Shown here: one piece after another, positions 1-52,878 of the stretch
How positions within the stretch are numbered: position 1 is the stretch's first letter
Layout of the letters: every line of letters starts with the position of its first letter
IMG/VR virus record: IMGVR_UViG_3300018421_000038
Location: 1-52,878 of that record
DNA length: 52,878 nucleotides
Direction: 5' to 3' (one strand)
From: a virus
Program-made: the position numbers and the translations under genes
Notes under the pieces: model-generated
Told to the model about the DNA's origin: nothing
Databases searched by the model: none
What the model saw: only the letters and a program-made list of their open reading frames with translations

Positions 1-386
1 ACATCGTGACTAATCAAACAGTATGTTTCAATAAAGCAGTGTTTGCCCACTACAGCACCTTGCATGACTGTACTAAAGTTAGCAACACACGAACCTTTAC
101 CAATTACAGCACCTTCGTGTATAACAGCAGTATCATGAATATACGTTACACAATCACAGTCATACTCGTCTAACAAATCTACTGTTTGCGCACGTTCCTG
201 CAAGTCTAATGCAAATCCTATAAAGTACTGAAAGTCATTTTTGCTTTGCAGTTTCTTAAACTCTTGCGGACTCATAATACTACAATCTTCATTAACAAAG
301 TTCTTACCATAAAACATGCTGTCTTGTGTTAGGATACTTTGATCATATCCAATAATTTTTAGTGGTTTGTCATTTTTAATTATCAT
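1..386 (-). CDS. Sugar O-acyltransferase, left-handed beta-helix type (3' end cut by window edge)
   Basis: My translation of the reverse strand from an ATG at 386-384 gives about 128 residues that run off the window. The start reads MIIKNDKPLKIIGYDQS. The last third is made of hexapeptide-repeat turns (AVIHEGAVIGKGSCVANFS, then MQGAVVGKHCFIET), the fold of NeuD/PglD-type acetyltransferases that use acetyl- or acyl-CoA to acylate sugars. The segment before the repeats would be the small N-terminal domain usual in NeuD-like enzymes. The start overlaps the end of the upstream glycosyltransferase-like gene by 11 nt, so it is co-transcribed. Its place in a glycan gene cluster supports a sugar substrate. 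Substrate and true length cannot be seen. Confidence 0.75.
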   Translation of the reverse strand, partial: MIIKNDKPLKIIGYDQSILTQDSMFYGKNFVNEDCSIMSPQEFKKLQSKNDFQYFIGFALDLQERAQTVDLLDEYDCDCVTYIHDTAVIHEGAVIGKGSCVANFSTVMQGAVVGKHCFIETYCLISHD

Positions 387-1629
387 GACGTATCCTTTTA
401 TATATACTGTTTTTTGTAATTGGTTTTTCTAATAAACGTTCTTGTAATTCTTCTATCCATGTTTTGTTGTGTAATAAAACAAACTGCATTTCTTCATACA
501 TTGTTTTCAACTCTTCTATAGTTTTTGAATTAATCCAATCTATTAAATCAAATATTTTTTCCATTCTTTTAGAATGATCATGTTCTTTATCATAACTTTC
601 GTCAAACCATTGATCAAATGTCATAAATCCCCATCGTTTCATATACTCAAGGTTATGAGTAGGTCCGACCATAATAAAAGGTCTATAATTAAGCATAGCA
701 TTCATTATCTTTTCTGTCAACAATCCTGTTGGTTCTGTATATCGTGTTTCATTGACTATTGCACAAAAGCATTCTGCATATGCGTTTTTTGGATTTGTAT
801 CTATGTGTATATCTATATATTCGTCAATTTTTAATTTTTTATCTACAGCACGATCCATACTCTTAGGAGCAATGTTATCTAAAAGTGCAGCACCTAAACT
901 TAATGAATCTATTTTTGGCAAAGTAAAATTGGATTGTGTTTTTAATATTTCTATATTACTTTCATATAACCAACTTAAATTATAACTATCTGTTTGACTA
1001 ACAAGATAACTTGCCACACAGTGCCTATGGCTAGCATATCGCCAATTTCCACACCAGAATTTTTTTGTTATTTTATCTGCATCCATATATCCTTCTTGTT
1101 TGTCAACATTAATTGTTGCAGGATATATCCATCCTACTGGTGTACAGTCAATTTCAAACTCCGGATAATTCTTTTGAAAATATTTTTTGCAATTAAAACT
1201 AGGAGTATATACTTCAACAGTTGTTAATTGATTTTTTTGTACATACTGTTGAATACTGTCTAGTTCTCTAGCTCTAATATATTTTGCATCTGTCTCACTC
1301 CAGGCAGTATAAATACCATCTTTATTTACTCTAGTATCATATGTTGATAAGGGTTCCCACAGATAAAATTTTAATCCTTTTTTATTACAAACTTCTCTAT
1401 TTTTATCTGATATTATAGCATTGTTAGATTCTAACCATTGGATTTTATCAACGCTAAAATACACTGCATATGGTGTATTAACTTTTTTAAAATATGTTTT
1501 TTTTAAATTTGAAAATGAGGTATTCCACCCTTGTTGTAATTTTGTTGTTAGTGACGGAAACCATACTTTTCCTAGGGCAACATTACTGAATAAACCTGTA
1601 TCGTTAGGACTAGTTAATCTTTGTTCCAT
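376..1629 (-). CDS. Glycosyltransferase-like protein (paralogue of the 3707-4981 product)
   Basis: 417 residues. The recognisable part is the C-terminal third, with TGLLTEKIMNAMLNYRPFIMVGP, then KRWGFMTFDQWFDESYD. The pattern '(S/T)EKI...PFI..G....L...G(F/Y).TFD...DE.YD' is shared with the 3707-4981 product and resembles the nucleotide-sugar-binding half of GT10/exostosin-like transferases found in marine phages. No DxD motif is obvious, as expected for GT-B folds. The N-terminal 250 residues are aromatic-rich and unassigned. It overlaps the radical SAM gene upstream by 16 nt and the acyltransferase downstream by 11 nt. Role inferred: transfer of a sugar onto a phage or host surface glycan. 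Donor and acceptor are unknown. Confidence 0.6.
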   Translation of the reverse strand: MEQRLTSPNDTGLFSNVALGKVWFPSLTTKLQQGWNTSFSNLKKTYFKKVNTPYAVYFSVDKIQWLESNNAIISDKNREVCNKKGLKFYLWEPLSTYDTRVNKDGIYTAWSETDAKYIRARELDSIQQYVQKNQLTTVEVYTPSFNCKKYFQKNYPEFEIDCTPVGWIYPATINVDKQEGYMDADKITKKFWCGNWRYASHRHCVASYLVSQTDSYNLSWLYESNIEILKTQSNFTLPKIDSLSLGAALLDNIAPKSMDRAVDKKLKIDEYIDIHIDTNPKNAYAECFCAIVNETRYTEPTGLLTEKIMNAMLNYRPFIMVGPTHNLEYMKRWGFMTFDQWFDESYDKEHDHSKRMEKIFDLIDWINSKTIEELKTMYEEMQFVLLHNKTWIEELQERLLEKPITKNSIYKRIRHDN

Positions 1630-3059
1630 TTATCTTTTAATTCCTTGTATTCAGGAAACGTAGTTTCAAAATCTATTCCGCGACGCTTATCATACTCTGT
1701 AAAAAATTTTACAAAGTTTTGCTGTGCTTCCGTACGTTCTTGTTCTGTAGCAAACCCTTGTTTCATAAATTCTATTGAGCGTTCAAATCTAGCAATTTGG
1801 TGCGGTTTAAATCCTGTCCATCGTGTTTCTCGTTGTCCATCAGGATGAGCTCTCATAAACTCTAATGCTTCTTCTGCATAATGCCAATACTCTTGTGGCG
1901 CAAGTTTTAGGCTCTGCCAAGCAGGATGATGTAGTGCAGGTGTATCAACAAACACACGATGATTGCCGTAGTGCGTTAATTTACCTGTGTCTTCGTCTCT
2001 GCGTACTTTACGCACGTTATGGGCCTTTTGCAGCGCATATATGCCCTCTAGCAAGCGTTTAATGCTTGGCAAGCTCAACATATTAAACGTAATAATAAAC
2101 GTTACTAGACCGTTGTGCGTCTTTGCTAGATAGTTGTTTACGTTGTTCCATAACTGTTCAAAGTCTAGACCGTTGCGCATATATTCTGCTTGCTTGCCCC
2201 ACCCGTCTACACTTACAAATAGTCTAAACGAATTTAATTTATTGTATTCAGTAATAAAACTTACAGTGTCTACAAAGCGATTCCAGTTTTTTTCAGGCAC
2301 ACTAGCGTTACTAGTAATGCTCATATCTAGATCAGGACGTCCGTTGTCTACAACATAGTCTAATACACGAAATGTATTCTTGTCAAGTAACGGTTCACCG
2401 CCTGTCATACGAAAATGTTTTAGTTTAGGATATAGTTCAGGCCACCATTTCCAAAATGCTTCTACATATGGATTGTGTTCTCTAACAGGGATTGGATATT
2501 GTCCTGTTTGCTTAAAGTAATCTATACTGTTGTGTGGTACTAGAGTAGGGTACGGACCGTTTGCTTCGATGTCTTCTGCCCACTTAGAACTTAGATGTGG
2601 AGAACAGTATGAACACGCTAGATTACAAGCATGATTAAAGTTTACTTCTAGATAGCGTGGTTCAATATCACCTTTTGCACCTTTAGAAATTACATCGTCC
2701 CAACCATCTTGTGCCCAGGACTCTGACGAACGATAAAATCTGTCACTAAGATGATCTCCCTGCATTGCTTCTACACGCCAACAGGTTGAGCAGCCTTCTG
2801 GTTTTTCTCCGCATAGCATTGCAGCACGTTCTTGTTTCTTTTGTGCTGTATTGTGTAATGCTTTAGGATTTACTTCTACTTCTGCTGCATCTATTTTATG
2901 TAAAGGTGGTAGAAAACAACTGTTAGTAAGTCCAGTTGTTAAATGAATACTTGACCACAACCACTTAGCCATACACATACTAGGTGATATTTCCTCTAAC
3001 AAAGGAATCACTTCTAGTGCGGCTGCTTGTGGGTCTGTTTCTGTTAATCTTTTAGCCAA
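1614..3059 (-). CDS. Twitch/SPASM-like radical SAM protein
   Basis: 481 residues. The CxxxCxxC cluster that binds the SAM-cleaving [4Fe-4S] centre is at C145, C149 and C152 (HACNLACSYCSPH). A GGEP motif at about 220-223, within FRMTGGEPLLDKNTF, is the SAM-contact motif. A second cysteine group upstream (C83, C90, C93, in CGEKPEGCSTCW) could ligate an auxiliary cluster, as in twitch-domain members. Such proteins recur in T4-like marine phage genomes with no proven substrate. The gene lies between an SGNH hydrolase and a glycosyltransferase-like gene and overlaps both by 16 nt, so a role in building or modifying an unusual sugar or peptide is likely. It would act in the cytoplasm and need host reductant and iron-sulphur supply. 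Confidence 0.85.
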   Translation of the reverse strand: MAKRLTETDPQAAALEVIPLLEEISPSMCMAKWLWSSIHLTTGLTNSCFLPPLHKIDAAEVEVNPKALHNTAQKKQERAAMLCGEKPEGCSTCWRVEAMQGDHLSDRFYRSSESWAQDGWDDVISKGAKGDIEPRYLEVNFNHACNLACSYCSPHLSSKWAEDIEANGPYPTLVPHNSIDYFKQTGQYPIPVREHNPYVEAFWKWWPELYPKLKHFRMTGGEPLLDKNTFRVLDYVVDNGRPDLDMSITSNASVPEKNWNRFVDTVSFITEYNKLNSFRLFVSVDGWGKQAEYMRNGLDFEQLWNNVNNYLAKTHNGLVTFIITFNMLSLPSIKRLLEGIYALQKAHNVRKVRRDEDTGKLTHYGNHRVFVDTPALHHPAWQSLKLAPQEYWHYAEEALEFMRAHPDGQRETRWTGFKPHQIARFERSIEFMKQGFATEQERTEAQQNFVKFFTEYDKRRGIDFETTFPEYKELKDKWNKD

Positions 3060-3691
3060 GGATATTCCTCTAGTATGTATTCTGCAAATCGTTTGTGTGT
3101 TTCAGGACCAGGATGTGCGCTGTCTAACGCTGTATCAGCAAAAGGATAAAGTTGTTTGTTATGAAAATGACATAAATTTTTATAATCGTGAGGTGTAGTA
3201 TAGTTTAATTTTAGGGTATTTCTCACTGTATGATATATAATCGGTTCAAAACTTATATATTTTATTCCTATGTCTTTTAAATAATATCCTACGAAGTCTG
3301 CATGTACTTTTGAAAGAAATACTCCTGTAGTGTCATTGTAAATACTGTTAAAAAAACTTTTTGCAATTTTATTATCTTGCCATGGTCCTATAGTTTGATA
3401 TCCTATTTTATCTACTTGGTCTAAAATTTTGCACCAACGTTCTATAAACGACCAATGTATTATACATATGTCATCTTTTCGAAAACTAAAACTTTTTATT
3501 TTATGTAGAATTTCTATATTAGAACTTCCTGGTCTTGATTGATTACTAAGTTCTATATGTAGTTTTTTTGCTATTACAGCAGGCCATGCAAAGTTACTAG
3601 GCAACGGACCAGGTTGTCCGTCCTTTTCACAACAATCTTGTAATCCGTGTCCGTAAGCATAACTACATCCAAATGCTACTAATCTTTTCAT
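3044..3691 (-). CDS. SGNH/GDSL-like hydrolase
   Basis: 215 residues. The N-terminus carries the nucleophile block AFGCSYAYGHGL (Ser10). The C-terminus carries the Asp-x-x-His pair in LDSAHPGPETHKRFA (about D190 and H193), followed by a helix, the standard SGNH ending. A central 'IHWSFIERW' may supply the block III region. The family cleaves or transfers ester groups, and in glycan loci it commonly acts on O-acetyl groups. No signal peptide is visible, so cytoplasmic or virion-associated action is likely. It overlaps the radical SAM gene by 16 nt and begins 15 nt after the preceding transferase ends. Whether it removes or adds acyl groups made by the neighbouring acyltransferase is open. Confidence 0.8.
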   Translation of the reverse strand: MKRLVAFGCSYAYGHGLQDCCEKDGQPGPLPSNFAWPAVIAKKLHIELSNQSRPGSSNIEILHKIKSFSFRKDDICIIHWSFIERWCKILDQVDKIGYQTIGPWQDNKIAKSFFNSIYNDTTGVFLSKVHADFVGYYLKDIGIKYISFEPIIYHTVRNTLKLNYTTPHDYKNLCHFHNKQLYPFADTALDSAHPGPETHKRFAEYILEEYPWLKD

Positions 3692-3706
3692 TTACTGCAT
3701 CCAACT

Positions 3707-4981
3707 TTATAGTGCCTCTAATAAATCATGTCTTAGATTTATATGTATTGTATTTGTTCTATATACCCAATGCCAGTAATTATGAACCAAAATATCATAA
3801 CAATCTGCATACATTTTAGTAAGTTCTGCATCAGATTTGTTTATAATATTTTCAATCTCTTTATATGCTGCTAAAAAACGATCTATTTCATCTTCTATAG
3901 TATCATATGTTTCGTCAATAATTCCATCAAACGTTTTATATCCTAATTTTCTTAAAGAATTAAGATCATTATGAGCACCTATTAAGATAAAAGGCTGCAT
4001 AAAAATCATAGGTTTAAAAATCTTTTCACTAAAGAAATTTTGATCATTTGGTAAGTAGGTTTCTGTTACTATGTGTAAGTATGAGTCGTAAAATTTTTCT
4101 ACTTTTAAATCTATTGTAGGATTTTCTACATTTGCATCAATTCCATCATTAAATCTTAGAGGTAAAATGCTTTCTAATTCTGTAATTTTGTCTAGTGTAT
4201 CATCAGGCAATTTATCTTTTGCTTCTAATATTTCAGCTATATTTTTATCCCAATAATATGTTGTATCATCTACAATCTTATGACAAGTCAAAACACCTTT
4301 ATGTTTATATTTTGAAAGCAAACTTGCAAGAACTATACGGTGCTTATGTGGTCTCCTGTTTAAACACACAAATTTATGTTGTCTATTTTTCCTTGGCAAA
4401 TGGAACAATCCTTCTCTACCAAAATAGTTTACATTAAAATCAGTTTGTCCTAAATATTGTTGCTCCCACCAATTATAATATATGTTCTTTACTGGATAGG
4501 AAGGTTCTTTCATATTACCTGTCATCATCACAAAATTATTATATGATAAATTATACCTTTCTTTTATATAATCTATAATTATTTTAAAGAAAGATTCATG
4601 ATTCCAGCCTTCCATATGGTTAATCATAAGTATTTTACATCTACCATTTTTAATGTTGTCTAAATGTTCTTGAGGAATATCAATAACATCATCTAAATTT
4701 AACTCATTATGAACAGGATTCCAAGGTATAGGAAAATAATACTTACCTTTAAAAAACGCAAAATTCTTTTTTGATAAAAAGGTATAAACTTTTTGAGCTA
4801 TGTTTTGCACTGCACCTACTGCTATATAAGGATCTCCGTGCGCTTGAAATTTATCAGGATGTTTTAATAATAGATCTTTATTTAATCCGCAATGAAAGTT
4901 GTGAAGGGCAAATCCTTTAGGATCTCTAGGCCAGTAATCTTCAGTTAGATCATCTCTTGTATAAATGGCAACCTTTTCCAT
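3707..4981 (-). CDS. Glycosyltransferase-like protein
   Basis: 424 residues. A central KFVCLNRRPHKHR followed about 110 residues later by NFFSEKIFKPMIFMQPFILIG and RKLGYKTFDGIIDETYD is the typical layout of phage-encoded GT-B/GT10- or exostosin-like transferases, in which the 'SEK' stretch contacts the nucleotide sugar. The C-terminal half is clearly homologous to the 376-1629 product, while the N-terminal half (HNFHCGLNKDLL, INHMEGWNHESFF) is different. The pair therefore looks like diverged paralogues with different acceptors. It is separated from the GT2-like gene by 1 nt. No membrane segment or signal peptide is visible. Confidence 0.65.
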   Translation of the reverse strand: MEKVAIYTRDDLTEDYWPRDPKGFALHNFHCGLNKDLLLKHPDKFQAHGDPYIAVGAVQNIAQKVYTFLSKKNFAFFKGKYYFPIPWNPVHNELNLDDVIDIPQEHLDNIKNGRCKILMINHMEGWNHESFFKIIIDYIKERYNLSYNNFVMMTGNMKEPSYPVKNIYYNWWEQQYLGQTDFNVNYFGREGLFHLPRKNRQHKFVCLNRRPHKHRIVLASLLSKYKHKGVLTCHKIVDDTTYYWDKNIAEILEAKDKLPDDTLDKITELESILPLRFNDGIDANVENPTIDLKVEKFYDSYLHIVTETYLPNDQNFFSEKIFKPMIFMQPFILIGAHNDLNSLRKLGYKTFDGIIDETYDTIEDEIDRFLAAYKEIENIINKSDAELTKMYADCYDILVHNYWHWVYRTNTIHINLRHDLLEAL

Positions 4982-4982
4982 A

Positions 4983-5903
4983 TTATTCCTCTATATCGAT
5001 AATTTCATCAATCCTGTTAGGATTAGTGTAGACTGCTTTGAAGAATTTACTTTGGGATCCGCTTAGTGGCACAGTAGATATAGGAATCTCTAATTTTTCA
5101 ATAAGTATATCACCTAAAAGTTCTATTTCATTTTCTAAATTTTCTTCTGTTACAGTTTCTATTAACTCATCCCAATGTTCGTTTAAATAATCAAAATCAC
5201 GAACATTTACATAATCCCAATCTGTACACATAGTTCTCCACAGACCTTCTCGAGCACCATATATAGCCCATAGACCATTTTCCACATCAGCACCTATCAT
5301 AAGCCAAATATATAATCTATGCAAATTTTTCCAATGATTTTTATGGAACTCTTCTACACTTACTTTTACACCACGATCAAGCGCCATCTTAACGCCTTCT
5401 CTAAATCCTGCCCTCCATGCTTGATGTGGTGTAGCGTTATTATAAACATCTGAAAAACAACTATTTTGTTGAATATATTGTACATCCCAACAAAAGTCTA
5501 CTTGTGCATGAGCATTATTTGGATCTGCATTTTCATGAGTGCGCATACGTAGTACAAAGTCTTTGGGCCAGCACTTAATCCCTCCGTTACCGTACATTAA
5601 TCCATTTACAGCATTTCTGCCTGCCCAACTAATAACACAGTTTGACAAATCAGTATGTTCATCGAAATTTATTTCTTGGTTTAGAAATTTTTCGTCAATA
5701 ATATTATCACCGTCTATAGTAATAAATCGATCTGTTTCTGATAACTCTGCACAGGCTTTGTGTGCTGCATCAGAACCTTTTACACCATGCACACGTTTTG
5801 CCCATGGAACTTTGCTACATAAATCTGCATAGTTTTTTTCTGCATTAGGTTCATCATATGATAGATAGATAATATCATAATCGATAGGTTTGAATTTGCT
5901 CAT
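4983..5903 (-). CDS. GT2-like (GT-A fold) glycosyltransferase
   Basis: 306 residues. The N-terminus reads as a Rossmann-like GT-A domain (YDIIYLSYDEPNAEKNY), followed by FITIDGDNIID (about 60-70), where DGD is the metal- and nucleotide-binding DxD motif. The stretch SNCVISWAGRNAVNGLMYGNGGIKCW is the kind of acceptor-side loop seen in GT2-like phage enzymes. The start overlaps the end of the upstream gene by 4 nt (ATGA type). The C-terminal 100 residues are acidic and unassigned. The likely reaction is transfer of an activated sugar. The donor is not predictable. Confidence 0.7.
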   Translation of the reverse strand: MSKFKPIDYDIIYLSYDEPNAEKNYADLCSKVPWAKRVHGVKGSDAAHKACAELSETDRFITIDGDNIIDEKFLNQEINFDEHTDLSNCVISWAGRNAVNGLMYGNGGIKCWPKDFVLRMRTHENADPNNAHAQVDFCWDVQYIQQNSCFSDVYNNATPHQAWRAGFREGVKMALDRGVKVSVEEFHKNHWKNLHRLYIWLMIGADVENGLWAIYGAREGLWRTMCTDWDYVNVRDFDYLNEHWDELIETVTEENLENEIELLGDILIEKLEIPISTVPLSGSQSKFFKAVYTNPNRIDEIIDIEE

Positions 5904-7237
5904 TTAATTACCTCGTGACCATAATTTTCAAAATATTTTGTAGTATATACACTAAATTCCATATCAGTAGGATCCCAATCATCTTCAAATTTTAAATAAA
6001 TTTCGTCATCTTGAATCAATTGTTCAACAGATACTGTAATTGACTTCAGTAAGATATTTGGATCATACTTTTCAGTAATACTAAAATATACTGTATCATT
6101 TGTAGAATAACCTGCAAGTTTTATAAATTTTTTAGTTGTAGGGTTTAAAAGTAATTCCCATCTTTTTAATTTATTGTTTTGTCTAATAAGTAAATCATAT
6201 TCTTTATCTATGTGAAAGCTATATAGCTCTTTGCCTACTAAAACTTTGTCTCCGTTTGATAACTCATTACTTTTGTGTATGGTCAAATAGTTTTTTTCTA
6301 TAGAATAAATATCCTTTGTAGTTAAATTTATAACACTCAGCCCATTATTATATTCTATCAAATTACTTCCAGAATAGAAAAAAATGTCTCCAAATTCTCT
6401 TTTGTGTACAAGTTCATTCACATCAATCATATATAGTTTGTTATTATCTAAAAATTTATCTCCTATGGTAGTTGGATCTTGAAATTCAAGTTCCTTATTA
6501 CTATCATTGTATAGAATTACATTTTCTACAATTAATTCACAATTACTTTCGTTAAAACTTGTATTTCTTTCTTGGTCTTTTTTAATTTTGTATACATTAC
6601 CATTATAATAGACGTGTTGTCCGGCCACATGTTCTAATTCATTATACCATACATCAACATGTACTCCATCATATATTGGTACAGAAACTTCTAAAGACAC
6701 TGTATGATCTTTTGTTGACAAATCTGATAACTTTACATCTTCAACAAAAAGTAATACGTTATTGAAGTCAAAATCTTCATTTTCTTTGTTGTCTTTTAAA
6801 AATCTGTATATATTGTTATTATAAAAGACTAATTGATCTTTTTTGTATCTATCTTGCTTAATAAAAATATCTATACTTACACCGTCGTATATTTTTTCTA
6901 AACTAGAATGTCCTTCGTTACTAGAGCTAGTTCTTGAAAATTCATGAATAAAAGAGCTAGCACTGTTATAATGATCTTCATAATTAATTTCTTTTACAAC
7001 AACCTGTTTCAATACAAAATCATATACAACTACAAAATCAGAAACACTTTTTGTTCCTTCTAAAATAGGTTTTACTATTTCTGTAGCAACTGGTGCAATT
7101 TCGTATTCGGTATCTAAAGGTCTCCGATTGGTAATTTTATAAATTTTACCTGTTGCTTTTTCATAAGAAACATAACTTTCGTTTTGTTTTGCTTGTTGTA
7201 TTTTAATACTATTAAGTAATTCTTTTAAATTAGACAT
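5900..7237 (-). CDS. Unknown beta-rich protein with two sugar-binding-like repeats
   Basis: 445 residues, not recognised. An internal repeat is visible: DGVSIDIFIKQDRYKKDQLVF followed by YNNNIYRFLKD (about 118-150), and DGVHVDVWYNELEHVAGQHVY followed by YNGNVYKIKKD (about 189-221). The 'Y..GD/Q.V.Y.N..Y....D' pattern resembles the small CBM5/12-like modules that also recur in the giant protein encoded at 20025-35804. The N-terminus (YVSYEKATGKIYKITNRR) looks like an independent small domain. It lies inside the glycosyltransferase operon, overlapping genes on both sides (4 and 8 nt). It could be a fibre-associated or glycan-binding protein, possibly the target of the neighbouring transferases. 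That last point is speculation. Confidence 0.5.
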   Translation of the reverse strand: MSNLKELLNSIKIQQAKQNESYVSYEKATGKIYKITNRRPLDTEYEIAPVATEIVKPILEGTKSVSDFVVVYDFVLKQVVVKEINYEDHYNSASSFIHEFSRTSSSNEGHSSLEKIYDGVSIDIFIKQDRYKKDQLVFYNNNIYRFLKDNKENEDFDFNNVLLFVEDVKLSDLSTKDHTVSLEVSVPIYDGVHVDVWYNELEHVAGQHVYYNGNVYKIKKDQERNTSFNESNCELIVENVILYNDSNKELEFQDPTTIGDKFLDNNKLYMIDVNELVHKREFGDIFFYSGSNLIEYNNGLSVINLTTKDIYSIEKNYLTIHKSNELSNGDKVLVGKELYSFHIDKEYDLLIRQNNKLKRWELLLNPTTKKFIKLAGYSTNDTVYFSITEKYDPNILLKSITVSVEQLIQDDEIYLKFEDDWDPTDMEFSVYTTKYFENYGHEVIK

Positions 7238-8072
7238 TGAGTAAGACCTTATATCTTTCTATCACAGGAGTTTTATTTACAAAATCATTTTCTGTATAAT
7301 GTAATATACCTGACTGCAAAAAATTTCCTATTTTTATTTCACATTTAGGATTGATATAGCATCCTACTTTGTCTAACCAACTTTTGTTTACTTGTTCCCA
7401 TCCTTGACAATAAGGTTTCATATGAGTAAATGTAGGATTTTTAACATATTTGTTTGTTATTTTGCTCGTACAATTTAGATTTATTGCTGTTATTGCAGCA
7501 CAGACATCCATACTAGGAAAACTAGGGGTCGATTTTTTAACTACTGTTTCATAAAATCTGCCATAATCTTTTACAACGGTTTCTAATTCTTGATAAAAAT
7601 TCATGCCAAAATCATTTTTCTTAAAATAGTGGAATCCTGAATATAGATTTGGTAAATTGTTTTGCTCAAATGCTTTTCTATAATAAGATGTATCGGCAAT
7701 ATCTCCTCTATAGTCATATACCTTGCTTGTATAATAAACATCGTAATTTTCTAAAAATTGCCACCATGAATCTATATTTTCTAAAACTAACATATCTGTA
7801 TCTAAAACAATTGTTTCTTCATATGGTGTGGCATGATACAGTTTCCATCTATTTTCTATTTTCCAGTCTTTGTCTATTGCATCGTCACCAAACGGAATAG
7901 AAATTATATTATCAAACAAAAATTTATAATTGTCTGGTACTTCGTCATTTGTTACAATACTTATAGGTGCATTATTTGTCGCCTTTAAACTCATTGCTAA
8001 AAGGCAAGATTGAATAATATAATCGCCAGAGGAAGAATTCTGTGCTAATACTAAAAAACCTTTATTGTTCAT
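7230..8072 (-). CDS. GT8-like glycosyltransferase (DxD) with tandem paralogue
   Basis: 280 residues. FLVLAQNSSSGDYIIQSCLLAMSLK is the opening GT-A strand and helix. PYEETIVLDTDMLVLENI places the metal-binding DxD at D91 and D93, the layout of GT8/glycogenin-like transferases. A later PSMDVCAAITAI and LHYTENDF could hold the second metal or acceptor contacts. The neighbouring 8062-8922 product has the same order of motifs, so these are tandem paralogues. The genes overlap by 11 nt. The likely role is addition of a hexose to a phage or host glycan. Confidence 0.7.
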   Translation of the reverse strand: MNNKGFLVLAQNSSSGDYIIQSCLLAMSLKATNNAPISIVTNDEVPDNYKFLFDNIISIPFGDDAIDKDWKIENRWKLYHATPYEETIVLDTDMLVLENIDSWWQFLENYDVYYTSKVYDYRGDIADTSYYRKAFEQNNLPNLYSGFHYFKKNDFGMNFYQELETVVKDYGRFYETVVKKSTPSFPSMDVCAAITAINLNCTSKITNKYVKNPTFTHMKPYCQGWEQVNKSWLDKVGCYINPKCEIKIGNFLQSGILHYTENDFVNKTPVIERYKVLLNV

Positions 8073-8922
8073 TTACCAGTTCCTTGTCTATCACACGTGA
8101 CAAACTAAATTTATTCATAACATGTACATTTAAATTTTTTGTAGAGATAGCATGATACTCACCAATGTAATCTTTTTTAGCAACTAAGAAAAGCATTTTC
8201 TCTTTATCTATATTCCATAAAATATCTTGATCTGTAATGTATGTTAGTTTTCCTGGCATCTGTGCTGCAAAGTTTCCTTTTTTAAATCCATTTAGGATAT
8301 GTATTGCAATACTAAATGCAAAGTCATTTCTAAACAACAAAGATTGAATTTGGTAAACTCTTCTATAATGATGCCACTCTTCTTGAATATGTTTTATCAA
8401 ATTAAAAAACATCTTGTTTGTTTCGTTTTTTCTAAAAAACACACAGGTTGCCCAATAAAATTCACAACCGCTATCGCTAATAAACTCAAACTCTTTGGTA
8501 TTCCTAGTACCACTTAAATCATAAGAATCCTTATATAATAATAAATCATGATTACTACGAAAACAATTCAAAAACAAATCATTAGATATAATAAAATCAC
8601 TATCTAACAAAAGCGTTTCGTCATAAGGTGTCAGATCGTATGCTGACGATCTTGAAGAATTTTTAAAATTATCAGATTTTGATGATAATGCTCCGTCGAA
8701 AAAGTTACGTAAGTTTTTTTTATGGTCATAATCAATTTCTATTATTTTGTCAAAAACATTTTCATTATATGTTTTTTTTAGATAATCTACATTATCCGTA
8801 ATGATAGATGTAGGTAGACCGAGATGCTGCTTTACTTTTTTAGCTAGATAAAAAGCTTGTTTTACATAATCAATATTTGAATTATTTCTAGCAAATACTA
8901 TAACACCTTTACTCATTTGCAT
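8062..8922 (-). CDS. GT8-like glycosyltransferase (DxD), second copy
   Basis: 286 residues. The motif order matches the adjacent gene: an N-terminal GVIVFARNNSNIDYVKQAFYLAKK, then SIITDN, then TPYDETLLLDSDFII with the DxD at about D107 and D109. Two starts are possible, ATG at 8922 or ATG at 8916, and both overlap the end of the upstream small gene. The middle and C-terminal parts differ from the paralogue, so acceptor specificity probably differs. Both copies retain the catalytic block, so neither looks decayed. Confidence 0.68.
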   Translation of the reverse strand: MQMSKGVIVFARNNSNIDYVKQAFYLAKKVKQHLGLPTSIITDNVDYLKKTYNENVFDKIIEIDYDHKKNLRNFFDGALSSKSDNFKNSSRSSAYDLTPYDETLLLDSDFIISNDLFLNCFRSNHDLLLYKDSYDLSGTRNTKEFEFISDSGCEFYWATCVFFRKNETNKMFFNLIKHIQEEWHHYRRVYQIQSLLFRNDFAFSIAIHILNGFKKGNFAAQMPGKLTYITDQDILWNIDKEKMLFLVAKKDYIGEYHAISTKNLNVHVMNKFSLSRVIDKELVNEQ

Positions 8923-9262
8923 CCACTAATTTTTCTACTGTTCTTTTTTGTTTTAGTTCTACAAACTCGTTGTAGTAACTGTTAGAAGCTGTAAAATAAA
9001 CGTCAAGAACATTTGAGTGAAACTCTTCGAGATCGATAACTTGTACAGGCAATTTATTATCATCAACGAGAACAACTTCTGTATTTCCTGTTGATAGTAA
9101 TGTATAACAAAAGTTAATTAATTCTCTTGTTACTGTAAACTGAGACCCATTATGATAGTAAAGAAGTTCTTGATTATATTTTTCTTCTAAAACCCTTTTT
9201 TGGTTATTTAATGTAACCATATAATTACTAAAATCGAGTGCTTTTTTAAGACGTTCGTCCAT
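8909..9262 (-). CDS. Small unknown protein, first gene of the glycan operon
   Basis: 117 residues, family not recognised. It has an N-terminal helical stretch (DERLKKALDFSNYMVTLNNQKRVLEEKYNQELLYY) followed by a mixed alpha/beta part with VLVDDNKLPVQVIDLEEF, and ends in a charged helix. There is no signal peptide or membrane segment. A good ribosome site (AGGAG, about 8 nt upstream of the ATG at 9262) and a near-perfect sigma70 promoter precede it, which makes it the promoter-proximal gene of the leftward operon. It sits at the boundary with the fibre genes, a position where fibre-assembly helpers often lie, but no sequence feature proves that. Confidence 0.7.
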   Translation of the reverse strand: MDERLKKALDFSNYMVTLNNQKRVLEEKYNQELLYYHNGSQFTVTRELINFCYTLLSTGNTEVVLVDDNKLPVQVIDLEEFHSNVLDVYFTASNSYYNEFVELKQKRTVEKLVDANE

Positions 9263-9290
9263 AGAGGTGCTCCTACTATACTTTTACTAT

Positions 9291-9319
9291 AGTATATAAC
9301 ATAATTTGTTTGTTGTCAA
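9291..9319 (-). promoter_or_regulatory. Sigma70-type promoter for the 9262-to-1 operon
   Basis: On the minus strand TTGACA (9319-9314), 17 nt, TATACT (9296-9291). The -35 is perfect, the spacer optimal, and the -10 differs from consensus at one base. It lies 29 nt above the ATG at 9262. The same TTGACA-17-TATACT pattern stands before gp47. An interrupted inverted repeat (CTATA, 7 nt, TATAG) at 9276-9292 overlaps the transcription start region and could be an operator. Confidence 0.8.
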
Positions 9320-9331
9320 TGAAAGACTGGC

Positions 9332-10636
9332 TTAGAAATTAGCTACTGTAGTGCCTGTAATAGCATCACTATATACGACCGTGTCAATAGTTTCGCCATT
9401 AATTAGTATTTCACCATTAGGTACAGCTAGGAACATTTGGCTCGTTGTTGTTCCTTTTACATATTCATCTATACCTTCGCCATGGAAATCTTGGCATTGC
9501 AATTTTATTTGTAAAGTATTAGCGTCAACTTTTAAAGCATCCACAACTATCTGATTATTTGAATAATTGGTAGTGCTAGAACTTGTGTAAACCCTTGTAT
9601 AAGTAGAACTTAGATCTGCGTAACCCTTAGTAGATATAATTCCATCTGAATCCTGTGTTTTATTATAGCCCATTCTTATTTGCCCAACATCTGCCATTAA
9701 ATTTTTCCAGTTGTTGGTTTTTAATTCTCCGCCAGTGTACGTTAATGTCAAAGACATTCTTATTTCTCCACCCGAATTAAAAAAGCTATCTAAAGATGTT
9801 TCGCTCGAAAAATCTACTGTAAAAATATGACTTATAGCTGTTCGCCATTGTAAACTTCTTGTAGACCCTAGTACAAAAAGCCCACTAGGTACAAACAACG
9901 GAACTATGTCTGCCTGGTTAGTAATGTCTATATCAAATCTATTAGTTTCTAGACCTCCAACTTGGGTTTCTAAATTTGATATGTATAATTCTTCTACTTT
10001 ATCAGTTGATGCTAGATTTGTTGCATAATCACCTACAACATAAGGATCAATAGTAATTCCATCGCCGTTTTGATGGGCATCTATCCGTATAATATCTTTA
10101 TATAAATTTATATATTCTTCATCATCTATTATGTCTACCGTGGAAGAGACAGGTGTGCTTAATAGAGATTGTCCATAGCCGTATCCAGCTTCTCCTCTAT
10201 CTGATACCACAGTTCCTACTCCAGAATATAGAAAACTTTTACTAGAAGTTAATGATCGTTGAGCATCTGTTTGACCGTCTGACTGAATAACTGTGCTAAG
10301 ACTTGCAGAAGTAAAAAAGTTGTTAATCAGGTTTTGATTAGAAGAGCCGTTGGTCAAATCATTTACCCAATATGCTACACCTAGTGCTCTTGCCTTTCTA
10401 AACAATCCATATCTGGTGCCTAGATTTGTACTAAAAGCATCATTACTTTCGTATAAATTTAAAACAAAATCTTTATAAGCAAGCACAGTTGCCTTAGGTG
10501 TACTTCCCCAGTATATAGTTTTGTATTCATCGTACCAATCGTTCCAGTTGTAAGTCGCAGGAGTCGATGGTCCAAGAATTTGTTCTACTTGAGAATATAA
10601 GTCATTAAATCTATTTGCAGTAATAGTAACAGGCAA
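9332..10636 (-). CDS. Fibre/adhesin-like structural protein with one DUF4214-like insert module
   Basis: 434 residues. The first about 25 residues (TANRFNDLYSQVEQILGPS) match the N-terminus of the 10683-13910 product. They are followed by a module of about 120 residues (NDWYDEY, LYESNDAFSTNLGTRYGLFR, AYWVND, RSLTSSK, VSDRG) and then by a shared domain (ISHIFTVDFSS, FFNSGGEIRM). The core 'GTRYGLFR..A.G.AYW' recalls DUF4214-like repeats. The start must be TTG (10636-10634), because no in-frame ATG precedes the conserved N-terminus. An AAGGAG site lies about 7 nt upstream and a late box 18 nt upstream. Probable virion surface protein. Its receptor or partner is unknown. Confidence 0.65.
   Translation of the reverse strand: MPVTITANRFNDLYSQVEQILGPSTPATYNWNDWYDEYKTIYWGSTPKATVLAYKDFVLNLYESNDAFSTNLGTRYGLFRKARALGVAYWVNDLTNGSSNQNLINNFFTSASLSTVIQSDGQTDAQRSLTSSKSFLYSGVGTVVSDRGEAGYGYGQSLLSTPVSSTVDIIDDEEYINLYKDIIRIDAHQNGDGITIDPYVVGDYATNLASTDKVEELYISNLETQVGGLETNRFDIDITNQADIVPLFVPSGLFVLGSTRSLQWRTAISHIFTVDFSSETSLDSFFNSGGEIRMSLTLTYTGGELKTNNWKNLMADVGQIRMGYNKTQDSDGIISTKGYADLSSTYTRVYTSSSTTNYSNNQIVVDALKVDANTLQIKLQCQDFHGEGIDEYVKGTTTSQMFLAVPNGEILINGETIDTVVYSDAITGTTVANF
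10185..10552 (-). repeat. Shuffled module copy 3 (DUF4214-like)
   Basis: This coding segment is homologous to the two copies at about 11760-12126 and 12130-12508. It shares a 22-nt exact match with the second copy (10426-10447 and 11999-12020). It interrupts the N-terminal domain that is continuous in the neighbouring gene. Confidence 0.7.
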
Positions 10637-10654
10637 TTTGTTTCTCCTTATTAC

Positions 10655-10662
10655 TATTTATT
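10655..10662 (-). promoter_or_regulatory. T4-type late promoter box
   Basis: AATAAATA on the minus strand, 18 nt above the TTG start at 10636 and just above the AAGGAG site (10644-10649), in a 46-nt gap between genes. It matches the gp55-dependent TATAAATA consensus except for the first base. The motif is not rare in AT-rich DNA, so position is the main support. Confidence 0.55.
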
Positions 10663-10682
10663 TGAAGTTGTCTTTACATTCA

Positions 10683-13600
10683 TTAAGTTGGCGGCAATAC
10701 TGTGACCGTATCGCTACCGCTAATAGAGCCGCCTGGCCCTGTAACAGTCATTGTCACAGTATGGTCTCCTTCTGCTGTAAATCCATAGTTAGGAGTAAAA
10801 TAGAATGAGCCAGGAGTATAATCTACAACATCTGTTGCGGTTCCTGAAGGTCCTGTAATTGTATATTCTACCGAATCAATATCGCCTTCTGCTTGTATAA
10901 ATCCTCTGCCAGTTGTTCCGAATGCAACACTTTCTGCAAGACCTGACCATTCAGGCTGTACAAGCCAACTTGGAGCAGTAGGTTCAACTGAACTTAATAC
11001 TTCAAAGCTAACTGTTTGTGATACAGTATTGCCTTGACTATTTTGTGCGGTAAGGGTAGCAGTTTTTGTTCCTATTTCTTCTAGCGTAAATGATGTTGCA
11101 CCAGTTGAGCCGCTCGGAAGTGGCAAATCACTATATTCTACATCATAATTAGTTGTAATACTTGCGGTCGTTGCATTTGCAACTTGATAAATTAATCTAA
11201 CTGGTGTGTCTATTTCTATATCACCAAAAGGTTCTGGATAAAATGCACTGATTGTAGGTTCTGGTGCGTTTACTGGTATAGTTACTGTTGCTGTAACATT
11301 GCCGCCTGCATTAGATGCTGTAAGCGTAGCAGTCACATTACCTGTTCCGTCTGCTTCTTCAAATATTACTATATCACTACTTCCGTTAAGTGTAGTATAT
11401 GTGTCAATCTGTGATATTCCTGGCCCTGCTAGTGATACAGTAACACTATCAGCATTTAACACATTCCATGTTGCGAAAACAGGTTCTCCCCAATATGCAA
11501 CACTTCTATTAAATGTCCAACTAGTGATAGTTGGTGCGTCAATTGTTATGGGTGGTTCACCACTAATACTCGTATCATTTATTGTAATACTTGCAGACAC
11601 TGCAGGATGATTATCTAATGTAAGTGTCATTGTTTCCTGACCTTCAGTAATTACATCCGCTACTGGATTGTAATTCTTTATTGCTGTATTACCATAAACT
11701 GTAAATGCATCTTGTAATTCATCTGACAAGGTGCCGCCCGGAGTACCTCTGTCTCCTACTGTTCCAAAGGTACCTCTATCATATACAACACCGTTTCCTG
11801 CACTTATGAATACTTTATCTTGTGTTAAAGACCTTTCAGCATCTGTGAGACCTCCCCACGGTGTAGTTCCTAGGCTTGCAGAATAGAAAAAGTTATCTTG
11901 TGTTGTTGATCGAGAAATACCTCTTTGTATATCATTTACCCAATATGCTATGCCTTCTGCTCTCGGTTTTCTAAATAATCCGTATCTAGTACCTAAACTT
12001 GTACTAAAAGCATCATTACTCTCGTATAGATTCAATATAAAGTCTTTATCCGATAGTACTGCTTCTTTTGTCGAAGCCCAATTATATTGTGCTTGAAATT
12101 CTGCATACCAGTCATCCCAAGTATATGTTACTCCTGATCCGCTTCCGGTACCAATTAAATATGTTTTGTTAGGCGTTAGAGATCTTGATGAATCAGTTTC
12201 TGTGCCGTTTGCTTGTATCCATGCTATTGGCACTGTACTGTAATTTACGCTACTCCAGAATACATTTTCCCAAGCAGTTCCATTTTTATTGTGTACACGT
12301 ATGTACTCATCTGTCCAATATGCGATACCGGCAGCATCAGGTAATCTAAACAGTCCATACCTAGTACCCCAATTTTGTGTTTGATACTGATTGTTTGAAT
12401 TATAATATGGATATACAAAATCAAAACCTTCTAGTGCATCTTCTTTAGATATTCCGTTTAAGTAGGAGGTTCTAAATTCGTTGTACCAGTCATCTAAGCT
12501 GTAAGTTCCGTCTGATAGATCTTCACGTTGAATACCCGATATAGTAAATGGCACTTGTGTACCATTTGTTACATTTGTGGTTGTAAGTATGAAACTAACA
12601 GTGCCGCCTTCGTTTATACTTGTTGAACTAGGAGTAACTATATATGTTGCTGCTCCTGATTCTGCACTACTGTCATTAATTAAAACAGATGTTCGTGCTA
12701 GATTATTATCTAATGCAAGTTCAAAAGTTTCTACACCTTCTGTTGCAAAATCAGCTACAACTGCAAAAGTTTCTATTCCTATGCCATTGTTGTCAATGGT
12801 AAAATTGCCAGATAAACTACCTGACACTAAATCAGCAGCACTAATGCCAGTGATAGTATATGGCACTGTACTTCCTGTAGGAACATTAAATGTGCTTAGT
12901 GTAATAGTAAATGCAGATCCTTCATTTACAGCAGATACACTTGGAGTCAATACATATGTAGGTCCACTTGTCGGTGTCTGGCCTGTTAGATCAACATTTG
13001 TGAATACACCAGGAGAAGGAACACTTACATCTCCTGTGGCTCTAAATAGTGTAATTAAACTTCTTAATGTCCCGTCAACATTATTATCCACATTGTTATC
13101 GCCAACAACATCATTAAATTCAATTCTAAATGATATTTGAGTTTCACTTACTGCTCTTGCTTTTACTAAAAAGATATTTCCTGCATATACACCGCTGTAA
13201 GATCCTGCGCCAATTTTTGTGTATATGGTTTGATACGAACTAGTTAAGCCAAAATTACCTATATTAGTTCCGCTTCCGGAAGATGCGGCAGTTGCAAGAC
13301 TGTTAAATCTTACTATACCTACTTCGTTTGTCAACGCCGCCCAATCTAAACCCTTAGGAGTACTAGCATTTGTATTAGATGGATCAATTCTAATTTCGCC
13401 GCCTGTATTAAAATAGTGACGTCTTGCATCACTACTGCCAAAAGTAACAGTAAACTCGTGAAATATTAAACCATTCCAAGTACTTGTTCTTGTCGAAGTG
13501 ACTGCTGTTTGAGAGCTTGCTTGGCTAGGATGAACATTACTTTTGTCGGTTTCGACTTTACGCATTAATGACTCAAAATCTGATATACCCTTTTTTGTTC

Positions 13601-13910
13601 CTTCGGGGTCAGCTGACTCTAGTCCTTGATCATTAATTATAAATGAAGTTTCGTCTGCAACTACGTTTTGATTTTCTAATACAATTTGTATTTCTGTAAC
13701 ACTAGGATCACTTGGACCAACTTGATGAATCCTAGCTTTTATAATATCAACATATAAATTATTTAGATTATCAGCATCAATTAAATCTCCGGGTAACACT
13801 TGAGAACTTTGTATAAGCTGTCCATACCCGGTTGTACCGGAGCCATTACCTAAAATTAGTTCAATCCTTGATTGTAGGTTATTAATTCTTGCTGCGGTAA
13901 CTTCTGCCAT
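10683..13910 (-). CDS. Large multi-domain adhesin: Calx-beta-like, module inserts, Ig/PKD-like C-terminus
   Basis: 1075 residues. The N-terminus (RINNLQSRIELILGNGSGTTGYGQ) and a domain with FHEFTVTFGSSDARRHYFNTGGEIRI are shared with the next gene. Residues about 315-415 form a Calx-beta-like domain (VNEGSAFTITLST, then EGVETFELALDN). A second one starts at about 425 (INEGGTVSFILTTT) but is split after REDLSDGT by two DUF4214-like modules (about 467-725) before resuming with TEGQETMTLTLDN. The C-terminal 290 residues contain about three Ig/PKD-like domains (ASNAGGNVTATVTI, AQNSQGNTVSQTVSF, TGPGGSISGSDTVTV). This is a typical phage fibre or host-recognition protein. ATG start at 13910, close behind the preceding gene. 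Confidence 0.7.
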   Translation of the reverse strand: MAEVTAARINNLQSRIELILGNGSGTTGYGQLIQSSQVLPGDLIDADNLNNLYVDIIKARIHQVGPSDPSVTEIQIVLENQNVVADETSFIINDQGLESADPEGTKKGISDFESLMRKVETDKSNVHPSQASSQTAVTSTRTSTWNGLIFHEFTVTFGSSDARRHYFNTGGEIRIDPSNTNASTPKGLDWAALTNEVGIVRFNSLATAASSGSGTNIGNFGLTSSYQTIYTKIGAGSYSGVYAGNIFLVKARAVSETQISFRIEFNDVVGDNNVDNNVDGTLRSLITLFRATGDVSVPSPGVFTNVDLTGQTPTSGPTYVLTPSVSAVNEGSAFTITLSTFNVPTGSTVPYTITGISAADLVSGSLSGNFTIDNNGIGIETFAVVADFATEGVETFELALDNNLARTSVLINDSSAESGAATYIVTPSSTSINEGGTVSFILTTTNVTNGTQVPFTISGIQREDLSDGTYSLDDWYNEFRTSYLNGISKEDALEGFDFVYPYYNSNNQYQTQNWGTRYGLFRLPDAAGIAYWTDEYIRVHNKNGTAWENVFWSSVNYSTVPIAWIQANGTETDSSRSLTPNKTYLIGTGSGSGVTYTWDDWYAEFQAQYNWASTKEAVLSDKDFILNLYESNDAFSTSLGTRYGLFRKPRAEGIAYWVNDIQRGISRSTTQDNFFYSASLGTTPWGGLTDAERSLTQDKVFISAGNGVVYDRGTFGTVGDRGTPGGTLSDELQDAFTVYGNTAIKNYNPVADVITEGQETMTLTLDNHPAVSASITINDTSISGEPPITIDAPTITSWTFNRSVAYWGEPVFATWNVLNADSVTVSLAGPGISQIDTYTTLNGSSDIVIFEEADGTGNVTATLTASNAGGNVTATVTIPVNAPEPTISAFYPEPFGDIEIDTPVRLIYQVANATTASITTNYDVEYSDLPLPSGSTGATSFTLEEIGTKTATLTAQNSQGNTVSQTVSFEVLSSVEPTAPSWLVQPEWSGLAESVAFGTTGRGFIQAEGDIDSVEYTITGPSGTATDVVDYTPGSFYFTPNYGFTAEGDHTVTMTVTGPGGSISGSDTVTVLPPT
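11760..12508 (-). repeat. Two tandem DUF4214-like modules inserted in a Calx-beta-like domain
   Basis: Copy 1 (about 12130-12508) and copy 2 (about 11760-12126) each encode DWY.E(F), GTRYGLFR.P.A.GIAYW and RSLT..K. The downstream flank, GTLSDELQ (about 11721-11735), resumes the split domain. Copy 2 is closer to copy 3 in the next gene than to copy 1. Confidence 0.7.
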
Positions 13911-13919
13911 GACGATCCC

Positions 13920-15404
13920 TTATACCTTTAGAACACATTCTACTAGTTTTTCACCCTCGTCAAAGTTGTTCTCTAATGCAATGCCAACAACTGAACCTCC
14001 ATTAATTGCTGTACTTGCACAACCATTGTCGTCAACATATACAGCATCGCCTTTTGCAACTGGTCCAATTACTCTTACAGGCAATCGTCCTTTTAAACCA
14101 ATGTATTGTCCGGCAGCTTCACTATTCATCATAAATGCAGGGTCAGTAGATACAACTCCGATAGCTGTACAACCTTTAGACACTGCTTCAACTTCATGGT
14201 CTGTATGGTCGCATACACAAACTACAGTTCCTGCTTTTAACTCTTCGCCAGTTGTATATTTTTCTGCTAAATCAGCATACCTTGCTTGAGTAGCAGTACC
14301 TTGGAATAAATTTGCTGACAAGTTACCTGTTGCATCACGAACCGCCACTGTATTGTTAGATGTTCCTACAGATGCTGTTCTATAATTGCCGGATCCATCA
14401 TTTAAGGAAGCAGCTTTCGTTGCAACTCCAACAAAACTACTTGCATATATATCATTCCAAGTTAAAGATGCACTACCTAGATCGTAGGTATTGTTAGTAG
14501 AAGGATTCAAACCTGAGCTAGTAAGTGTAGCAATGTGTGTTTCTACGCCGCCGCTATCTGTTGCTTTAAATTTAATCTTACTATTCAAGCCTGTGATATT
14601 TGAAATGACAGCTTCGGTTCCATTTTCTACAAGTATCTTTAAATCTTGGCTATCACCTACACGTATACCTGCATCTGGAAATGATACCAAAGTTGTAAAT
14701 GTTGGATTAGAAGTTTGTACAAACTGATTTGCAGCTAATCCTTGCAACCTGTCAGAATCAAGGGCAGTTCCTCCAAAACTGTGGCGTCCAGTTGTAAATG
14801 GAGTATAAGAAACTACCGAATAATTTGGCACAGTGATACCTTTATAAATGGTACTATATCCTGCATCAATTAAAGATGTTTCGCTTGCATTTAACACAAA
14901 ATAGTCAAAGCTAATTATAGAAACAACGTTATCGTTTACTGTTGCTGCAATTATGCTTCTAGTCGCTCCGCCGTTATCTAACACTTCACGACTTTGCATT
15001 TGTGTAACACCTTCGCCTGCGTTTTGTGGGCCTATTAAAACAAAAGCAGTGCCATTGTAAACATATAATTGGTCGTTGGTATTATCCCACCAAAAATCAC
15101 CGTCTGTAAGTCCTGCAGGTTCGTCCGCGCCAACTTCAGCGCCGCCTGTAGTTCTCCACTGTGTGCCGTCGTAAAATTTTAATTTACTATTACCGCTATC
15201 AAACCAAACCTGGCCGCTTATAGGCCTAGATGGTTGATTTGCACCGCTAAAATTTTCTAACAAAAACAGGAAGTTTTCGTTTTGTATTTCACCGTAACCG
15301 GCATAGTTTTTTCCGATAAATTTAAGATCTGTTGTTTGATCTACTGTACCGTCTTCTACTGTTGTTAACAGTGTATTATTATATCTATCAATTTGATACG
15401 CCAT
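13920..15404 (-). CDS. Fibre-like structural protein, 'QVWFD' head, self-processing-type tail
   Basis: About 494 residues from MAYQIDRYNNTLL. The upstream TTG at 15413 is rejected because AGGGG (15415-15419) suits the ATG at 15404 with about 10 nt spacing. The head (FIGKNYAGYGEIQNENFLFLLENF, GQVWFDSGNSKLKFYDGTQW, GDFWWDNTNDQLYVYNG) is shared with the two preceding genes. The C-terminal 120 residues start with RYADLAEKYTTGEELKAGTVV and include GVVSTDPAFMMNS and GLKGRLPVRVIGPVAKGDAVYV. This ending is common in marine phage fibres and recalls G2-type intramolecular processing domains. Cleavage residues could not be confirmed. A late box lies 28 nt above the start. Confidence 0.65.
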   Translation of the reverse strand: MAYQIDRYNNTLLTTVEDGTVDQTTDLKFIGKNYAGYGEIQNENFLFLLENFSGANQPSRPISGQVWFDSGNSKLKFYDGTQWRTTGGAEVGADEPAGLTDGDFWWDNTNDQLYVYNGTAFVLIGPQNAGEGVTQMQSREVLDNGGATRSIIAATVNDNVVSIISFDYFVLNASETSLIDAGYSTIYKGITVPNYSVVSYTPFTTGRHSFGGTALDSDRLQGLAANQFVQTSNPTFTTLVSFPDAGIRVGDSQDLKILVENGTEAVISNITGLNSKIKFKATDSGGVETHIATLTSSGLNPSTNNTYDLGSASLTWNDIYASSFVGVATKAASLNDGSGNYRTASVGTSNNTVAVRDATGNLSANLFQGTATQARYADLAEKYTTGEELKAGTVVCVCDHTDHEVEAVSKGCTAIGVVSTDPAFMMNSEAAGQYIGLKGRLPVRVIGPVAKGDAVYVDDNGCASTAINGGSVVGIALENNFDEGEKLVECVLKV

Positions 15405-15431
15405 TTTTGTCAAGCCCCTAAGTAATATACT

Positions 15432-15439
15432 TATTTATT
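15432..15439 (-). promoter_or_regulatory. T4-type late promoter box
   Basis: AATAAATA on the minus strand in the 38-nt gap above the ATG at 15404, upstream of the AGGGG ribosome site. It has the same form and spacing as the boxes at 10655 and 20019. Confidence 0.55.
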
Positions 15440-15442
15440 CAA

Positions 15443-17344
15443 TTATGGATATGCAGTGTCACTAACAAAATTCCATGCAGCACCATCTGAAGAAAAAGTA
15501 ATAAGTTGTCTAGATGGCGAAAGTGTAGCACTACCAGATGCAGTAGTATTTGCTACAATATCTTGTACAACTGCTCCTGTGCCGCCGCCTGCTAGATCAA
15601 CTTCTATAAATGATTTTTGTAAAACTCCTGTATTGTTGTCCGCAACCGATACGTTGATACCGCTAACAGTAGCACCAGAATAAGATGTTGCGTGTATTTT
15701 AGCTGATTTACCCGCATTTTCTACTGCGGCAGGATATAAATCATCTAAGTATGCAATTAAATTAGAATATAGTGTTGCGCCTGTACCCAACCCTGTAATA
15801 TCCATAGAAAACACAATCGGTTCAGTAGCAATTTGATTGTCTACATAAAACTTTGTAGCTGCATCTTGGTTTTGTGTAGGATCAGCCAACCCTGTGATTT
15901 TTTGACTATCTGTAACATGAATATCGCCAGCACCGGTAATTAAAATTCCTCTGCCATCGATATCTACATCATTTGCTATAAAATTAAGTGTAGTTGCACT
16001 TTGTAAAGTATTATTAACTGTGATTGTGCCATCAACTTCTAGAGAAATCAGTGTGCCTATCCTAGTTAGACCAAGTGCAGTATCGATACTAGGATCAATA
16101 GTTGTATTGGTAATTTTGTCTATACCGCCAATTTTATAAGTTGAACCGGTAGAAGTTAAATTTAGATTTGAATTAGATGTCCATGCATTATTTGCATTAA
16201 CCCACGTAAATGTTTTGTTTGTAGTACTAGCTAATACTGTTAATCCTGCGCCGTCAACTGCTGTATCATCGCCATATGAACCGCCTTTCACATGTGCAAG
16301 ATCAATATTTTTATCCTCAACTAGAAGTGTTGTTGTTTCAACGGTAGTTGTATCGCCTTCAACAACTAAATCTCCAGTTATTCTAAGATCACCGTTTACA
16401 TCTAGAGTGTACTGTGGTGTATTTGTAAAAATGCCTACTCGTTCTGTTGATGCATCTATATACAACGCATCAACAATAACTGCGCCGGATGGTGTGGTTC
16501 TAACACGCAAACTAATATCATTATCTAATAACTGATTTTCAAAATAAAATCTCGGTCCAACAACTTTTTGAACATGATTTTGTGATAAACCAACTGTTAA
16601 ACCACCTGAGTTTTGAATTGTTAATGTACCAACAGTTACTCCATTAGCATCTGAAGGTAAAAACTGGTCGGCTGTTCTAGTAACTCCTGCACCTGTAATA
16701 AGAGCATTAGCACCACTAGCAGTTCCATAAAATCTAAAATTAGCACTATCAATTACATTTATGCCTTCATTTATTATACCATTTGGATTGTCTTCTGTTA
16801 CTAAACCTAAAATCCTCTGACTATAAACGGGCGTAAATGTTAAACTACTTAGCACAGCAACTAGTTCGCCAGCAATATATAAATTTGCTAGTGTTCTTGA
16901 TCTAGATTGAGTATCGAGTATGCTTTCGATTTTAAATCCACTTACACCTTGTGATTCTGTATATTGTGGTCCAACTAAAATTAAATCATTGCCGTCGAAT
17001 GCATAAAGTTGATTTTTTAAGTTATCTATCCACAAATCGCCTGCAACCATTTGCGGTCTAGTATTTTGCACATACGGACCGCCGCTTGCTTTCCATGTAG
17101 TGCCGTCATAAATTTTTAATCTTTCATCCGACCTGTCATACCATAGTTGACCTACTAAAGGATTGCTAGGAGCAGAAGTGTTAGCAAAATTTTCTAATAA
17201 TTTAATAAAATTTTCATTAAAAAATTCTCCATATCCGGAATAATTTCTACCAACTAAAACAAGATTAGTAGACGAATTGTCAATTTGTCCATCAATTAAT
17301 TCAGTAAGTAATGTTCCGTCTGTTTTGTTTAGTTGATAACTCAC
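15443..17344 (-). CDS. Fibre-like structural protein, 'GQLWYD' head (paralogue)
   Basis: 633 residues. Head: LVGRNYSGYGEFFNENFIKLLENFANTSAPSNPLVGQLWYD, then GDLWIDNLKNQLYAFDGNDLILVGP, collinear with the other two paralogues. The middle carries VGIFTNTPQYTLDVNGDLRITGDLVVEGDTTT, a beta-repeat shaft typical of phage tail fibres. The C-terminus (ATKFYVDNQIA to the end) differs from both relatives and has no collar domain. The gene starts at 17344, 1 nt after the preceding gene ends. Probably a trimeric tail appendage. Exact place in the virion unknown. Confidence 0.68.
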   Translation of the reverse strand: MSYQLNKTDGTLLTELIDGQIDNSSTNLVLVGRNYSGYGEFFNENFIKLLENFANTSAPSNPLVGQLWYDRSDERLKIYDGTTWKASGGPYVQNTRPQMVAGDLWIDNLKNQLYAFDGNDLILVGPQYTESQGVSGFKIESILDTQSRSRTLANLYIAGELVAVLSSLTFTPVYSQRILGLVTEDNPNGIINEGINVIDSANFRFYGTASGANALITGAGVTRTADQFLPSDANGVTVGTLTIQNSGGLTVGLSQNHVQKVVGPRFYFENQLLDNDISLRVRTTPSGAVIVDALYIDASTERVGIFTNTPQYTLDVNGDLRITGDLVVEGDTTTVETTTLLVEDKNIDLAHVKGGSYGDDTAVDGAGLTVLASTTNKTFTWVNANNAWTSNSNLNLTSTGSTYKIGGIDKITNTTIDPSIDTALGLTRIGTLISLEVDGTITVNNTLQSATTLNFIANDVDIDGRGILITGAGDIHVTDSQKITGLADPTQNQDAATKFYVDNQIATEPIVFSMDITGLGTGATLYSNLIAYLDDLYPAAVENAGKSAKIHATSYSGATVSGINVSVADNNTGVLQKSFIEVDLAGGGTGAVVQDIVANTTASGSATLSPSRQLITFSSDGAAWNFVSDTAYP

Positions 17345-17345
17345 T

Positions 17346-19397
17346 TTATTCTCCAGTATAAATTATGTAGTTTACAGATAAAAATGGATTCATAGTTTCT
17401 ATTGGTTGATTGAGATCTCCTGTAGTTTTTACGCCGCCGCTAGCAGGAAATGCTTGAGTGCCTCCCGTACCTGGATCTATTGTAAATGTAATTGCTTCTT
17501 CATCAACTGGTTCGCCGGCGCCTACACGCAATCCATAATATTGCGTTCCCGATGGCGCTTCCATATCATGTTCATGTTCGGGTAAATTATCTGTGTTGAT
17601 TGTGCGTGATTCACTGCCAGCATTTCCGCCTATTGCATCCGCTGCAATATCAGTTACCCTATTAGCAGGCTGTCCGCCCATATTGTCTAAACCTAATGCA
17701 AATCTTCCGCGTAAATCCGGAAGCGCAAAACTGTTTACTCCTTCATCTGATAATAACGACGAATCTTTAAAATTAAATCCAATTGCGTTAAACAATGTTG
17801 TATAATCTGATTTTAGAACCTCGCTGCCATCACAAAACAACCATCCTTCAGGAGCGTTTATACCCCCATATGGCATAATTGATCCTGGTGGAACTAAAGG
17901 AATAGTTTTAAGAAAGTTTCTTTTTGATATCCTATATACGCCAGTTGACCCGGTTTTTACATTTAATAATAATTCATCTGCATTTGACGCATCAAATGTT
18001 AGATCTTTGTTAGCAATAAAACTGTTGGCAACCTGTATATTGAAAGTTTTACTAGTGCCGCCTGTTTGACCATCAAATTCAAAACTATTATTTTCTACAT
18101 CGCCTGATACAGAAAATGTAGTTGCACTTGATAGTCTATCTGCAGAACCTGCCCGACCAGTGACTGTACCACTCACATTACCTTGTACATTACCTATAAA
18201 AGTATTGGCAAAAATTTGATCATACTTATTATTTGTTGTTCCTACATTTCTTGTGCCAGATGAATCAGGAGCAATATTTCCTGTTTGTAATATTCCTCCT
18301 ATGTCTACATTGCCGCCAACATATAAATCTAAAGCAATGCCGGCGCCGCCGCTGGTTATTATAGAACCGCTGTTTATGCTTGTGCTATTATTAGCACTAG
18401 TTACGTTCAGTATACCGGATTCAGGCTTACCTTCTCTAGGTGCTATTGTAATGTCGCCTTTTACATCTAATTCTGTTTCAGGGGCAGTGGTATTAATTCC
18501 AACAAAGCCCTCAGAATCTAGTCGCATCACCGTAGGTAATCCAGTAGATGTTTTTAATCTAAAGTCAATATTAGACCCTACAATGTTTTGTTGCAAAATT
18601 ACTGCTTCATTTTCTACAGCAATCTTTAATTGATTTCCCGAACCTACTGATAAACCTTCATCATTTTTTACTATCAAAGGAAAACTTGTTTGGCTTTGGG
18701 CATTTCCTCTAAGGAAATTTATTGCAGGCACAACTTCTTCACCCACAATAAGTGCCTCTGCTTTTTCAGCTATGCCATTATATTTTAAAGTGTCATTAAC
18801 TAAAGGCTGATTTGTAATATTCATACCTGCCTTTATACCTTGTCTAAAACCCGGAATTACTGTTTTAGGAACAAAATCGCTGTCTGATATAATTATTGCA
18901 GGTTTATCTTTAATTTTTACAGTCAATACTGAATAAACACTATCATTTGATCCTATAATGTTTTCAGATTGAGTTCCTGTTAAAAGTCCATCACTAAATT
19001 CTGGACCAACTAAAACCCATCCTGTACCTGTGAACAAATATAATTGCTGACTTTCTGTGTTTACCCACAAATCGCCTGCTATACTGTTAGATACTTCTGG
19101 TTGTGAAGGAGATTTTTTAAGTCCTCCACTGGCTGTCCAGGTTGTACCGTCATAAACTTTCAGTTGATTTACACTTTCAGAACTATCATACCAAAGCTGT
19201 CCTTCTACTGGACGCTCCGGAGCACTACTATTTGCAAAATTTTCTAATAGGTGTAAAAAGTTTTCTGCAATAGCTTGTCCATATGAAGTAACATTACGTC
19301 CAGGTATAGTTAAGCTAGTCTCATCATTTAGAGTAGCATCTTCTACTATAATTGTTCCTTTGTTTACAACATCTGTATAACTAATTTGGTATGCCAT
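17346..19397 (-). CDS. Short-tail-fibre-like protein with C-terminal phage tail-collar domain
   Basis: 683 residues. The head module (IPGRNVTSYGQAIAENFLHLLENFANSS, GQLWYDSSESVNQLKVYDGTTW) is shared with two neighbours. A shaft segment has VGINTTAPETELDVKGDI. The C-terminus, from about 499, is a tail-collar domain: PPGSIMPYGGINAPEGWLFCDG, then FALPDLRGRFALGLDN and LPEHEHDM, as in T4 gp12 and related fibres where the EHxH histidines bind metal. Position after the wedge genes fits a T4 gp10-12 equivalent. ATG at 19397, 4 nt after the preceding gene ends. Confidence 0.78.
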   Translation of the reverse strand: MAYQISYTDVVNKGTIIVEDATLNDETSLTIPGRNVTSYGQAIAENFLHLLENFANSSAPERPVEGQLWYDSSESVNQLKVYDGTTWTASGGLKKSPSQPEVSNSIAGDLWVNTESQQLYLFTGTGWVLVGPEFSDGLLTGTQSENIIGSNDSVYSVLTVKIKDKPAIIISDSDFVPKTVIPGFRQGIKAGMNITNQPLVNDTLKYNGIAEKAEALIVGEEVVPAINFLRGNAQSQTSFPLIVKNDEGLSVGSGNQLKIAVENEAVILQQNIVGSNIDFRLKTSTGLPTVMRLDSEGFVGINTTAPETELDVKGDITIAPREGKPESGILNVTSANNSTSINSGSIITSGGAGIALDLYVGGNVDIGGILQTGNIAPDSSGTRNVGTTNNKYDQIFANTFIGNVQGNVSGTVTGRAGSADRLSSATTFSVSGDVENNSFEFDGQTGGTSKTFNIQVANSFIANKDLTFDASNADELLLNVKTGSTGVYRISKRNFLKTIPLVPPGSIMPYGGINAPEGWLFCDGSEVLKSDYTTLFNAIGFNFKDSSLLSDEGVNSFALPDLRGRFALGLDNMGGQPANRVTDIAADAIGGNAGSESRTINTDNLPEHEHDMEAPSGTQYYGLRVGAGEPVDEEAITFTIDPGTGGTQAFPASGGVKTTGDLNQPIETMNPFLSVNYIIYTGE

Positions 19398-19401
19398 ATT
19401 T

Positions 19402-19992
19402 TTATCCTGTCAAACTCTGTACTCTAACTGTGTAATCAATTTGTATCAAGCGGTTAAGTGACTTTTGCACAGGATGGAAAATAACATGAGTAATCAGTCT
19501 GCCAGTGCCATCAGGACTATAACTTTTCAAACCTAATTCATCAAATACATAAACATCATTTGTGTTGCTTGCTGTATCGAAAGCTTGTTGTCCGTCTGGT
19601 TCTCCGTAGTCTAATAAACAGCTTACAAGAATATCAGTATAGTTTGTACCGCTTAAATGTCTTGTTTCAATTTTATTTCTTGTAGGATCTGTATTGTTTA
19701 CACTAGAATCATCTACAACTTTAGTATAAGTTTGATTGTAAAGTGCTGCATTTGTTCCTGTAGAATTAGGAGTAAGGTAAGTAATTATGCCTGTAGGATC
19801 AATGTTTGTTCCGCCATTACCAAAACTCATCTCGTATATAAATCCTTCACCTGCATTTGCAAGGCTTTCAGCTAATGCAATACTCATGTTTTCATAATGG
19901 ATTGCATTCCTTTTATTCACATAAACTTCTTGGGAAGTTGGGTCAAATATTTTAATATGACCTTGTACTAATATTCCATGATTTTCTTGCAT
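19402..19992 (-). CDS. Structural protein of about 196 residues, unassigned
   Basis: The protein has MSFGNGGTNIDPTGIITYLTPN, ALYNQTYTKVVDDSS and FDELGLKSYSPDGTGRLITHVIFHP. I recognise these as a conserved type of virion protein in T4-like marine phages but have no assigned function. It lies where T4 has gp8 or gp9, between the giant wedge-like protein and the fibres, so a baseplate periphery role is possible. The start is uncertain: ATG at 19992 (MQENHGILVQGHIKI) has GGA 7 nt upstream, while a TTG at 20004 would add four residues and has AGGA about 4 nt upstream. A late box overlaps the preceding stop codon. Confidence 0.7.
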   Translation of the reverse strand: MQENHGILVQGHIKIFDPTSQEVYVNKRNAIHYENMSIALAESLANAGEGFIYEMSFGNGGTNIDPTGIITYLTPNSTGTNAALYNQTYTKVVDDSSVNNTDPTRNKIETRHLSGTNYTDILVSCLLDYGEPDGQQAFDTASNTNDVYVFDELGLKSYSPDGTGRLITHVIFHPVQKSLNRLIQIDYTVRVQSLTG

Positions 19993-20018
19993 TATACTAT
20001 CCAAATTATCCTATACTG

Positions 20019-20026
20019 TATTTATT
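20019..20026 (-). promoter_or_regulatory. T4-type late promoter box
   Basis: AATAAATA on the minus strand overlapping the stop codon of the giant gene (20025-20027) and 27 nt above the ATG at 19992. It would give the downstream fibre block its own late transcript. Confidence 0.5.
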
Positions 20027-23000
20027 AAGGTTGTTCATATGTACCAGCACGTAAGAATCTTGCTATTGAATTTTGTGAATTTCCTAGCATTTCATTGTCT
20101 TTAGTCCATACTTGTCCTTGTCTTTTTATTACTGTAATTCTTGAATTTTCTTGTGGAACATTCAACAACGTTATTGTGTTATTAACTGTATCAACACTAA
20201 ATTCTGCTGGTAAAATTATGTCTCCTTCAGGACTAGTTAAAGCTTTTGTTTGATCAAATACAGCTATTTCATTTTTCCTTAAACGTTTGCCAGCAGCAAA
20301 TACTTCAATTTCATTAATACTATCTATATTGTACCCTATCGTAAACGTAGTGCTTACTCCATCCGCAGTTAAATTTGCAACTAAATTTTGATCTTTGTAA
20401 GGCACAGTTTTATCTTTATTTTGATTAAACACTTTTTGGCCAGCAACATGAACTTCTGGCACACCTGTACCTAGTGTACCTCTTCTTATCTGGCGCAATG
20501 TATTTTGTTCTTTGACAAAATATTCTATTCTTTCGCCATTAATAAAAATAATTCCTGGAAGATTTTTTCCTTTATCAGGTGTTGGTAAATCTTCTCCGTT
20601 TTGCACTTCTATTCTAAGGTCGTTATATGCCAAATCTTGGGCTAATACTGTAGAATGTGCATCTAATCTCTTGTAGTGTGTTCTGTTAAGAACATCTTTA
20701 AACTGTCTATATGCGAATCCTTCTACTGTAAGATCTGCTGTAAAATGAATTATTTCTATCGTATCATTTTCGTTAGGAATATTTACTAGTCTTAATCTCA
20801 TTCTGTCATCAGTAATAAAATAATCCACACTAGGTGTTAATAACTCTCCATTTTTGTTAACCCAAACATATTGTGCATCAATAGCAGGAGCTCTTAATTG
20901 TATTTCGCCTGCAGTTAGTCTAAGATACGTGCTTAATTCGGTATCGGTAATAAGTGTTTCTCTTTTTACCACATCATATTGTATTTTTTCTATTTCTTTT
21001 AAATTGTGGTTACTAAATTGTGTAACATAAATGGTTGCATTATTGCTAGGAATATCTTTAAGTGTAATTTGGTTTCCACTAATAGTGTATTCACTCTCTG
21101 CTATATTGTAAATTTCAATCGTGTCCCCTGGTTGTCCATACTCGTCTCCTAATATGATAGAACTATTAGAAATATCTAAACGCCATTCTGTTGGTGTAAA
21201 AATTTGTTCTCCGTTTAAGAAGACTAACATAGTTTGCGCATCTAACGATCCTGCTGGCTGTTGGAATAATTCTAACTGATATTCTCTTTGGTTGTTTTCA
21301 GGTATAACAAATTTCTTACTATACCCGCTGTTAAGAACTTTTTGATCAACTCTAACAATAGTATTATGTTCTGTAGGAAGTGCATAAAACGGCGCTTGTC
21401 CTAATGTAAATGTTTGTTGACCGCTTGTTGCTACAAATTCGTCAGTAACAATTTGACTGTAATTAACAGTTTGGTTATCTGATAATATTGTGTAATTTAA
21501 TGTTTGGCCAAGTGTTGCTGGCTCAGTAAGTCTAAATGCTATTCTATTGTCGTCTTCAACAACTGTTGAATAATTAAATAGATTTATTTCTTGTACATCA
21601 CCATTTAGAGTAACACTTAGAGCAATGTTGTCATTGTATTCGTAATCTATAACAAAATCATATTGCTCTTGCTGTGTTATCAGTAATTCGCCACTGTCTA
21701 TTATATTGGTAGAAGTTGTTTCTTCTTGCAGTACAATAGATAGAGTTTTTTGAGGTTCAACATCCAACGTCAACTGTTTTGTTGTCCAGTTTACATTGAA
21801 TTCTGATTTATCTAATAATCTGCCATCATATTTTACAAGTATACTATCTATGGTTCCTGGTAGTATATCAAAATTGTAAGTAAAGGTTTCGGTATTTGGT
21901 GGTATTCTAAAGTTTTTACAAATTATTAATCCTTGATTACCAGATTTTCTTGTATAAACTTTTAAATCTAATGTGTCAAATACAGATCCTGGCACTAATT
22001 CTTCTGTTTTTGCTCTAGAAGTAGAAACAAACAAATCACCGTCTGTAATTATTTCTTCTGCATTTATACCTGCTGCTGTAGTATATGCTAAATCTCCACC
22101 TTGTAAAGCACTATCATAACTGTCTAGATCAGGAACGACACTACCGTCACTTGTAATTTTTCTTACAATTAAAATGTCTCCGTCATTTAGAGTTATTCCT
22201 AAATTTTGTGTTTCGATAATTTTAGTTGTGCCATCACCTGTAATGCTATTAACTATTGCATAAGAATTTGTATATGTACCTTCATCAAAATTAGGATCGT
22301 CTATTCTTACACCGTTTTTATATAAATTATAAACTATATCTTTTTCAAGAGGGTTTCTGAGTTCTACAGCAATTGTAGAGCCATCAGATACAAAAATTTC
22401 ATCCTCAAAAGTATTTTCATATATGTCCCACGCATCTGTGTACCACGGCTGACTATCCCAGCCGCTAGGTCCGCCGAAATCAAAACTCTTAACTTCAACG
22501 CCGCCATAATCTATGCCTGTCATCAATTGATTTAGGTCTTTACCGAACATATTGTCTGCAGGATTGTATGCAAATTTTATTCTATCTGCAGCATCTAATA
22601 AACTTAATGGTTTATAATATTCTATCCTGACTACAGCAGTTGATACAGGCGGTGTGACAAATGTAATTCTGCCTTGCTGGTAAGTATAATCTTTTACTTT
22701 TTCAATGTTACTAGCAGTATAAGTGCTTCGCAACATTTCTTGATTATTTACAAATACTTTGATTTTATTTTTATTTAAATCTAACGGCCATTTAAGATCA
22801 AAATTAACATCAATACCCGAACTTGTGAAGGTTTCGCTTAGGAACAAATCTTCAACAAAGTAATCTCCAGAAACTCTATCAAACTTTACCCTTATACTAG
22901 GTGTTCTAACTAAACTTTTTCCTAAGATTGCAAATGCAGTTGCAGTTTCACCATCATCAGTTTGTGCTCCTTCTAGTCTAATCTTAGGAGGATTTATAAA

Positions 23001-26000
23001 CATGCCGCCTGGATTACGGACTATAATTTTTGTAACTTTACCATATCCAATAAACGCTTCTGCTTCTGCTCCAGAATTATTATCTTCAATAATAACTTTG
23101 GGTGGGAATATATAGCCAGATCCAGCATTTTTTATTTTTATTTCAGATATTTGAGCGCCAATATTATCTAAGAAGAATTTGCGAGGATATTCATCTAGAA
23201 CATTGTCAACTTTTATAAGTGTATTTTGACTTACTGTAGATTTAAGTGTTTCTATTTGGTCAGTGACGTTGTTATAAAATGGTCCGGCGTCAAAGTCTGT
23301 AACTGCCGTATTTGTAGGTTCTATTCTATTATGTTTTGTAACAAACTCCCGTATTTTACTGCTATAAGGTTTTACTTCTTCTACATAATCTCTAAAATAC
23401 AATAAATTATCATTCCTAAATGTTGCAGGCTGGTCTAAATCTCCTACATTATGATTTATTTTAATAAAACTAGTCTTAAATGCCCAGTCTATTGTAGATT
23501 GTTCAGCTACTGCATAACGCAAACCGCAGAAGAATAGATTTGTATATTCATAAGCAAGATTATTTACAAATATGTTATCTCTTAATGTTTCAAATATTAT
23601 TCTTAATTCTCTAGCAGGATTGTTGTCAAATAGCACACTGTCGAAACTTCTGTTATCGTATCCAACTGTTGTAGTTACATTATCATACAAATTAGACAAA
23701 AATTCTATAGTTCCTTTTTCTCGTCCTATTGTTTCATAATCTATAGAATAATCTTCACTATTACTAGAACCAATTCTTTTTAATAGCAACCATCCTGATC
23801 CGCCAATATTTTTAATTTTAACTACACTATTAAATTCTGGATTGATTGTTTGTAATTGATAGGAAGCATCAATTTCGTAATTTACATTTGTAAATTGATT
23901 ATATCCTGGTGCATACCAATCTTTGTACTCCCAATATTTTGTCACATCAAATCCTTGACTTAGACGACGGAACCAATTTTTTTGTATTTCATTGTATCCG
24001 TATACACTCCATATATTATTTGCAGTAGAATCTGATTGTACAAGTACACTAAACCTACGTACAGTGATACTTGTATCGGGACCATAACCAGATCCTTGAG
24101 AAACAATTTTAGCAGCCGTAACATTGCCTAAACTATTAATTGTAAGTTCTATTTGCGCACCTGTTCCTTTGCCACGTAATTCTAAAGAAGGTGGAACTTT
24201 ATATCCTCTACCAGGTGAGGTTATATCGACTCTTATTATTTTTCCATTTGAAATAATTGGCTGTAATTGTGCTTGTGTAACATTGTTAGTGCTTACAAAC
24301 TCTAATTCTTCAAAAGTATCTACAGTTATATCATATTCTCTTGATACTATACTAGGAGCTTTATCAGTCATTAGTAAATTAGAAATATCGTAATCATCAA
24401 CTATTAGTAGCTCTTCAAACTTCAAATTTATTCTTTCTATTGTTTGCTTTAGTGCTTCTATTCTATTCACAAACATAGATTGTCTAGGCTGGTTTAATAT
24501 ACCATACTTTTGTTTTCTTGGTAAATTAATATCAGGAACAGGCCTATTATTTGTATCAAATCCTATTAAGCTATCAAACCATTTACGCTCAATATCTTTA
24601 TCTAATTTAGAGTTACTATCTCCTTCTGATAATAATTTGAACTCAATATGTTCATTTGAATCTTTCGTAGGATTGGATTTATATTTGATATTAAGAACAA
24701 CATCATTACTCAATATTAAATTATCAAAATTGTTTAAAATTATTCTGTTTTGACCAGTGAAACTAATATATCTATATCCAGTTTCTCTAGGTGTTCGTAT
24801 TAAAGACTCGATGTCAAAAATACTTACTGTTCTATTTTTAATTGGAGGTATAGTTCTTTTATTTCTTACCCAAAAGTAATACTTAGTAGAGAAAACCCTT
24901 GCTACTTCGTCATAAATTAATTTAGAGCTAAATTTACTGTCTCCGTAGAGAGGTTGACCGCTAATACCAATCTTAATTCCTTCGTCTGTGTCTGCAAGTT
25001 TTGAATATTGACTTGGTAAGTAATCAGTTTCTATCCATTCATAAACATCTATAGATGCTCCTTCAGTTAATTTTGACCATGTGTTCTTTTGTTCAAGAAT
25101 TGTTCCTTGATATGGATAATCAAATCTTGCAGTGCTTATATCCCACCAAACTTGTCCTACGTATTCGTCAAACCATGTTTGGTCTAAATCAAACTCTCGT
25201 TCAGTAGTGCTGCCAACATTATAATATGCAGGATCTTTATCAGTTTTGTATGTTATGTTTGCTTCTGCAACTCCTGCTATTTTTCCTTGAATTGGATCTA
25301 TATAATCAACATAAGAAATAATCCTATTTTCCTTTGTATTATATAGATACACTCCTTCTATCAATTCTAAATCTACTGGAGGAACAATTTGTTTGTAAGT
25401 ATTCCATGCTTTTTTTCCTTTTGGTTTTCTGTAATCTACTAGAATACCTTTTTCAGTTTCTAAACTATAAAATGGAATGCCTACATAAACGTGATTATTT
25501 TTTGCAAGTAAATTGCGTCCAAATTCTGCTGTAGTGTTATCAAATCTAAACTTCTCGCTGTATATATAAGAGCCATTTAGGTTTTCATAAACATATACAA
25601 CACCGGTATCTACTTTAATATTTCTAAATTCTGTGAATCCAAGGTCAAACGAAGTTGGTTTTTCAGCTAAACTGCTCGATGGATCGTTTACAAACTTACT
25701 TCCGTATTTTTCTTCGGAGTTTGGATCTCTATTTGTATAAAAATCAAATGTAGTTGGAATCGTTTGGTCACCATTTATACTTGTTATTAATAAATTTTCA
25801 TTAGTAAAACCAATTTCGTATCCAAAGTTTTCTGCAACTTCTCCTTGTGGGCTATATAAAACTTGTGGCTGTTGTGCAGAGAAAGATCCGTTATTCTGAT
25901 TGTATACTAACACCGCCCCTTGTCTATATTTTTTTGTGTTATCATTTAACACACTTATTACTATTTGCTTTCCATCAGGACTTATAGCTACTTTGTGTGC

Positions 26001-29000
26001 CCAATTTGTTTTATCTATAAAAATATCAGGAGTAGCATTTGGATTTAATGTTCTAGTACCTGTAAGCGGTGTAGCAATTTCGCCTTCTGCATCTCTATAA
26101 ATCCAGTTGCCGTCTACATCTGTTTCAAATTTATCTAAATCGTGATCTTGTAATTCAAATCCGCTTAAAGGTGCTGAAATAGTTTCGTACAATTTATATT
26201 TGTTATCTTCTTTTCTATAGATTGCTATTTTTTTGTTAGTTGTACTATCAGAAGATTCTAGAAGCGCAGTCACAACTAACACTTCTCCATTTTCACTTAC
26301 ATCGAAACTTTCACTAAATTCAATTATATTTTCACTTGGGTCGAAAACATCTTCGCCTAATAGATTATTACCAGTCAAGTTGGGTAAGTATCCTAAATAA
26401 TCTATGTTACTTGAAATTTGTTCCCATAAACTTTCAGAAAACGCTGTTCCTGCTGCAATATTTGTTCTAGCTACATAGAACAAATTATTATATAAAACTA
26501 TAGACCCTACTGCATAACCATATGTGTTATCCCAGTTTCCTCTATAATTTTCGTCTACACCGTATCTCCAACTAATATTATTCCAAACAACAGGATTTAA
26601 AATATTTAATTGTATACCTTCGTCTGTATCTTTGTTTGCAACGTAAAATTTATCTTTATATAAAACAATGTCACCTTCTTGGTATACAGTGGCTTGATAT
26701 TCTCCTTTAAATCTTTCATTATCAGTTGGGCCATGAGTAAAGACTTCTATGCTACCAGGGTCAAACCTTGTAGAAGAATTTAAATCTCCTTTAGATCCAA
26801 CTAATAGATGATAGGTATTTCCAAATTTTCTAATTTTAACCTGATCACCGAATTTTCTTTCATTTTGTTTATACTGGCTGGTTAAGATATTGTCAAATTC
26901 GTATATACCATTAGGCTGTCGTCTATAAATGACTACAACGCCTTCGTTGACCAATCCACTCGAAGTTCCCCTAATATTTGCTGGAATATTATATATTTGA
27001 GACCAGTCCTTGTTCAAACTATTAGGGGCATTTGCTGCTCTAGCAATGCCGCCTTCTGTGGTTTCATCAAAGAAGTAATATTCTGCTTCTAAAATTTCTG
27101 CATTATCTACTGCTGTAAATACGTCAGCAGGATCTTCACCGTTTTTCTCAAATACTAATAATTTTCCTACTTTGTTAGTTCCTAATAATATATCGTTGTC
27201 TACATCCTCTACAGTGCCCATTACACGATCTACATCGCCAGGACCTCTAACTGCCTCATTTGCTAGTCTTCGTATTTGGAATCTACCAATATTATTCAAT
27301 TCTTCCCATGTACCAGTCAATATTTTTAAGTATACACGAACTGAATTAAATTCTTTTCTATAGCTGACTATTTCAGCTGTACTAGTGCTTCTACTAGTTA
27401 GAGCAAGACCTCCGGCTCCGTCTCTAGGAATCTGCACATCTTGTATTATATCTCCTACAACAGGTTCAAATGGATTACCGACAAAGTCAAATTCTGTAAA
27501 TGAAAAGTCTATGTATCCGTCCCAAATATCATATAATTTATTTTCACCATTTAATTCATCGATATTATAACCTTTTGAATTAATATTGTTTACAAAAGAT
27601 TCATTTTCAAAAAATTTCAATTTTAAAACTTTGTTATTTTCGTTGCCTTGTCCTACTAATGCTCCTTGACTATTCAATAAATCGCTGTAGGTTTTTCCAA
27701 CTCGCAATACCCATAAGTTACTTTCTTCGTCAACAATATCGCCTCTGTAGCTTAGATGTGTTAAAAAACTAACGCGGTTTTTATCTAAAACAAAGTTGCC
27801 TATATCATCTACTGTAGTTTGTATATTATAATATGTAAAAGGTCTGTCTGCATCATTATTACTGCTTGGTCTAATATCTGCATACACTAATCCTCTGCCT
27901 ATATCTAGATATCTACCATTGTTTGTATATGTAAATCCAGATGTTAAATTACCTGCTTCGTCAAATTCAGCTGTATTAATATACCAGAACCCTCCTACAG
28001 ACGGAGTAGTTGCATAGGTCGATTCTTGAGTATAAAAACCTATAAAGTTACCGGTATTAAGAGCAAATAATTCTCCAGTAATATCTATAATACCATTAAT
28101 ATTTTTCAAATATATTACAGCACTATCTCTAAAACTTGCTATGTAAAAAACTTCTCCTGATCCTGTATCAGTTTCTATAATTTCTCCTACTGTAGGTAAA
28201 CTAACATAGGTATCTACGTATAGAATTGCATCTATTTTTTCTATAATTTCGTGTTCTTGCGATAAAAATTCTGGTGTAATTTCTGGTATCTGATTATCAA
28301 AAGGCAAATATCTATCAAGTGTAGGAAATGCATAGCTTACTCTGTTCCATGATAAATTAATTTTGTCGCCTGCTTGCCCGTCAACTCTACCTTTTGTTCC
28401 TATATACATATCTATAGGAGCACGTATTAACATATGATCTATGTTTCCGGTTGGCAAGCCAAATTTTCCTGCAACTAAAAGTTGTAAATTTGTGCTGTCT
28501 GTGTCATCTCTTGATGTTAGATCGATATAACTATCAAAAGTAGAAAATGGCTGCGTACCTATCTGAGGGAAAACAGTTAAATTTGCTTGCCAAAAGCTTT
28601 CTCTAAATTTTACAATATCATGTTTTGTATATTCTATATCTGGATTGAAATTACCTAGATATTTTGTTTTAACACCAGATGCATTTGGAACACCTACTGC
28701 TAGGTATTCACCGTCGCTACTTACATCGATGCTTGCTCCAAATTGATCAAAAATATCTATATAACCACTAGGAGAATCAATTTCTGTCCATTTGAAACTA
28801 TTGAATGTTTCTTCACTAGTATACGTTTCTTCAGGTGTCAATGTCAAATTAAGTAGATAATATTTGTTATCATATCTTACTCTTGCACCATTTTTGTAAT
28901 CTGTTAATGGCTTCCAATCTGAAATTTCATCAAAAGATAATACTTGTTGCAACTGCAAGTTTGCATTTTCATTTGTCCTTTTGTATACAAAAACTTTTCC

Positions 29001-32000
29001 GCTATCATCGCCTGCTGATGATACAAACAAATTTCTGTTATCATCTGTAGCTGTCATGGAATCTGTAAATTTTTGTTGAGTACTGTCCCAATCACTAGGA
29101 TTATCATATTGATGTAAAAAAGAATATACTTTTTGATTTTGTAAAACTTGCCAATTTGAATCTATGTTATCTACCCATAATTTTTGATTATCGTAGATAT
29201 TTTGATCTACTATTGCATTTGCTTCACTGGTATTTTGTATTCTTACTTTACGTAATTTTGTAACGATTAAATTTTGATTTTCAAAACCGTTTATGTCATT
29301 ATCAATTGGAACTTTGATACTTAATTTATTTAGATTAACATCAATAATTTTATAAAACCCGTTAAAATTAAATTCAGTTGCTCCTCGGACGGCAACCATG
29401 TCTCCAATTTGAAGATTATTTCCTACCCACTGGTCTACTTGCAGTTCATATATTAATCTACCTTGGGTGTCTAGTGTAGTTGCTTCGGTCAATACTGTAG
29501 CTTTAAGATTTGTTTCAACATGCTGATATACAGTCCAATCACTGTTATCTTGATTAGTCAAATGTAAATAACCACCTAGTCTAAAAACATTTACATTTCC
29601 TAAAGCTAAATCATTAACACTTGCTGCTTCAAAATCAATATCATCTTCATCTACATACCCAGATGATTTAATAAATTCGGCTGTGTTTTGTAATATAGGA
29701 AATACATTACTAGTATAATCTAAAGGTTTATCTAAAAGATCTGATGGCAAAACTCTGTATATGTTATCGAATTTTTCTGCTGGCAAATTATCTGTAAATA
29801 GAACAGGTTGTGGACTTTCGATCATCTTAGTATCAGGAAGTGGTATTTCTATTTGTTTTATATCTTCAGAAGCACCATATACTCCACTTCGCACAGCCCA
29901 TTCTTCAAAAAATTCTAAACTTTCCTCTCCTTGAGCACTTAGCGGTTCAAAAAGTTTGCTTAAAGAATTTTTTGTTCCTTTTTCTTGTATAAATCCTTTA
30001 TAAAATTTTAATTGGCTTACATCATCTATAATTAGATTGCTCAAATAATTCCTTTTTTGGAAACCAATTAGTCTAGCAGAAAGATCATGTAAAGTATTAT
30101 CAAAATTAGCTGTGTTTATATCGTAAAAATCATTAAATTGAGCAATTCTGTAATCAAAGTTAGTTAATAAATCAGGCACTGGTTTTTCGTTCAACAAATA
30201 CCATTGATTATAATCGACAGATGTACTACCAGCAATATTTTGTTTTGCAACATAATAATATTCTTTATATTTGATAATATCGCCTATTTTGTAATCTTTA
30301 TAATTTTCAAATTCTTTCACAACAGCATTGTCGTAGATAAAACCAGGTATATTTAAGCTACCATTCCATTCAGCGGCCCTATAACCATTTAATTTGATTC
30401 TTTCTTGTCTATAACCAGATGCAGGATGATATATTACATCATTAAAAATTGTGTTATTATCAAAAACTACAACATGTTCTTTTTGAACAATCGGTAATGC
30501 AGCTCCATATAAACCAAGATCTGTATCTACAACTTCAATACCAAAATTATTTAAATCTCGTAAAATACTATTAAAATTTCTATCTAACAATTGGCCGTTA
30601 CTAGACACTATCGAAGTATTATAAAAACTATCAAACACATCGTCTACTACAGCAAAATCTTTTTGGAAAGATAGACGATTTGCGCTAGGGCTAATGCTAA
30701 TAACTGTTCCATTTGCCCACCCTTGTGTAGTCCAAAACATAAACTCTTTTGTTACTGATGTCCAATCATTTACAACTTCATCTGTGACGTCATCAAATAT
30801 AAATCCTTGATTTTCTAAATATCTTCCATATCCTAGTAAAAAGTTAACAACCTCTTGTATATTTTCAAGAATTGTTCCATAAGGAAGCTTCTTTACAATA
30901 CTAGTATCAAAATTCTTATAAAATTCAGCAGCTCTGCCGCCTATAGAAGGTAAAGCAGGTAACTTTGCTAAGAATTCTGTATCGAATAATTCACCACTTG
31001 TAAAATCTTCGGTTACCCTATAATATGTGTTTAATTGAAAAACAACTTGATCTTTTTTATACGGTGTTAAACTGCTCCAATTTGAAAATTCTTCGCTTAT
31101 ACCTCCTACAGATACAACAAAATTAGTTGATCCAACTAACGGTGAATAATAATTAAAATAAGGATTTTTTTGATTGTATCCGGTTAGTTTATATCCGCTT
31201 GGTGTTTTTTCTATAATTATGCCACTATATATAAAATTATCTATAGGTGAACTTACATTATAAACCAAATTATAATTTTCTTGAGGTATAAAAATACCGG
31301 TAGATCCAATGTCACTGTTAGGTGTTTTGCTTTCTAGGACGAAATTAAGTTTATTTTTATCTGAAAAACTACCTAATCTAAATGACAAATTTACTTGTAA
31401 ATTTTTTACTTCATTTTGATAATCTGTATATACTTTCAGTATATCACTTGCTACAAGATTGTATGTAAAATTGACTAAACCATAAGTAATATTTCTTTGA
31501 TTATCAGCATATGTGTTAGGAAAAATAATATCTTTGTTTTGTATATTTTTTCCAGTATCTTTATAAACATATTGACCTGCTAAATTTTTTGTAGACCTAG
31601 ATAAATCAAAACCTTTGCCTATAGTCTCAGCAGGATTTAACAGCAGCATAGTTTTCAATATAGAAAATGGATATTCTGAACTCTTGCGCCATGCATTTTC
31701 TATTGGCGAGTAATCACCAAATTCAAATGATGCATCTGCAGACCTTTGAATAAATCCTTCAATATAATTAATCGCAACTGGTGGAAGTAAATTTCCAGTT
31801 TTATCAACTGGGATGAATGTTGTTAGCCCAGGACGTGCAAATCTTTTATCAATTCTAGTATTATTAGGGTCTGAAATTTTACCTTTTTCAAGATCTTCCC
31901 ATAATAATAAATTATTACTTGTATATGGTGCTGGTCCATAGACCATATTCCACCATGTAGGTTTATTTTGAAAACCTAACATTTCCCACGGATGTGAATG

Positions 32001-35000
32001 TGGTTTATCTGTATCAAATGCCTGTCTATAAATACCTCTCCAAAATCCAGGTATTTTAGATCCATTAGGTCCGTTCGAATTCCTATAATTAAATGTCAAC
32101 CCATTATTTCTATCGTAAAAATTATTTTCGGAATAGTCACCTTTTAATGTTGATTGCCATGCTATAAAATCAGTAAGTAAGATATTATTGATCGATTCTA
32201 GGTTATTTTTAAATCCTCTAAAAGCACCACCGACAAAATTATACAAATCAAATTCATTATCGTTATAGTCTATTTTTATGTTATTAAAAATACGTTTCTC
32301 TAAATCTAGTAATAAACCGTCTCTAAAATCTTTATAACACGCAATCTGACTTCCGTCGTGACCTCTGACAAAAGGTATACCATTTGGATATAATTCAATA
32401 TTAGAGTCGTCATTGCCTGCAAGTGTACTATTTGTTTCAGGCATGAAAAATTGCTTTGCTAATCCTTTAAACCAAATACTTTTTACATTGCCAGAACCGC
32501 CGTTAGTAATATCTCTCTGCTGCGCAGAATTTTTAGAAGTATATAAAGGATAAAACCATCCATGAAGATTTTGTTTTTCTCCCGTCTCAACTTCGCCATA
32601 TATTTTGAACGGGCCTGAAATTAAAGTGCTTGCACTCTGACTTCCGGTATCGTCTAAAATAATTTCAGGATGCCAAGTAGGATAAAGTCCTAATTTTGAA
32701 GGCGTTGGTGCAATAAAAGATCCGTCGGTACTATCAAATTCATATATTTCTATAGTATCGCCATTTTCTTTGCTAGCAGTGATTTCAACAAAACCATCTG
32801 TATTAAAATTGTAATCTCTTTCGTGTACTAATAATGTTCCGTTGATGTATACAAGTAATGACTTAGATGTTAAATCTGATAATTTAAAACTTTGCGTAAG
32901 TGGAAAAAGATTAATTTCTTTATCTATTACATTATATTCTATACGATTGCCTGCGCCATAACCTAACATGTCGCTAAAATAAAATGGCTGAGACTTAGAT
33001 TTATCTTTGTTAATTTCTTTTAATATTCTATCAACATGCTTATTAGTAGTTCCATCATATCCTAAAGAATTAGCAGTATCAATAAATATTTTTTTAAATT
33101 TTACAAATTCTTTACTAGAATATTCTACAGCTTTGAATATATTATATTTCTTATTTGTTAAATGATAAATTGCATTTACTAACCCGGCTTCGTGCTTAAC
33201 AAATCTTTTTCCAAAATGATTTATTTTACCTGCATCTCTAAGGTTGCTATTACCTGGATAGACTCCTTCAAAATTTTGTATATCTTCAATCATGCTGTCA
33301 ACATGATCATATACCTCTCCTAAAGTAAAGTCTGTTACATCTTCATTTAACGGATTTCTCTCTAAAGAAATAGGAAGTTCGTAATACCCGTTTTGATTTT
33401 TTGACGCTTGACTATGTGTTTTTATTTTTAATATATCACCAACTGTTAAATTTTCTACAAAGTTTATAGAGACCGAATTTTGATTTTTAGTTATAACATA
33501 ATTTGTATTTTTAAATTGCAAACTATTATTAACATACACATGTACTTTTAAATCTTCTAAAAGGTGTGGCTTATCGTACACGTCTATTTTGAAATTATTT
33601 GTATTACCAGAGTCAACAACAATATCTTTAATAATATATTGTTTGAATCTAGAAGGGTTAGAATTCCATCCATTTACATACTCAAACGTATCTCTGTTTT
33701 TATATTTTCTAAGATTGGCAGTAGAAACATTTACAGATATCAAGTCGTCATTTTCTTGATAAGAAAAATTATCAGTCAATAAATTAAATTCAAATAATAT
33801 GTCACCGGTATTATTAATATTCCTATATGTTAATGGAAATCCTAATTCAGTATCTGCTGTTCCTTCGCCTACTTTATAAGAAAATATTTTAGTACCAGAA
33901 AAATTAGAACTTTCAAATATAGAAGCATCACTATATTCTGTTCCCTGTGGACAACACAAATCAAACAATGGCGCTTGATTTAATGATACTTTGTCTTGTG
34001 CTAGTATCCAACTTGATTTGTGATAATGTAGTGTTTTCCCTGCATATTTGTTTCCATTTTTAACAAATACAGTTTCTAGGTCAAGTGGATTTGAATCTAC
34101 AACTTCCTTAAGGTTTATAATTCTATCTTGTCCTATAGTCGTAAAATTGACTTCAAATATTTTTCCGCTTACTAACACATCGTTATCTGCAGTAAACAAA
34201 ATTCTCATGCCTTCGGCAATTTCTACTGAATCAATAATGTATCCGATTTGTCCTTGAATAGTGCTAAAAACATCAGTAGTAAAATCATCTACAAGATCTA
34301 CATCTGTTTTTGCAAAAGTTCCATAATTAAATAATTTTAATCCTGCTTCAAATTCTATTATAGGACGCTTTGCTCTAAAATTATCATCTAAGTTTTCGGG
34401 CAAGCCGTTATATTCAAAACTTTTGAGAACAACTTGCTTATGAAACCATCTGTTATTCCTTGACCACGGGTTTTTATCTTGAGCGGCTCTGTTGATTAGT
34501 AAATAATCTTTTTGTAATGGAAAATTATTTGCTGTAGAAAATGGAGTCGTATCAAATTCTTGAGAGTCAAAAGGTGTTTGAATATTATCAGTGTATGCCG
34601 AAGGAATAGTAAGATCAGATTCAGAAATTAGTTTTATTGACGAGCCTACACCTTCTACATACCATCTACCTGTACTGTATTTTTCTGGTATAACTGTTCC
34701 TGAAAATTCTACTTTTAATCCATTAGTAAATTCTATACCGTTTGAACTAGTATAGTATTTTTTACCTAAAATATCATTGTCTATATTTAAAAAAGTATTT
34801 TCTTCTACATCATAAACTCTTATTTGTCCGCTTGTGTTGATATCATTTTGACTAATATAAAAAAGCCTATCAGGGGCATTTGTTGGTATAGTAAATTCTA
34901 TTGTACCTTTTTCTATATATACGACGGCAATATCATCGCCATCTTCGTTAAATTTTCTTATACCGTCATTATATAGTGTAGATACATTTTCGTCTGCTTC

Positions 35001-35804
35001 AAAGCTAACACTTCCAGCATCAGGAGTAACTACAAAATCACCTATATCGTATTCATTACCATATAATTCTGCATCAAATAATCCATCAGATCTAATTCCT
35101 TCTCTTCCTGCTACAAGTAATGCAAGTCCAGGAATAAATGTTCTACTTATAGAGAATGCAATAGGATGATTAGGTGTGTCTATGTCAAAACGATAAGTTT
35201 GTCCTCTATAAAGTTTTAGTGTTGGATTTCTTGTAAACCCATCGTTGAATACATATGCAACATTATCGCCTTGATCTTCAAGTGTAATAGAATATGTACT
35301 AGTAATTTCTCTCGCTTGGCCACTTACAGGAACACTAAGGGGACCGTTTGGAAGCCAATAGTATTCTCTAAAATTTGTAAATTTGTCAAAATCAATATGC
35401 GGATTCCAACTATATGAATTTACTGTGTTAAGTTTATCATGGTTAGAAACATCTGATCCGAAATATTTTAATATGTTTATGTAATCTTTGTAATCTTTTA
35501 CAAAGTCTATGTTTTCTAAATTATCTTTTAAAACAACAGAAGGTTCTAATTGATAGTCCTCCCTTTGTTTATTAATTTCAGGTATATAGTTATCAGACAG
35601 ACTAAAACCCTTTGTATATTTTCTACCAACATATCCGTCAACTTTTTCTGCGGTTCCGTTTGCAATTAATTGATCTAATGTTCCCTGAAGAAATTTTCTG
35701 TTTGCTTCTGTCCTAAAAAACTTTGGCAAAAAATCTATAGATTTTTTATTGTTATTGTTAGGTGTAGGAAGGGCACTCTCATTTTGATTATTGTTATATG
35801 CCAT
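20025..35804 (-). CDS. Giant (5,259-residue) baseplate wedge-like structural protein
   Basis: The N-terminus SIDFLPKFFRTEANRKFLQGTLDQL is of the type seen in very large T4-like marine phage virion proteins, and the gene holds the gp7 position after gp25 and gp6. Visible parts: LYRGQTYRFDIDTPNHPIAFSISRT (about 200-230); CBM5/12-like repeats of the form 'Y..GD.V.Y....Y.A' at about 1588, 1840, 2300, 2395, 3040 and 3100; FG-GAP/propeller-like strands (FGASIDVSSDGEYLAVGVP, FGYEIGFTNENLLITS, FGRNLLAKNNHVYVGIP) between about 2360 and 3430; two 'GSGY..PP.V' repeats (about 3890 and 4240); and a beta-rich C-terminus. Start codon overlaps the gp6 stop (TAATG). There are no frameshifts or stops across 15.8 kb. 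Function as a wedge scaffold and glycan-contact protein is inferred. Confidence 0.7.
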   Translation of the reverse strand: MAYNNNQNESALPTPNNNNKKSIDFLPKFFRTEANRKFLQGTLDQLIANGTAEKVDGYVGRKYTKGFSLSDNYIPEINKQREDYQLEPSVVLKDNLENIDFVKDYKDYINILKYFGSDVSNHDKLNTVNSYSWNPHIDFDKFTNFREYYWLPNGPLSVPVSGQAREITSTYSITLEDQGDNVAYVFNDGFTRNPTLKLYRGQTYRFDIDTPNHPIAFSISRTFIPGLALLVAGREGIRSDGLFDAELYGNEYDIGDFVVTPDAGSVSFEADENVSTLYNDGIRKFNEDGDDIAVVYIEKGTIEFTIPTNAPDRLFYISQNDINTSGQIRVYDVEENTFLNIDNDILGKKYYTSSNGIEFTNGLKVEFSGTVIPEKYSTGRWYVEGVGSSIKLISESDLTIPSAYTDNIQTPFDSQEFDTTPFSTANNFPLQKDYLLINRAAQDKNPWSRNNRWFHKQVVLKSFEYNGLPENLDDNFRAKRPIIEFEAGLKLFNYGTFAKTDVDLVDDFTTDVFSTIQGQIGYIIDSVEIAEGMRILFTADNDVLVSGKIFEVNFTTIGQDRIINLKEVVDSNPLDLETVFVKNGNKYAGKTLHYHKSSWILAQDKVSLNQAPLFDLCCPQGTEYSDASIFESSNFSGTKIFSYKVGEGTADTELGFPLTYRNINNTGDILFEFNLLTDNFSYQENDDLISVNVSTANLRKYKNRDTFEYVNGWNSNPSRFKQYIIKDIVVDSGNTNNFKIDVYDKPHLLEDLKVHVYVNNSLQFKNTNYVITKNQNSVSINFVENLTVGDILKIKTHSQASKNQNGYYELPISLERNPLNEDVTDFTLGEVYDHVDSMIEDIQNFEGVYPGNSNLRDAGKINHFGKRFVKHEAGLVNAIYHLTNKKYNIFKAVEYSSKEFVKFKKIFIDTANSLGYDGTTNKHVDRILKEINKDKSKSQPFYFSDMLGYGAGNRIEYNVIDKEINLFPLTQSFKLSDLTSKSLLVYINGTLLVHERDYNFNTDGFVEITASKENGDTIEIYEFDSTDGSFIAPTPSKLGLYPTWHPEIILDDTGSQSASTLISGPFKIYGEVETGEKQNLHGWFYPLYTSKNSAQQRDITNGGSGNVKSIWFKGLAKQFFMPETNSTLAGNDDSNIELYPNGIPFVRGHDGSQIACYKDFRDGLLLDLEKRIFNNIKIDYNDNEFDLYNFVGGAFRGFKNNLESINNILLTDFIAWQSTLKGDYSENNFYDRNNGLTFNYRNSNGPNGSKIPGFWRGIYRQAFDTDKPHSHPWEMLGFQNKPTWWNMVYGPAPYTSNNLLLWEDLEKGKISDPNNTRIDKRFARPGLTTFIPVDKTGNLLPPVAINYIEGFIQRSADASFEFGDYSPIENAWRKSSEYPFSILKTMLLLNPAETIGKGFDLSRSTKNLAGQYVYKDTGKNIQNKDIIFPNTYADNQRNITYGLVNFTYNLVASDILKVYTDYQNEVKNLQVNLSFRLGSFSDKNKLNFVLESKTPNSDIGSTGIFIPQENYNLVYNVSSPIDNFIYSGIIIEKTPSGYKLTGYNQKNPYFNYYSPLVGSTNFVVSVGGISEEFSNWSSLTPYKKDQVVFQLNTYYRVTEDFTSGELFDTEFLAKLPALPSIGGRAAEFYKNFDTSIVKKLPYGTILENIQEVVNFLLGYGRYLENQGFIFDDVTDEVVNDWTSVTKEFMFWTTQGWANGTVISISPSANRLSFQKDFAVVDDVFDSFYNTSIVSSNGQLLDRNFNSILRDLNNFGIEVVDTDLGLYGAALPIVQKEHVVVFDNNTIFNDVIYHPASGYRQERIKLNGYRAAEWNGSLNIPGFIYDNAVVKEFENYKDYKIGDIIKYKEYYYVAKQNIAGSTSVDYNQWYLLNEKPVPDLLTNFDYRIAQFNDFYDINTANFDNTLHDLSARLIGFQKRNYLSNLIIDDVSQLKFYKGFIQEKGTKNSLSKLFEPLSAQGEESLEFFEEWAVRSGVYGASEDIKQIEIPLPDTKMIESPQPVLFTDNLPAEKFDNIYRVLPSDLLDKPLDYTSNVFPILQNTAEFIKSSGYVDEDDIDFEAASVNDLALGNVNVFRLGGYLHLTNQDNSDWTVYQHVETNLKATVLTEATTLDTQGRLIYELQVDQWVGNNLQIGDMVAVRGATEFNFNGFYKIIDVNLNKLSIKVPIDNDINGFENQNLIVTKLRKVRIQNTSEANAIVDQNIYDNQKLWVDNIDSNWQVLQNQKVYSFLHQYDNPSDWDSTQQKFTDSMTATDDNRNLFVSSAGDDSGKVFVYKRTNENANLQLQQVLSFDEISDWKPLTDYKNGARVRYDNKYYLLNLTLTPEETYTSEETFNSFKWTEIDSPSGYIDIFDQFGASIDVSSDGEYLAVGVPNASGVKTKYLGNFNPDIEYTKHDIVKFRESFWQANLTVFPQIGTQPFSTFDSYIDLTSRDDTDSTNLQLLVAGKFGLPTGNIDHMLIRAPIDMYIGTKGRVDGQAGDKINLSWNRVSYAFPTLDRYLPFDNQIPEITPEFLSQEHEIIEKIDAILYVDTYVSLPTVGEIIETDTGSGEVFYIASFRDSAVIYLKNINGIIDITGELFALNTGNFIGFYTQESTYATTPSVGGFWYINTAEFDEAGNLTSGFTYTNNGRYLDIGRGLVYADIRPSSNNDADRPFTYYNIQTTVDDIGNFVLDKNRVSFLTHLSYRGDIVDEESNLWVLRVGKTYSDLLNSQGALVGQGNENNKVLKLKFFENESFVNNINSKGYNIDELNGENKLYDIWDGYIDFSFTEFDFVGNPFEPVVGDIIQDVQIPRDGAGGLALTSRSTSTAEIVSYRKEFNSVRVYLKILTGTWEELNNIGRFQIRRLANEAVRGPGDVDRVMGTVEDVDNDILLGTNKVGKLLVFEKNGEDPADVFTAVDNAEILEAEYYFFDETTEGGIARAANAPNSLNKDWSQIYNIPANIRGTSSGLVNEGVVVIYRRQPNGIYEFDNILTSQYKQNERKFGDQVKIRKFGNTYHLLVGSKGDLNSSTRFDPGSIEVFTHGPTDNERFKGEYQATVYQEGDIVLYKDKFYVANKDTDEGIQLNILNPVVWNNISWRYGVDENYRGNWDNTYGYAVGSIVLYNNLFYVARTNIAAGTAFSESLWEQISSNIDYLGYLPNLTGNNLLGEDVFDPSENIIEFSESFDVSENGEVLVVTALLESSDSTTNKKIAIYRKEDNKYKLYETISAPLSGFELQDHDLDKFETDVDGNWIYRDAEGEIATPLTGTRTLNPNATPDIFIDKTNWAHKVAISPDGKQIVISVLNDNTKKYRQGAVLVYNQNNGSFSAQQPQVLYSPQGEVAENFGYEIGFTNENLLITSINGDQTIPTTFDFYTNRDPNSEEKYGSKFVNDPSSSLAEKPTSFDLGFTEFRNIKVDTGVVYVYENLNGSYIYSEKFRFDNTTAEFGRNLLAKNNHVYVGIPFYSLETEKGILVDYRKPKGKKAWNTYKQIVPPVDLELIEGVYLYNTKENRIISYVDYIDPIQGKIAGVAEANITYKTDKDPAYYNVGSTTEREFDLDQTWFDEYVGQVWWDISTARFDYPYQGTILEQKNTWSKLTEGASIDVYEWIETDYLPSQYSKLADTDEGIKIGISGQPLYGDSKFSSKLIYDEVARVFSTKYYFWVRNKRTIPPIKNRTVSIFDIESLIRTPRETGYRYISFTGQNRIILNNFDNLILSNDVVLNIKYKSNPTKDSNEHIEFKLLSEGDSNSKLDKDIERKWFDSLIGFDTNNRPVPDINLPRKQKYGILNQPRQSMFVNRIEALKQTIERINLKFEELLIVDDYDISNLLMTDKAPSIVSREYDITVDTFEELEFVSTNNVTQAQLQPIISNGKIIRVDITSPGRGYKVPPSLELRGKGTGAQIELTINSLGNVTAAKIVSQGSGYGPDTSITVRRFSVLVQSDSTANNIWSVYGYNEIQKNWFRRLSQGFDVTKYWEYKDWYAPGYNQFTNVNYEIDASYQLQTINPEFNSVVKIKNIGGSGWLLLKRIGSSNSEDYSIDYETIGREKGTIEFLSNLYDNVTTTVGYDNRSFDSVLFDNNPARELRIIFETLRDNIFVNNLAYEYTNLFFCGLRYAVAEQSTIDWAFKTSFIKINHNVGDLDQPATFRNDNLLYFRDYVEEVKPYSSKIREFVTKHNRIEPTNTAVTDFDAGPFYNNVTDQIETLKSTVSQNTLIKVDNVLDEYPRKFFLDNIGAQISEIKIKNAGSGYIFPPKVIIEDNNSGAEAEAFIGYGKVTKIIVRNPGGMFINPPKIRLEGAQTDDGETATAFAILGKSLVRTPSIRVKFDRVSGDYFVEDLFLSETFTSSGIDVNFDLKWPLDLNKNKIKVFVNNQEMLRSTYTASNIEKVKDYTYQQGRITFVTPPVSTAVVRIEYYKPLSLLDAADRIKFAYNPADNMFGKDLNQLMTGIDYGGVEVKSFDFGGPSGWDSQPWYTDAWDIYENTFEDEIFVSDGSTIAVELRNPLEKDIVYNLYKNGVRIDDPNFDEGTYTNSYAIVNSITGDGTTKIIETQNLGITLNDGDILIVRKITSDGSVVPDLDSYDSALQGGDLAYTTAAGINAEEIITDGDLFVSTSRAKTEELVPGSVFDTLDLKVYTRKSGNQGLIICKNFRIPPNTETFTYNFDILPGTIDSILVKYDGRLLDKSEFNVNWTTKQLTLDVEPQKTLSIVLQEETTSTNIIDSGELLITQQEQYDFVIDYEYNDNIALSVTLNGDVQEINLFNYSTVVEDDNRIAFRLTEPATLGQTLNYTILSDNQTVNYSQIVTDEFVATSGQQTFTLGQAPFYALPTEHNTIVRVDQKVLNSGYSKKFVIPENNQREYQLELFQQPAGSLDAQTMLVFLNGEQIFTPTEWRLDISNSSIILGDEYGQPGDTIEIYNIAESEYTISGNQITLKDIPSNNATIYVTQFSNHNLKEIEKIQYDVVKRETLITDTELSTYLRLTAGEIQLRAPAIDAQYVWVNKNGELLTPSVDYFITDDRMRLRLVNIPNENDTIEIIHFTADLTVEGFAYRQFKDVLNRTHYKRLDAHSTVLAQDLAYNDLRIEVQNGEDLPTPDKGKNLPGIIFINGERIEYFVKEQNTLRQIRRGTLGTGVPEVHVAGQKVFNQNKDKTVPYKDQNLVANLTADGVSTTFTIGYNIDSINEIEVFAAGKRLRKNEIAVFDQTKALTSPEGDIILPAEFSVDTVNNTITLLNVPQENSRITVIKRQGQVWTKDNEMLGNSQNSIARFLRAGTYEQP

Positions 35805-38800
35805 TAGTAATTATAACCTCCGCCGCTGCTTGAGCCGCTGCTTGAGCTGCTGCTTGAACTACTTGCGCTTGTTGATACATTATTTGTATTTGTAGCTGTG
35901 GAACTAGTAATTTGTGCAATAGATGAAGTATTAGAACTTGTTAGCACATTTCCTGATGATTGTAATTGTATTGCAGTGTGTTCTTGAATGATTTCTACAT
36001 CTGCTACATTTGCTCCGCTGATAAAAATTTCATCAGGTTCTGATCTTATTTCAAACAAACTACCAAAACTTTGACTTCCTTGTCTAGGAACTATTACTAT
36101 ACTTACTAATTTAGGTGTAAGTTGATTTATTATGTAAGCAGCAAGTTCTTGGAAGTAGAATGTCTCGCCAAAATCCCAATTTTCAATTGCAAAAAATCTA
36201 TCTATACTGTTTATTACTTCTGCTTTTAGTTCGTTGTCATTTACAACTACATCTTTATTTCTAACTATTTTGAATATCACTTGTAAGTCTTCTTTTGCTT
36301 TTTCACCAAACAATATTTTATATTTCACAGGATGATATATTACTTCGTCTGTAATAGATTTTATTTTTGCAATATCACTTCCGTAGTTTCTAAATAATTC
36401 ATCATTACTTTGTGGCAATGGTAAAGTTTTTAAACTACCATTTAAATATTGTCTAATATTTGTATCATAATTTTTGGTTAACAAATATGTATCAATAATA
36501 TTACTTACAGCAGGATCAATCCTATAATTACTATCTGCAACGTGTGTGTAACTAAATTTTAAATTATTTCTACCTGTATGTGCTTTGTAATCTGTTATTA
36601 CACTCAAATTATTCAAAGTAGCATTTAATTGTTTAAATATCTTTTCTTCAAAGAGGTAAAATATTTGCATAGGATTGTCATATTGACTATATGCTCCTAT
36701 TGCCTTTTCATTTGTTTTTACTTGTATAGTATTATTAGAATTGTCAAAATATCTATACTCTTCTACGCCATCTGTAGTTACATATCGTTTTAAAAATATT
36801 AATTTAGATTGAGAATTAGTATTAGGTTCTACAATTTCATTGAATAGGTCTGGATTATCTATTACGCCATCGTTGTCTAAATCAAAAAACTCAACTTGAA
36901 TTTTTCTTGTATCAACATAACCTTCTTTATCTCTATATGCATCACTTACATTCCAATCAAAATTCTGTGTAAACGGAATATTAGTTCCTGGTTTTGTATT
37001 AATATTTAATACCTTAATTGTATCTCGAATAATTTTGCCCGTCTTAGGATCATAAATTTTATCAGCACTATCAAAGAAAAATCTTACTTCGTCTTCACTT
37101 TCAAAAATATATCTTAAATTTCTTGTAGTGACTGTATATTTTTCGCCATCCGTTTTAAAATACAAAAGCCAACTTGTATCTAAATTTTGCCCTGTAACAT
37201 CACCAGCTTTACCTAGTGAAAAATCACTAATGGTATTGATATTTTCAGCTAGAATTAATTTCCATACAAATTCATTTCTATCATATCTTAACGCAAAATC
37301 TTTATAAGCAAATGCTTGATCAATAATTTGTGTTTTTAAATCATTTGAGAAAAATGTACTAAACACAGGTACTATCTCTGTCAATATAGATCCAGAGGGG
37401 ATAGAATCAGTGAGTGTAATTCCACCAACATTAGTTTCTTCATTTATAGATGTGCCGTCGTCTACAACAGTTGAAACTTGAGTCCATTTATAAGAAAAAC
37501 TACCAGGGTGATCTGCTTCTCCTGCCATTAAGCTTCCGTCTGGCATATAATGAAAACCTTCTGGCGGAATAAATTTTAATATAGTTCCTCTTTTGATAGT
37601 TTTTAAATTGTTAGCAGTAAAAGACCCAACCTTAAATTTATTTCCGTCAATATCTTCTAATGTGCCTAAATTAGAATTAGTTGTAGATTGATAGCTGTTC
37701 CACGAGGCTCCTAAATCTGAAACTAATATATCCGAAAATTCACTTACATAATAGTTTCGTACTCCTGCAGATCTAATTACATTTTGTAATGTATTAACTA
37801 TAACGCCTTCTATGTCACTTTGACTAGAAAAAGTAAAATCTTGTTTTGTTTCATATAATTCTTTATAAATAACCCCATCGTCTGCAAACAATTTTGTAGT
37901 ACTGTATTTTCCGCTTGGGTCTTTTATGTCTAGATATCTGCTTATGCCGCTTGAAATTCTATTCACACTTTTTGTTTTGATAATTTCTTGACTTACAGAT
38001 AAAGGTCCTATATTATAATCTTCAGCAGTTATAAGTCTATTTTGTGTATAATAAGTTGCTGGAGCATTAGTTTTTATTTCTGCATTTGTTTCGGAGCCTG
38101 TTCCGTTAGTTATACTGTATGGAAGTCTAAGTCCTACAGTAAGAGTTTCTTGACTACCCGATTTACTTTGATATGGAATTGATATATTAATATTACCAAT
38201 TGCACCAGGAGTGATTGCTATTGCTTTATTGATACTTGTTCTATAATATATTTTAAAATTACCGCTTGGCAAATTTCCAAATACGCCGTCACTAAAAACT
38301 AAATTTATTCTATCGCCAATTCTGCTTTCTACAGAAAATATATTTCTTATTTGGTTAAAGAGACTATTATATATTATGTTATTACCTTCAGTAGAAGAAA
38401 GTTGTGTCCAAGAAGTTGTTTCAAATCCGTTACTATCTACATTATATAACCATACATCTGTATTATTAATATTGGTTGCATCAATCGATACTACTTGATT
38501 AGGAACAGGATTTGTAACATTAAAATTACCTGTCTGTAGTGCACCTTGTCTTACATGCATAAAAAAACCAGTATTGCTGCTTCCTGCACCTTGGCCGTCA
38601 TCTCTAAATAAAAATGCAGGAGATGTTCCAGGCAACGGAGCTTCTTCTTTTATAGTTGTATTCGAAATATCTGCACTTACTATTTCAAATCTAACACTAT
38701 TACCTTCAATATTTTTTGTAAACGGAAAAATTGCTGTGTCAGTATTTGTTGCATTGAATCTATATTTCTGTGTCTGTATTCCTTCAATGTTTGCATTTTT

Positions 38801-39322
38801 TAAAGGATTACCTATGGAATTATTCACTGGTAATGCAGCATTTAAAATTTTTGTAAATTGTTCGAAATAGTTATTATTAGAAGTGTCGTTCCATTTAATT
38901 ACATTATTAGATAAATTTACGCCAGAGCTATCAAATAAAGTCTCAGTAGTTTTTACTGTTGTAATTTTCATGAGTCCGTTTGCAGCTTGATTACGCTTTG
39001 GATTATATGAAAGCATACGTGCTAAACGTAACACACTTTCTCTTCTTTCTGCAGTTTCTAGAAAATTTTCTCTTGCGTTTAAATCAATTCTAAAACTTAA
39101 ATTTTGCCCAAGGAAAGAAATCATATCTATTAGAGCAAGATACTCTGAAGATTCAATGTAATCATTAAAATCTTCTGGATAATTTTGACGCAGATAATTA
39201 ATCATCGCTCTGCGAAGATTATCAAAATCATAACTTTGAAATTCTGCGTTCCTAAAACTTTGATATATTCTTTTCCAGTCTTCGGCTACTAAAAGCCTAG
39301 TCTGTCTATCACTTGAAGACAT
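35804..39322 (-). CDS. 6: Baseplate wedge subunit gp6
   Basis: 1172 residues, longer than T4 gp6 (660). The N-terminus (LRRAMINYLRQNYPEDFNDYIESSEYLALIDMISFLGQNLSFRIDLNARENFLETAERRESVLRLARMLSYNPKRN) is the hallmark gp6/baseplate J-like start. A central VESRIGDRINLVFSDGVFGNLPSGNFKIYYRTS is the J-protein core. Late in the protein, FYFQELAAYIINQLTPKLVSIVIVPR marks the conserved C-terminal core. The last 40 residues are Ser/Gly/Thr-rich. gp6 forms the ring that links the wedges. It follows gp25 by 49 nt with a perfect late box, has AGGA 7 nt upstream of its ATG, and its stop overlaps the start of the giant gene. Confidence 0.88.
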   Translation of the reverse strand: MSSSDRQTRLLVAEDWKRIYQSFRNAEFQSYDFDNLRRAMINYLRQNYPEDFNDYIESSEYLALIDMISFLGQNLSFRIDLNARENFLETAERRESVLRLARMLSYNPKRNQAANGLMKITTVKTTETLFDSSGVNLSNNVIKWNDTSNNNYFEQFTKILNAALPVNNSIGNPLKNANIEGIQTQKYRFNATNTDTAIFPFTKNIEGNSVRFEIVSADISNTTIKEEAPLPGTSPAFLFRDDGQGAGSSNTGFFMHVRQGALQTGNFNVTNPVPNQVVSIDATNINNTDVWLYNVDSNGFETTSWTQLSSTEGNNIIYNSLFNQIRNIFSVESRIGDRINLVFSDGVFGNLPSGNFKIYYRTSINKAIAITPGAIGNINISIPYQSKSGSQETLTVGLRLPYSITNGTGSETNAEIKTNAPATYYTQNRLITAEDYNIGPLSVSQEIIKTKSVNRISSGISRYLDIKDPSGKYSTTKLFADDGVIYKELYETKQDFTFSSQSDIEGVIVNTLQNVIRSAGVRNYYVSEFSDILVSDLGASWNSYQSTTNSNLGTLEDIDGNKFKVGSFTANNLKTIKRGTILKFIPPEGFHYMPDGSLMAGEADHPGSFSYKWTQVSTVVDDGTSINEETNVGGITLTDSIPSGSILTEIVPVFSTFFSNDLKTQIIDQAFAYKDFALRYDRNEFVWKLILAENINTISDFSLGKAGDVTGQNLDTSWLLYFKTDGEKYTVTTRNLRYIFESEDEVRFFFDSADKIYDPKTGKIIRDTIKVLNINTKPGTNIPFTQNFDWNVSDAYRDKEGYVDTRKIQVEFFDLDNDGVIDNPDLFNEIVEPNTNSQSKLIFLKRYVTTDGVEEYRYFDNSNNTIQVKTNEKAIGAYSQYDNPMQIFYLFEEKIFKQLNATLNNLSVITDYKAHTGRNNLKFSYTHVADSNYRIDPAVSNIIDTYLLTKNYDTNIRQYLNGSLKTLPLPQSNDELFRNYGSDIAKIKSITDEVIYHPVKYKILFGEKAKEDLQVIFKIVRNKDVVVNDNELKAEVINSIDRFFAIENWDFGETFYFQELAAYIINQLTPKLVSIVIVPRQGSQSFGSLFEIRSEPDEIFISGANVADVEIIQEHTAIQLQSSGNVLTSSNTSSIAQITSSTATNTNNVSTSASSSSSSSSSGSSSGGGYNY
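35822..35857 (-). repeat. 6: 12-bp tandem repeat, three copies, in the 3' end of gp6
   Basis: The plus-strand unit GCCGCTGCTTGA occurs at 35822-35833 and 35834-35845 and with one change at 35846-35857. It encodes in-frame SSSG/SSSS units, so copy-number change would alter only the length of the serine tail. Confidence 0.85.
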
Positions 39323-39343
39323 AGCACATTCCTTTTTACAAAG

Positions 39344-39351
39344 TATTTATA
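39344..39351 (-). promoter_or_regulatory. T4-type late promoter box for gp6
   Basis: TATAAATA on the minus strand, an exact match to the T4 late consensus. It lies 21 nt above the gp6 start in a 49-nt intergenic gap, upstream of AGGA at 39330-39333. Confidence 0.75.
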
Positions 39352-39371
39352 TGATTTAATTATGTGCGTGT

Positions 39372-39815
39372 TTAATTTCTTAGACTTAAACCAACTGATT
39401 GATCGAATGTAAAACGCATTTCTTCGCTTATTGCATAATCTAAAAATGTTACTGTTGCAGTAATTTGTATACCATTGTCGTAGGTATCTACAATAACATT
39501 CTCCGCCTGTACTCTAGGATCATAATTTATTATAAAAGTAACATTCTCAATAATTGCTTGTTGTAATGCAGGAGTAAATGGCTCAAACAAGATATCCCAA
39601 ATTATGCATCCAAACCCAGGATCTCCTAATTTTTCTCCTTGTCTTATATGAAAATGATTTATTAAGTCTTGTTTGATTAAATCATGATCATACAGTTTAA
39701 ACCCTTTTGTAGGATTTCCTGAATAGAATCCTCTATAAGACCTAGATGGCTTTGGCTGAATATTTGTACTAGGTACTTGTATTCTTTTGTAAATATTTTG
39801 CTCAAGTTCGCTCAT
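39372..39815 (-). CDS. 25: Baseplate wedge subunit gp25
   Basis: 147 residues (T4 gp25: 132). GFKLYDHDLIKQDLINHFHIRQGEKLGDPGFGCIIWDILFEPFTP is the conserved gp25/IraD-like core, including the 'R.GE....FG...WD.LFEP' signature. FIINYDPRVQAENVIVD follows. gp25 is part of the conserved sheath-initiator complex that attaches the wedge to the sheath in contractile systems. It starts 11 nt after the gp5-like gene ends. A TAAATAC stretch directly upstream sits too close to the ATG to be called a promoter with confidence. Confidence 0.92.
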   Translation of the reverse strand: MSELEQNIYKRIQVPSTNIQPKPSRSYRGFYSGNPTKGFKLYDHDLIKQDLINHFHIRQGEKLGDPGFGCIIWDILFEPFTPALQQAIIENVTFIINYDPRVQAENVIVDTYDNGIQITATVTFLDYAISEEMRFTFDQSVGLSLRN

Positions 39816-39826
39816 ATTGTATTTAC

Positions 39827-42559
39827 CTATTGCACATTAGAGGTTCCGTCAGCATTTTGTGGTCCTGGATTATTAGTATTATCTGCAGGTGTTGGTGATT
39901 CTGCTTCACTTTCTTCTGTAATTTCTTTTGCAGGTGCCTGATAGTAATCTCTGCCTCTAGGATCGCCTTCGTCTGTAATCTGTTGATCAGTACTAGGACC
40001 CTGTGGTATTATACCAGGAACAAATCTATAATTTCCGCCCTCATTAGCAGCAGTGCTAAAATGCATAGCATCATCAGAATTTGTCCAGGCACCGCCCCAT
40101 CCTAGTCCAAACGATTTTGCTAATTCTCCTGTGTTTTCAGGCATGTCTGTCATTGGTGCATTTACAGGACGGCTTTGATACCATCCGTTAGGGAATGTAT
40201 TTTTAACAGGATTTGGTGGGTTTATATCTATTGCAGCACCCGAGGCGTGTGTACTCCATCTGCTAGAATTTCCTATGTTACGTTTGCAATAACCAAGCAA
40301 CGTTTTAATTTCATATCCGCTATCTTCCAAAGCATCAATAAAGCCCTGGAAATTAGGTACCCAAACCTCTGCAATTTGTGTTGATATGCCTCTCTTTTTA
40401 GTAGTGATAGTGCCTAATGGGCCGTCTCCCTTAAAGAATCTGTTGCAACCAGTACGATCTCCTCTTTCTAAATCAAGTTCAAAGTTTTCTATTGATCTAA
40501 TTTGGCTTGCTCCAGGAACGTTTTCTGGTATTTCAACTTCACCTAACACAATTTGTCCATCACCGTGTGTCCCATAATTGTCATTGCCAGAAGAACCTAA
40601 AACTTGAGAACTTTGTTGAATATTAGACTTAGACTTTGTGAATGTATCTGGTGTAAGTATTCTATCCGCTGGTGCTAATTGTCCAGTTGATTCTCTATCA
40701 GTTTGATCAGGTTTAAATCCTTGCGGATTAAGATTTTCATGATGCGGCCAAGGCTCGTGCTGTGGAGCTCTTGTGAGTATACTTTCGTACGGCACCGTGT
40801 CTTGTGCTCCAGTAAATACATAAGGTAAAACAACTTGCGGTAAGGGAATAATCGGTTCTGCAGGTTTTGCAGCAGTTGCAGCAGTTGCGCTAAGTGCAGT
40901 TGATGCTGCTGTTCCTGCGACAGCTTTTTGTGTATTCCAAGAAATTTTAGTTGCATCTCCTGCAATTGCGGTTCCGCCTAGCATATTAATACCATTTGCT
41001 GCTTCAAAATGTTGTGAATCAGACTGAATATCAAATGCACCTGTAACTGTTGTTAATTGGCTGCCTTGTGTAATTGTGTCAAAGTTTGCCACACTTAGTA
41101 TTTTTGTGTCAGATAAAGAATGTAAATTTATACCATCAGCTTTGTTATTATAAATTCCAGCTGCTAAATCATTAATATTACTTGCACTTTCTCTGTAAAA
41201 ACTATGAGCAGACTTTTGGTTAAAAGTCCCCTTTGATGTATCAAAAATATTACCAGCAGTAGTATCTTGGTTTCCTGCTACTGTTATATAACTTTCTTGA
41301 TCTATTTTTACGTTGCTTGTACCTAAGACATTTCTCTTGTATCCGTCACCTACTAATATATTAGTATCATACTTACTTTCTATTTGGACCCTTCCGCACT
41401 CAAGACCGTCCATTGTTTTTTGTCCGTCACTGTATCGTGCTTGCGCTCTCATATTAATATTTCTACCTGCATCAATATTAAAATCTCGTTCTGCTGTAAA
41501 GTTAATATCTTGGTTGCTCATCACACTGATACTATCTTGTGCATGTATATCAATTTTGCCGTCGCTTGTTAATTCTATCCACGCAGTTCCTCTACTATTA
41601 GAAATATAAATTAAGTCTTCTGAATTATGGAGAAGTATTTGATGACCGGTGCGGGTTCTTATCCTAAATAATTCATTTTGAAGTATTGTTTCGTCGCCAC
41701 CTGGAAAATTAGCTCCTTTGTTAACATATCTAGGAGGACCATCTTCTGCATGAGTTTCTCTTACAAAACGTTCATCGCCGTCATCCATAACTATACTAGA
41801 ACCGCCTAGTCTATTGTACGGAAGTTGTACTTTTTTGCCATCAGGGCCAACTTCAAATTTTGGTGAGTTAGTTCTTTTATCTCTAGGTCCAGGGGTGCTC
41901 CATCCAAAAACCATACTAGGAAAATCACGTCTAGCACTTGATGTTGTAGTGCCTCTGGCTTCGTCTGAGAGTAAACCTTGTACTTCTAATATTTGGGTAA
42001 AATCTTTATTATAAGGTTTATCAAATAAAGTAGGATCAACTTTTTCGCCAGTTTCTACTACCTTATTATATTCACCAACGGGCAGTTTTCCTCCTTTGAG
42101 GTGTTCAGGTGTATTATCAGTAGTTAGAGAAGTAGCTGCACGACCGTCTGGCAACATAAAGTTCATGTAATCATCTTGGATACATCCGATCCAATAACCA
42201 AAGTTCTTATTACCTTCAGCAAAAATAACTAATACTTTAGTGCCAACATCTGGTGGTACAGCCCAAAATCCATAACTTTTTTGGGTGTATTCATAACCAT
42301 CGTTTTGTGTTAAACCGTTACCCGGTGTAACGCCATAAAATGGACTAAGGTATTTTACTGTTTCAAGTTGTCCACTTTTTTCTGGCAAATTTCCCGCAGA
42401 AGTATAATTTAAAAGCTCTACTTCTAAGGTGCCCATACTATTCACATCTAAATTGTTTACTACAACAGCTTCGTAAGGAACACCTGCTTTAATAGGTGGC
42501 AGTTCTCGTGTTGACCTTGTATAAGTTGTTCCTTTTCTAGGTGGTTCATTTCTAGGCAT
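39827..42559 (-). CDS. 5: Baseplate hub spike gp5-like protein with C-terminal M15 peptidase domain
   Basis: 910 residues. Residues about 25-130 form the OB-fold (YEAVVVNNLDVNSMGTLEVELL, VPPDVGTKVLVIFAEGNKNFGYWIGC). From about 300, LFRIRTRTGHQILLHNSEDLIYISNSRGTAWIEL leads into the triple-stranded beta-helix repeats (SISVMSNQDINFTAERDFNIDAGRNINMRA). The C-terminal 180 residues look like a D,D-/L,D-peptidase of family M15: SSRWSTHASGAAIDINPP (about 770) supplies His and Asp zinc ligands and DDAMHFS (about 832) the third. T4 gp5 instead carries an internal lysozyme. The spike would puncture the outer membrane and the peptidase cut cross-links. TAATG overlap with the preceding lysozyme-like gene. 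Confidence 0.85.
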   Translation of the reverse strand: MPRNEPPRKGTTYTRSTRELPPIKAGVPYEAVVVNNLDVNSMGTLEVELLNYTSAGNLPEKSGQLETVKYLSPFYGVTPGNGLTQNDGYEYTQKSYGFWAVPPDVGTKVLVIFAEGNKNFGYWIGCIQDDYMNFMLPDGRAATSLTTDNTPEHLKGGKLPVGEYNKVVETGEKVDPTLFDKPYNKDFTQILEVQGLLSDEARGTTTSSARRDFPSMVFGWSTPGPRDKRTNSPKFEVGPDGKKVQLPYNRLGGSSIVMDDGDERFVRETHAEDGPPRYVNKGANFPGGDETILQNELFRIRTRTGHQILLHNSEDLIYISNSRGTAWIELTSDGKIDIHAQDSISVMSNQDINFTAERDFNIDAGRNINMRAQARYSDGQKTMDGLECGRVQIESKYDTNILVGDGYKRNVLGTSNVKIDQESYITVAGNQDTTAGNIFDTSKGTFNQKSAHSFYRESASNINDLAAGIYNNKADGINLHSLSDTKILSVANFDTITQGSQLTTVTGAFDIQSDSQHFEAANGINMLGGTAIAGDATKISWNTQKAVAGTAASTALSATAATAAKPAEPIIPLPQVVLPYVFTGAQDTVPYESILTRAPQHEPWPHHENLNPQGFKPDQTDRESTGQLAPADRILTPDTFTKSKSNIQQSSQVLGSSGNDNYGTHGDGQIVLGEVEIPENVPGASQIRSIENFELDLERGDRTGCNRFFKGDGPLGTITTKKRGISTQIAEVWVPNFQGFIDALEDSGYEIKTLLGYCKRNIGNSSRWSTHASGAAIDINPPNPVKNTFPNGWYQSRPVNAPMTDMPENTGELAKSFGLGWGGAWTNSDDAMHFSTAANEGGNYRFVPGIIPQGPSTDQQITDEGDPRGRDYYQAPAKEITEESEAESPTPADNTNNPGPQNADGTSNVQ

Positions 42560-43782
42560 TATGTATTAATCCAACTTTTAGCGACATCCGTGACAGCATT
42601 TGTAACATCTGTTACAGTATCGCTTAAACTATTTGTAACATCAGTAACTGCTTTATTTACACACCCTGCAAGATCGTCAGGAAATAATGATCTAACACTG
42701 CCTAACGCATCATTTATAATATCGTCTGGGTATGGAAGCTCAGGAGCAATATCATCAATATTAGGCAAAGCATCTACAGGCAAGGGGTTTGGAATTTCTT
42801 TAGGCACTAAATCTGGCAATTGTTCTTGGCCTCTTGGATCGGCTGCGTCTGGGTTTTGCTCGGGAGGCACCGGTGCAATAACTCCTGCATTTGTTGTAGT
42901 ATTTGCTTCGCCTACAGATGTTATTTCTACAGGAGAAGCTGCTGCTGCACTTATGCCATGAATTAATATATCTTTTATTTTCTCTCCAGAACGAAAGTCA
43001 TATCTATCGTCCAACGGATCTATTTGATAGTAAACATAAGGATTTGCTACAGTTGGCAGTGTTGTAGCAGGTAAAGGAGCGGCACCTGCCCTAGTACCAC
43101 GATAAGCACCTACGCCCGACCCTGCAGATGCTCTTTCTACTTGGGCTCTTTCACTTACTCCGCTAGCAGGCAAAGCTCTATTAGCGCCTGACGTGCTTAC
43201 ATCTACTTCTTGTATTTCTCCGCGGCCTCCGGCCTTTATATCTTCAAGTGCTTGATATAAGTGGTCTGGATCATGGTTTGCTTTATTCAATCCATCGCCT
43301 GCATAAAAACTCTGTCCTTTTCTTAAATTTCTTCTAGGAGAATTTTTGTATACACTTCCTGCTGGAACATCATAAGGAACAGGCATACTAGCAAACTCTG
43401 CTGCTAAAAATACCATAAATTGTCCTGTATTAATACTTCCTGTTTTCCATTCATTATATCTTCTGAATCGTTCAAGACGTTTAATTATCATTGCATCTTG
43501 AACGTCTTGTGAAAAAGTTGTCCTAAGAGGATCGCATCCTAAATAACCAACACACTCTTTTAGGGTGCTTTTAATAAATTGATACTTTCCTACAGCACTA
43601 GATCTTCTTCCTGCATTTAAACGCTGTGTTTGGTATGCTTCAACTTGCGACAATGTCATATTTACAAGTTCAGGCTCTACATGTCCAGGCCATACACTGC
43701 AATAAGGATTGCTACGCACAGCTTCGCCGTCTGCTATTAATCTAATTAATGCTCTGTCTTGATCCGAAATTGTTACTGCCAT
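42559..43782 (-). CDS. Lysozyme/GH104-like muramidase domain protein, baseplate-associated
   Basis: 407 residues. Residues about 7-130 (ALIRLIADGEAVRSNPYCSVWPG, RRSSAVGKYQFIKSTLKECVGYLG, FSQDVQDAMIIKRLERF) match the layout of phage lysozyme-like transglycosylases, with Glu20 the likely catalytic acid and S-A-V-G-K-Y-Q-F the conserved block. The rest is Pro/Ala-rich linker and ends in an amphipathic repeat (VTDVTNSLSDTVTDVTNAVTDVA). It sits between the hub and spike genes with TAATG overlaps at both ends, so it is probably a virion muralytic enzyme rather than an endolysin. No signal peptide is present. Confidence 0.75.
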   Translation of the reverse strand: MAVTISDQDRALIRLIADGEAVRSNPYCSVWPGHVEPELVNMTLSQVEAYQTQRLNAGRRSSAVGKYQFIKSTLKECVGYLGCDPLRTTFSQDVQDAMIIKRLERFRRYNEWKTGSINTGQFMVFLAAEFASMPVPYDVPAGSVYKNSPRRNLRKGQSFYAGDGLNKANHDPDHLYQALEDIKAGGRGEIQEVDVSTSGANRALPASGVSERAQVERASAGSGVGAYRGTRAGAAPLPATTLPTVANPYVYYQIDPLDDRYDFRSGEKIKDILIHGISAAAASPVEITSVGEANTTTNAGVIAPVPPEQNPDAADPRGQEQLPDLVPKEIPNPLPVDALPNIDDIAPELPYPDDIINDALGSVRSLFPDDLAGCVNKAVTDVTNSLSDTVTDVTNAVTDVAKSWINT

Positions 43783-46700
43783 TAACCTATTCCTCGACCT
43801 GTTATTGCATCAACAGCAGATTGTGCATCACTAACTGCCTTTTCGATATCTTTAGCTGCATTTTCGATGTCTTTCCTTAGTCCAGGAAAAGTAGAAAATG
43901 CGTTTTGTGGCGGTTTCCATGTAACACCTGCTATGCTTAATGTGGGTACATTTGTAAGCACTGTGTTAACTTCAGGAAAGACATTAGATAGCACATTATC
44001 TGCTGCATCTCCTATATCTGTTAATATTTTCTTTATGGGCGATTCGCAAGGATCATCTGTAACTGTGCCTGGGCCGGTGCCCCCTACTTCGCCGTCAATT
44101 GTATCATCTGCTACACCTTTGTTGACACTTACGCTGTCGTCTATACTTACAAATCCTTGCGATGTTCCTTCTTCATTCTCTTGTCCTCTACTTCTTACTA
44201 AAGACATGTTTTGTGTAAATTTACCTCCAGCAAAAGAACTTTCAACACTTATTACTTGATATATGCCACTAAACTCAGGTACAAGTTTTGAAAAAACAAC
44301 ATTATCACCAGTTATAGAATAATCCACAGGAGTTCTAAAGTTAACTATTATATATACTTGATTTTCGATATACGTCATATAACCTTCTTGCGTGATTGAT
44401 GGACCGTCTCCCCTATCTCCTATATAGTTTCCTGTTTGGGTAGGAAGAAAATAAGGATCTCCCATAATTTCTATATCAGCAGTTAGCATATCAACATTAC
44501 TATTCAAAAATCTTTGGTGAAATGTTTCTGCTATTCTTTTGCGTACATCGGTTGTTCTACTATCTCCAGTTATTGGGAATTTGTTAGTTTCACTAATGCT
44601 TCCTGTTCCAACACCTCCTGTGTCAGATTGTTGATTAGTTTCTGGTACAGTGGCACCTTTTTGATCTCCAGTGTTTTGCGCAGTTTTCTTGTCTGAAGTT
44701 CCTGATGCTCTTGAACCTTGGTTCATACCAAAATTAGAATATGCTTCTTGTAAAAATGCATTATTAAATTGTATGTCAAAATTTAAAACATCATCGTTTT
44801 TGCCTGTGTAAATGTAATTAAATTCTTTTTTTGCTGCGGCACGTAATGCAGCACGGTTTGGCGCAGTACCCGACGGGGCTTGAAATGCGGCATCATCTGC
44901 ATAAAAAGGAACCACACTATAAACATATATTCTTGGGTTTCTTCCAAATCGTCTTTCAGCTTCTGGATCGTTGTCGAGAAACACATGAGTATTAATTCTA
45001 TAAAGTTGTCTAATACCAGTATCATTAACTTTTTCTGCATTTTCTGCTGCATATATACTATCAACTAATACTTTTTCAATTATTGCATCTATTCTTTCTC
45101 CTGCGGCAAATGATTTTTCTCTTGCCTTTTCTGAAACGGATAATTCAGTTGTTGTAGTGTCAGCAACGCCTTCATCGTTGTAAGATGCACTAGGATCTGC
45201 TGCTGCTGCGGTTCCGCCTTGATTATCATCTTCTACTAATAAACTAAGTCCAATTTGATTCATAAAAGTTATATCTCGAGAAAAGTTTTCCAAATTAGAA
45301 CTTATTGTATTTTTTGACGGTACAACTACATTTGATAGAGATTCTTCTTTCCTAGGATCGCCTTCTGGTAATTCAGATAATCCTCTTTCTATTTGTAGTT
45401 GTTCTGCTGCTGTTTTTGTAACATCAGGAACTGTCATTTGCCCTGCCACAATTTTCATAATAGCCGCAGGATCTTTTGGAAAAGCAATTATAACTCTGTC
45501 TCCGTTAGGCTGAGCTCCTGACTCTTCAAGGGTAGCTGTTCTTTGATTCATGGTTGCTGCAACAGATCGATCAACACCTGATAACACATCAGCAACAGTT
45601 GTACCTACAGTATTAATATCTGATTTAACTTCTGCTGCTTCGTCGCTCAAAGCAATTTCACTAAACGGAACAGCTTTAACTTCGTATTCTGATCCTGAAC
45701 CATTTACAGCAAAATTTACATTTATAATTTGTATAGGTATATATGCAGGCGCTTGGACTGTTGTAATACTTTCTGTTCCGTTTTCATTCCAACCTACAAA
45801 TTCTATTTTTATACCAAATGGAGCACTGTTATAATTTTGGTAACCTAGATCTTCTGCTGCGGTGACTAGAGATTGTATAAAATTACCCATACTGTAAGGT
45901 TCTAATACAGTAAATCTCATGTCTGTACCAAGAGTAACTCCTGTTTTTTGATTAGGTTGAATAATTCCTTTTGTTGTTAAAGATTCTATAAAATATTCTG
46001 CGTCACCGCCTATTTCATTTTCGATAGGAATACGATGTCTTTTTTCATATTTTCCGCCGCCTGTTCGTGCAATAATTTTTTGGAATCCATCTTCTCGCAA
46101 AAGTAGCGGATTATTAAGTTCTGTAGTAGACAATATTCCTAATGTAATCACATAGTTGAATGAGTTAAATTCTTTAAGAGGATTAGATATAAAATTAGGT
46201 TTGACACCCGATCCTGTTACATTACCTGTGTTTCCTATCACATCAGAAAATAGTCCTATACCGCTCCTATCTTCTATTTCTTCTGCAAGTTCACGCAATC
46301 GACCAAAAGTGCCTTCGACAGCACCTAATATAGAATCAAATTCTTTTGGTACCACGTTTATGATTTGATTAGTAAAGCTAGATATATCATTAAATCCACC
46401 TATAATATTATTAAGAGTGTCAAAACTAAATTCACCTATAAAATCAGCAGGTGAGTTAAAGTTTCCTAACGTACCTGCGATAGCGTTGCTTATAGAACTT
46501 AATTCACTTGAACCGATACCGTCAAAAATGCTTAAATTTAAGTTTCCAGTAACTGTCTGCGTTAAATCACCTAAGGGATTTTCTGCTACCGAAGATAAGA
46601 TATTATCTAGTTTAAGTGCACCTGATTCTTGTAAAAAATTAAAACCTCCGGCTTGAAATCCTGCTAAAACATTAGAAACGCCTGTTCCAGTAGCTTGTGC

Positions 46701-46907
46701 ATTTATGGCACCTTGTGCCATGTTGAATATATCATCGGCAGTTTTGGTAATAAGATCGTTAGAATTACTAAAGCCAGCTGCAATACTGCCTACTTCATTT
46801 ATACCTGCGGCAGCATTTACAGTTCTACCTGTAATTGCGTTGACTGCTGTTGTAACTGTTGCTGCGGTTGCAAGTGCTCCACCAGTATTCTTCCAGATTG
46901 CCGGCAT
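43782..46907 (-). CDS. Large baseplate hub-like structural protein
   Basis: 1041 residues. The first 245 are Ala/Gly/Asn-rich and helical. Residues about 248-420 (FNSFNYVITLGILSTTELNNPLLLREDGFQKIIARTGGGKYEKRHRIPIENEIGG) form a domain characteristic of hub-region proteins in T4-like marine phages. Near about 880, FSGIYQVISVESSFAGGKFTQNMSLVRSRG resembles the C-terminal strand region of gp27/gpD-type hub proteins. The last 35 residues are an amphipathic helix (KDIENAAKDIEKAVSDAQSAVDAI). It directly abuts gp53 and overlaps the lysozyme-like gene by TAATG. Assignment as the gp27 counterpart is inferred from this C-terminal motif and position. Confidence 0.65.
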   Translation of the reverse strand: MPAIWKNTGGALATAATVTTAVNAITGRTVNAAAGINEVGSIAAGFSNSNDLITKTADDIFNMAQGAINAQATGTGVSNVLAGFQAGGFNFLQESGALKLDNILSSVAENPLGDLTQTVTGNLNLSIFDGIGSSELSSISNAIAGTLGNFNSPADFIGEFSFDTLNNIIGGFNDISSFTNQIINVVPKEFDSILGAVEGTFGRLRELAEEIEDRSGIGLFSDVIGNTGNVTGSGVKPNFISNPLKEFNSFNYVITLGILSTTELNNPLLLREDGFQKIIARTGGGKYEKRHRIPIENEIGGDAEYFIESLTTKGIIQPNQKTGVTLGTDMRFTVLEPYSMGNFIQSLVTAAEDLGYQNYNSAPFGIKIEFVGWNENGTESITTVQAPAYIPIQIINVNFAVNGSGSEYEVKAVPFSEIALSDEAAEVKSDINTVGTTVADVLSGVDRSVAATMNQRTATLEESGAQPNGDRVIIAFPKDPAAIMKIVAGQMTVPDVTKTAAEQLQIERGLSELPEGDPRKEESLSNVVVPSKNTISSNLENFSRDITFMNQIGLSLLVEDDNQGGTAAAADPSASYNDEGVADTTTTELSVSEKAREKSFAAGERIDAIIEKVLVDSIYAAENAEKVNDTGIRQLYRINTHVFLDNDPEAERRFGRNPRIYVYSVVPFYADDAAFQAPSGTAPNRAALRAAAKKEFNYIYTGKNDDVLNFDIQFNNAFLQEAYSNFGMNQGSRASGTSDKKTAQNTGDQKGATVPETNQQSDTGGVGTGSISETNKFPITGDSRTTDVRKRIAETFHQRFLNSNVDMLTADIEIMGDPYFLPTQTGNYIGDRGDGPSITQEGYMTYIENQVYIIVNFRTPVDYSITGDNVVFSKLVPEFSGIYQVISVESSFAGGKFTQNMSLVRSRGQENEEGTSQGFVSIDDSVSVNKGVADDTIDGEVGGTGPGTVTDDPCESPIKKILTDIGDAADNVLSNVFPEVNTVLTNVPTLSIAGVTWKPPQNAFSTFPGLRKDIENAAKDIEKAVSDAQSAVDAITGRGIG

Positions 46908-47234
46908 TTATGCTCCTAGTATGCTTTTTAAATGTTTACGTTGCGGTAGATATATTTTTGTGCCTGCTATAAAATCAAAAACTGGATCTTTAAGTACATC
47001 AGGATTTCTTTGCGCAAAAATCCACCATAATTCTCTACTAGAATACAAATCGTAAGCTAATAAGTCAGGTCTATACGTATATGCAGGTACTATTTCATAA
47101 AAAATATCATCTCCAGCAACAGGCACAGGTCTTGCTCTCATTATATCTAAAAAACCTGCACTATTGATAGGTGTTTTTCCGTAAGGACCTTTATTTTTTA
47201 TTTTTTGAATATTATTATTTGTCAAATCTGCCAT
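46908..47234 (-). CDS. 53: Baseplate wedge subunit gp53
   Basis: 108 residues, shorter than T4 gp53 (196). YTYRPDLLAYDLYSSRELWWIFAQRNPDVLKDPVFDFIAGTKIYLPQR is the diagnostic gp53 segment, with a LysM-like 'G..I.LP' ending. gp53 joins adjacent wedges during baseplate ring closure. Its stop is followed immediately by the hub gene, and its ATG overlaps the stop of the upstream gene by 1 nt. Confidence 0.9.
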   Translation of the reverse strand: MADLTNNNIQKIKNKGPYGKTPINSAGFLDIMRARPVPVAGDDIFYEIVPAYTYRPDLLAYDLYSSRELWWIFAQRNPDVLKDPVFDFIAGTKIYLPQRKHLKSILGA

Positions 47235-48163
47235 TAGATGAATCCTTCGTCAGTTGGTATAAAATCACCCCTTGCAAAAGCTTCTAAGCTAAATCTACTA
47301 TGGGCTGTTCTAGCATAGTTAGGTACAACAGTTACCGTAATTATACTTTGAGTAGGAACATAAGTTACTTCTCCGCCTATATCGCACTCAATATAATCTA
47401 CATCTGCAGGCATGTCTGTAGTAAAGTTAGTTACAAGTATAGGAACATTATTAAAAACATGTTTTCCGTACCCATTAAGTCTACAAACAGGTGGAGGATT
47501 TCCTAAATTATTACTTTTGCCATAATACATTTTTGTTACTGTACGTAAAAAATGTAAACACGCTACCCAATATCTTGCATCATCGTCGTTTTCACTAAAA
47601 AATTCTCCTGTAAGGGTAAGATTGTCAATTTGACTATTTTCATACGCATAAAATGGATGGTTTGTATGAGTAGGATGCACTGGTGAATAATTTGCACTAG
47701 AACCGATAATAACTGTAGGTGTGAAAGGAAAAATCATACAATTATCTGTATTACTTATTGGTCTTAATACTTCTCCTTGTATAAGTTCACTAGGTGCTTG
47801 TATTTTTACTCGCCAGTCAACTGCGTCAACTGTGTTATAATCATCTCTAATTATAGCTCTTATAAAGTTTTTGCCTTCCGGTGATGCTCCGTAAGACACT
47901 CCTTGAAGTGCATTGCCTGCCATCCTTATTGCAGATCCAACTTGTGATAGTGTTCCGCTTCGACCGTTTATTAGAGTATCAACTGCTCCAAGTGCGTTTG
48001 CTACATTATTGACAGTATTACCTCTACCTTGCGATATATTTCTAAAAGAAGTTATTGCTGTGTTAAGACTAGATGTTACTCGCGAAACATTTTGAGATGT
48101 TTGTACGATGTTTGATCCTATAATATTACCAGCAAGGTTACTAAATGAACTTAAAATTGACAT
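47234..48163 (-). CDS. 48: Baseplate tail-tube cap/junction protein (gp48/gp54-like)
   Basis: 309 residues from MSILSSFSNLAGNIIG. An upstream in-frame ATG at 48196 is rejected because the late promoter box (48183-48190) lies downstream of it, whereas GGAG at 48174-48177 suits the ATG at 48163. The C-terminal half (LTGEFFSENDDDARYWVACLHFLRTVTKMYYGKSNNLGNPPPVCRLNGYG, NVPILVTNFTTDMPADVDYIEC) has the tube-like fold motifs of T4 gp48 and gp54, which connect the hub to the tail tube. The N-terminus is helical. Choice of 48 over 54 rests on gene order in related phages. Confidence 0.75.
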   Translation of the reverse strand: MSILSSFSNLAGNIIGSNIVQTSQNVSRVTSSLNTAITSFRNISQGRGNTVNNVANALGAVDTLINGRSGTLSQVGSAIRMAGNALQGVSYGASPEGKNFIRAIIRDDYNTVDAVDWRVKIQAPSELIQGEVLRPISNTDNCMIFPFTPTVIIGSSANYSPVHPTHTNHPFYAYENSQIDNLTLTGEFFSENDDDARYWVACLHFLRTVTKMYYGKSNNLGNPPPVCRLNGYGKHVFNNVPILVTNFTTDMPADVDYIECDIGGEVTYVPTQSIITVTVVPNYARTAHSRFSLEAFARGDFIPTDEGFI

Positions 48164-48182
48164 AACGATATATCTCCATAAG

Positions 48183-48190
48183 TATTTAGT
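48183..48190 (-). promoter_or_regulatory. T4-type late promoter box heading the baseplate block
   Basis: ACTAAATA on the minus strand, 20 nt above the ATG at 48163. The CTAAATA form is known from T4-like marine phages. Its upstream end shares base 48190 with the first base of the rightward -35 element. Confidence 0.65.
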
Positions 48191-48218
48191 TGACAAAATT
48201 ATCTACGTATATTATAAT
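48190..48218 (+). promoter_or_regulatory. Perfect sigma70 promoter for gp55
   Basis: TTGACA (48190-48195), 17 nt, TATAAT (48213-48218): a full consensus host promoter, 25 nt above the gp55 ATG at 48243. Transcription by unmodified host polymerase early in infection is expected. Confidence 0.9.
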
Positions 48219-48223
48219 AAATA
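48216..48223 (+). promoter_or_regulatory. Possible late box overlapping the gp55 -10 element
   Basis: AATAAATA follows and overlaps TATAAT. If used, transcripts would start near 48229, just upstream of the GGAG site (48233-48236). It may be a by-product of the AT-rich -10 region. Confidence 0.3.
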
Positions 48224-48242
48224 CATTACAACTGGAGTAGTT

Positions 48243-49082
48243 ATGAGGAGAAAAAATTATCTTAACAACAAAGACATACTTAAAGAAATACATAGATCAA
48301 AAAATACTTTTAATAGTTATGTTGACAAAGAGTACGCTGACTATGATATAATTTTAGACAGCGTAGATAGAATAAACATTAGAACAATCGCAGAAGCAAA
48401 AAGAAATAAAGCAAAACGCTTGAGTACCGAAGATTATGAACGTAGACGTTTAGCAGGAGAAAAATGCAAACAGGCCGATTGTGAAATTGATTACAGATCA
48501 ATTTCAAAAGAAGAATTAATTTTTCGAATCATGACGTTCGACCACATTCCAGACGAACCTGGACGGAAAAAAAATCCTAAAACTGTTGCTGACACAAAAG
48601 TAAAATTAAATTTTCCACCTTTTCAACATTTTAAGTTTACCGAAGACGGTGAACTAGTATGTGTAGGTAAGTCACATTGGCAAGGCGGCATGGAAAACGG
48701 ATATTTTAATAATAAACACGGAAAAGCAACAGACAAACTTGCACTCATGTGGTTAAAATTGGTAGATCGTTATGCTACTCGCGGAAATGTTCGGGGTTAT
48801 ACTTATAATGACGAAATGAAAGGTCAAGCTATTCTACAACTTTCACAAATAGGACTACAATTTGACGAATCTAAGTCAAATAATCCGTTTGCTTACTATA
48901 CAGCAGCAGTTACAAATAGTTTTGTGCGTGTAATTAATATTGAAAAGCGTAATCAAAACATTAGAGACGATATATTAGAACAAAACGGATTGAATCCTAG
49001 CTATACTAGACAACATGAAGGTGAATGGGAAGCAAGTGTTAAACGAAATGAAGAGGCGTCTCAGTCGCCATTTACAAAATAA
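48243..49082 (+). CDS. 55: Late transcription sigma factor gp55
   Basis: About 279 residues from MRRKNYLNNKDILKEI. GGAG lies 6 nt upstream. An open frame extends back to 48108 but crosses the promoter, so it is not used. The C-terminal part (GQAILQLSQIGLQF, NPFAYYTAAVTNSFVRVINIEKRNQNIRDDILE) is the sigma region 2-like core of T4 gp55, which directs host polymerase to TATAAATA boxes together with gp33 and the sliding clamp. The N-terminal half is basic and longer than in T4 (185 residues). First gene of the rightward operon, beside the late promoter it should activate. Confidence 0.88.
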   Translation: MRRKNYLNNKDILKEIHRSKNTFNSYVDKEYADYDIILDSVDRINIRTIAEAKRNKAKRLSTEDYERRRLAGEKCKQADCEIDYRSISKEELIFRIMTFDHIPDEPGRKKNPKTVADTKVKLNFPPFQHFKFTEDGELVCVGKSHWQGGMENGYFNNKHGKATDKLALMWLKLVDRYATRGNVRGYTYNDEMKGQAILQLSQIGLQFDESKSNNPFAYYTAAVTNSFVRVINIEKRNQNIRDDILEQNGLNPSYTRQHEGEWEASVKRNEEASQSPFTK

Positions 49083-49085
49083 TGG

Positions 49086-49114
49086 TTGACAAGTGTTTAA
49101 AAAACCTATATACT
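49086..49114 (+). promoter_or_regulatory. Sigma70-type promoter for gp47-gp46
   Basis: TTGACA (49086-49091), 17 nt, TATACT (49109-49114), directly after the gp55 stop and 28 nt above the gp47 start. Hexamers and spacing are identical to those of the promoter at 9291-9319. Confidence 0.85.
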
Positions 49115-49141
49115 TAGACACAGTATACATGGAGATATCAC

Positions 49142-50158
49142 TTGTTTAAAAAAGCTGCCGTTTTTACGGATATACATTTCGGTTTAAAAGGCAATAGTCG
49201 TGTACACAACGACGATTGCGAAAAATTTGTAGATTGGTTTATTGAAATTGCAAAAGATCATAGTTGTGAAACAGCTATTTTTTGTGGAGACTGGCATCAC
49301 AACCGTAATTCACTAAATCTTACTACAATGGATGCTACTATTCGTAGTTTAGAAAAACTTGGTGCAGCCTTTGACAAGTTTTACATGTTTGTAGGCAATC
49401 ATGACTTGTATTATAAAGACAAACGTGAAGTAAGTTCAACTATATTTGGAAAACATATTCCCGGCGTAACATTTGTAGACGAAATCTTGCAAGAAGATGA
49501 TGTTGCACTAGTTCCTTGGCTTGTTGGCGATGAATGGAAACGTATAGAGAAGTTACAAGCCAAATATATGTTTGGACACTTTGAATTGCCTAGTTTCTAT
49601 ATGAATGCTATGGTACAAATGCCAGATCATGGTGAACTAAAGAGCGAACACTTCAAGAATCAAGAGTATGTGTTCTCAGGACACTTCCACAAGCGTCAAA
49701 AGCAAGGCAAGATCCACTATATTGGTAATGCTTTCCCACACAACTATGCAGATGCTTGGGATGACGACCGTGGTATGATGATATTAGACCGTGAGAACAA
49801 TGCGGAACCAGAATATATCAACTGGCCGGACTGTCCAAAATACCGTACAGTCAAACTATCACAGTTGATTGACGAAAAAGACACATTAATTAAACCAAAC
49901 ATGTACCTTCGTGTAACATTAGACTTGCCTATTAGTTATGAAGAGGCAAGTTTTATTAAAGAAACATTTATAGATCAATATAAGTGTAGAGAAATTACAT
50001 TAATTCCTCAAAAACAAATAGAAGAAATTACAACGGATTTAGACATTGGCCAATTTGAAAGTGTAGATCAAATTGTTGCTAGTGAAATTTCCGAACTTGA
50101 CACTGAAAACTTTGATAAAAAGATGCTATTAGACATTTACAATGGATTAGAACACTAA
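49142..50158 (+). CDS. 47: Recombination nuclease subunit gp47 (Mre11/SbcD-like)
   Basis: 338 residues (T4 gp47: 339). Metallophosphoesterase motifs in order: FTDIHFG (D10, H12), CGDWHH (D50), VGNHDLYY (N86, H87, D88), MFGHFE, SGHFHKR. With gp46 it forms the Mre11-Rad50-type complex that resects DNA ends for recombination-dependent replication and host DNA degradation. The start is TTG at 49142, with GGAG about 8 nt upstream. The nearby ATG at 49129 is out of frame. The stop is followed by gp46 after 1 nt. Confidence 0.93.
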   Translation: MFKKAAVFTDIHFGLKGNSRVHNDDCEKFVDWFIEIAKDHSCETAIFCGDWHHNRNSLNLTTMDATIRSLEKLGAAFDKFYMFVGNHDLYYKDKREVSSTIFGKHIPGVTFVDEILQEDDVALVPWLVGDEWKRIEKLQAKYMFGHFELPSFYMNAMVQMPDHGELKSEHFKNQEYVFSGHFHKRQKQGKIHYIGNAFPHNYADAWDDDRGMMILDRENNAEPEYINWPDCPKYRTVKLSQLIDEKDTLIKPNMYLRVTLDLPISYEEASFIKETFIDQYKCREITLIPQKQIEEITTDLDIGQFESVDQIVASEISELDTENFDKKMLLDIYNGLEH

Positions 50159-50159
50159 T

Positions 50160-51932
50160 ATGATTAAACTAAAGGATTTAACCGTCAAAAATTTTATGAG
50201 TGTAGGTAATCAAACCCAAGCTGTTGACTTCAACAATGAGCAACTTACTCTTGTGCTTGGTGAGAACTTAGATCAAGGCGGCGATGACAGTGGATCACGC
50301 AACGGTACTGGCAAAACTACGATTATCAATGCTTTAAGTTATGCATTGTACGGTCAAGCACTAACTAACATCAAAAGAAACAATCTTATTAACAAGACTA
50401 ATTCTAAAGGTATGTTAGTTACACTACATTTTGAAAAAGATAACATCAACTACCGCATTGAACGAGGTAGATCGCCTAATGTACTCAAGTTTTATATAAA
50501 CGAACACGAGCAAGACCTAACAGACGAATCACAAGGCGATAGTCGTAAGACACAACAAACAATTGACGACTTATTAGGTATGAGTCATGATATGTTTAAA
50601 CATATTGTTGCACTAAACACATACTCAGAGCCGTTTTTAAGTATGCGGGCTAATGATCAACGTGCAATTATTGAACAATTGTTGGGCATAACACTATTAA
50701 CTGAAAAAGCAGACGCACTAAAAGACCAAATACGTACTACAAAAGATGCAATTACCGAAGAAACTCTTAAGATAGAAGCTATTAAAACAGCTAACAGTAA
50801 AATCGAAGCAAGTATAGAAAGTCTTGTAAGTAGACAACGTGCATGGTTATCAAAAAAAGATGCAGATACTAGCAAACTAGAAAAATCAATAGATGAATTA
50901 GAAAAATTAGATATTGAAGTAGAACTAGATGCACACGAAAAACTTCAAAATTGGACAGAGTTAAACGCAGCAATTACGGCTCTTAATAAAGAAAAAAGCA
51001 CATTAGAGAGCGCAATGTTACGTGCATCTAAGAGTGTAGAAAAAGCAGAAAAAGACATCGGAGATTTAGAAGATGCAACTTGTTATACTTGTGGACAAGC
51101 ACTACATGACGATAAAAAACAAGAAATCGAGTTAATAAAAACAAAAGAATTAAACGATGCTATTGCTTATCAGTCTGAAGTAGCCGAAAAATTAGAAGAA
51201 GCAATAAAATCATTAGAAGATATAGGCGATCTTAACGGTCGACCTAATACTTTTTATGAATCTATTAAAGAAGCATATGAACATAGAAATAATGTTGACA
51301 GTTTAAAACAAGCACTATCAAATAAACAACAAGAAATTGATCCGTATCAAGATCAAATCGATGAATTAAACACATCTGCAATACAAGAAATAAATTGGGA
51401 CACAGTAAACACTCTGACTAATTTTAAAGAACATCAAGAATTCTTACTTAAACTACTAACAAACAAAGATTCGTTTATACGCAAAAAGATTATAGATCAG
51501 AACCTTGCATATTTGAACAATAGACTAACATATTATCTTGATCGACTCGGACTTCCTCATCAAGTTGTTTTTCAAAACGACCTAAATGTTGAAATTACGC
51601 AACTAGGACAAGACTTAGACTTTGATAATCTATCACGAGGTGAAAGAAACAGACTGATATTGGGTATGAGTTTTGCATTCCGTGATGTTTGGGAGAGCCT
51701 ATATCAAAATATTAACTTGTTATTCATTGATGAATTAATTGATTCGGGTATGGACACTGCTGGAGTTGAAAACTCACTAGCAATTTTGAAAAAAATGACT
51801 AGAGAACGCAGTAAAAACATCTTTTTAATTAGTCATAAAGATGAATTAGTAGGAAGAGTTAATCATGTGTTAAAGGTAATAAAAGAAAATGGATTTACAT
51901 CATATGCAAACGATGTAGATATTGTAGAATAA
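50160..51932 (+). CDS. 46: Recombination nuclease ATPase subunit gp46 (Rad50/SbcC-like)
   Basis: 590 residues (T4 gp46: 560). Walker A is GSRNGTGKTT (about 45-54). Coiled-coil arms flank the zinc hook CYTCG (C307 and C310). The signature motif is LSRGERNRLILGMSF (about 489), Walker B is LLFIDELIDSGMD (about 520-532), and the switch histidine is in LISHKDE. It binds DNA ends and powers gp47. It begins 1 nt after gp47, and its stop overlaps the next start (TAATG). Confidence 0.94.
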   Translation: MIKLKDLTVKNFMSVGNQTQAVDFNNEQLTLVLGENLDQGGDDSGSRNGTGKTTIINALSYALYGQALTNIKRNNLINKTNSKGMLVTLHFEKDNINYRIERGRSPNVLKFYINEHEQDLTDESQGDSRKTQQTIDDLLGMSHDMFKHIVALNTYSEPFLSMRANDQRAIIEQLLGITLLTEKADALKDQIRTTKDAITEETLKIEAIKTANSKIEASIESLVSRQRAWLSKKDADTSKLEKSIDELEKLDIEVELDAHEKLQNWTELNAAITALNKEKSTLESAMLRASKSVEKAEKDIGDLEDATCYTCGQALHDDKKQEIELIKTKELNDAIAYQSEVAEKLEEAIKSLEDIGDLNGRPNTFYESIKEAYEHRNNVDSLKQALSNKQQEIDPYQDQIDELNTSAIQEINWDTVNTLTNFKEHQEFLLKLLTNKDSFIRKKIIDQNLAYLNNRLTYYLDRLGLPHQVVFQNDLNVEITQLGQDLDFDNLSRGERNRLILGMSFAFRDVWESLYQNINLLFIDELIDSGMDTAGVENSLAILKKMTRERSKNIFLISHKDELVGRVNHVLKVIKENGFTSYANDVDIVE

Positions 51933-52135
51933 TGGAAGACACTCAAGACAAACTAGTAAAGGCTTATTTAGAATATTTTAAGGCAAACGAAAAATTTGAA
52001 GCTCGTAATTCTGTGCGGACTCATAGATATGTAAGAAAATGTCTTAGAGAAATTAGAGAATTAGCAAAGACACGTATGGAAGAAATACACGAGACGCATA
52101 ATAAAACTAGGAAAATCAAAAAAGATAATATTTAA
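51932..52135 (+). CDS. Small basic helical protein, unknown
   Basis: 67 residues, highly charged: NSVRTHRYVRKCLREIRELAKTRMEEI is a long basic helix that could touch nucleic acid or gp46/47. A similar small gene is usual after gp46 in T4-like marine phages, but I know of no assigned function. Its TAATG overlap with gp46 suggests translational coupling. Confidence 0.7.
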   Translation: MEDTQDKLVKAYLEYFKANEKFEARNSVRTHRYVRKCLREIRELAKTRMEEIHETHNKTRKIKKDNI

Positions 52136-52158
52136 CATAGGCTTCGGTAAGTAAGTTC

Positions 52159-52608
52159 ATGCAATGGACTTATGAAGGAAAACAAATTGATACAATACCA
52201 GACGAGTATGAAGGATTTGTTTATCTCATAACTAATCTTACCACTGGGCAAAAGTACGTAGGCAAAAAACTAGCAAAATTTAAAACTACAAAACCACCTC
52301 TCAAAGGCAAAAAAAATAAACGCAGAGGCTACAAAGAAAGCGATTGGAAGGACTATTGGGGTTCATCTGATAGACTCAACGCTGACGTTGAAGCACTAGG
52401 CCCAGAAAACTTCACAAGAGAAATATTATACCTATGCAAAGGCCGTGGAGAAATGTCCTACATAGAGGCACGAGAACAGTTTGACCGCCGTGTATTAGAG
52501 AGAGATGATTATTACAACGGTATTATTAATGTTAGAGTTGGCGGATCAGACAAACTACGACAGGCATTGCTAGAACATAGCATCAAGGCAAAACAATCCA
52601 ACACATAA
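52159..52608 (+). CDS. GIY-YIG-like nuclease domain protein
   Basis: 149 residues. GFVYLITNLTTGQKYVGKK (about 19-37) has the spacing of the GIY-YIG motif, with Y-L-I for GIY and Y-V-G for YIG. YKESDWKDYWGSSDRLNADVEALGPENFTREILYLCKGRGEMSYIEAREQ supplies the usual following helix with Arg and Glu candidates for catalysis. No separate DNA-binding domain is visible after it, so it may be a resident phage nuclease rather than a homing enzyme. Its ribosome site is weak (GGTAAG). It ends immediately before the structured non-coding stretch. Confidence 0.72.
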   Translation: MQWTYEGKQIDTIPDEYEGFVYLITNLTTGQKYVGKKLAKFKTTKPPLKGKKNKRRGYKESDWKDYWGSSDRLNADVEALGPENFTREILYLCKGRGEMSYIEAREQFDRRVLERDDYYNGIINVRVGGSDKLRQALLEHSIKAKQSNT

Positions 52609-52878
52609 GGTTGGCGGGCCAGACTAGAAATACCGCTGTGGAAAAAGCATCCGTATAGGAGCACACGTAACACGTTAAGCGGCGTTCGGTAGTAGAGCGT
52701 TTGATTGACGTAGACTGATTGTTGGCTGTCGAAAAACTGCACATTGTACATAAAAACCGTATGCACTAGGAACGAAGCAACGGGTAGCGAAAGCGATGTC
52801 GACGTAGGTTGGGAAAGGTCAGAGCCCATTGTACAGCAGAAAACACCTACTTCCAAGTCTCGGCTGTGGCGAACTCAC
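52609..52878 (+). ncRNA. Candidate structured RNA (truncated by window edge)
   Basis: There is no plausible gene on the plus strand, and GC is about 48% by direct count over 52621-52878, well above the surrounding genes. Complementary segments: 52612-52617 with 52633-52638 (GCGG/CCGC core plus wobble pairs); TCC 52650-52652 with GGA 52658-52660; GTAGGTTGGG 52804-52813 with CCCA 52825-52828 and ACCTAC 52845-52850, a 10-bp stacked helix with a 16-nt bulge; and a GC-GAAA-GC mini-hairpin at 52787-52794. CATTGTACA recurs (52742-52750, 52827-52835), with self-complementary TGTACA that could form a loop-loop contact. It does not match tRNA, and I saw no tmRNA or RNase P signature. Strand is assumed from the upstream operon. 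Confidence 0.55.

Follow-up and report, generated by a model that had tools for sequence, protein, structure and literature searches.

In the DNA analysed here, a virus record of 52,878 bases referred to below as the window, the gene for the late sigma factor gp55 lies beside what is, as judged from its sequence and that of its relatives, a real, conserved and compact early/late divergent promoter. The two parts, a predicted leftward late promoter and a predicted rightward early promoter, are both well supported, and they overlap by one base: base 48190 belongs to the leftward late box as well as to the early -35 hexamer. Dozens of uncultured T4-like lineages have preserved this fusion nearly unchanged in sequence, and polymerase can probably use only one of the two promoters at a time. 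The composite is located in an intergenic stretch of 79 bp near the right end of the window, which separates a leftward structural operon from the rightward genes gp55, gp47 and gp46. The region contains the following features:

46908-47234, minus strand: gp53-like baseplate wedge gene, next in the leftward operon
47234-48163, minus strand: first gene of the leftward virion/baseplate operon (phrog_12050, E 3e-43; phrog_7145, baseplate wedge, E 9e-23)
48174-48177, minus strand: Shine-Dalgarno sequence GGAG of the leftward gene, read directly
48183-48190, minus strand: putative leftward late (gp55-type) promoter box ACTAAATA; the plus strand reads TATTTAGT
48190-48195, plus strand: -35 hexamer TTGACA of the early gp55 promoter, part of a 12/12 sigma-70 match
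48196-48212, plus strand: spacer of 17 bp with the consensus AAATTAWSWNNGTAKWT; conserved sequence, possible site of a further factor
48213-48218, plus strand: -10 hexamer TATAAT of the early gp55 promoter; predicted +1 at about 48225
48216-48223, plus strand: AATAAATA overlapping the -10 hexamer; candidate rightward late box, not conserved
48243-49082, plus strand: gene for a gp55-type late sigma factor of 279 aa, ATG at 48243 (phrog_12791, 'sigma factor for late transcription', E 3.5e-80)
49086-49114, plus strand: another early promoter, TTGACA-17-TATACT, in front of gp47; its spacer is the control for that of the gp55 promoter
49142-51932, plus strand: gp47 and gp46, SbcD/SbcC-like (phrog_100, E 9.5e-70; phrog_77, E 2.3e-104)

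The preliminary description of this DNA had given the leftward box, the early promoter TTGACA-17-TATAAT (48190-48218) and the rightward AATAAATA with letters and coordinates that all proved right, and it had named gp55 as the first rightward gene, in agreement with the ATG and the PHROG 12791 match listed above. The phrog_234 late sigma factor matches gp55 residues 158-259, and about 155 additional N-terminal residues (48243-48714) stand ahead of this part. Beyond the gp53-like gene, the leftward operon continues with baseplate hub/wedge genes. A GIY-YIG homing endonuclease ORF of the SegE type (PF19835) follows gp46 at 52159-52608. A megablast search of the region against named phages gave no match.

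For the analysis of conservation, loci of relatives were gathered by gp55 protein similarity alone, and loci found through the composite itself were excluded from the statistics. The compact divergent layout asserted in the preliminary description was recovered without exception among close relatives: all 79 loci with a gp55 of at least 75% identity and sufficient upstream DNA (58 distinct upstreams) contain the exact fusion TATTTAGTTGAC. At 60-75% gp55 identity, 90 of 97 loci are fused, 24 of them as TATTTAGTTGAC and 66 as TATTTATTGAC, in which the fusion is kept and the box takes another late form, AATAAATA; the other 7 are unfused. Thinning by gp55 similarity left 58 close representatives and 16 of a second subclade. 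In these representatives the 12 fused columns reach 2.0 bits each, while most flanking and leader columns show about 0.1-0.6 bits. TTGAC is invariant (74/74), and the leftward box has the form ACTAAATA in all 58 close representatives and the form AATAAATA in all 16 of the second subclade. Traced over the gp55 tree, the box switches from ACTAAATA to AATAAATA and back again in L375 and L379, with the fusion persisting throughout. A homologue of the left gene lies on the strand opposite to gp55 wherever it was found, which is the case in 162 of the 169 fused loci. Two contigs with close gp55 relatives, PBPT01000016.1 (335 kb) and PBPT01000082.1 (153 kb), are binned in a Candidatus Neomarinimicrobiota MAG; they may be either misbinned phage contigs or a hint at the host.

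Chance does not explain the fused arrangement. When the window was shuffled 200 times with its dinucleotides preserved, the full composite occurred 0.0 times per shuffle, the fusion of box and TTGACA 0.065 times and a perfect TTGACA-16/18-TATAAT 0.12 times. Its conservation, which goes far above these shuffle statistics, is the strongest proof that the arrangement read from the sequence is not accidental.

The composite is also confined to gp55. Each large genome contains one copy, although several to dozens of early promoters are present. In ten large relatives one exact TATTTAGTTGACA was found per genome (TATTTAGTTGACT in one), and GTCAACTAAATA occurs in exactly one copy in every genome of that form. 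Given these single copies, TATTTAG cannot be a standard upstream element of early promoters, nor GTCA one of late promoters. A scan of IMG/VR, in which 0-16 bases were allowed between the late box and the TTGACA-side box, showed a gap of 0 in 42 of the 80 matches listed, and 39 of these 42 adjoin gp55; the other matches listed have gaps of 2-16 and none of them adjoins gp55. Away from gp55 a gap of 0 is about as common as other gaps, so that the fusion as a general design of divergent promoters is unsupported. Two instances of TATTTAGTTGACA outside gp55 look like real divergent cases, though they could be due to chance: one near 1683 (plus strand) of L240, between a virion-like gene and a glycosyltransferase, and one near 1719 on the minus strand of L264, between a lipase-like gene and a small ORF.

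The left half of the composite resembles a T4-type late promoter. The motif [N][AC]TAAATA occurs 8 times on the minus strand of the window, and 5 of these boxes (10662, 15439, 20026, 39351 and 48190) sit 22-29 nt before minus-strand starts, where 0.05 would be expected. Three of the five have the form AATAAATA, one is TATAAATA and one, at 48190, is ACTAAATA. The last lies 27 nt before the leftward ATG, akin to the four other boxes; together with the conservation of the box and the baseplate genes identified by PHROG, this upholds the earlier proposal of a late promoter on the left, in front of the baseplate operon. Three relatives have the next late box of this operon in front of the large wedge gene; it takes the form AATAAATA or GCTAAATA and lies 24-31 nt ahead of the start. 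Both ACTAAATA and AATAAATA forms are found elsewhere in these phages 22-31 nt before structural genes. The late-promoter consensus of phage Aeh1 has a/gC at -13/-12 (PMC2988020), and ACTAAATA matches this form, [a/g]CTAAATA, exactly. The marks of a T4-type late promoter are thus present: an 8-bp box near TATAAATA, a fixed short distance to genes and an encoded gp55 homologue. Pfam models for gp33 and the sliding clamp gp45 gave no match in 11 records, and a Pfam search for MotA gave none; control genomes were without match in both cases, too. According to the T4 numbering, the late box covers -13 to -6 (PMC2988020), which places the predicted leftward +1 at about 48177. In L402 and L407 the leftward late box and the left gene are so close together that the late start is predicted to fall on the A of the gene's ATG, and the leftward late mRNA is possibly leaderless there. 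Within the leftward late block of the window, the ORF at 8909-9319 (minus strand) has its own early-type TTGACA-17-TATACT (9319), and a single ORF of 5,259 codons lies amid the virion genes at 20025-35804 (minus strand).

The right half is a perfect early promoter, as had been described: its 12/12 sigma-70 match is conserved in relatives and is the only one of this quality in 43000-52878. In most of the 12 large relatives scanned, sigma-70-type matches are more numerous than those of a reversed-pattern control. The neighbouring gp47 has a separate early promoter (49086), and the two spacers were compared in the 67 loci that contain both promoters. In the gp55-promoter spacer the columns have a mean of 1.32 bits and the pairwise identity is 72%; in that of the gp47 promoter the corresponding values are 0.38 bits and 37%. 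Sigma-70 promoters are normally indifferent to the sequence of the spacer. Since conservation is restricted to gp55, a further bound factor is possible, and the conserved spacer suggests that an additional factor acts on the early promoter. In the 12 large relatives the spacer pattern recovers the site at gp55, its other matches hardly exceed chance, and no further copies of the stretch above chance were found in the genomes. The idea of a palindromic operator in the spacer was dropped: its half-sites do not covary in the representatives, as judged by eye, and extra copies above chance are missing.

The gene order, with the baseplate operon to the left and gp55, SbcD and SbcC to the right, was also found in the named phages PA5oct, Atu_ph07, Phosso, Vibrio 2.275.O, RaK2 and 121Q, with small insertions in some of them; in all six the homologue of the left gene is divergent from gp55. 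In RaK2 and 121Q the late box lies 1-3 bp from a weak -35. Atu_ph07 (L278), a cultured Agrobacterium phage with 43% gp55 identity, keeps the exact fused 13-mer TATTTAGTTGACAAATTAACTAC but, unlike the window, has no good -10 at 16-18 bp; an IMG/VR search with its gp55 returned only Atu_ph07 itself. In PA5oct and its soil relatives the boxes are 22-35 bp apart. Among the latter, 22 representatives have a leftward TATTTATC exactly 35 bp before TTGAC; they were chosen for this spacing, which is also the commonest among unselected sister loci. In this soil clade (L286-L328), about 60 bp ahead of the early promoter of gp55, ATAAAC and TTTTAT are conserved between box and TTGAC; a GAAAYC/GAAACCC repeat stands on either side of that promoter, and the spacer is free. 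As far as sequence comparison can tell, the gp55 control region is rigid in both clades and built differently in each.

We consider it probable, though by no means assured, that the composite works as a divergent promoter with mutually exclusive polymerases, leading to a self-timed hand-over from early to late transcription and to negative feedback on gp55. To the right, host sigma-70 polymerase would read the perfect early promoter, so that gp55 is made first; to the left, gp55-polymerase would read the T4-type late promoter and open the baseplate operon. Early in infection the strong early promoter would be occupied and the late box covered, which would keep the baseplate operon shut. As gp55 and clamps accumulate, late complexes would displace the early polymerase and limit the early start of gp55. 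The DNA covered by late open complexes is known to extend upstream of the box, and a further 13 bp on that side are taken up by the sliding clamp (PMC2988020). A late polymerase with its clamp at the leftward box would therefore cover the early -35 and the spacer. Base 48190 is at once an early -35 and a late -13 position, which makes simultaneous occupancy by two polymerases implausible. Mutual exclusion is thus what the geometry would lead one to expect, and from it we infer the feedback on gp55; the start sites, likewise, are predicted positions. Exclusion would be dispensable to the lifestyle, since the two promoters are apart in at least 7 loci of the same clade and 35 bp apart in the soil clade.

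Two ordinary promoters could also have been squeezed together, each conserved for itself and their overlap tolerated without regulatory effect. The shortness of the intergenic stretch, just 79 bp, and the related phages that live with their promoters apart would fit such compact packing, but it would permit the spacing to drift by a few bases, as RaK2 and 121Q show, while the spacing is base-exact in 58 of 58 close representatives amid variable surroundings. In addition, the fusion stays when the box form changes. A spacing fixed to the base and a fusion that outlasts the change of its box disfavour simple packing, and we regard it as unlikely. The conserved spacer leads to another explanation, according to which TATTTAGTTGAC and the spacer mainly bind a phage or host regulator of gp55 and the late box is secondary. 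The gp55-specific conservation (1.32 vs 0.38 bits), the absence of the spacer pattern from other early promoters, the 13 bp that Atu_ph07 keeps together with AAATTAACTAC in spite of lacking a good -10, and the repeats that flank the gp55 promoter in the soil clade speak for it. Against it, the change from TATTTAGTTGAC to TATTTATTGAC in the second subclade is a swap of late-box forms, and such swaps on the gp55 tree are not expected of a fixed operator for another protein; the freshwater loci L340 and L344 are fused although their spacer is not the same, and there is no second genomic copy above chance. A main role as operator therefore appears distinctly improbable to us.

The rightward AATAAATA at the -10 hexamer gives rise to a further alternative, a feedback in both directions: as an active late promoter it would replace the early start and sustain gp55 late in infection, and the additional gp55 mRNA would amount to positive feedback. 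Other genes of the window have AATAAATA as their late box, and its position here, 27 nt ahead of the gp55 ATG, agrees with the usual distance of the window's late boxes; chance would account for about 0.02 such placements. Of the 58 close representatives, 14 contain it, where 5.6 would be expected if the columns were independent, and some sister phages have a rightward GATAAATA upstream of the gp55 early promoter. On the other hand, the remaining 44 close representatives and every one of the 16 from the second subclade lack it. The earlier suggestion that gp55-polymerase could act from either box is accordingly weak in that form. The rightward AATAAATA lies outside the conserved design and may have a role in this phage and its close kin, and we think it improbable that it sustains gp55 expression as described. 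A broader reading adds the spacer to the proposed exclusion between the early and the late promoter. The gp55 region would then be a regulatory hub, in which exclusive promoters and a factor that reads the spacer make three competing binders on about 40 bp, and the soil clade would have a differently built hub for the same job. We put this forward tentatively, as the less probable extension of the hand-over model.

Several elements of this arrangement have counterparts in known phages. The late promoters of T4 and Aeh1 likewise have an 8-bp box (TATAAATA in T4), need no -35, serve structural genes and come with a gp55 homologue; in the window, by contrast, the late box is fused to the divergent early promoter of gene 55 itself. 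The cyanophages Syn9, P-SSM2 and S-SKS1 have a sigma-70-like -10 before gp55, and gp47 and gp46 downstream, as in the window, but their gp55 is collinear after uvsW and one small ORF and has no divergent late operon next to it. In phi29 (A2c/A2b-A3), early and late promoters lie on opposite strands in one short region, and the early operon encodes a protein acting as repressor of the early promoters and as activator of the late promoter (PMC3100819). The window similarly has early and late promoters on opposite strands, and its early operon starts with a candidate switching protein, gp55. While the switch of phi29 relies on the DNA-binding proteins p4 and p6 with a single polymerase form, in the window the late sigma factor itself would switch by occupying an overlapping promoter. 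Divergent early/late switches and T4 late promoters are thus known; a late box fused to the early promoter of the late-sigma gene itself, and conserved at base level, was not reported in the literature searched.

The control of the late-sigma gene and the coupling of late onset to early shut-off in T4-like phages are poorly known beyond coliphages. Here, about 40 bp seem to carry the whole decision; they are conserved across uncultured aquatic phages, and their function is testable by shifting one box. The comparison of metagenomic phages can in this way reveal strict spacing between opposing promoters.

Follow-up and report, generated by a model that had tools for sequence, protein, structure and literature searches.

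The locus and the extent of the element

The window analysed here is a whole stretch of 52,878 nucleotides of viral DNA, IMG/VR virus record IMGVR_UViG_3300018421_000038, and the record stops where the window stops. At its end, a gene for a 149-aa SegE-like GIY-YIG nuclease (52159–52608, + strand) is directly followed by the 5′ part of a structured non-coding RNA (52606–52878, + strand). The protein passes the Pfam SegE_GIY-YIG profile with 120.8 bits against a cut-off of 25 (E 5.3e-35), and the gene's stop codon, or a base or so ahead of it, is where the RNA begins. A sequence-only reading of this DNA had placed the element behind the gp46/47 operon; the region does lie downstream of it, but the element actually starts at the GIY-YIG stop codon. 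The window end carries about the first three-quarters of the RNA and the rest lies beyond the contig, in keeping with the earlier statement that it continues past the window edge. Two IMG/VR contigs, L001 and L002, match the last 270 nt of the window at 100% identity and then continue, and in L001 the RNA is complete. The profile match there spans 6448–6827 (window position = L001 position + 46158), with the missing 3′ portion at 6721–6827 and the 3′ end 107 nt past the window edge. Full-length RNAs measure about 340–380 nt.

The stretch 52609–52878 is GC-rich and without a credible ORF, both as initially described: its GC content is 49.6%, against 23.7% to 45.9% in other 270-nt windows of the contig, and an ORF search of the stretch found none that was credible. 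ARAGORN gave no tRNA or tmRNA match in the window, a search that excludes the 3′ part beyond it. In L001, a terminator scan placed a terminator-like hairpin at 6795–6816, inside the RNA profile match (the region has two sites of this sort, shuffles 0.6), and a 252-aa ORF lies downstream of the RNA, from 6950.

Several other features were seen around these loci. A near-repeat (GTTGGCGG..CAGAC) has one copy late in the GIY-YIG gene (52537–52551) and another where the RNA starts (52610–52624). Upstream of gp47, a conserved gene of 324 aa (48108–49082) has no Pfam match; it reads like a late sigma factor of the gp55 type. In L001, TATAAATA (6915–6922), shortly ahead of the downstream ORF, resembles a T4 late promoter. 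In L066, L067, L069 and L071 the GIY-YIG gene has AAA in place of its usual TAA stop, and the next in-frame stop there would be a TAG two codons on, inside the RNA. A number of contigs (L003, L004, L009, L014, L019, L025, L028, L036 and others, the window end among them) stop 30–260 nt past the GIY-YIG stop, inside the RNA; near-identical cores common to different phages may break assemblies.

Comparative evidence for the structure

The structure model contains 60 pairs in 12 helices with one pseudoknot, and was counted on 45 A-type sequences of <80% identity. All helices given here lie on the + strand. The P1 hairpin (52613–52617 with 52633–52637) is paired in 99.6% of cells, with two of its five pairs changed on both sides, and is the helix previously reported at 52612–52638. 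It is followed by P2 (52638–52640 with 52664–52666; 100% paired, one of three pairs changed on both sides), by P2b, apical to P2 (52647–52651 with 52658–52662; 80.9% paired, five of five changed on both sides), and by P3 (52672–52678 with 52705–52711, with inner pairs 52680–52682 with 52701–52703; 90% paired, five of ten changed on both sides). The innermost pair of P3 is broken in 29 of the 45 relatives and is probably wrong in the model. Further along are the P4 hairpin (52713–52717 with 52726–52730; 96.9% paired, four of five pairs changed on both sides) and P6 (52757–52760 with 52780–52783 and 52763–52764 with 52777–52778; 97.7% and 95.2% paired, four of six changed on both sides). The GAAA hairpin that had already been recognised is P7 (52787–52794; 86.5% paired, both of its two pairs changed on both sides), at a position where other phages have longer variable inserts.

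The long-range helix P5 (52746–52750 with 52830–52834) is 99.1% paired, and all five of its pairs are changed on both sides. Its two strands lie within the repeated CATTGTACA singled out at first reading, and it crosses P9, forming a pseudoknot. P9 (52804–52809 with 52845–52850) encloses P8 (52810–52813 with 52825–52828); both are >99% paired, make up a near-invariant core and coincide with complementary segments seen from the start. One of the six P9 pairs is changed on both sides, one by G-U only and three never vary, while in P8 three pairs never vary and one departs only by an unpaired cell, none being changed on both sides. As P8 and most of P9 are invariant, covariation is no test of them, and P8 is neither supported nor refuted. 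The repeats GCTGTGG and GACGTAG are present as reported, but have no role in the model.

Over the 45 relatives, 95.3% of 2685 cells are paired, compared to 85.7% in shuffles, and 286 cells are changed on both sides, compared to 97 ± 8; pairs with such changes number 30 against 21.4. Slid controls gave 34–44% paired, with 8–45 cells changed on both sides. The model was drawn from a 99-sequence alignment that overlaps the 45 sequences counted, and therefore these counts lean towards it. Against a tree-simulated null (20 alignments), six column pairs reach E ≤ 0.05, four of them model pairs and two not; at E = 1 there are 28 column pairs against one expected, of which 12 pair in at least 95% of sequences and 16 do not. 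Folding energy gives no support (z = +0.67 on the + strand and +0.96 on the − strand) and is uninformative, so the structural evidence is comparative only. Compensatory changes, whose absence would have refuted the first proposal, are abundant in the 45 relatives, and a large phage-encoded structured RNA, as first proposed, is supported as far as sequence comparison can support it.

Distribution behind the GIY-YIG gene

The carriers of the RNA are uncultured T4-like phages, inferred to be aquatic. Among the best 80 IMG/VR relatives of the GIY-YIG protein, 77 have the RNA by profile, beginning at the GIY-YIG stop codon in most loci; the three misses (L015, L058 and L061) are contigs that end no more than 30 nt from the match. 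A core scan blind to the protein gave at least 116 further loci (L088–L203), some of them on contigs from the protein search, and 194 of 203 loci have a profile match. Among the matches listed, a same-strand GIY-YIG gene ending within 1500 nt lies upstream in 97 of the 97 RNA loci that have at least 800 nt of upstream DNA. About 270–315 nt of other DNA separates the gene from the RNA in L045, L145, L158, L105, L117, L128 and L191, showing that the RNA is independent of the stop codon.

The GIY-YIG family was extended with distant proteins, adding 159 new loci; in many of them the gene is followed by non-coding DNA several hundred nt long. A 3′-domain profile matches 270 of the 310 stretches and RNAs of this sort, which yields 184 distinct 3′ domains. 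Where gp46 lies within 2.5 kb upstream of the GIY-YIG gene (n = 117), the RNA is present in 101 loci, eight have too little DNA and eight give no match; in one of the last (L229) the word pair described below is visible by eye. Without gp46 within 2.5 kb, seven loci have the RNA, 17 do not and five have too little DNA, and in three of these seven (L302, L303 and L317) gp46 is found about 2.7 kb upstream. Loci with too little upstream DNA comprise three with the RNA and 10 without. In the other four of the seven, the GIY-YIG gene and the RNA are still together in L244 and L267, in which gp46 is on the opposite strand, and occur in L331 and L348 without gp46 in the DNA around the locus. The 3′ pattern occurs once per contig in six of seven contigs scanned and is absent from the other. 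Two counts disfavour a role of the RNA as leader of the following gene: of 154 loci, 38 have their next ORF (100 aa or more) on the opposite strand, and 136 have a stem of six or more pairs within about 70 nt after the second word (no shuffle control for the stem).

No isolate was found with the window piece, the L001 RNA or three other types by blastn against 50,697 phage records, which gave either nothing or only short matches of 4–9% of the query and does not exclude relatives beyond the reach of blastn. The Melnitz records, the closest GIY-YIG carriers among isolates (65%), and four other isolates have no profile match around the gene, and Melnitz-like loci have a different sequence at the RNA position. 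The core pattern had no match in genomes, and five MAG contigs with a GIY-YIG relative gave none by two profiles. Four records titled as bacterial or archaeal MAGs (L363–L366) carry the phage GIY-YIG gene together with a 72-aa neighbour gene and are probably misbinned phage contigs. A single-linkage cluster of 117 spacers rests on a loose threshold and has no value as proof. A literature search that lacked most subscription papers and all preprints found no paper on such an RNA next to a GIY-YIG gene.

RNA types and their relation to Rfam

The 3′ domain has the order ACUC-word, hairpin, UGAC, AUCU-word. The 5′ domain comes in at least three kinds by eye: that of the window, a CTGTTT[GA]ATC kind (e.g. 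L141 and L223) and a kind matching RF01718. Homology among the 5′ kinds is not shown; the 3′ domain and the position are common to all. A complement test for P5 in another 5′ type succeeded in 14 of 17, but shuffled pairs reach the same in 49% and the test is not independent.

Rfam includes GOLLD and intron families. The window's type has no Rfam match (window 52130–52878 at E ≤ 10; L001 6300–8300 at E ≤ 1), and RF01718 in particular is found neither in the window, nor in L001 6300–8300 (E ≤ 1), nor in the L001 record (E ≤ 10). The sequence-only reading had left the RNA unassigned, which holds for the window's type, but relatives at the same place match the orphan family RF01718 ("Polynucleobacter-1") in their 5′ domain. 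Such matches behind the GIY-YIG gene were obtained in 17 of 20 chosen loci with 70.8–120.9 bits, the covariance-model gathering score being 37 bits; other samplings gave two of 10 from mixed types, three of 20 records (two shared with the mixed set) and two of 20 records. L246 and L265 match RF01718. The RF01718 model is 141 nt long and covers only the 5′ domain of the matching relatives, and the 3′-domain profile is common to RNAs of this kind and of the window's type. Judged by its sequence, the window RNA is a relative of the RF01718 kind and not a member of RF01718. The motif was published in 2010 by Weinberg et al., with a table row giving Burkholderiales and fresh water/estuary (available part of PMC2864571). 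The available passages of that paper contain no link of the motif to a phage or a nuclease, and a literature search for the motif gave only this paper.

Among the possibilities offered at first reading were a GOLLD-like RNA, an intron core and a new class. A large structured RNA is borne out, but covariance models of GOLLD and other Rfam large RNAs, and of group I and group II intron cores, have no match in the window or L001, so that neither GOLLD nor an intron family is matched. The RNA is like GOLLD, ROOL and OLE in being a large structured RNA of unclear role, and unlike them in having no Rfam match in the window or L001; these three form homo-oligomers, according to the part of PMC12286853 that was available.

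A duplicated 7-nt word in the 3′ domain

The 3′ domain of L001 holds a word, R1 (ACGTGAA, 6719–6725), that recurs identically as R2 (6782–6788). Only its first two bases fall within the window (52877–52878, + strand), and the duplication, beginning two bases before the window end, had been missed at first. When the words are placed by their flanks alone, R1 and R2 are identical in 71 of 74 non-redundant RNAs, compared to a mean of 13.5 and a maximum of 27 in 2000 shuffles; 11 of 85 sequences had no flank match and were left out, and in one of the three differing pairs (L078) the pattern had, by reading, landed wrongly. There are 17 kinds of R1 among the 74 RNAs, and R1 and R2 start 47–70 nt apart. 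Throughout a set of 84 RNAs, the word has U at position 4, A at position 6 and a purine between them, while L240 and L241, by eye, seem to break this frame; R1 is preceded by C and R2 by U in 82 of the 84. As the flanks of R1 and R2 stay different, we infer that gene conversion is an unlikely cause of the identical words.

In the 99-sequence A-type alignment, columns 345–351 and 408–414 change together (e.g. G/G 89 and A/A 10). The number of identical column pairs (three) is within the tree-simulated null (mean 1.4, maximum 7); what carries the claim of a duplicated word is only the single register that these pairs share (offset 63), together with the wider comparison.

In the DNA around 179 RNAs there is no enrichment of the word (155 against 143 expected) or of its complement (69 against 84), whole phage and host genomes being outside the test. 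No intramolecular complement of the word recurs at a constant place. A rough scan did show a weak excess of such complements over shuffles (0.35 against 0.25 for 7-mers and 0.60 against 0.46 for 6-mers), and is biased by the choice of words by identity. Translational bypassing, known from T4 gene 60, was considered because every one of the 84 RNAs examined has UGA or UAA within its words. It was rejected on the finding that the frame before R1 is no more open than the others (median 13 codons in both).

Exchange of RNA types between close relatives

L357 and L359 have identical aligned GIY-YIG proteins and different words. Their DNA is 94% alike over the GIY-YIG gene; then come unmatched stretches of about 370 and 440 nt, after which the two are again 89% alike. 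L352 and L291, with 98% GIY-YIG identity, show the same pattern over a longer stretch with one 51-nt match inside. The type differs between matching flanks in these two pairs of close relatives, so RNA types were swapped, and only in these two are swaps documented. Whether or not the non-window member is of the RF01718 kind, differing RNA kinds replace each other between similar flanks in both pairs. As the RNA is replaced beside a near-unchanged GIY-YIG gene, the protein does not dictate the word. The word differs in 11 of 69 pairs with GIY-YIG identity of at least 95% and in one of three identical pairs; at least two of the differences (L264 pairs) are reading shifts. In phage exchange driven by homing endonuclease genes, nuclease genes lie at the boundaries of the exchanged stretches (available part of PMC10448857). 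Our locus is similar in having a nuclease gene at such a boundary, but what is exchanged in it is a non-coding RNA, while the adjacent nuclease gene stays alike.

Proposed role and alternative explanations

The RNA is real, almost undescribed and carried by many uncultured phages behind the same small nuclease gene. Computation resolves it as a modular non-coding element with a pseudoknot that directly follows a SegE-like GIY-YIG gene. It consists of a 5′ domain that can be exchanged, a core and a 3′ domain common to the types, and a hairpin usually comes after it. Our preferred reading, in which we place about as much belief as doubt, is that of a stand-alone, trans-acting phage RNA that presents the same site twice to one partner and undergoes exchange next to a nuclease of the homing type; its transcript, partner and function are all inferred. 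The RNA would be made as a stand-alone transcript from the 3′ end of the gp47–gp46–GIY-YIG operon or from its own promoter, for which there are no transcript data, and would act in trans. Both words would make contact with a single partner, the simplest candidate being a nucleic acid that varies from phage to phage or host to host, though none was found; that there is one partner is inferred from the two copies changing together while their flanks stay fixed and different. The adjacent nuclease may promote recombinational exchange of RNA alleles, in the way that homing endonucleases promote exchange of the DNA beside them, and the replacement of RNA types would suggest selection by the host or a competitor. 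A bolder idea, which we hold only loosely and consider unlikely, is a new nuclease–RNA cassette, in which the duplicated word of a domain-shuffling RNA serves as a replaceable tag of specificity by which phages or hosts are distinguished, and the GIY-YIG protein spreads or acts on the tag.

An alternative explanation would be a cis-acting 3′ UTR element, whose fold protects, processes or terminates the gp46/GIY-YIG mRNA without a function of its own. The RNA lies at the 3′ end of the GIY-YIG gene in 97 of 97 loci checked (among the matches listed), starts at the stop codon in most of the best 80 loci and is mostly followed by a hairpin, the L001 scan included, all of which would fit. The 270–315 nt or so between gene and RNA in L045, L145 and L158 would not, and we infer that a role in stability does not obviously need a pseudoknot, exchangeable domains and two identical variable words. 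We regard it as improbable, yet worth keeping in view.

The GIY-YIG protein could also bind the RNA and be directed or regulated by it, as in other nuclease–RNA pairs. In HEARO/IscB and TnpB omega-RNA systems, too, a structured RNA is closely coupled to a gene for a small nuclease within a mobile context; the nuclease there is of the HNH or RuvC kind, and here it is GIY-YIG. The 97 of 97 linkage (among the matches listed), kept with gp46 on the opposite strand or not found nearby, would favour such a ribonucleoprotein. However, no target was found here, including no enrichment near the RNA, and the RNA type changes without a change in the protein: identical or near-identical GIY-YIG proteins are found with different RNA types and words, and GIY-YIG relatives without a detected RNA exist. 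We consider a ribonucleoprotein rather unlikely.

We are more doubtful still of an element acting at the DNA level, with the two 7-bp words as the overlaps at sites of recombination or cleavage, and with an RNA-like pattern that reflects only part of the stretch. Crossover sites show an identical short variable core between fixed but different flanks, as seen here, and the swapping is unit-wise; against this stand compensatory pairing over 12 helices, G-U pairs included, and words that start only 47–70 nt apart. That the RNA is the degenerate remnant of an intron, or of another mobile ribozyme, next to its homing endonuclease is hardly tenable, for although GIY-YIG enzymes often travel with group I introns and the fold is pseudoknotted, the position is intergenic and Rfam gives no match in window 52130–52878 (E ≤ 10) or L001 6300–8300 (E ≤ 1).

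Returning to the stand-alone RNA, the way in which its two identical words vary in step while their flanks remain fixed points to a specific partner. That entire RNA types are replaced while the nuclease next to them hardly changes suggests, by inference, a locus under diversifying selection. Finally, an orphan Rfam motif, described in 2010 as a bacterial, fresh-water candidate in the part of PMC2864571 available, gains a phage home, about three times the length of its model and a constant neighbour, so that its function becomes testable.
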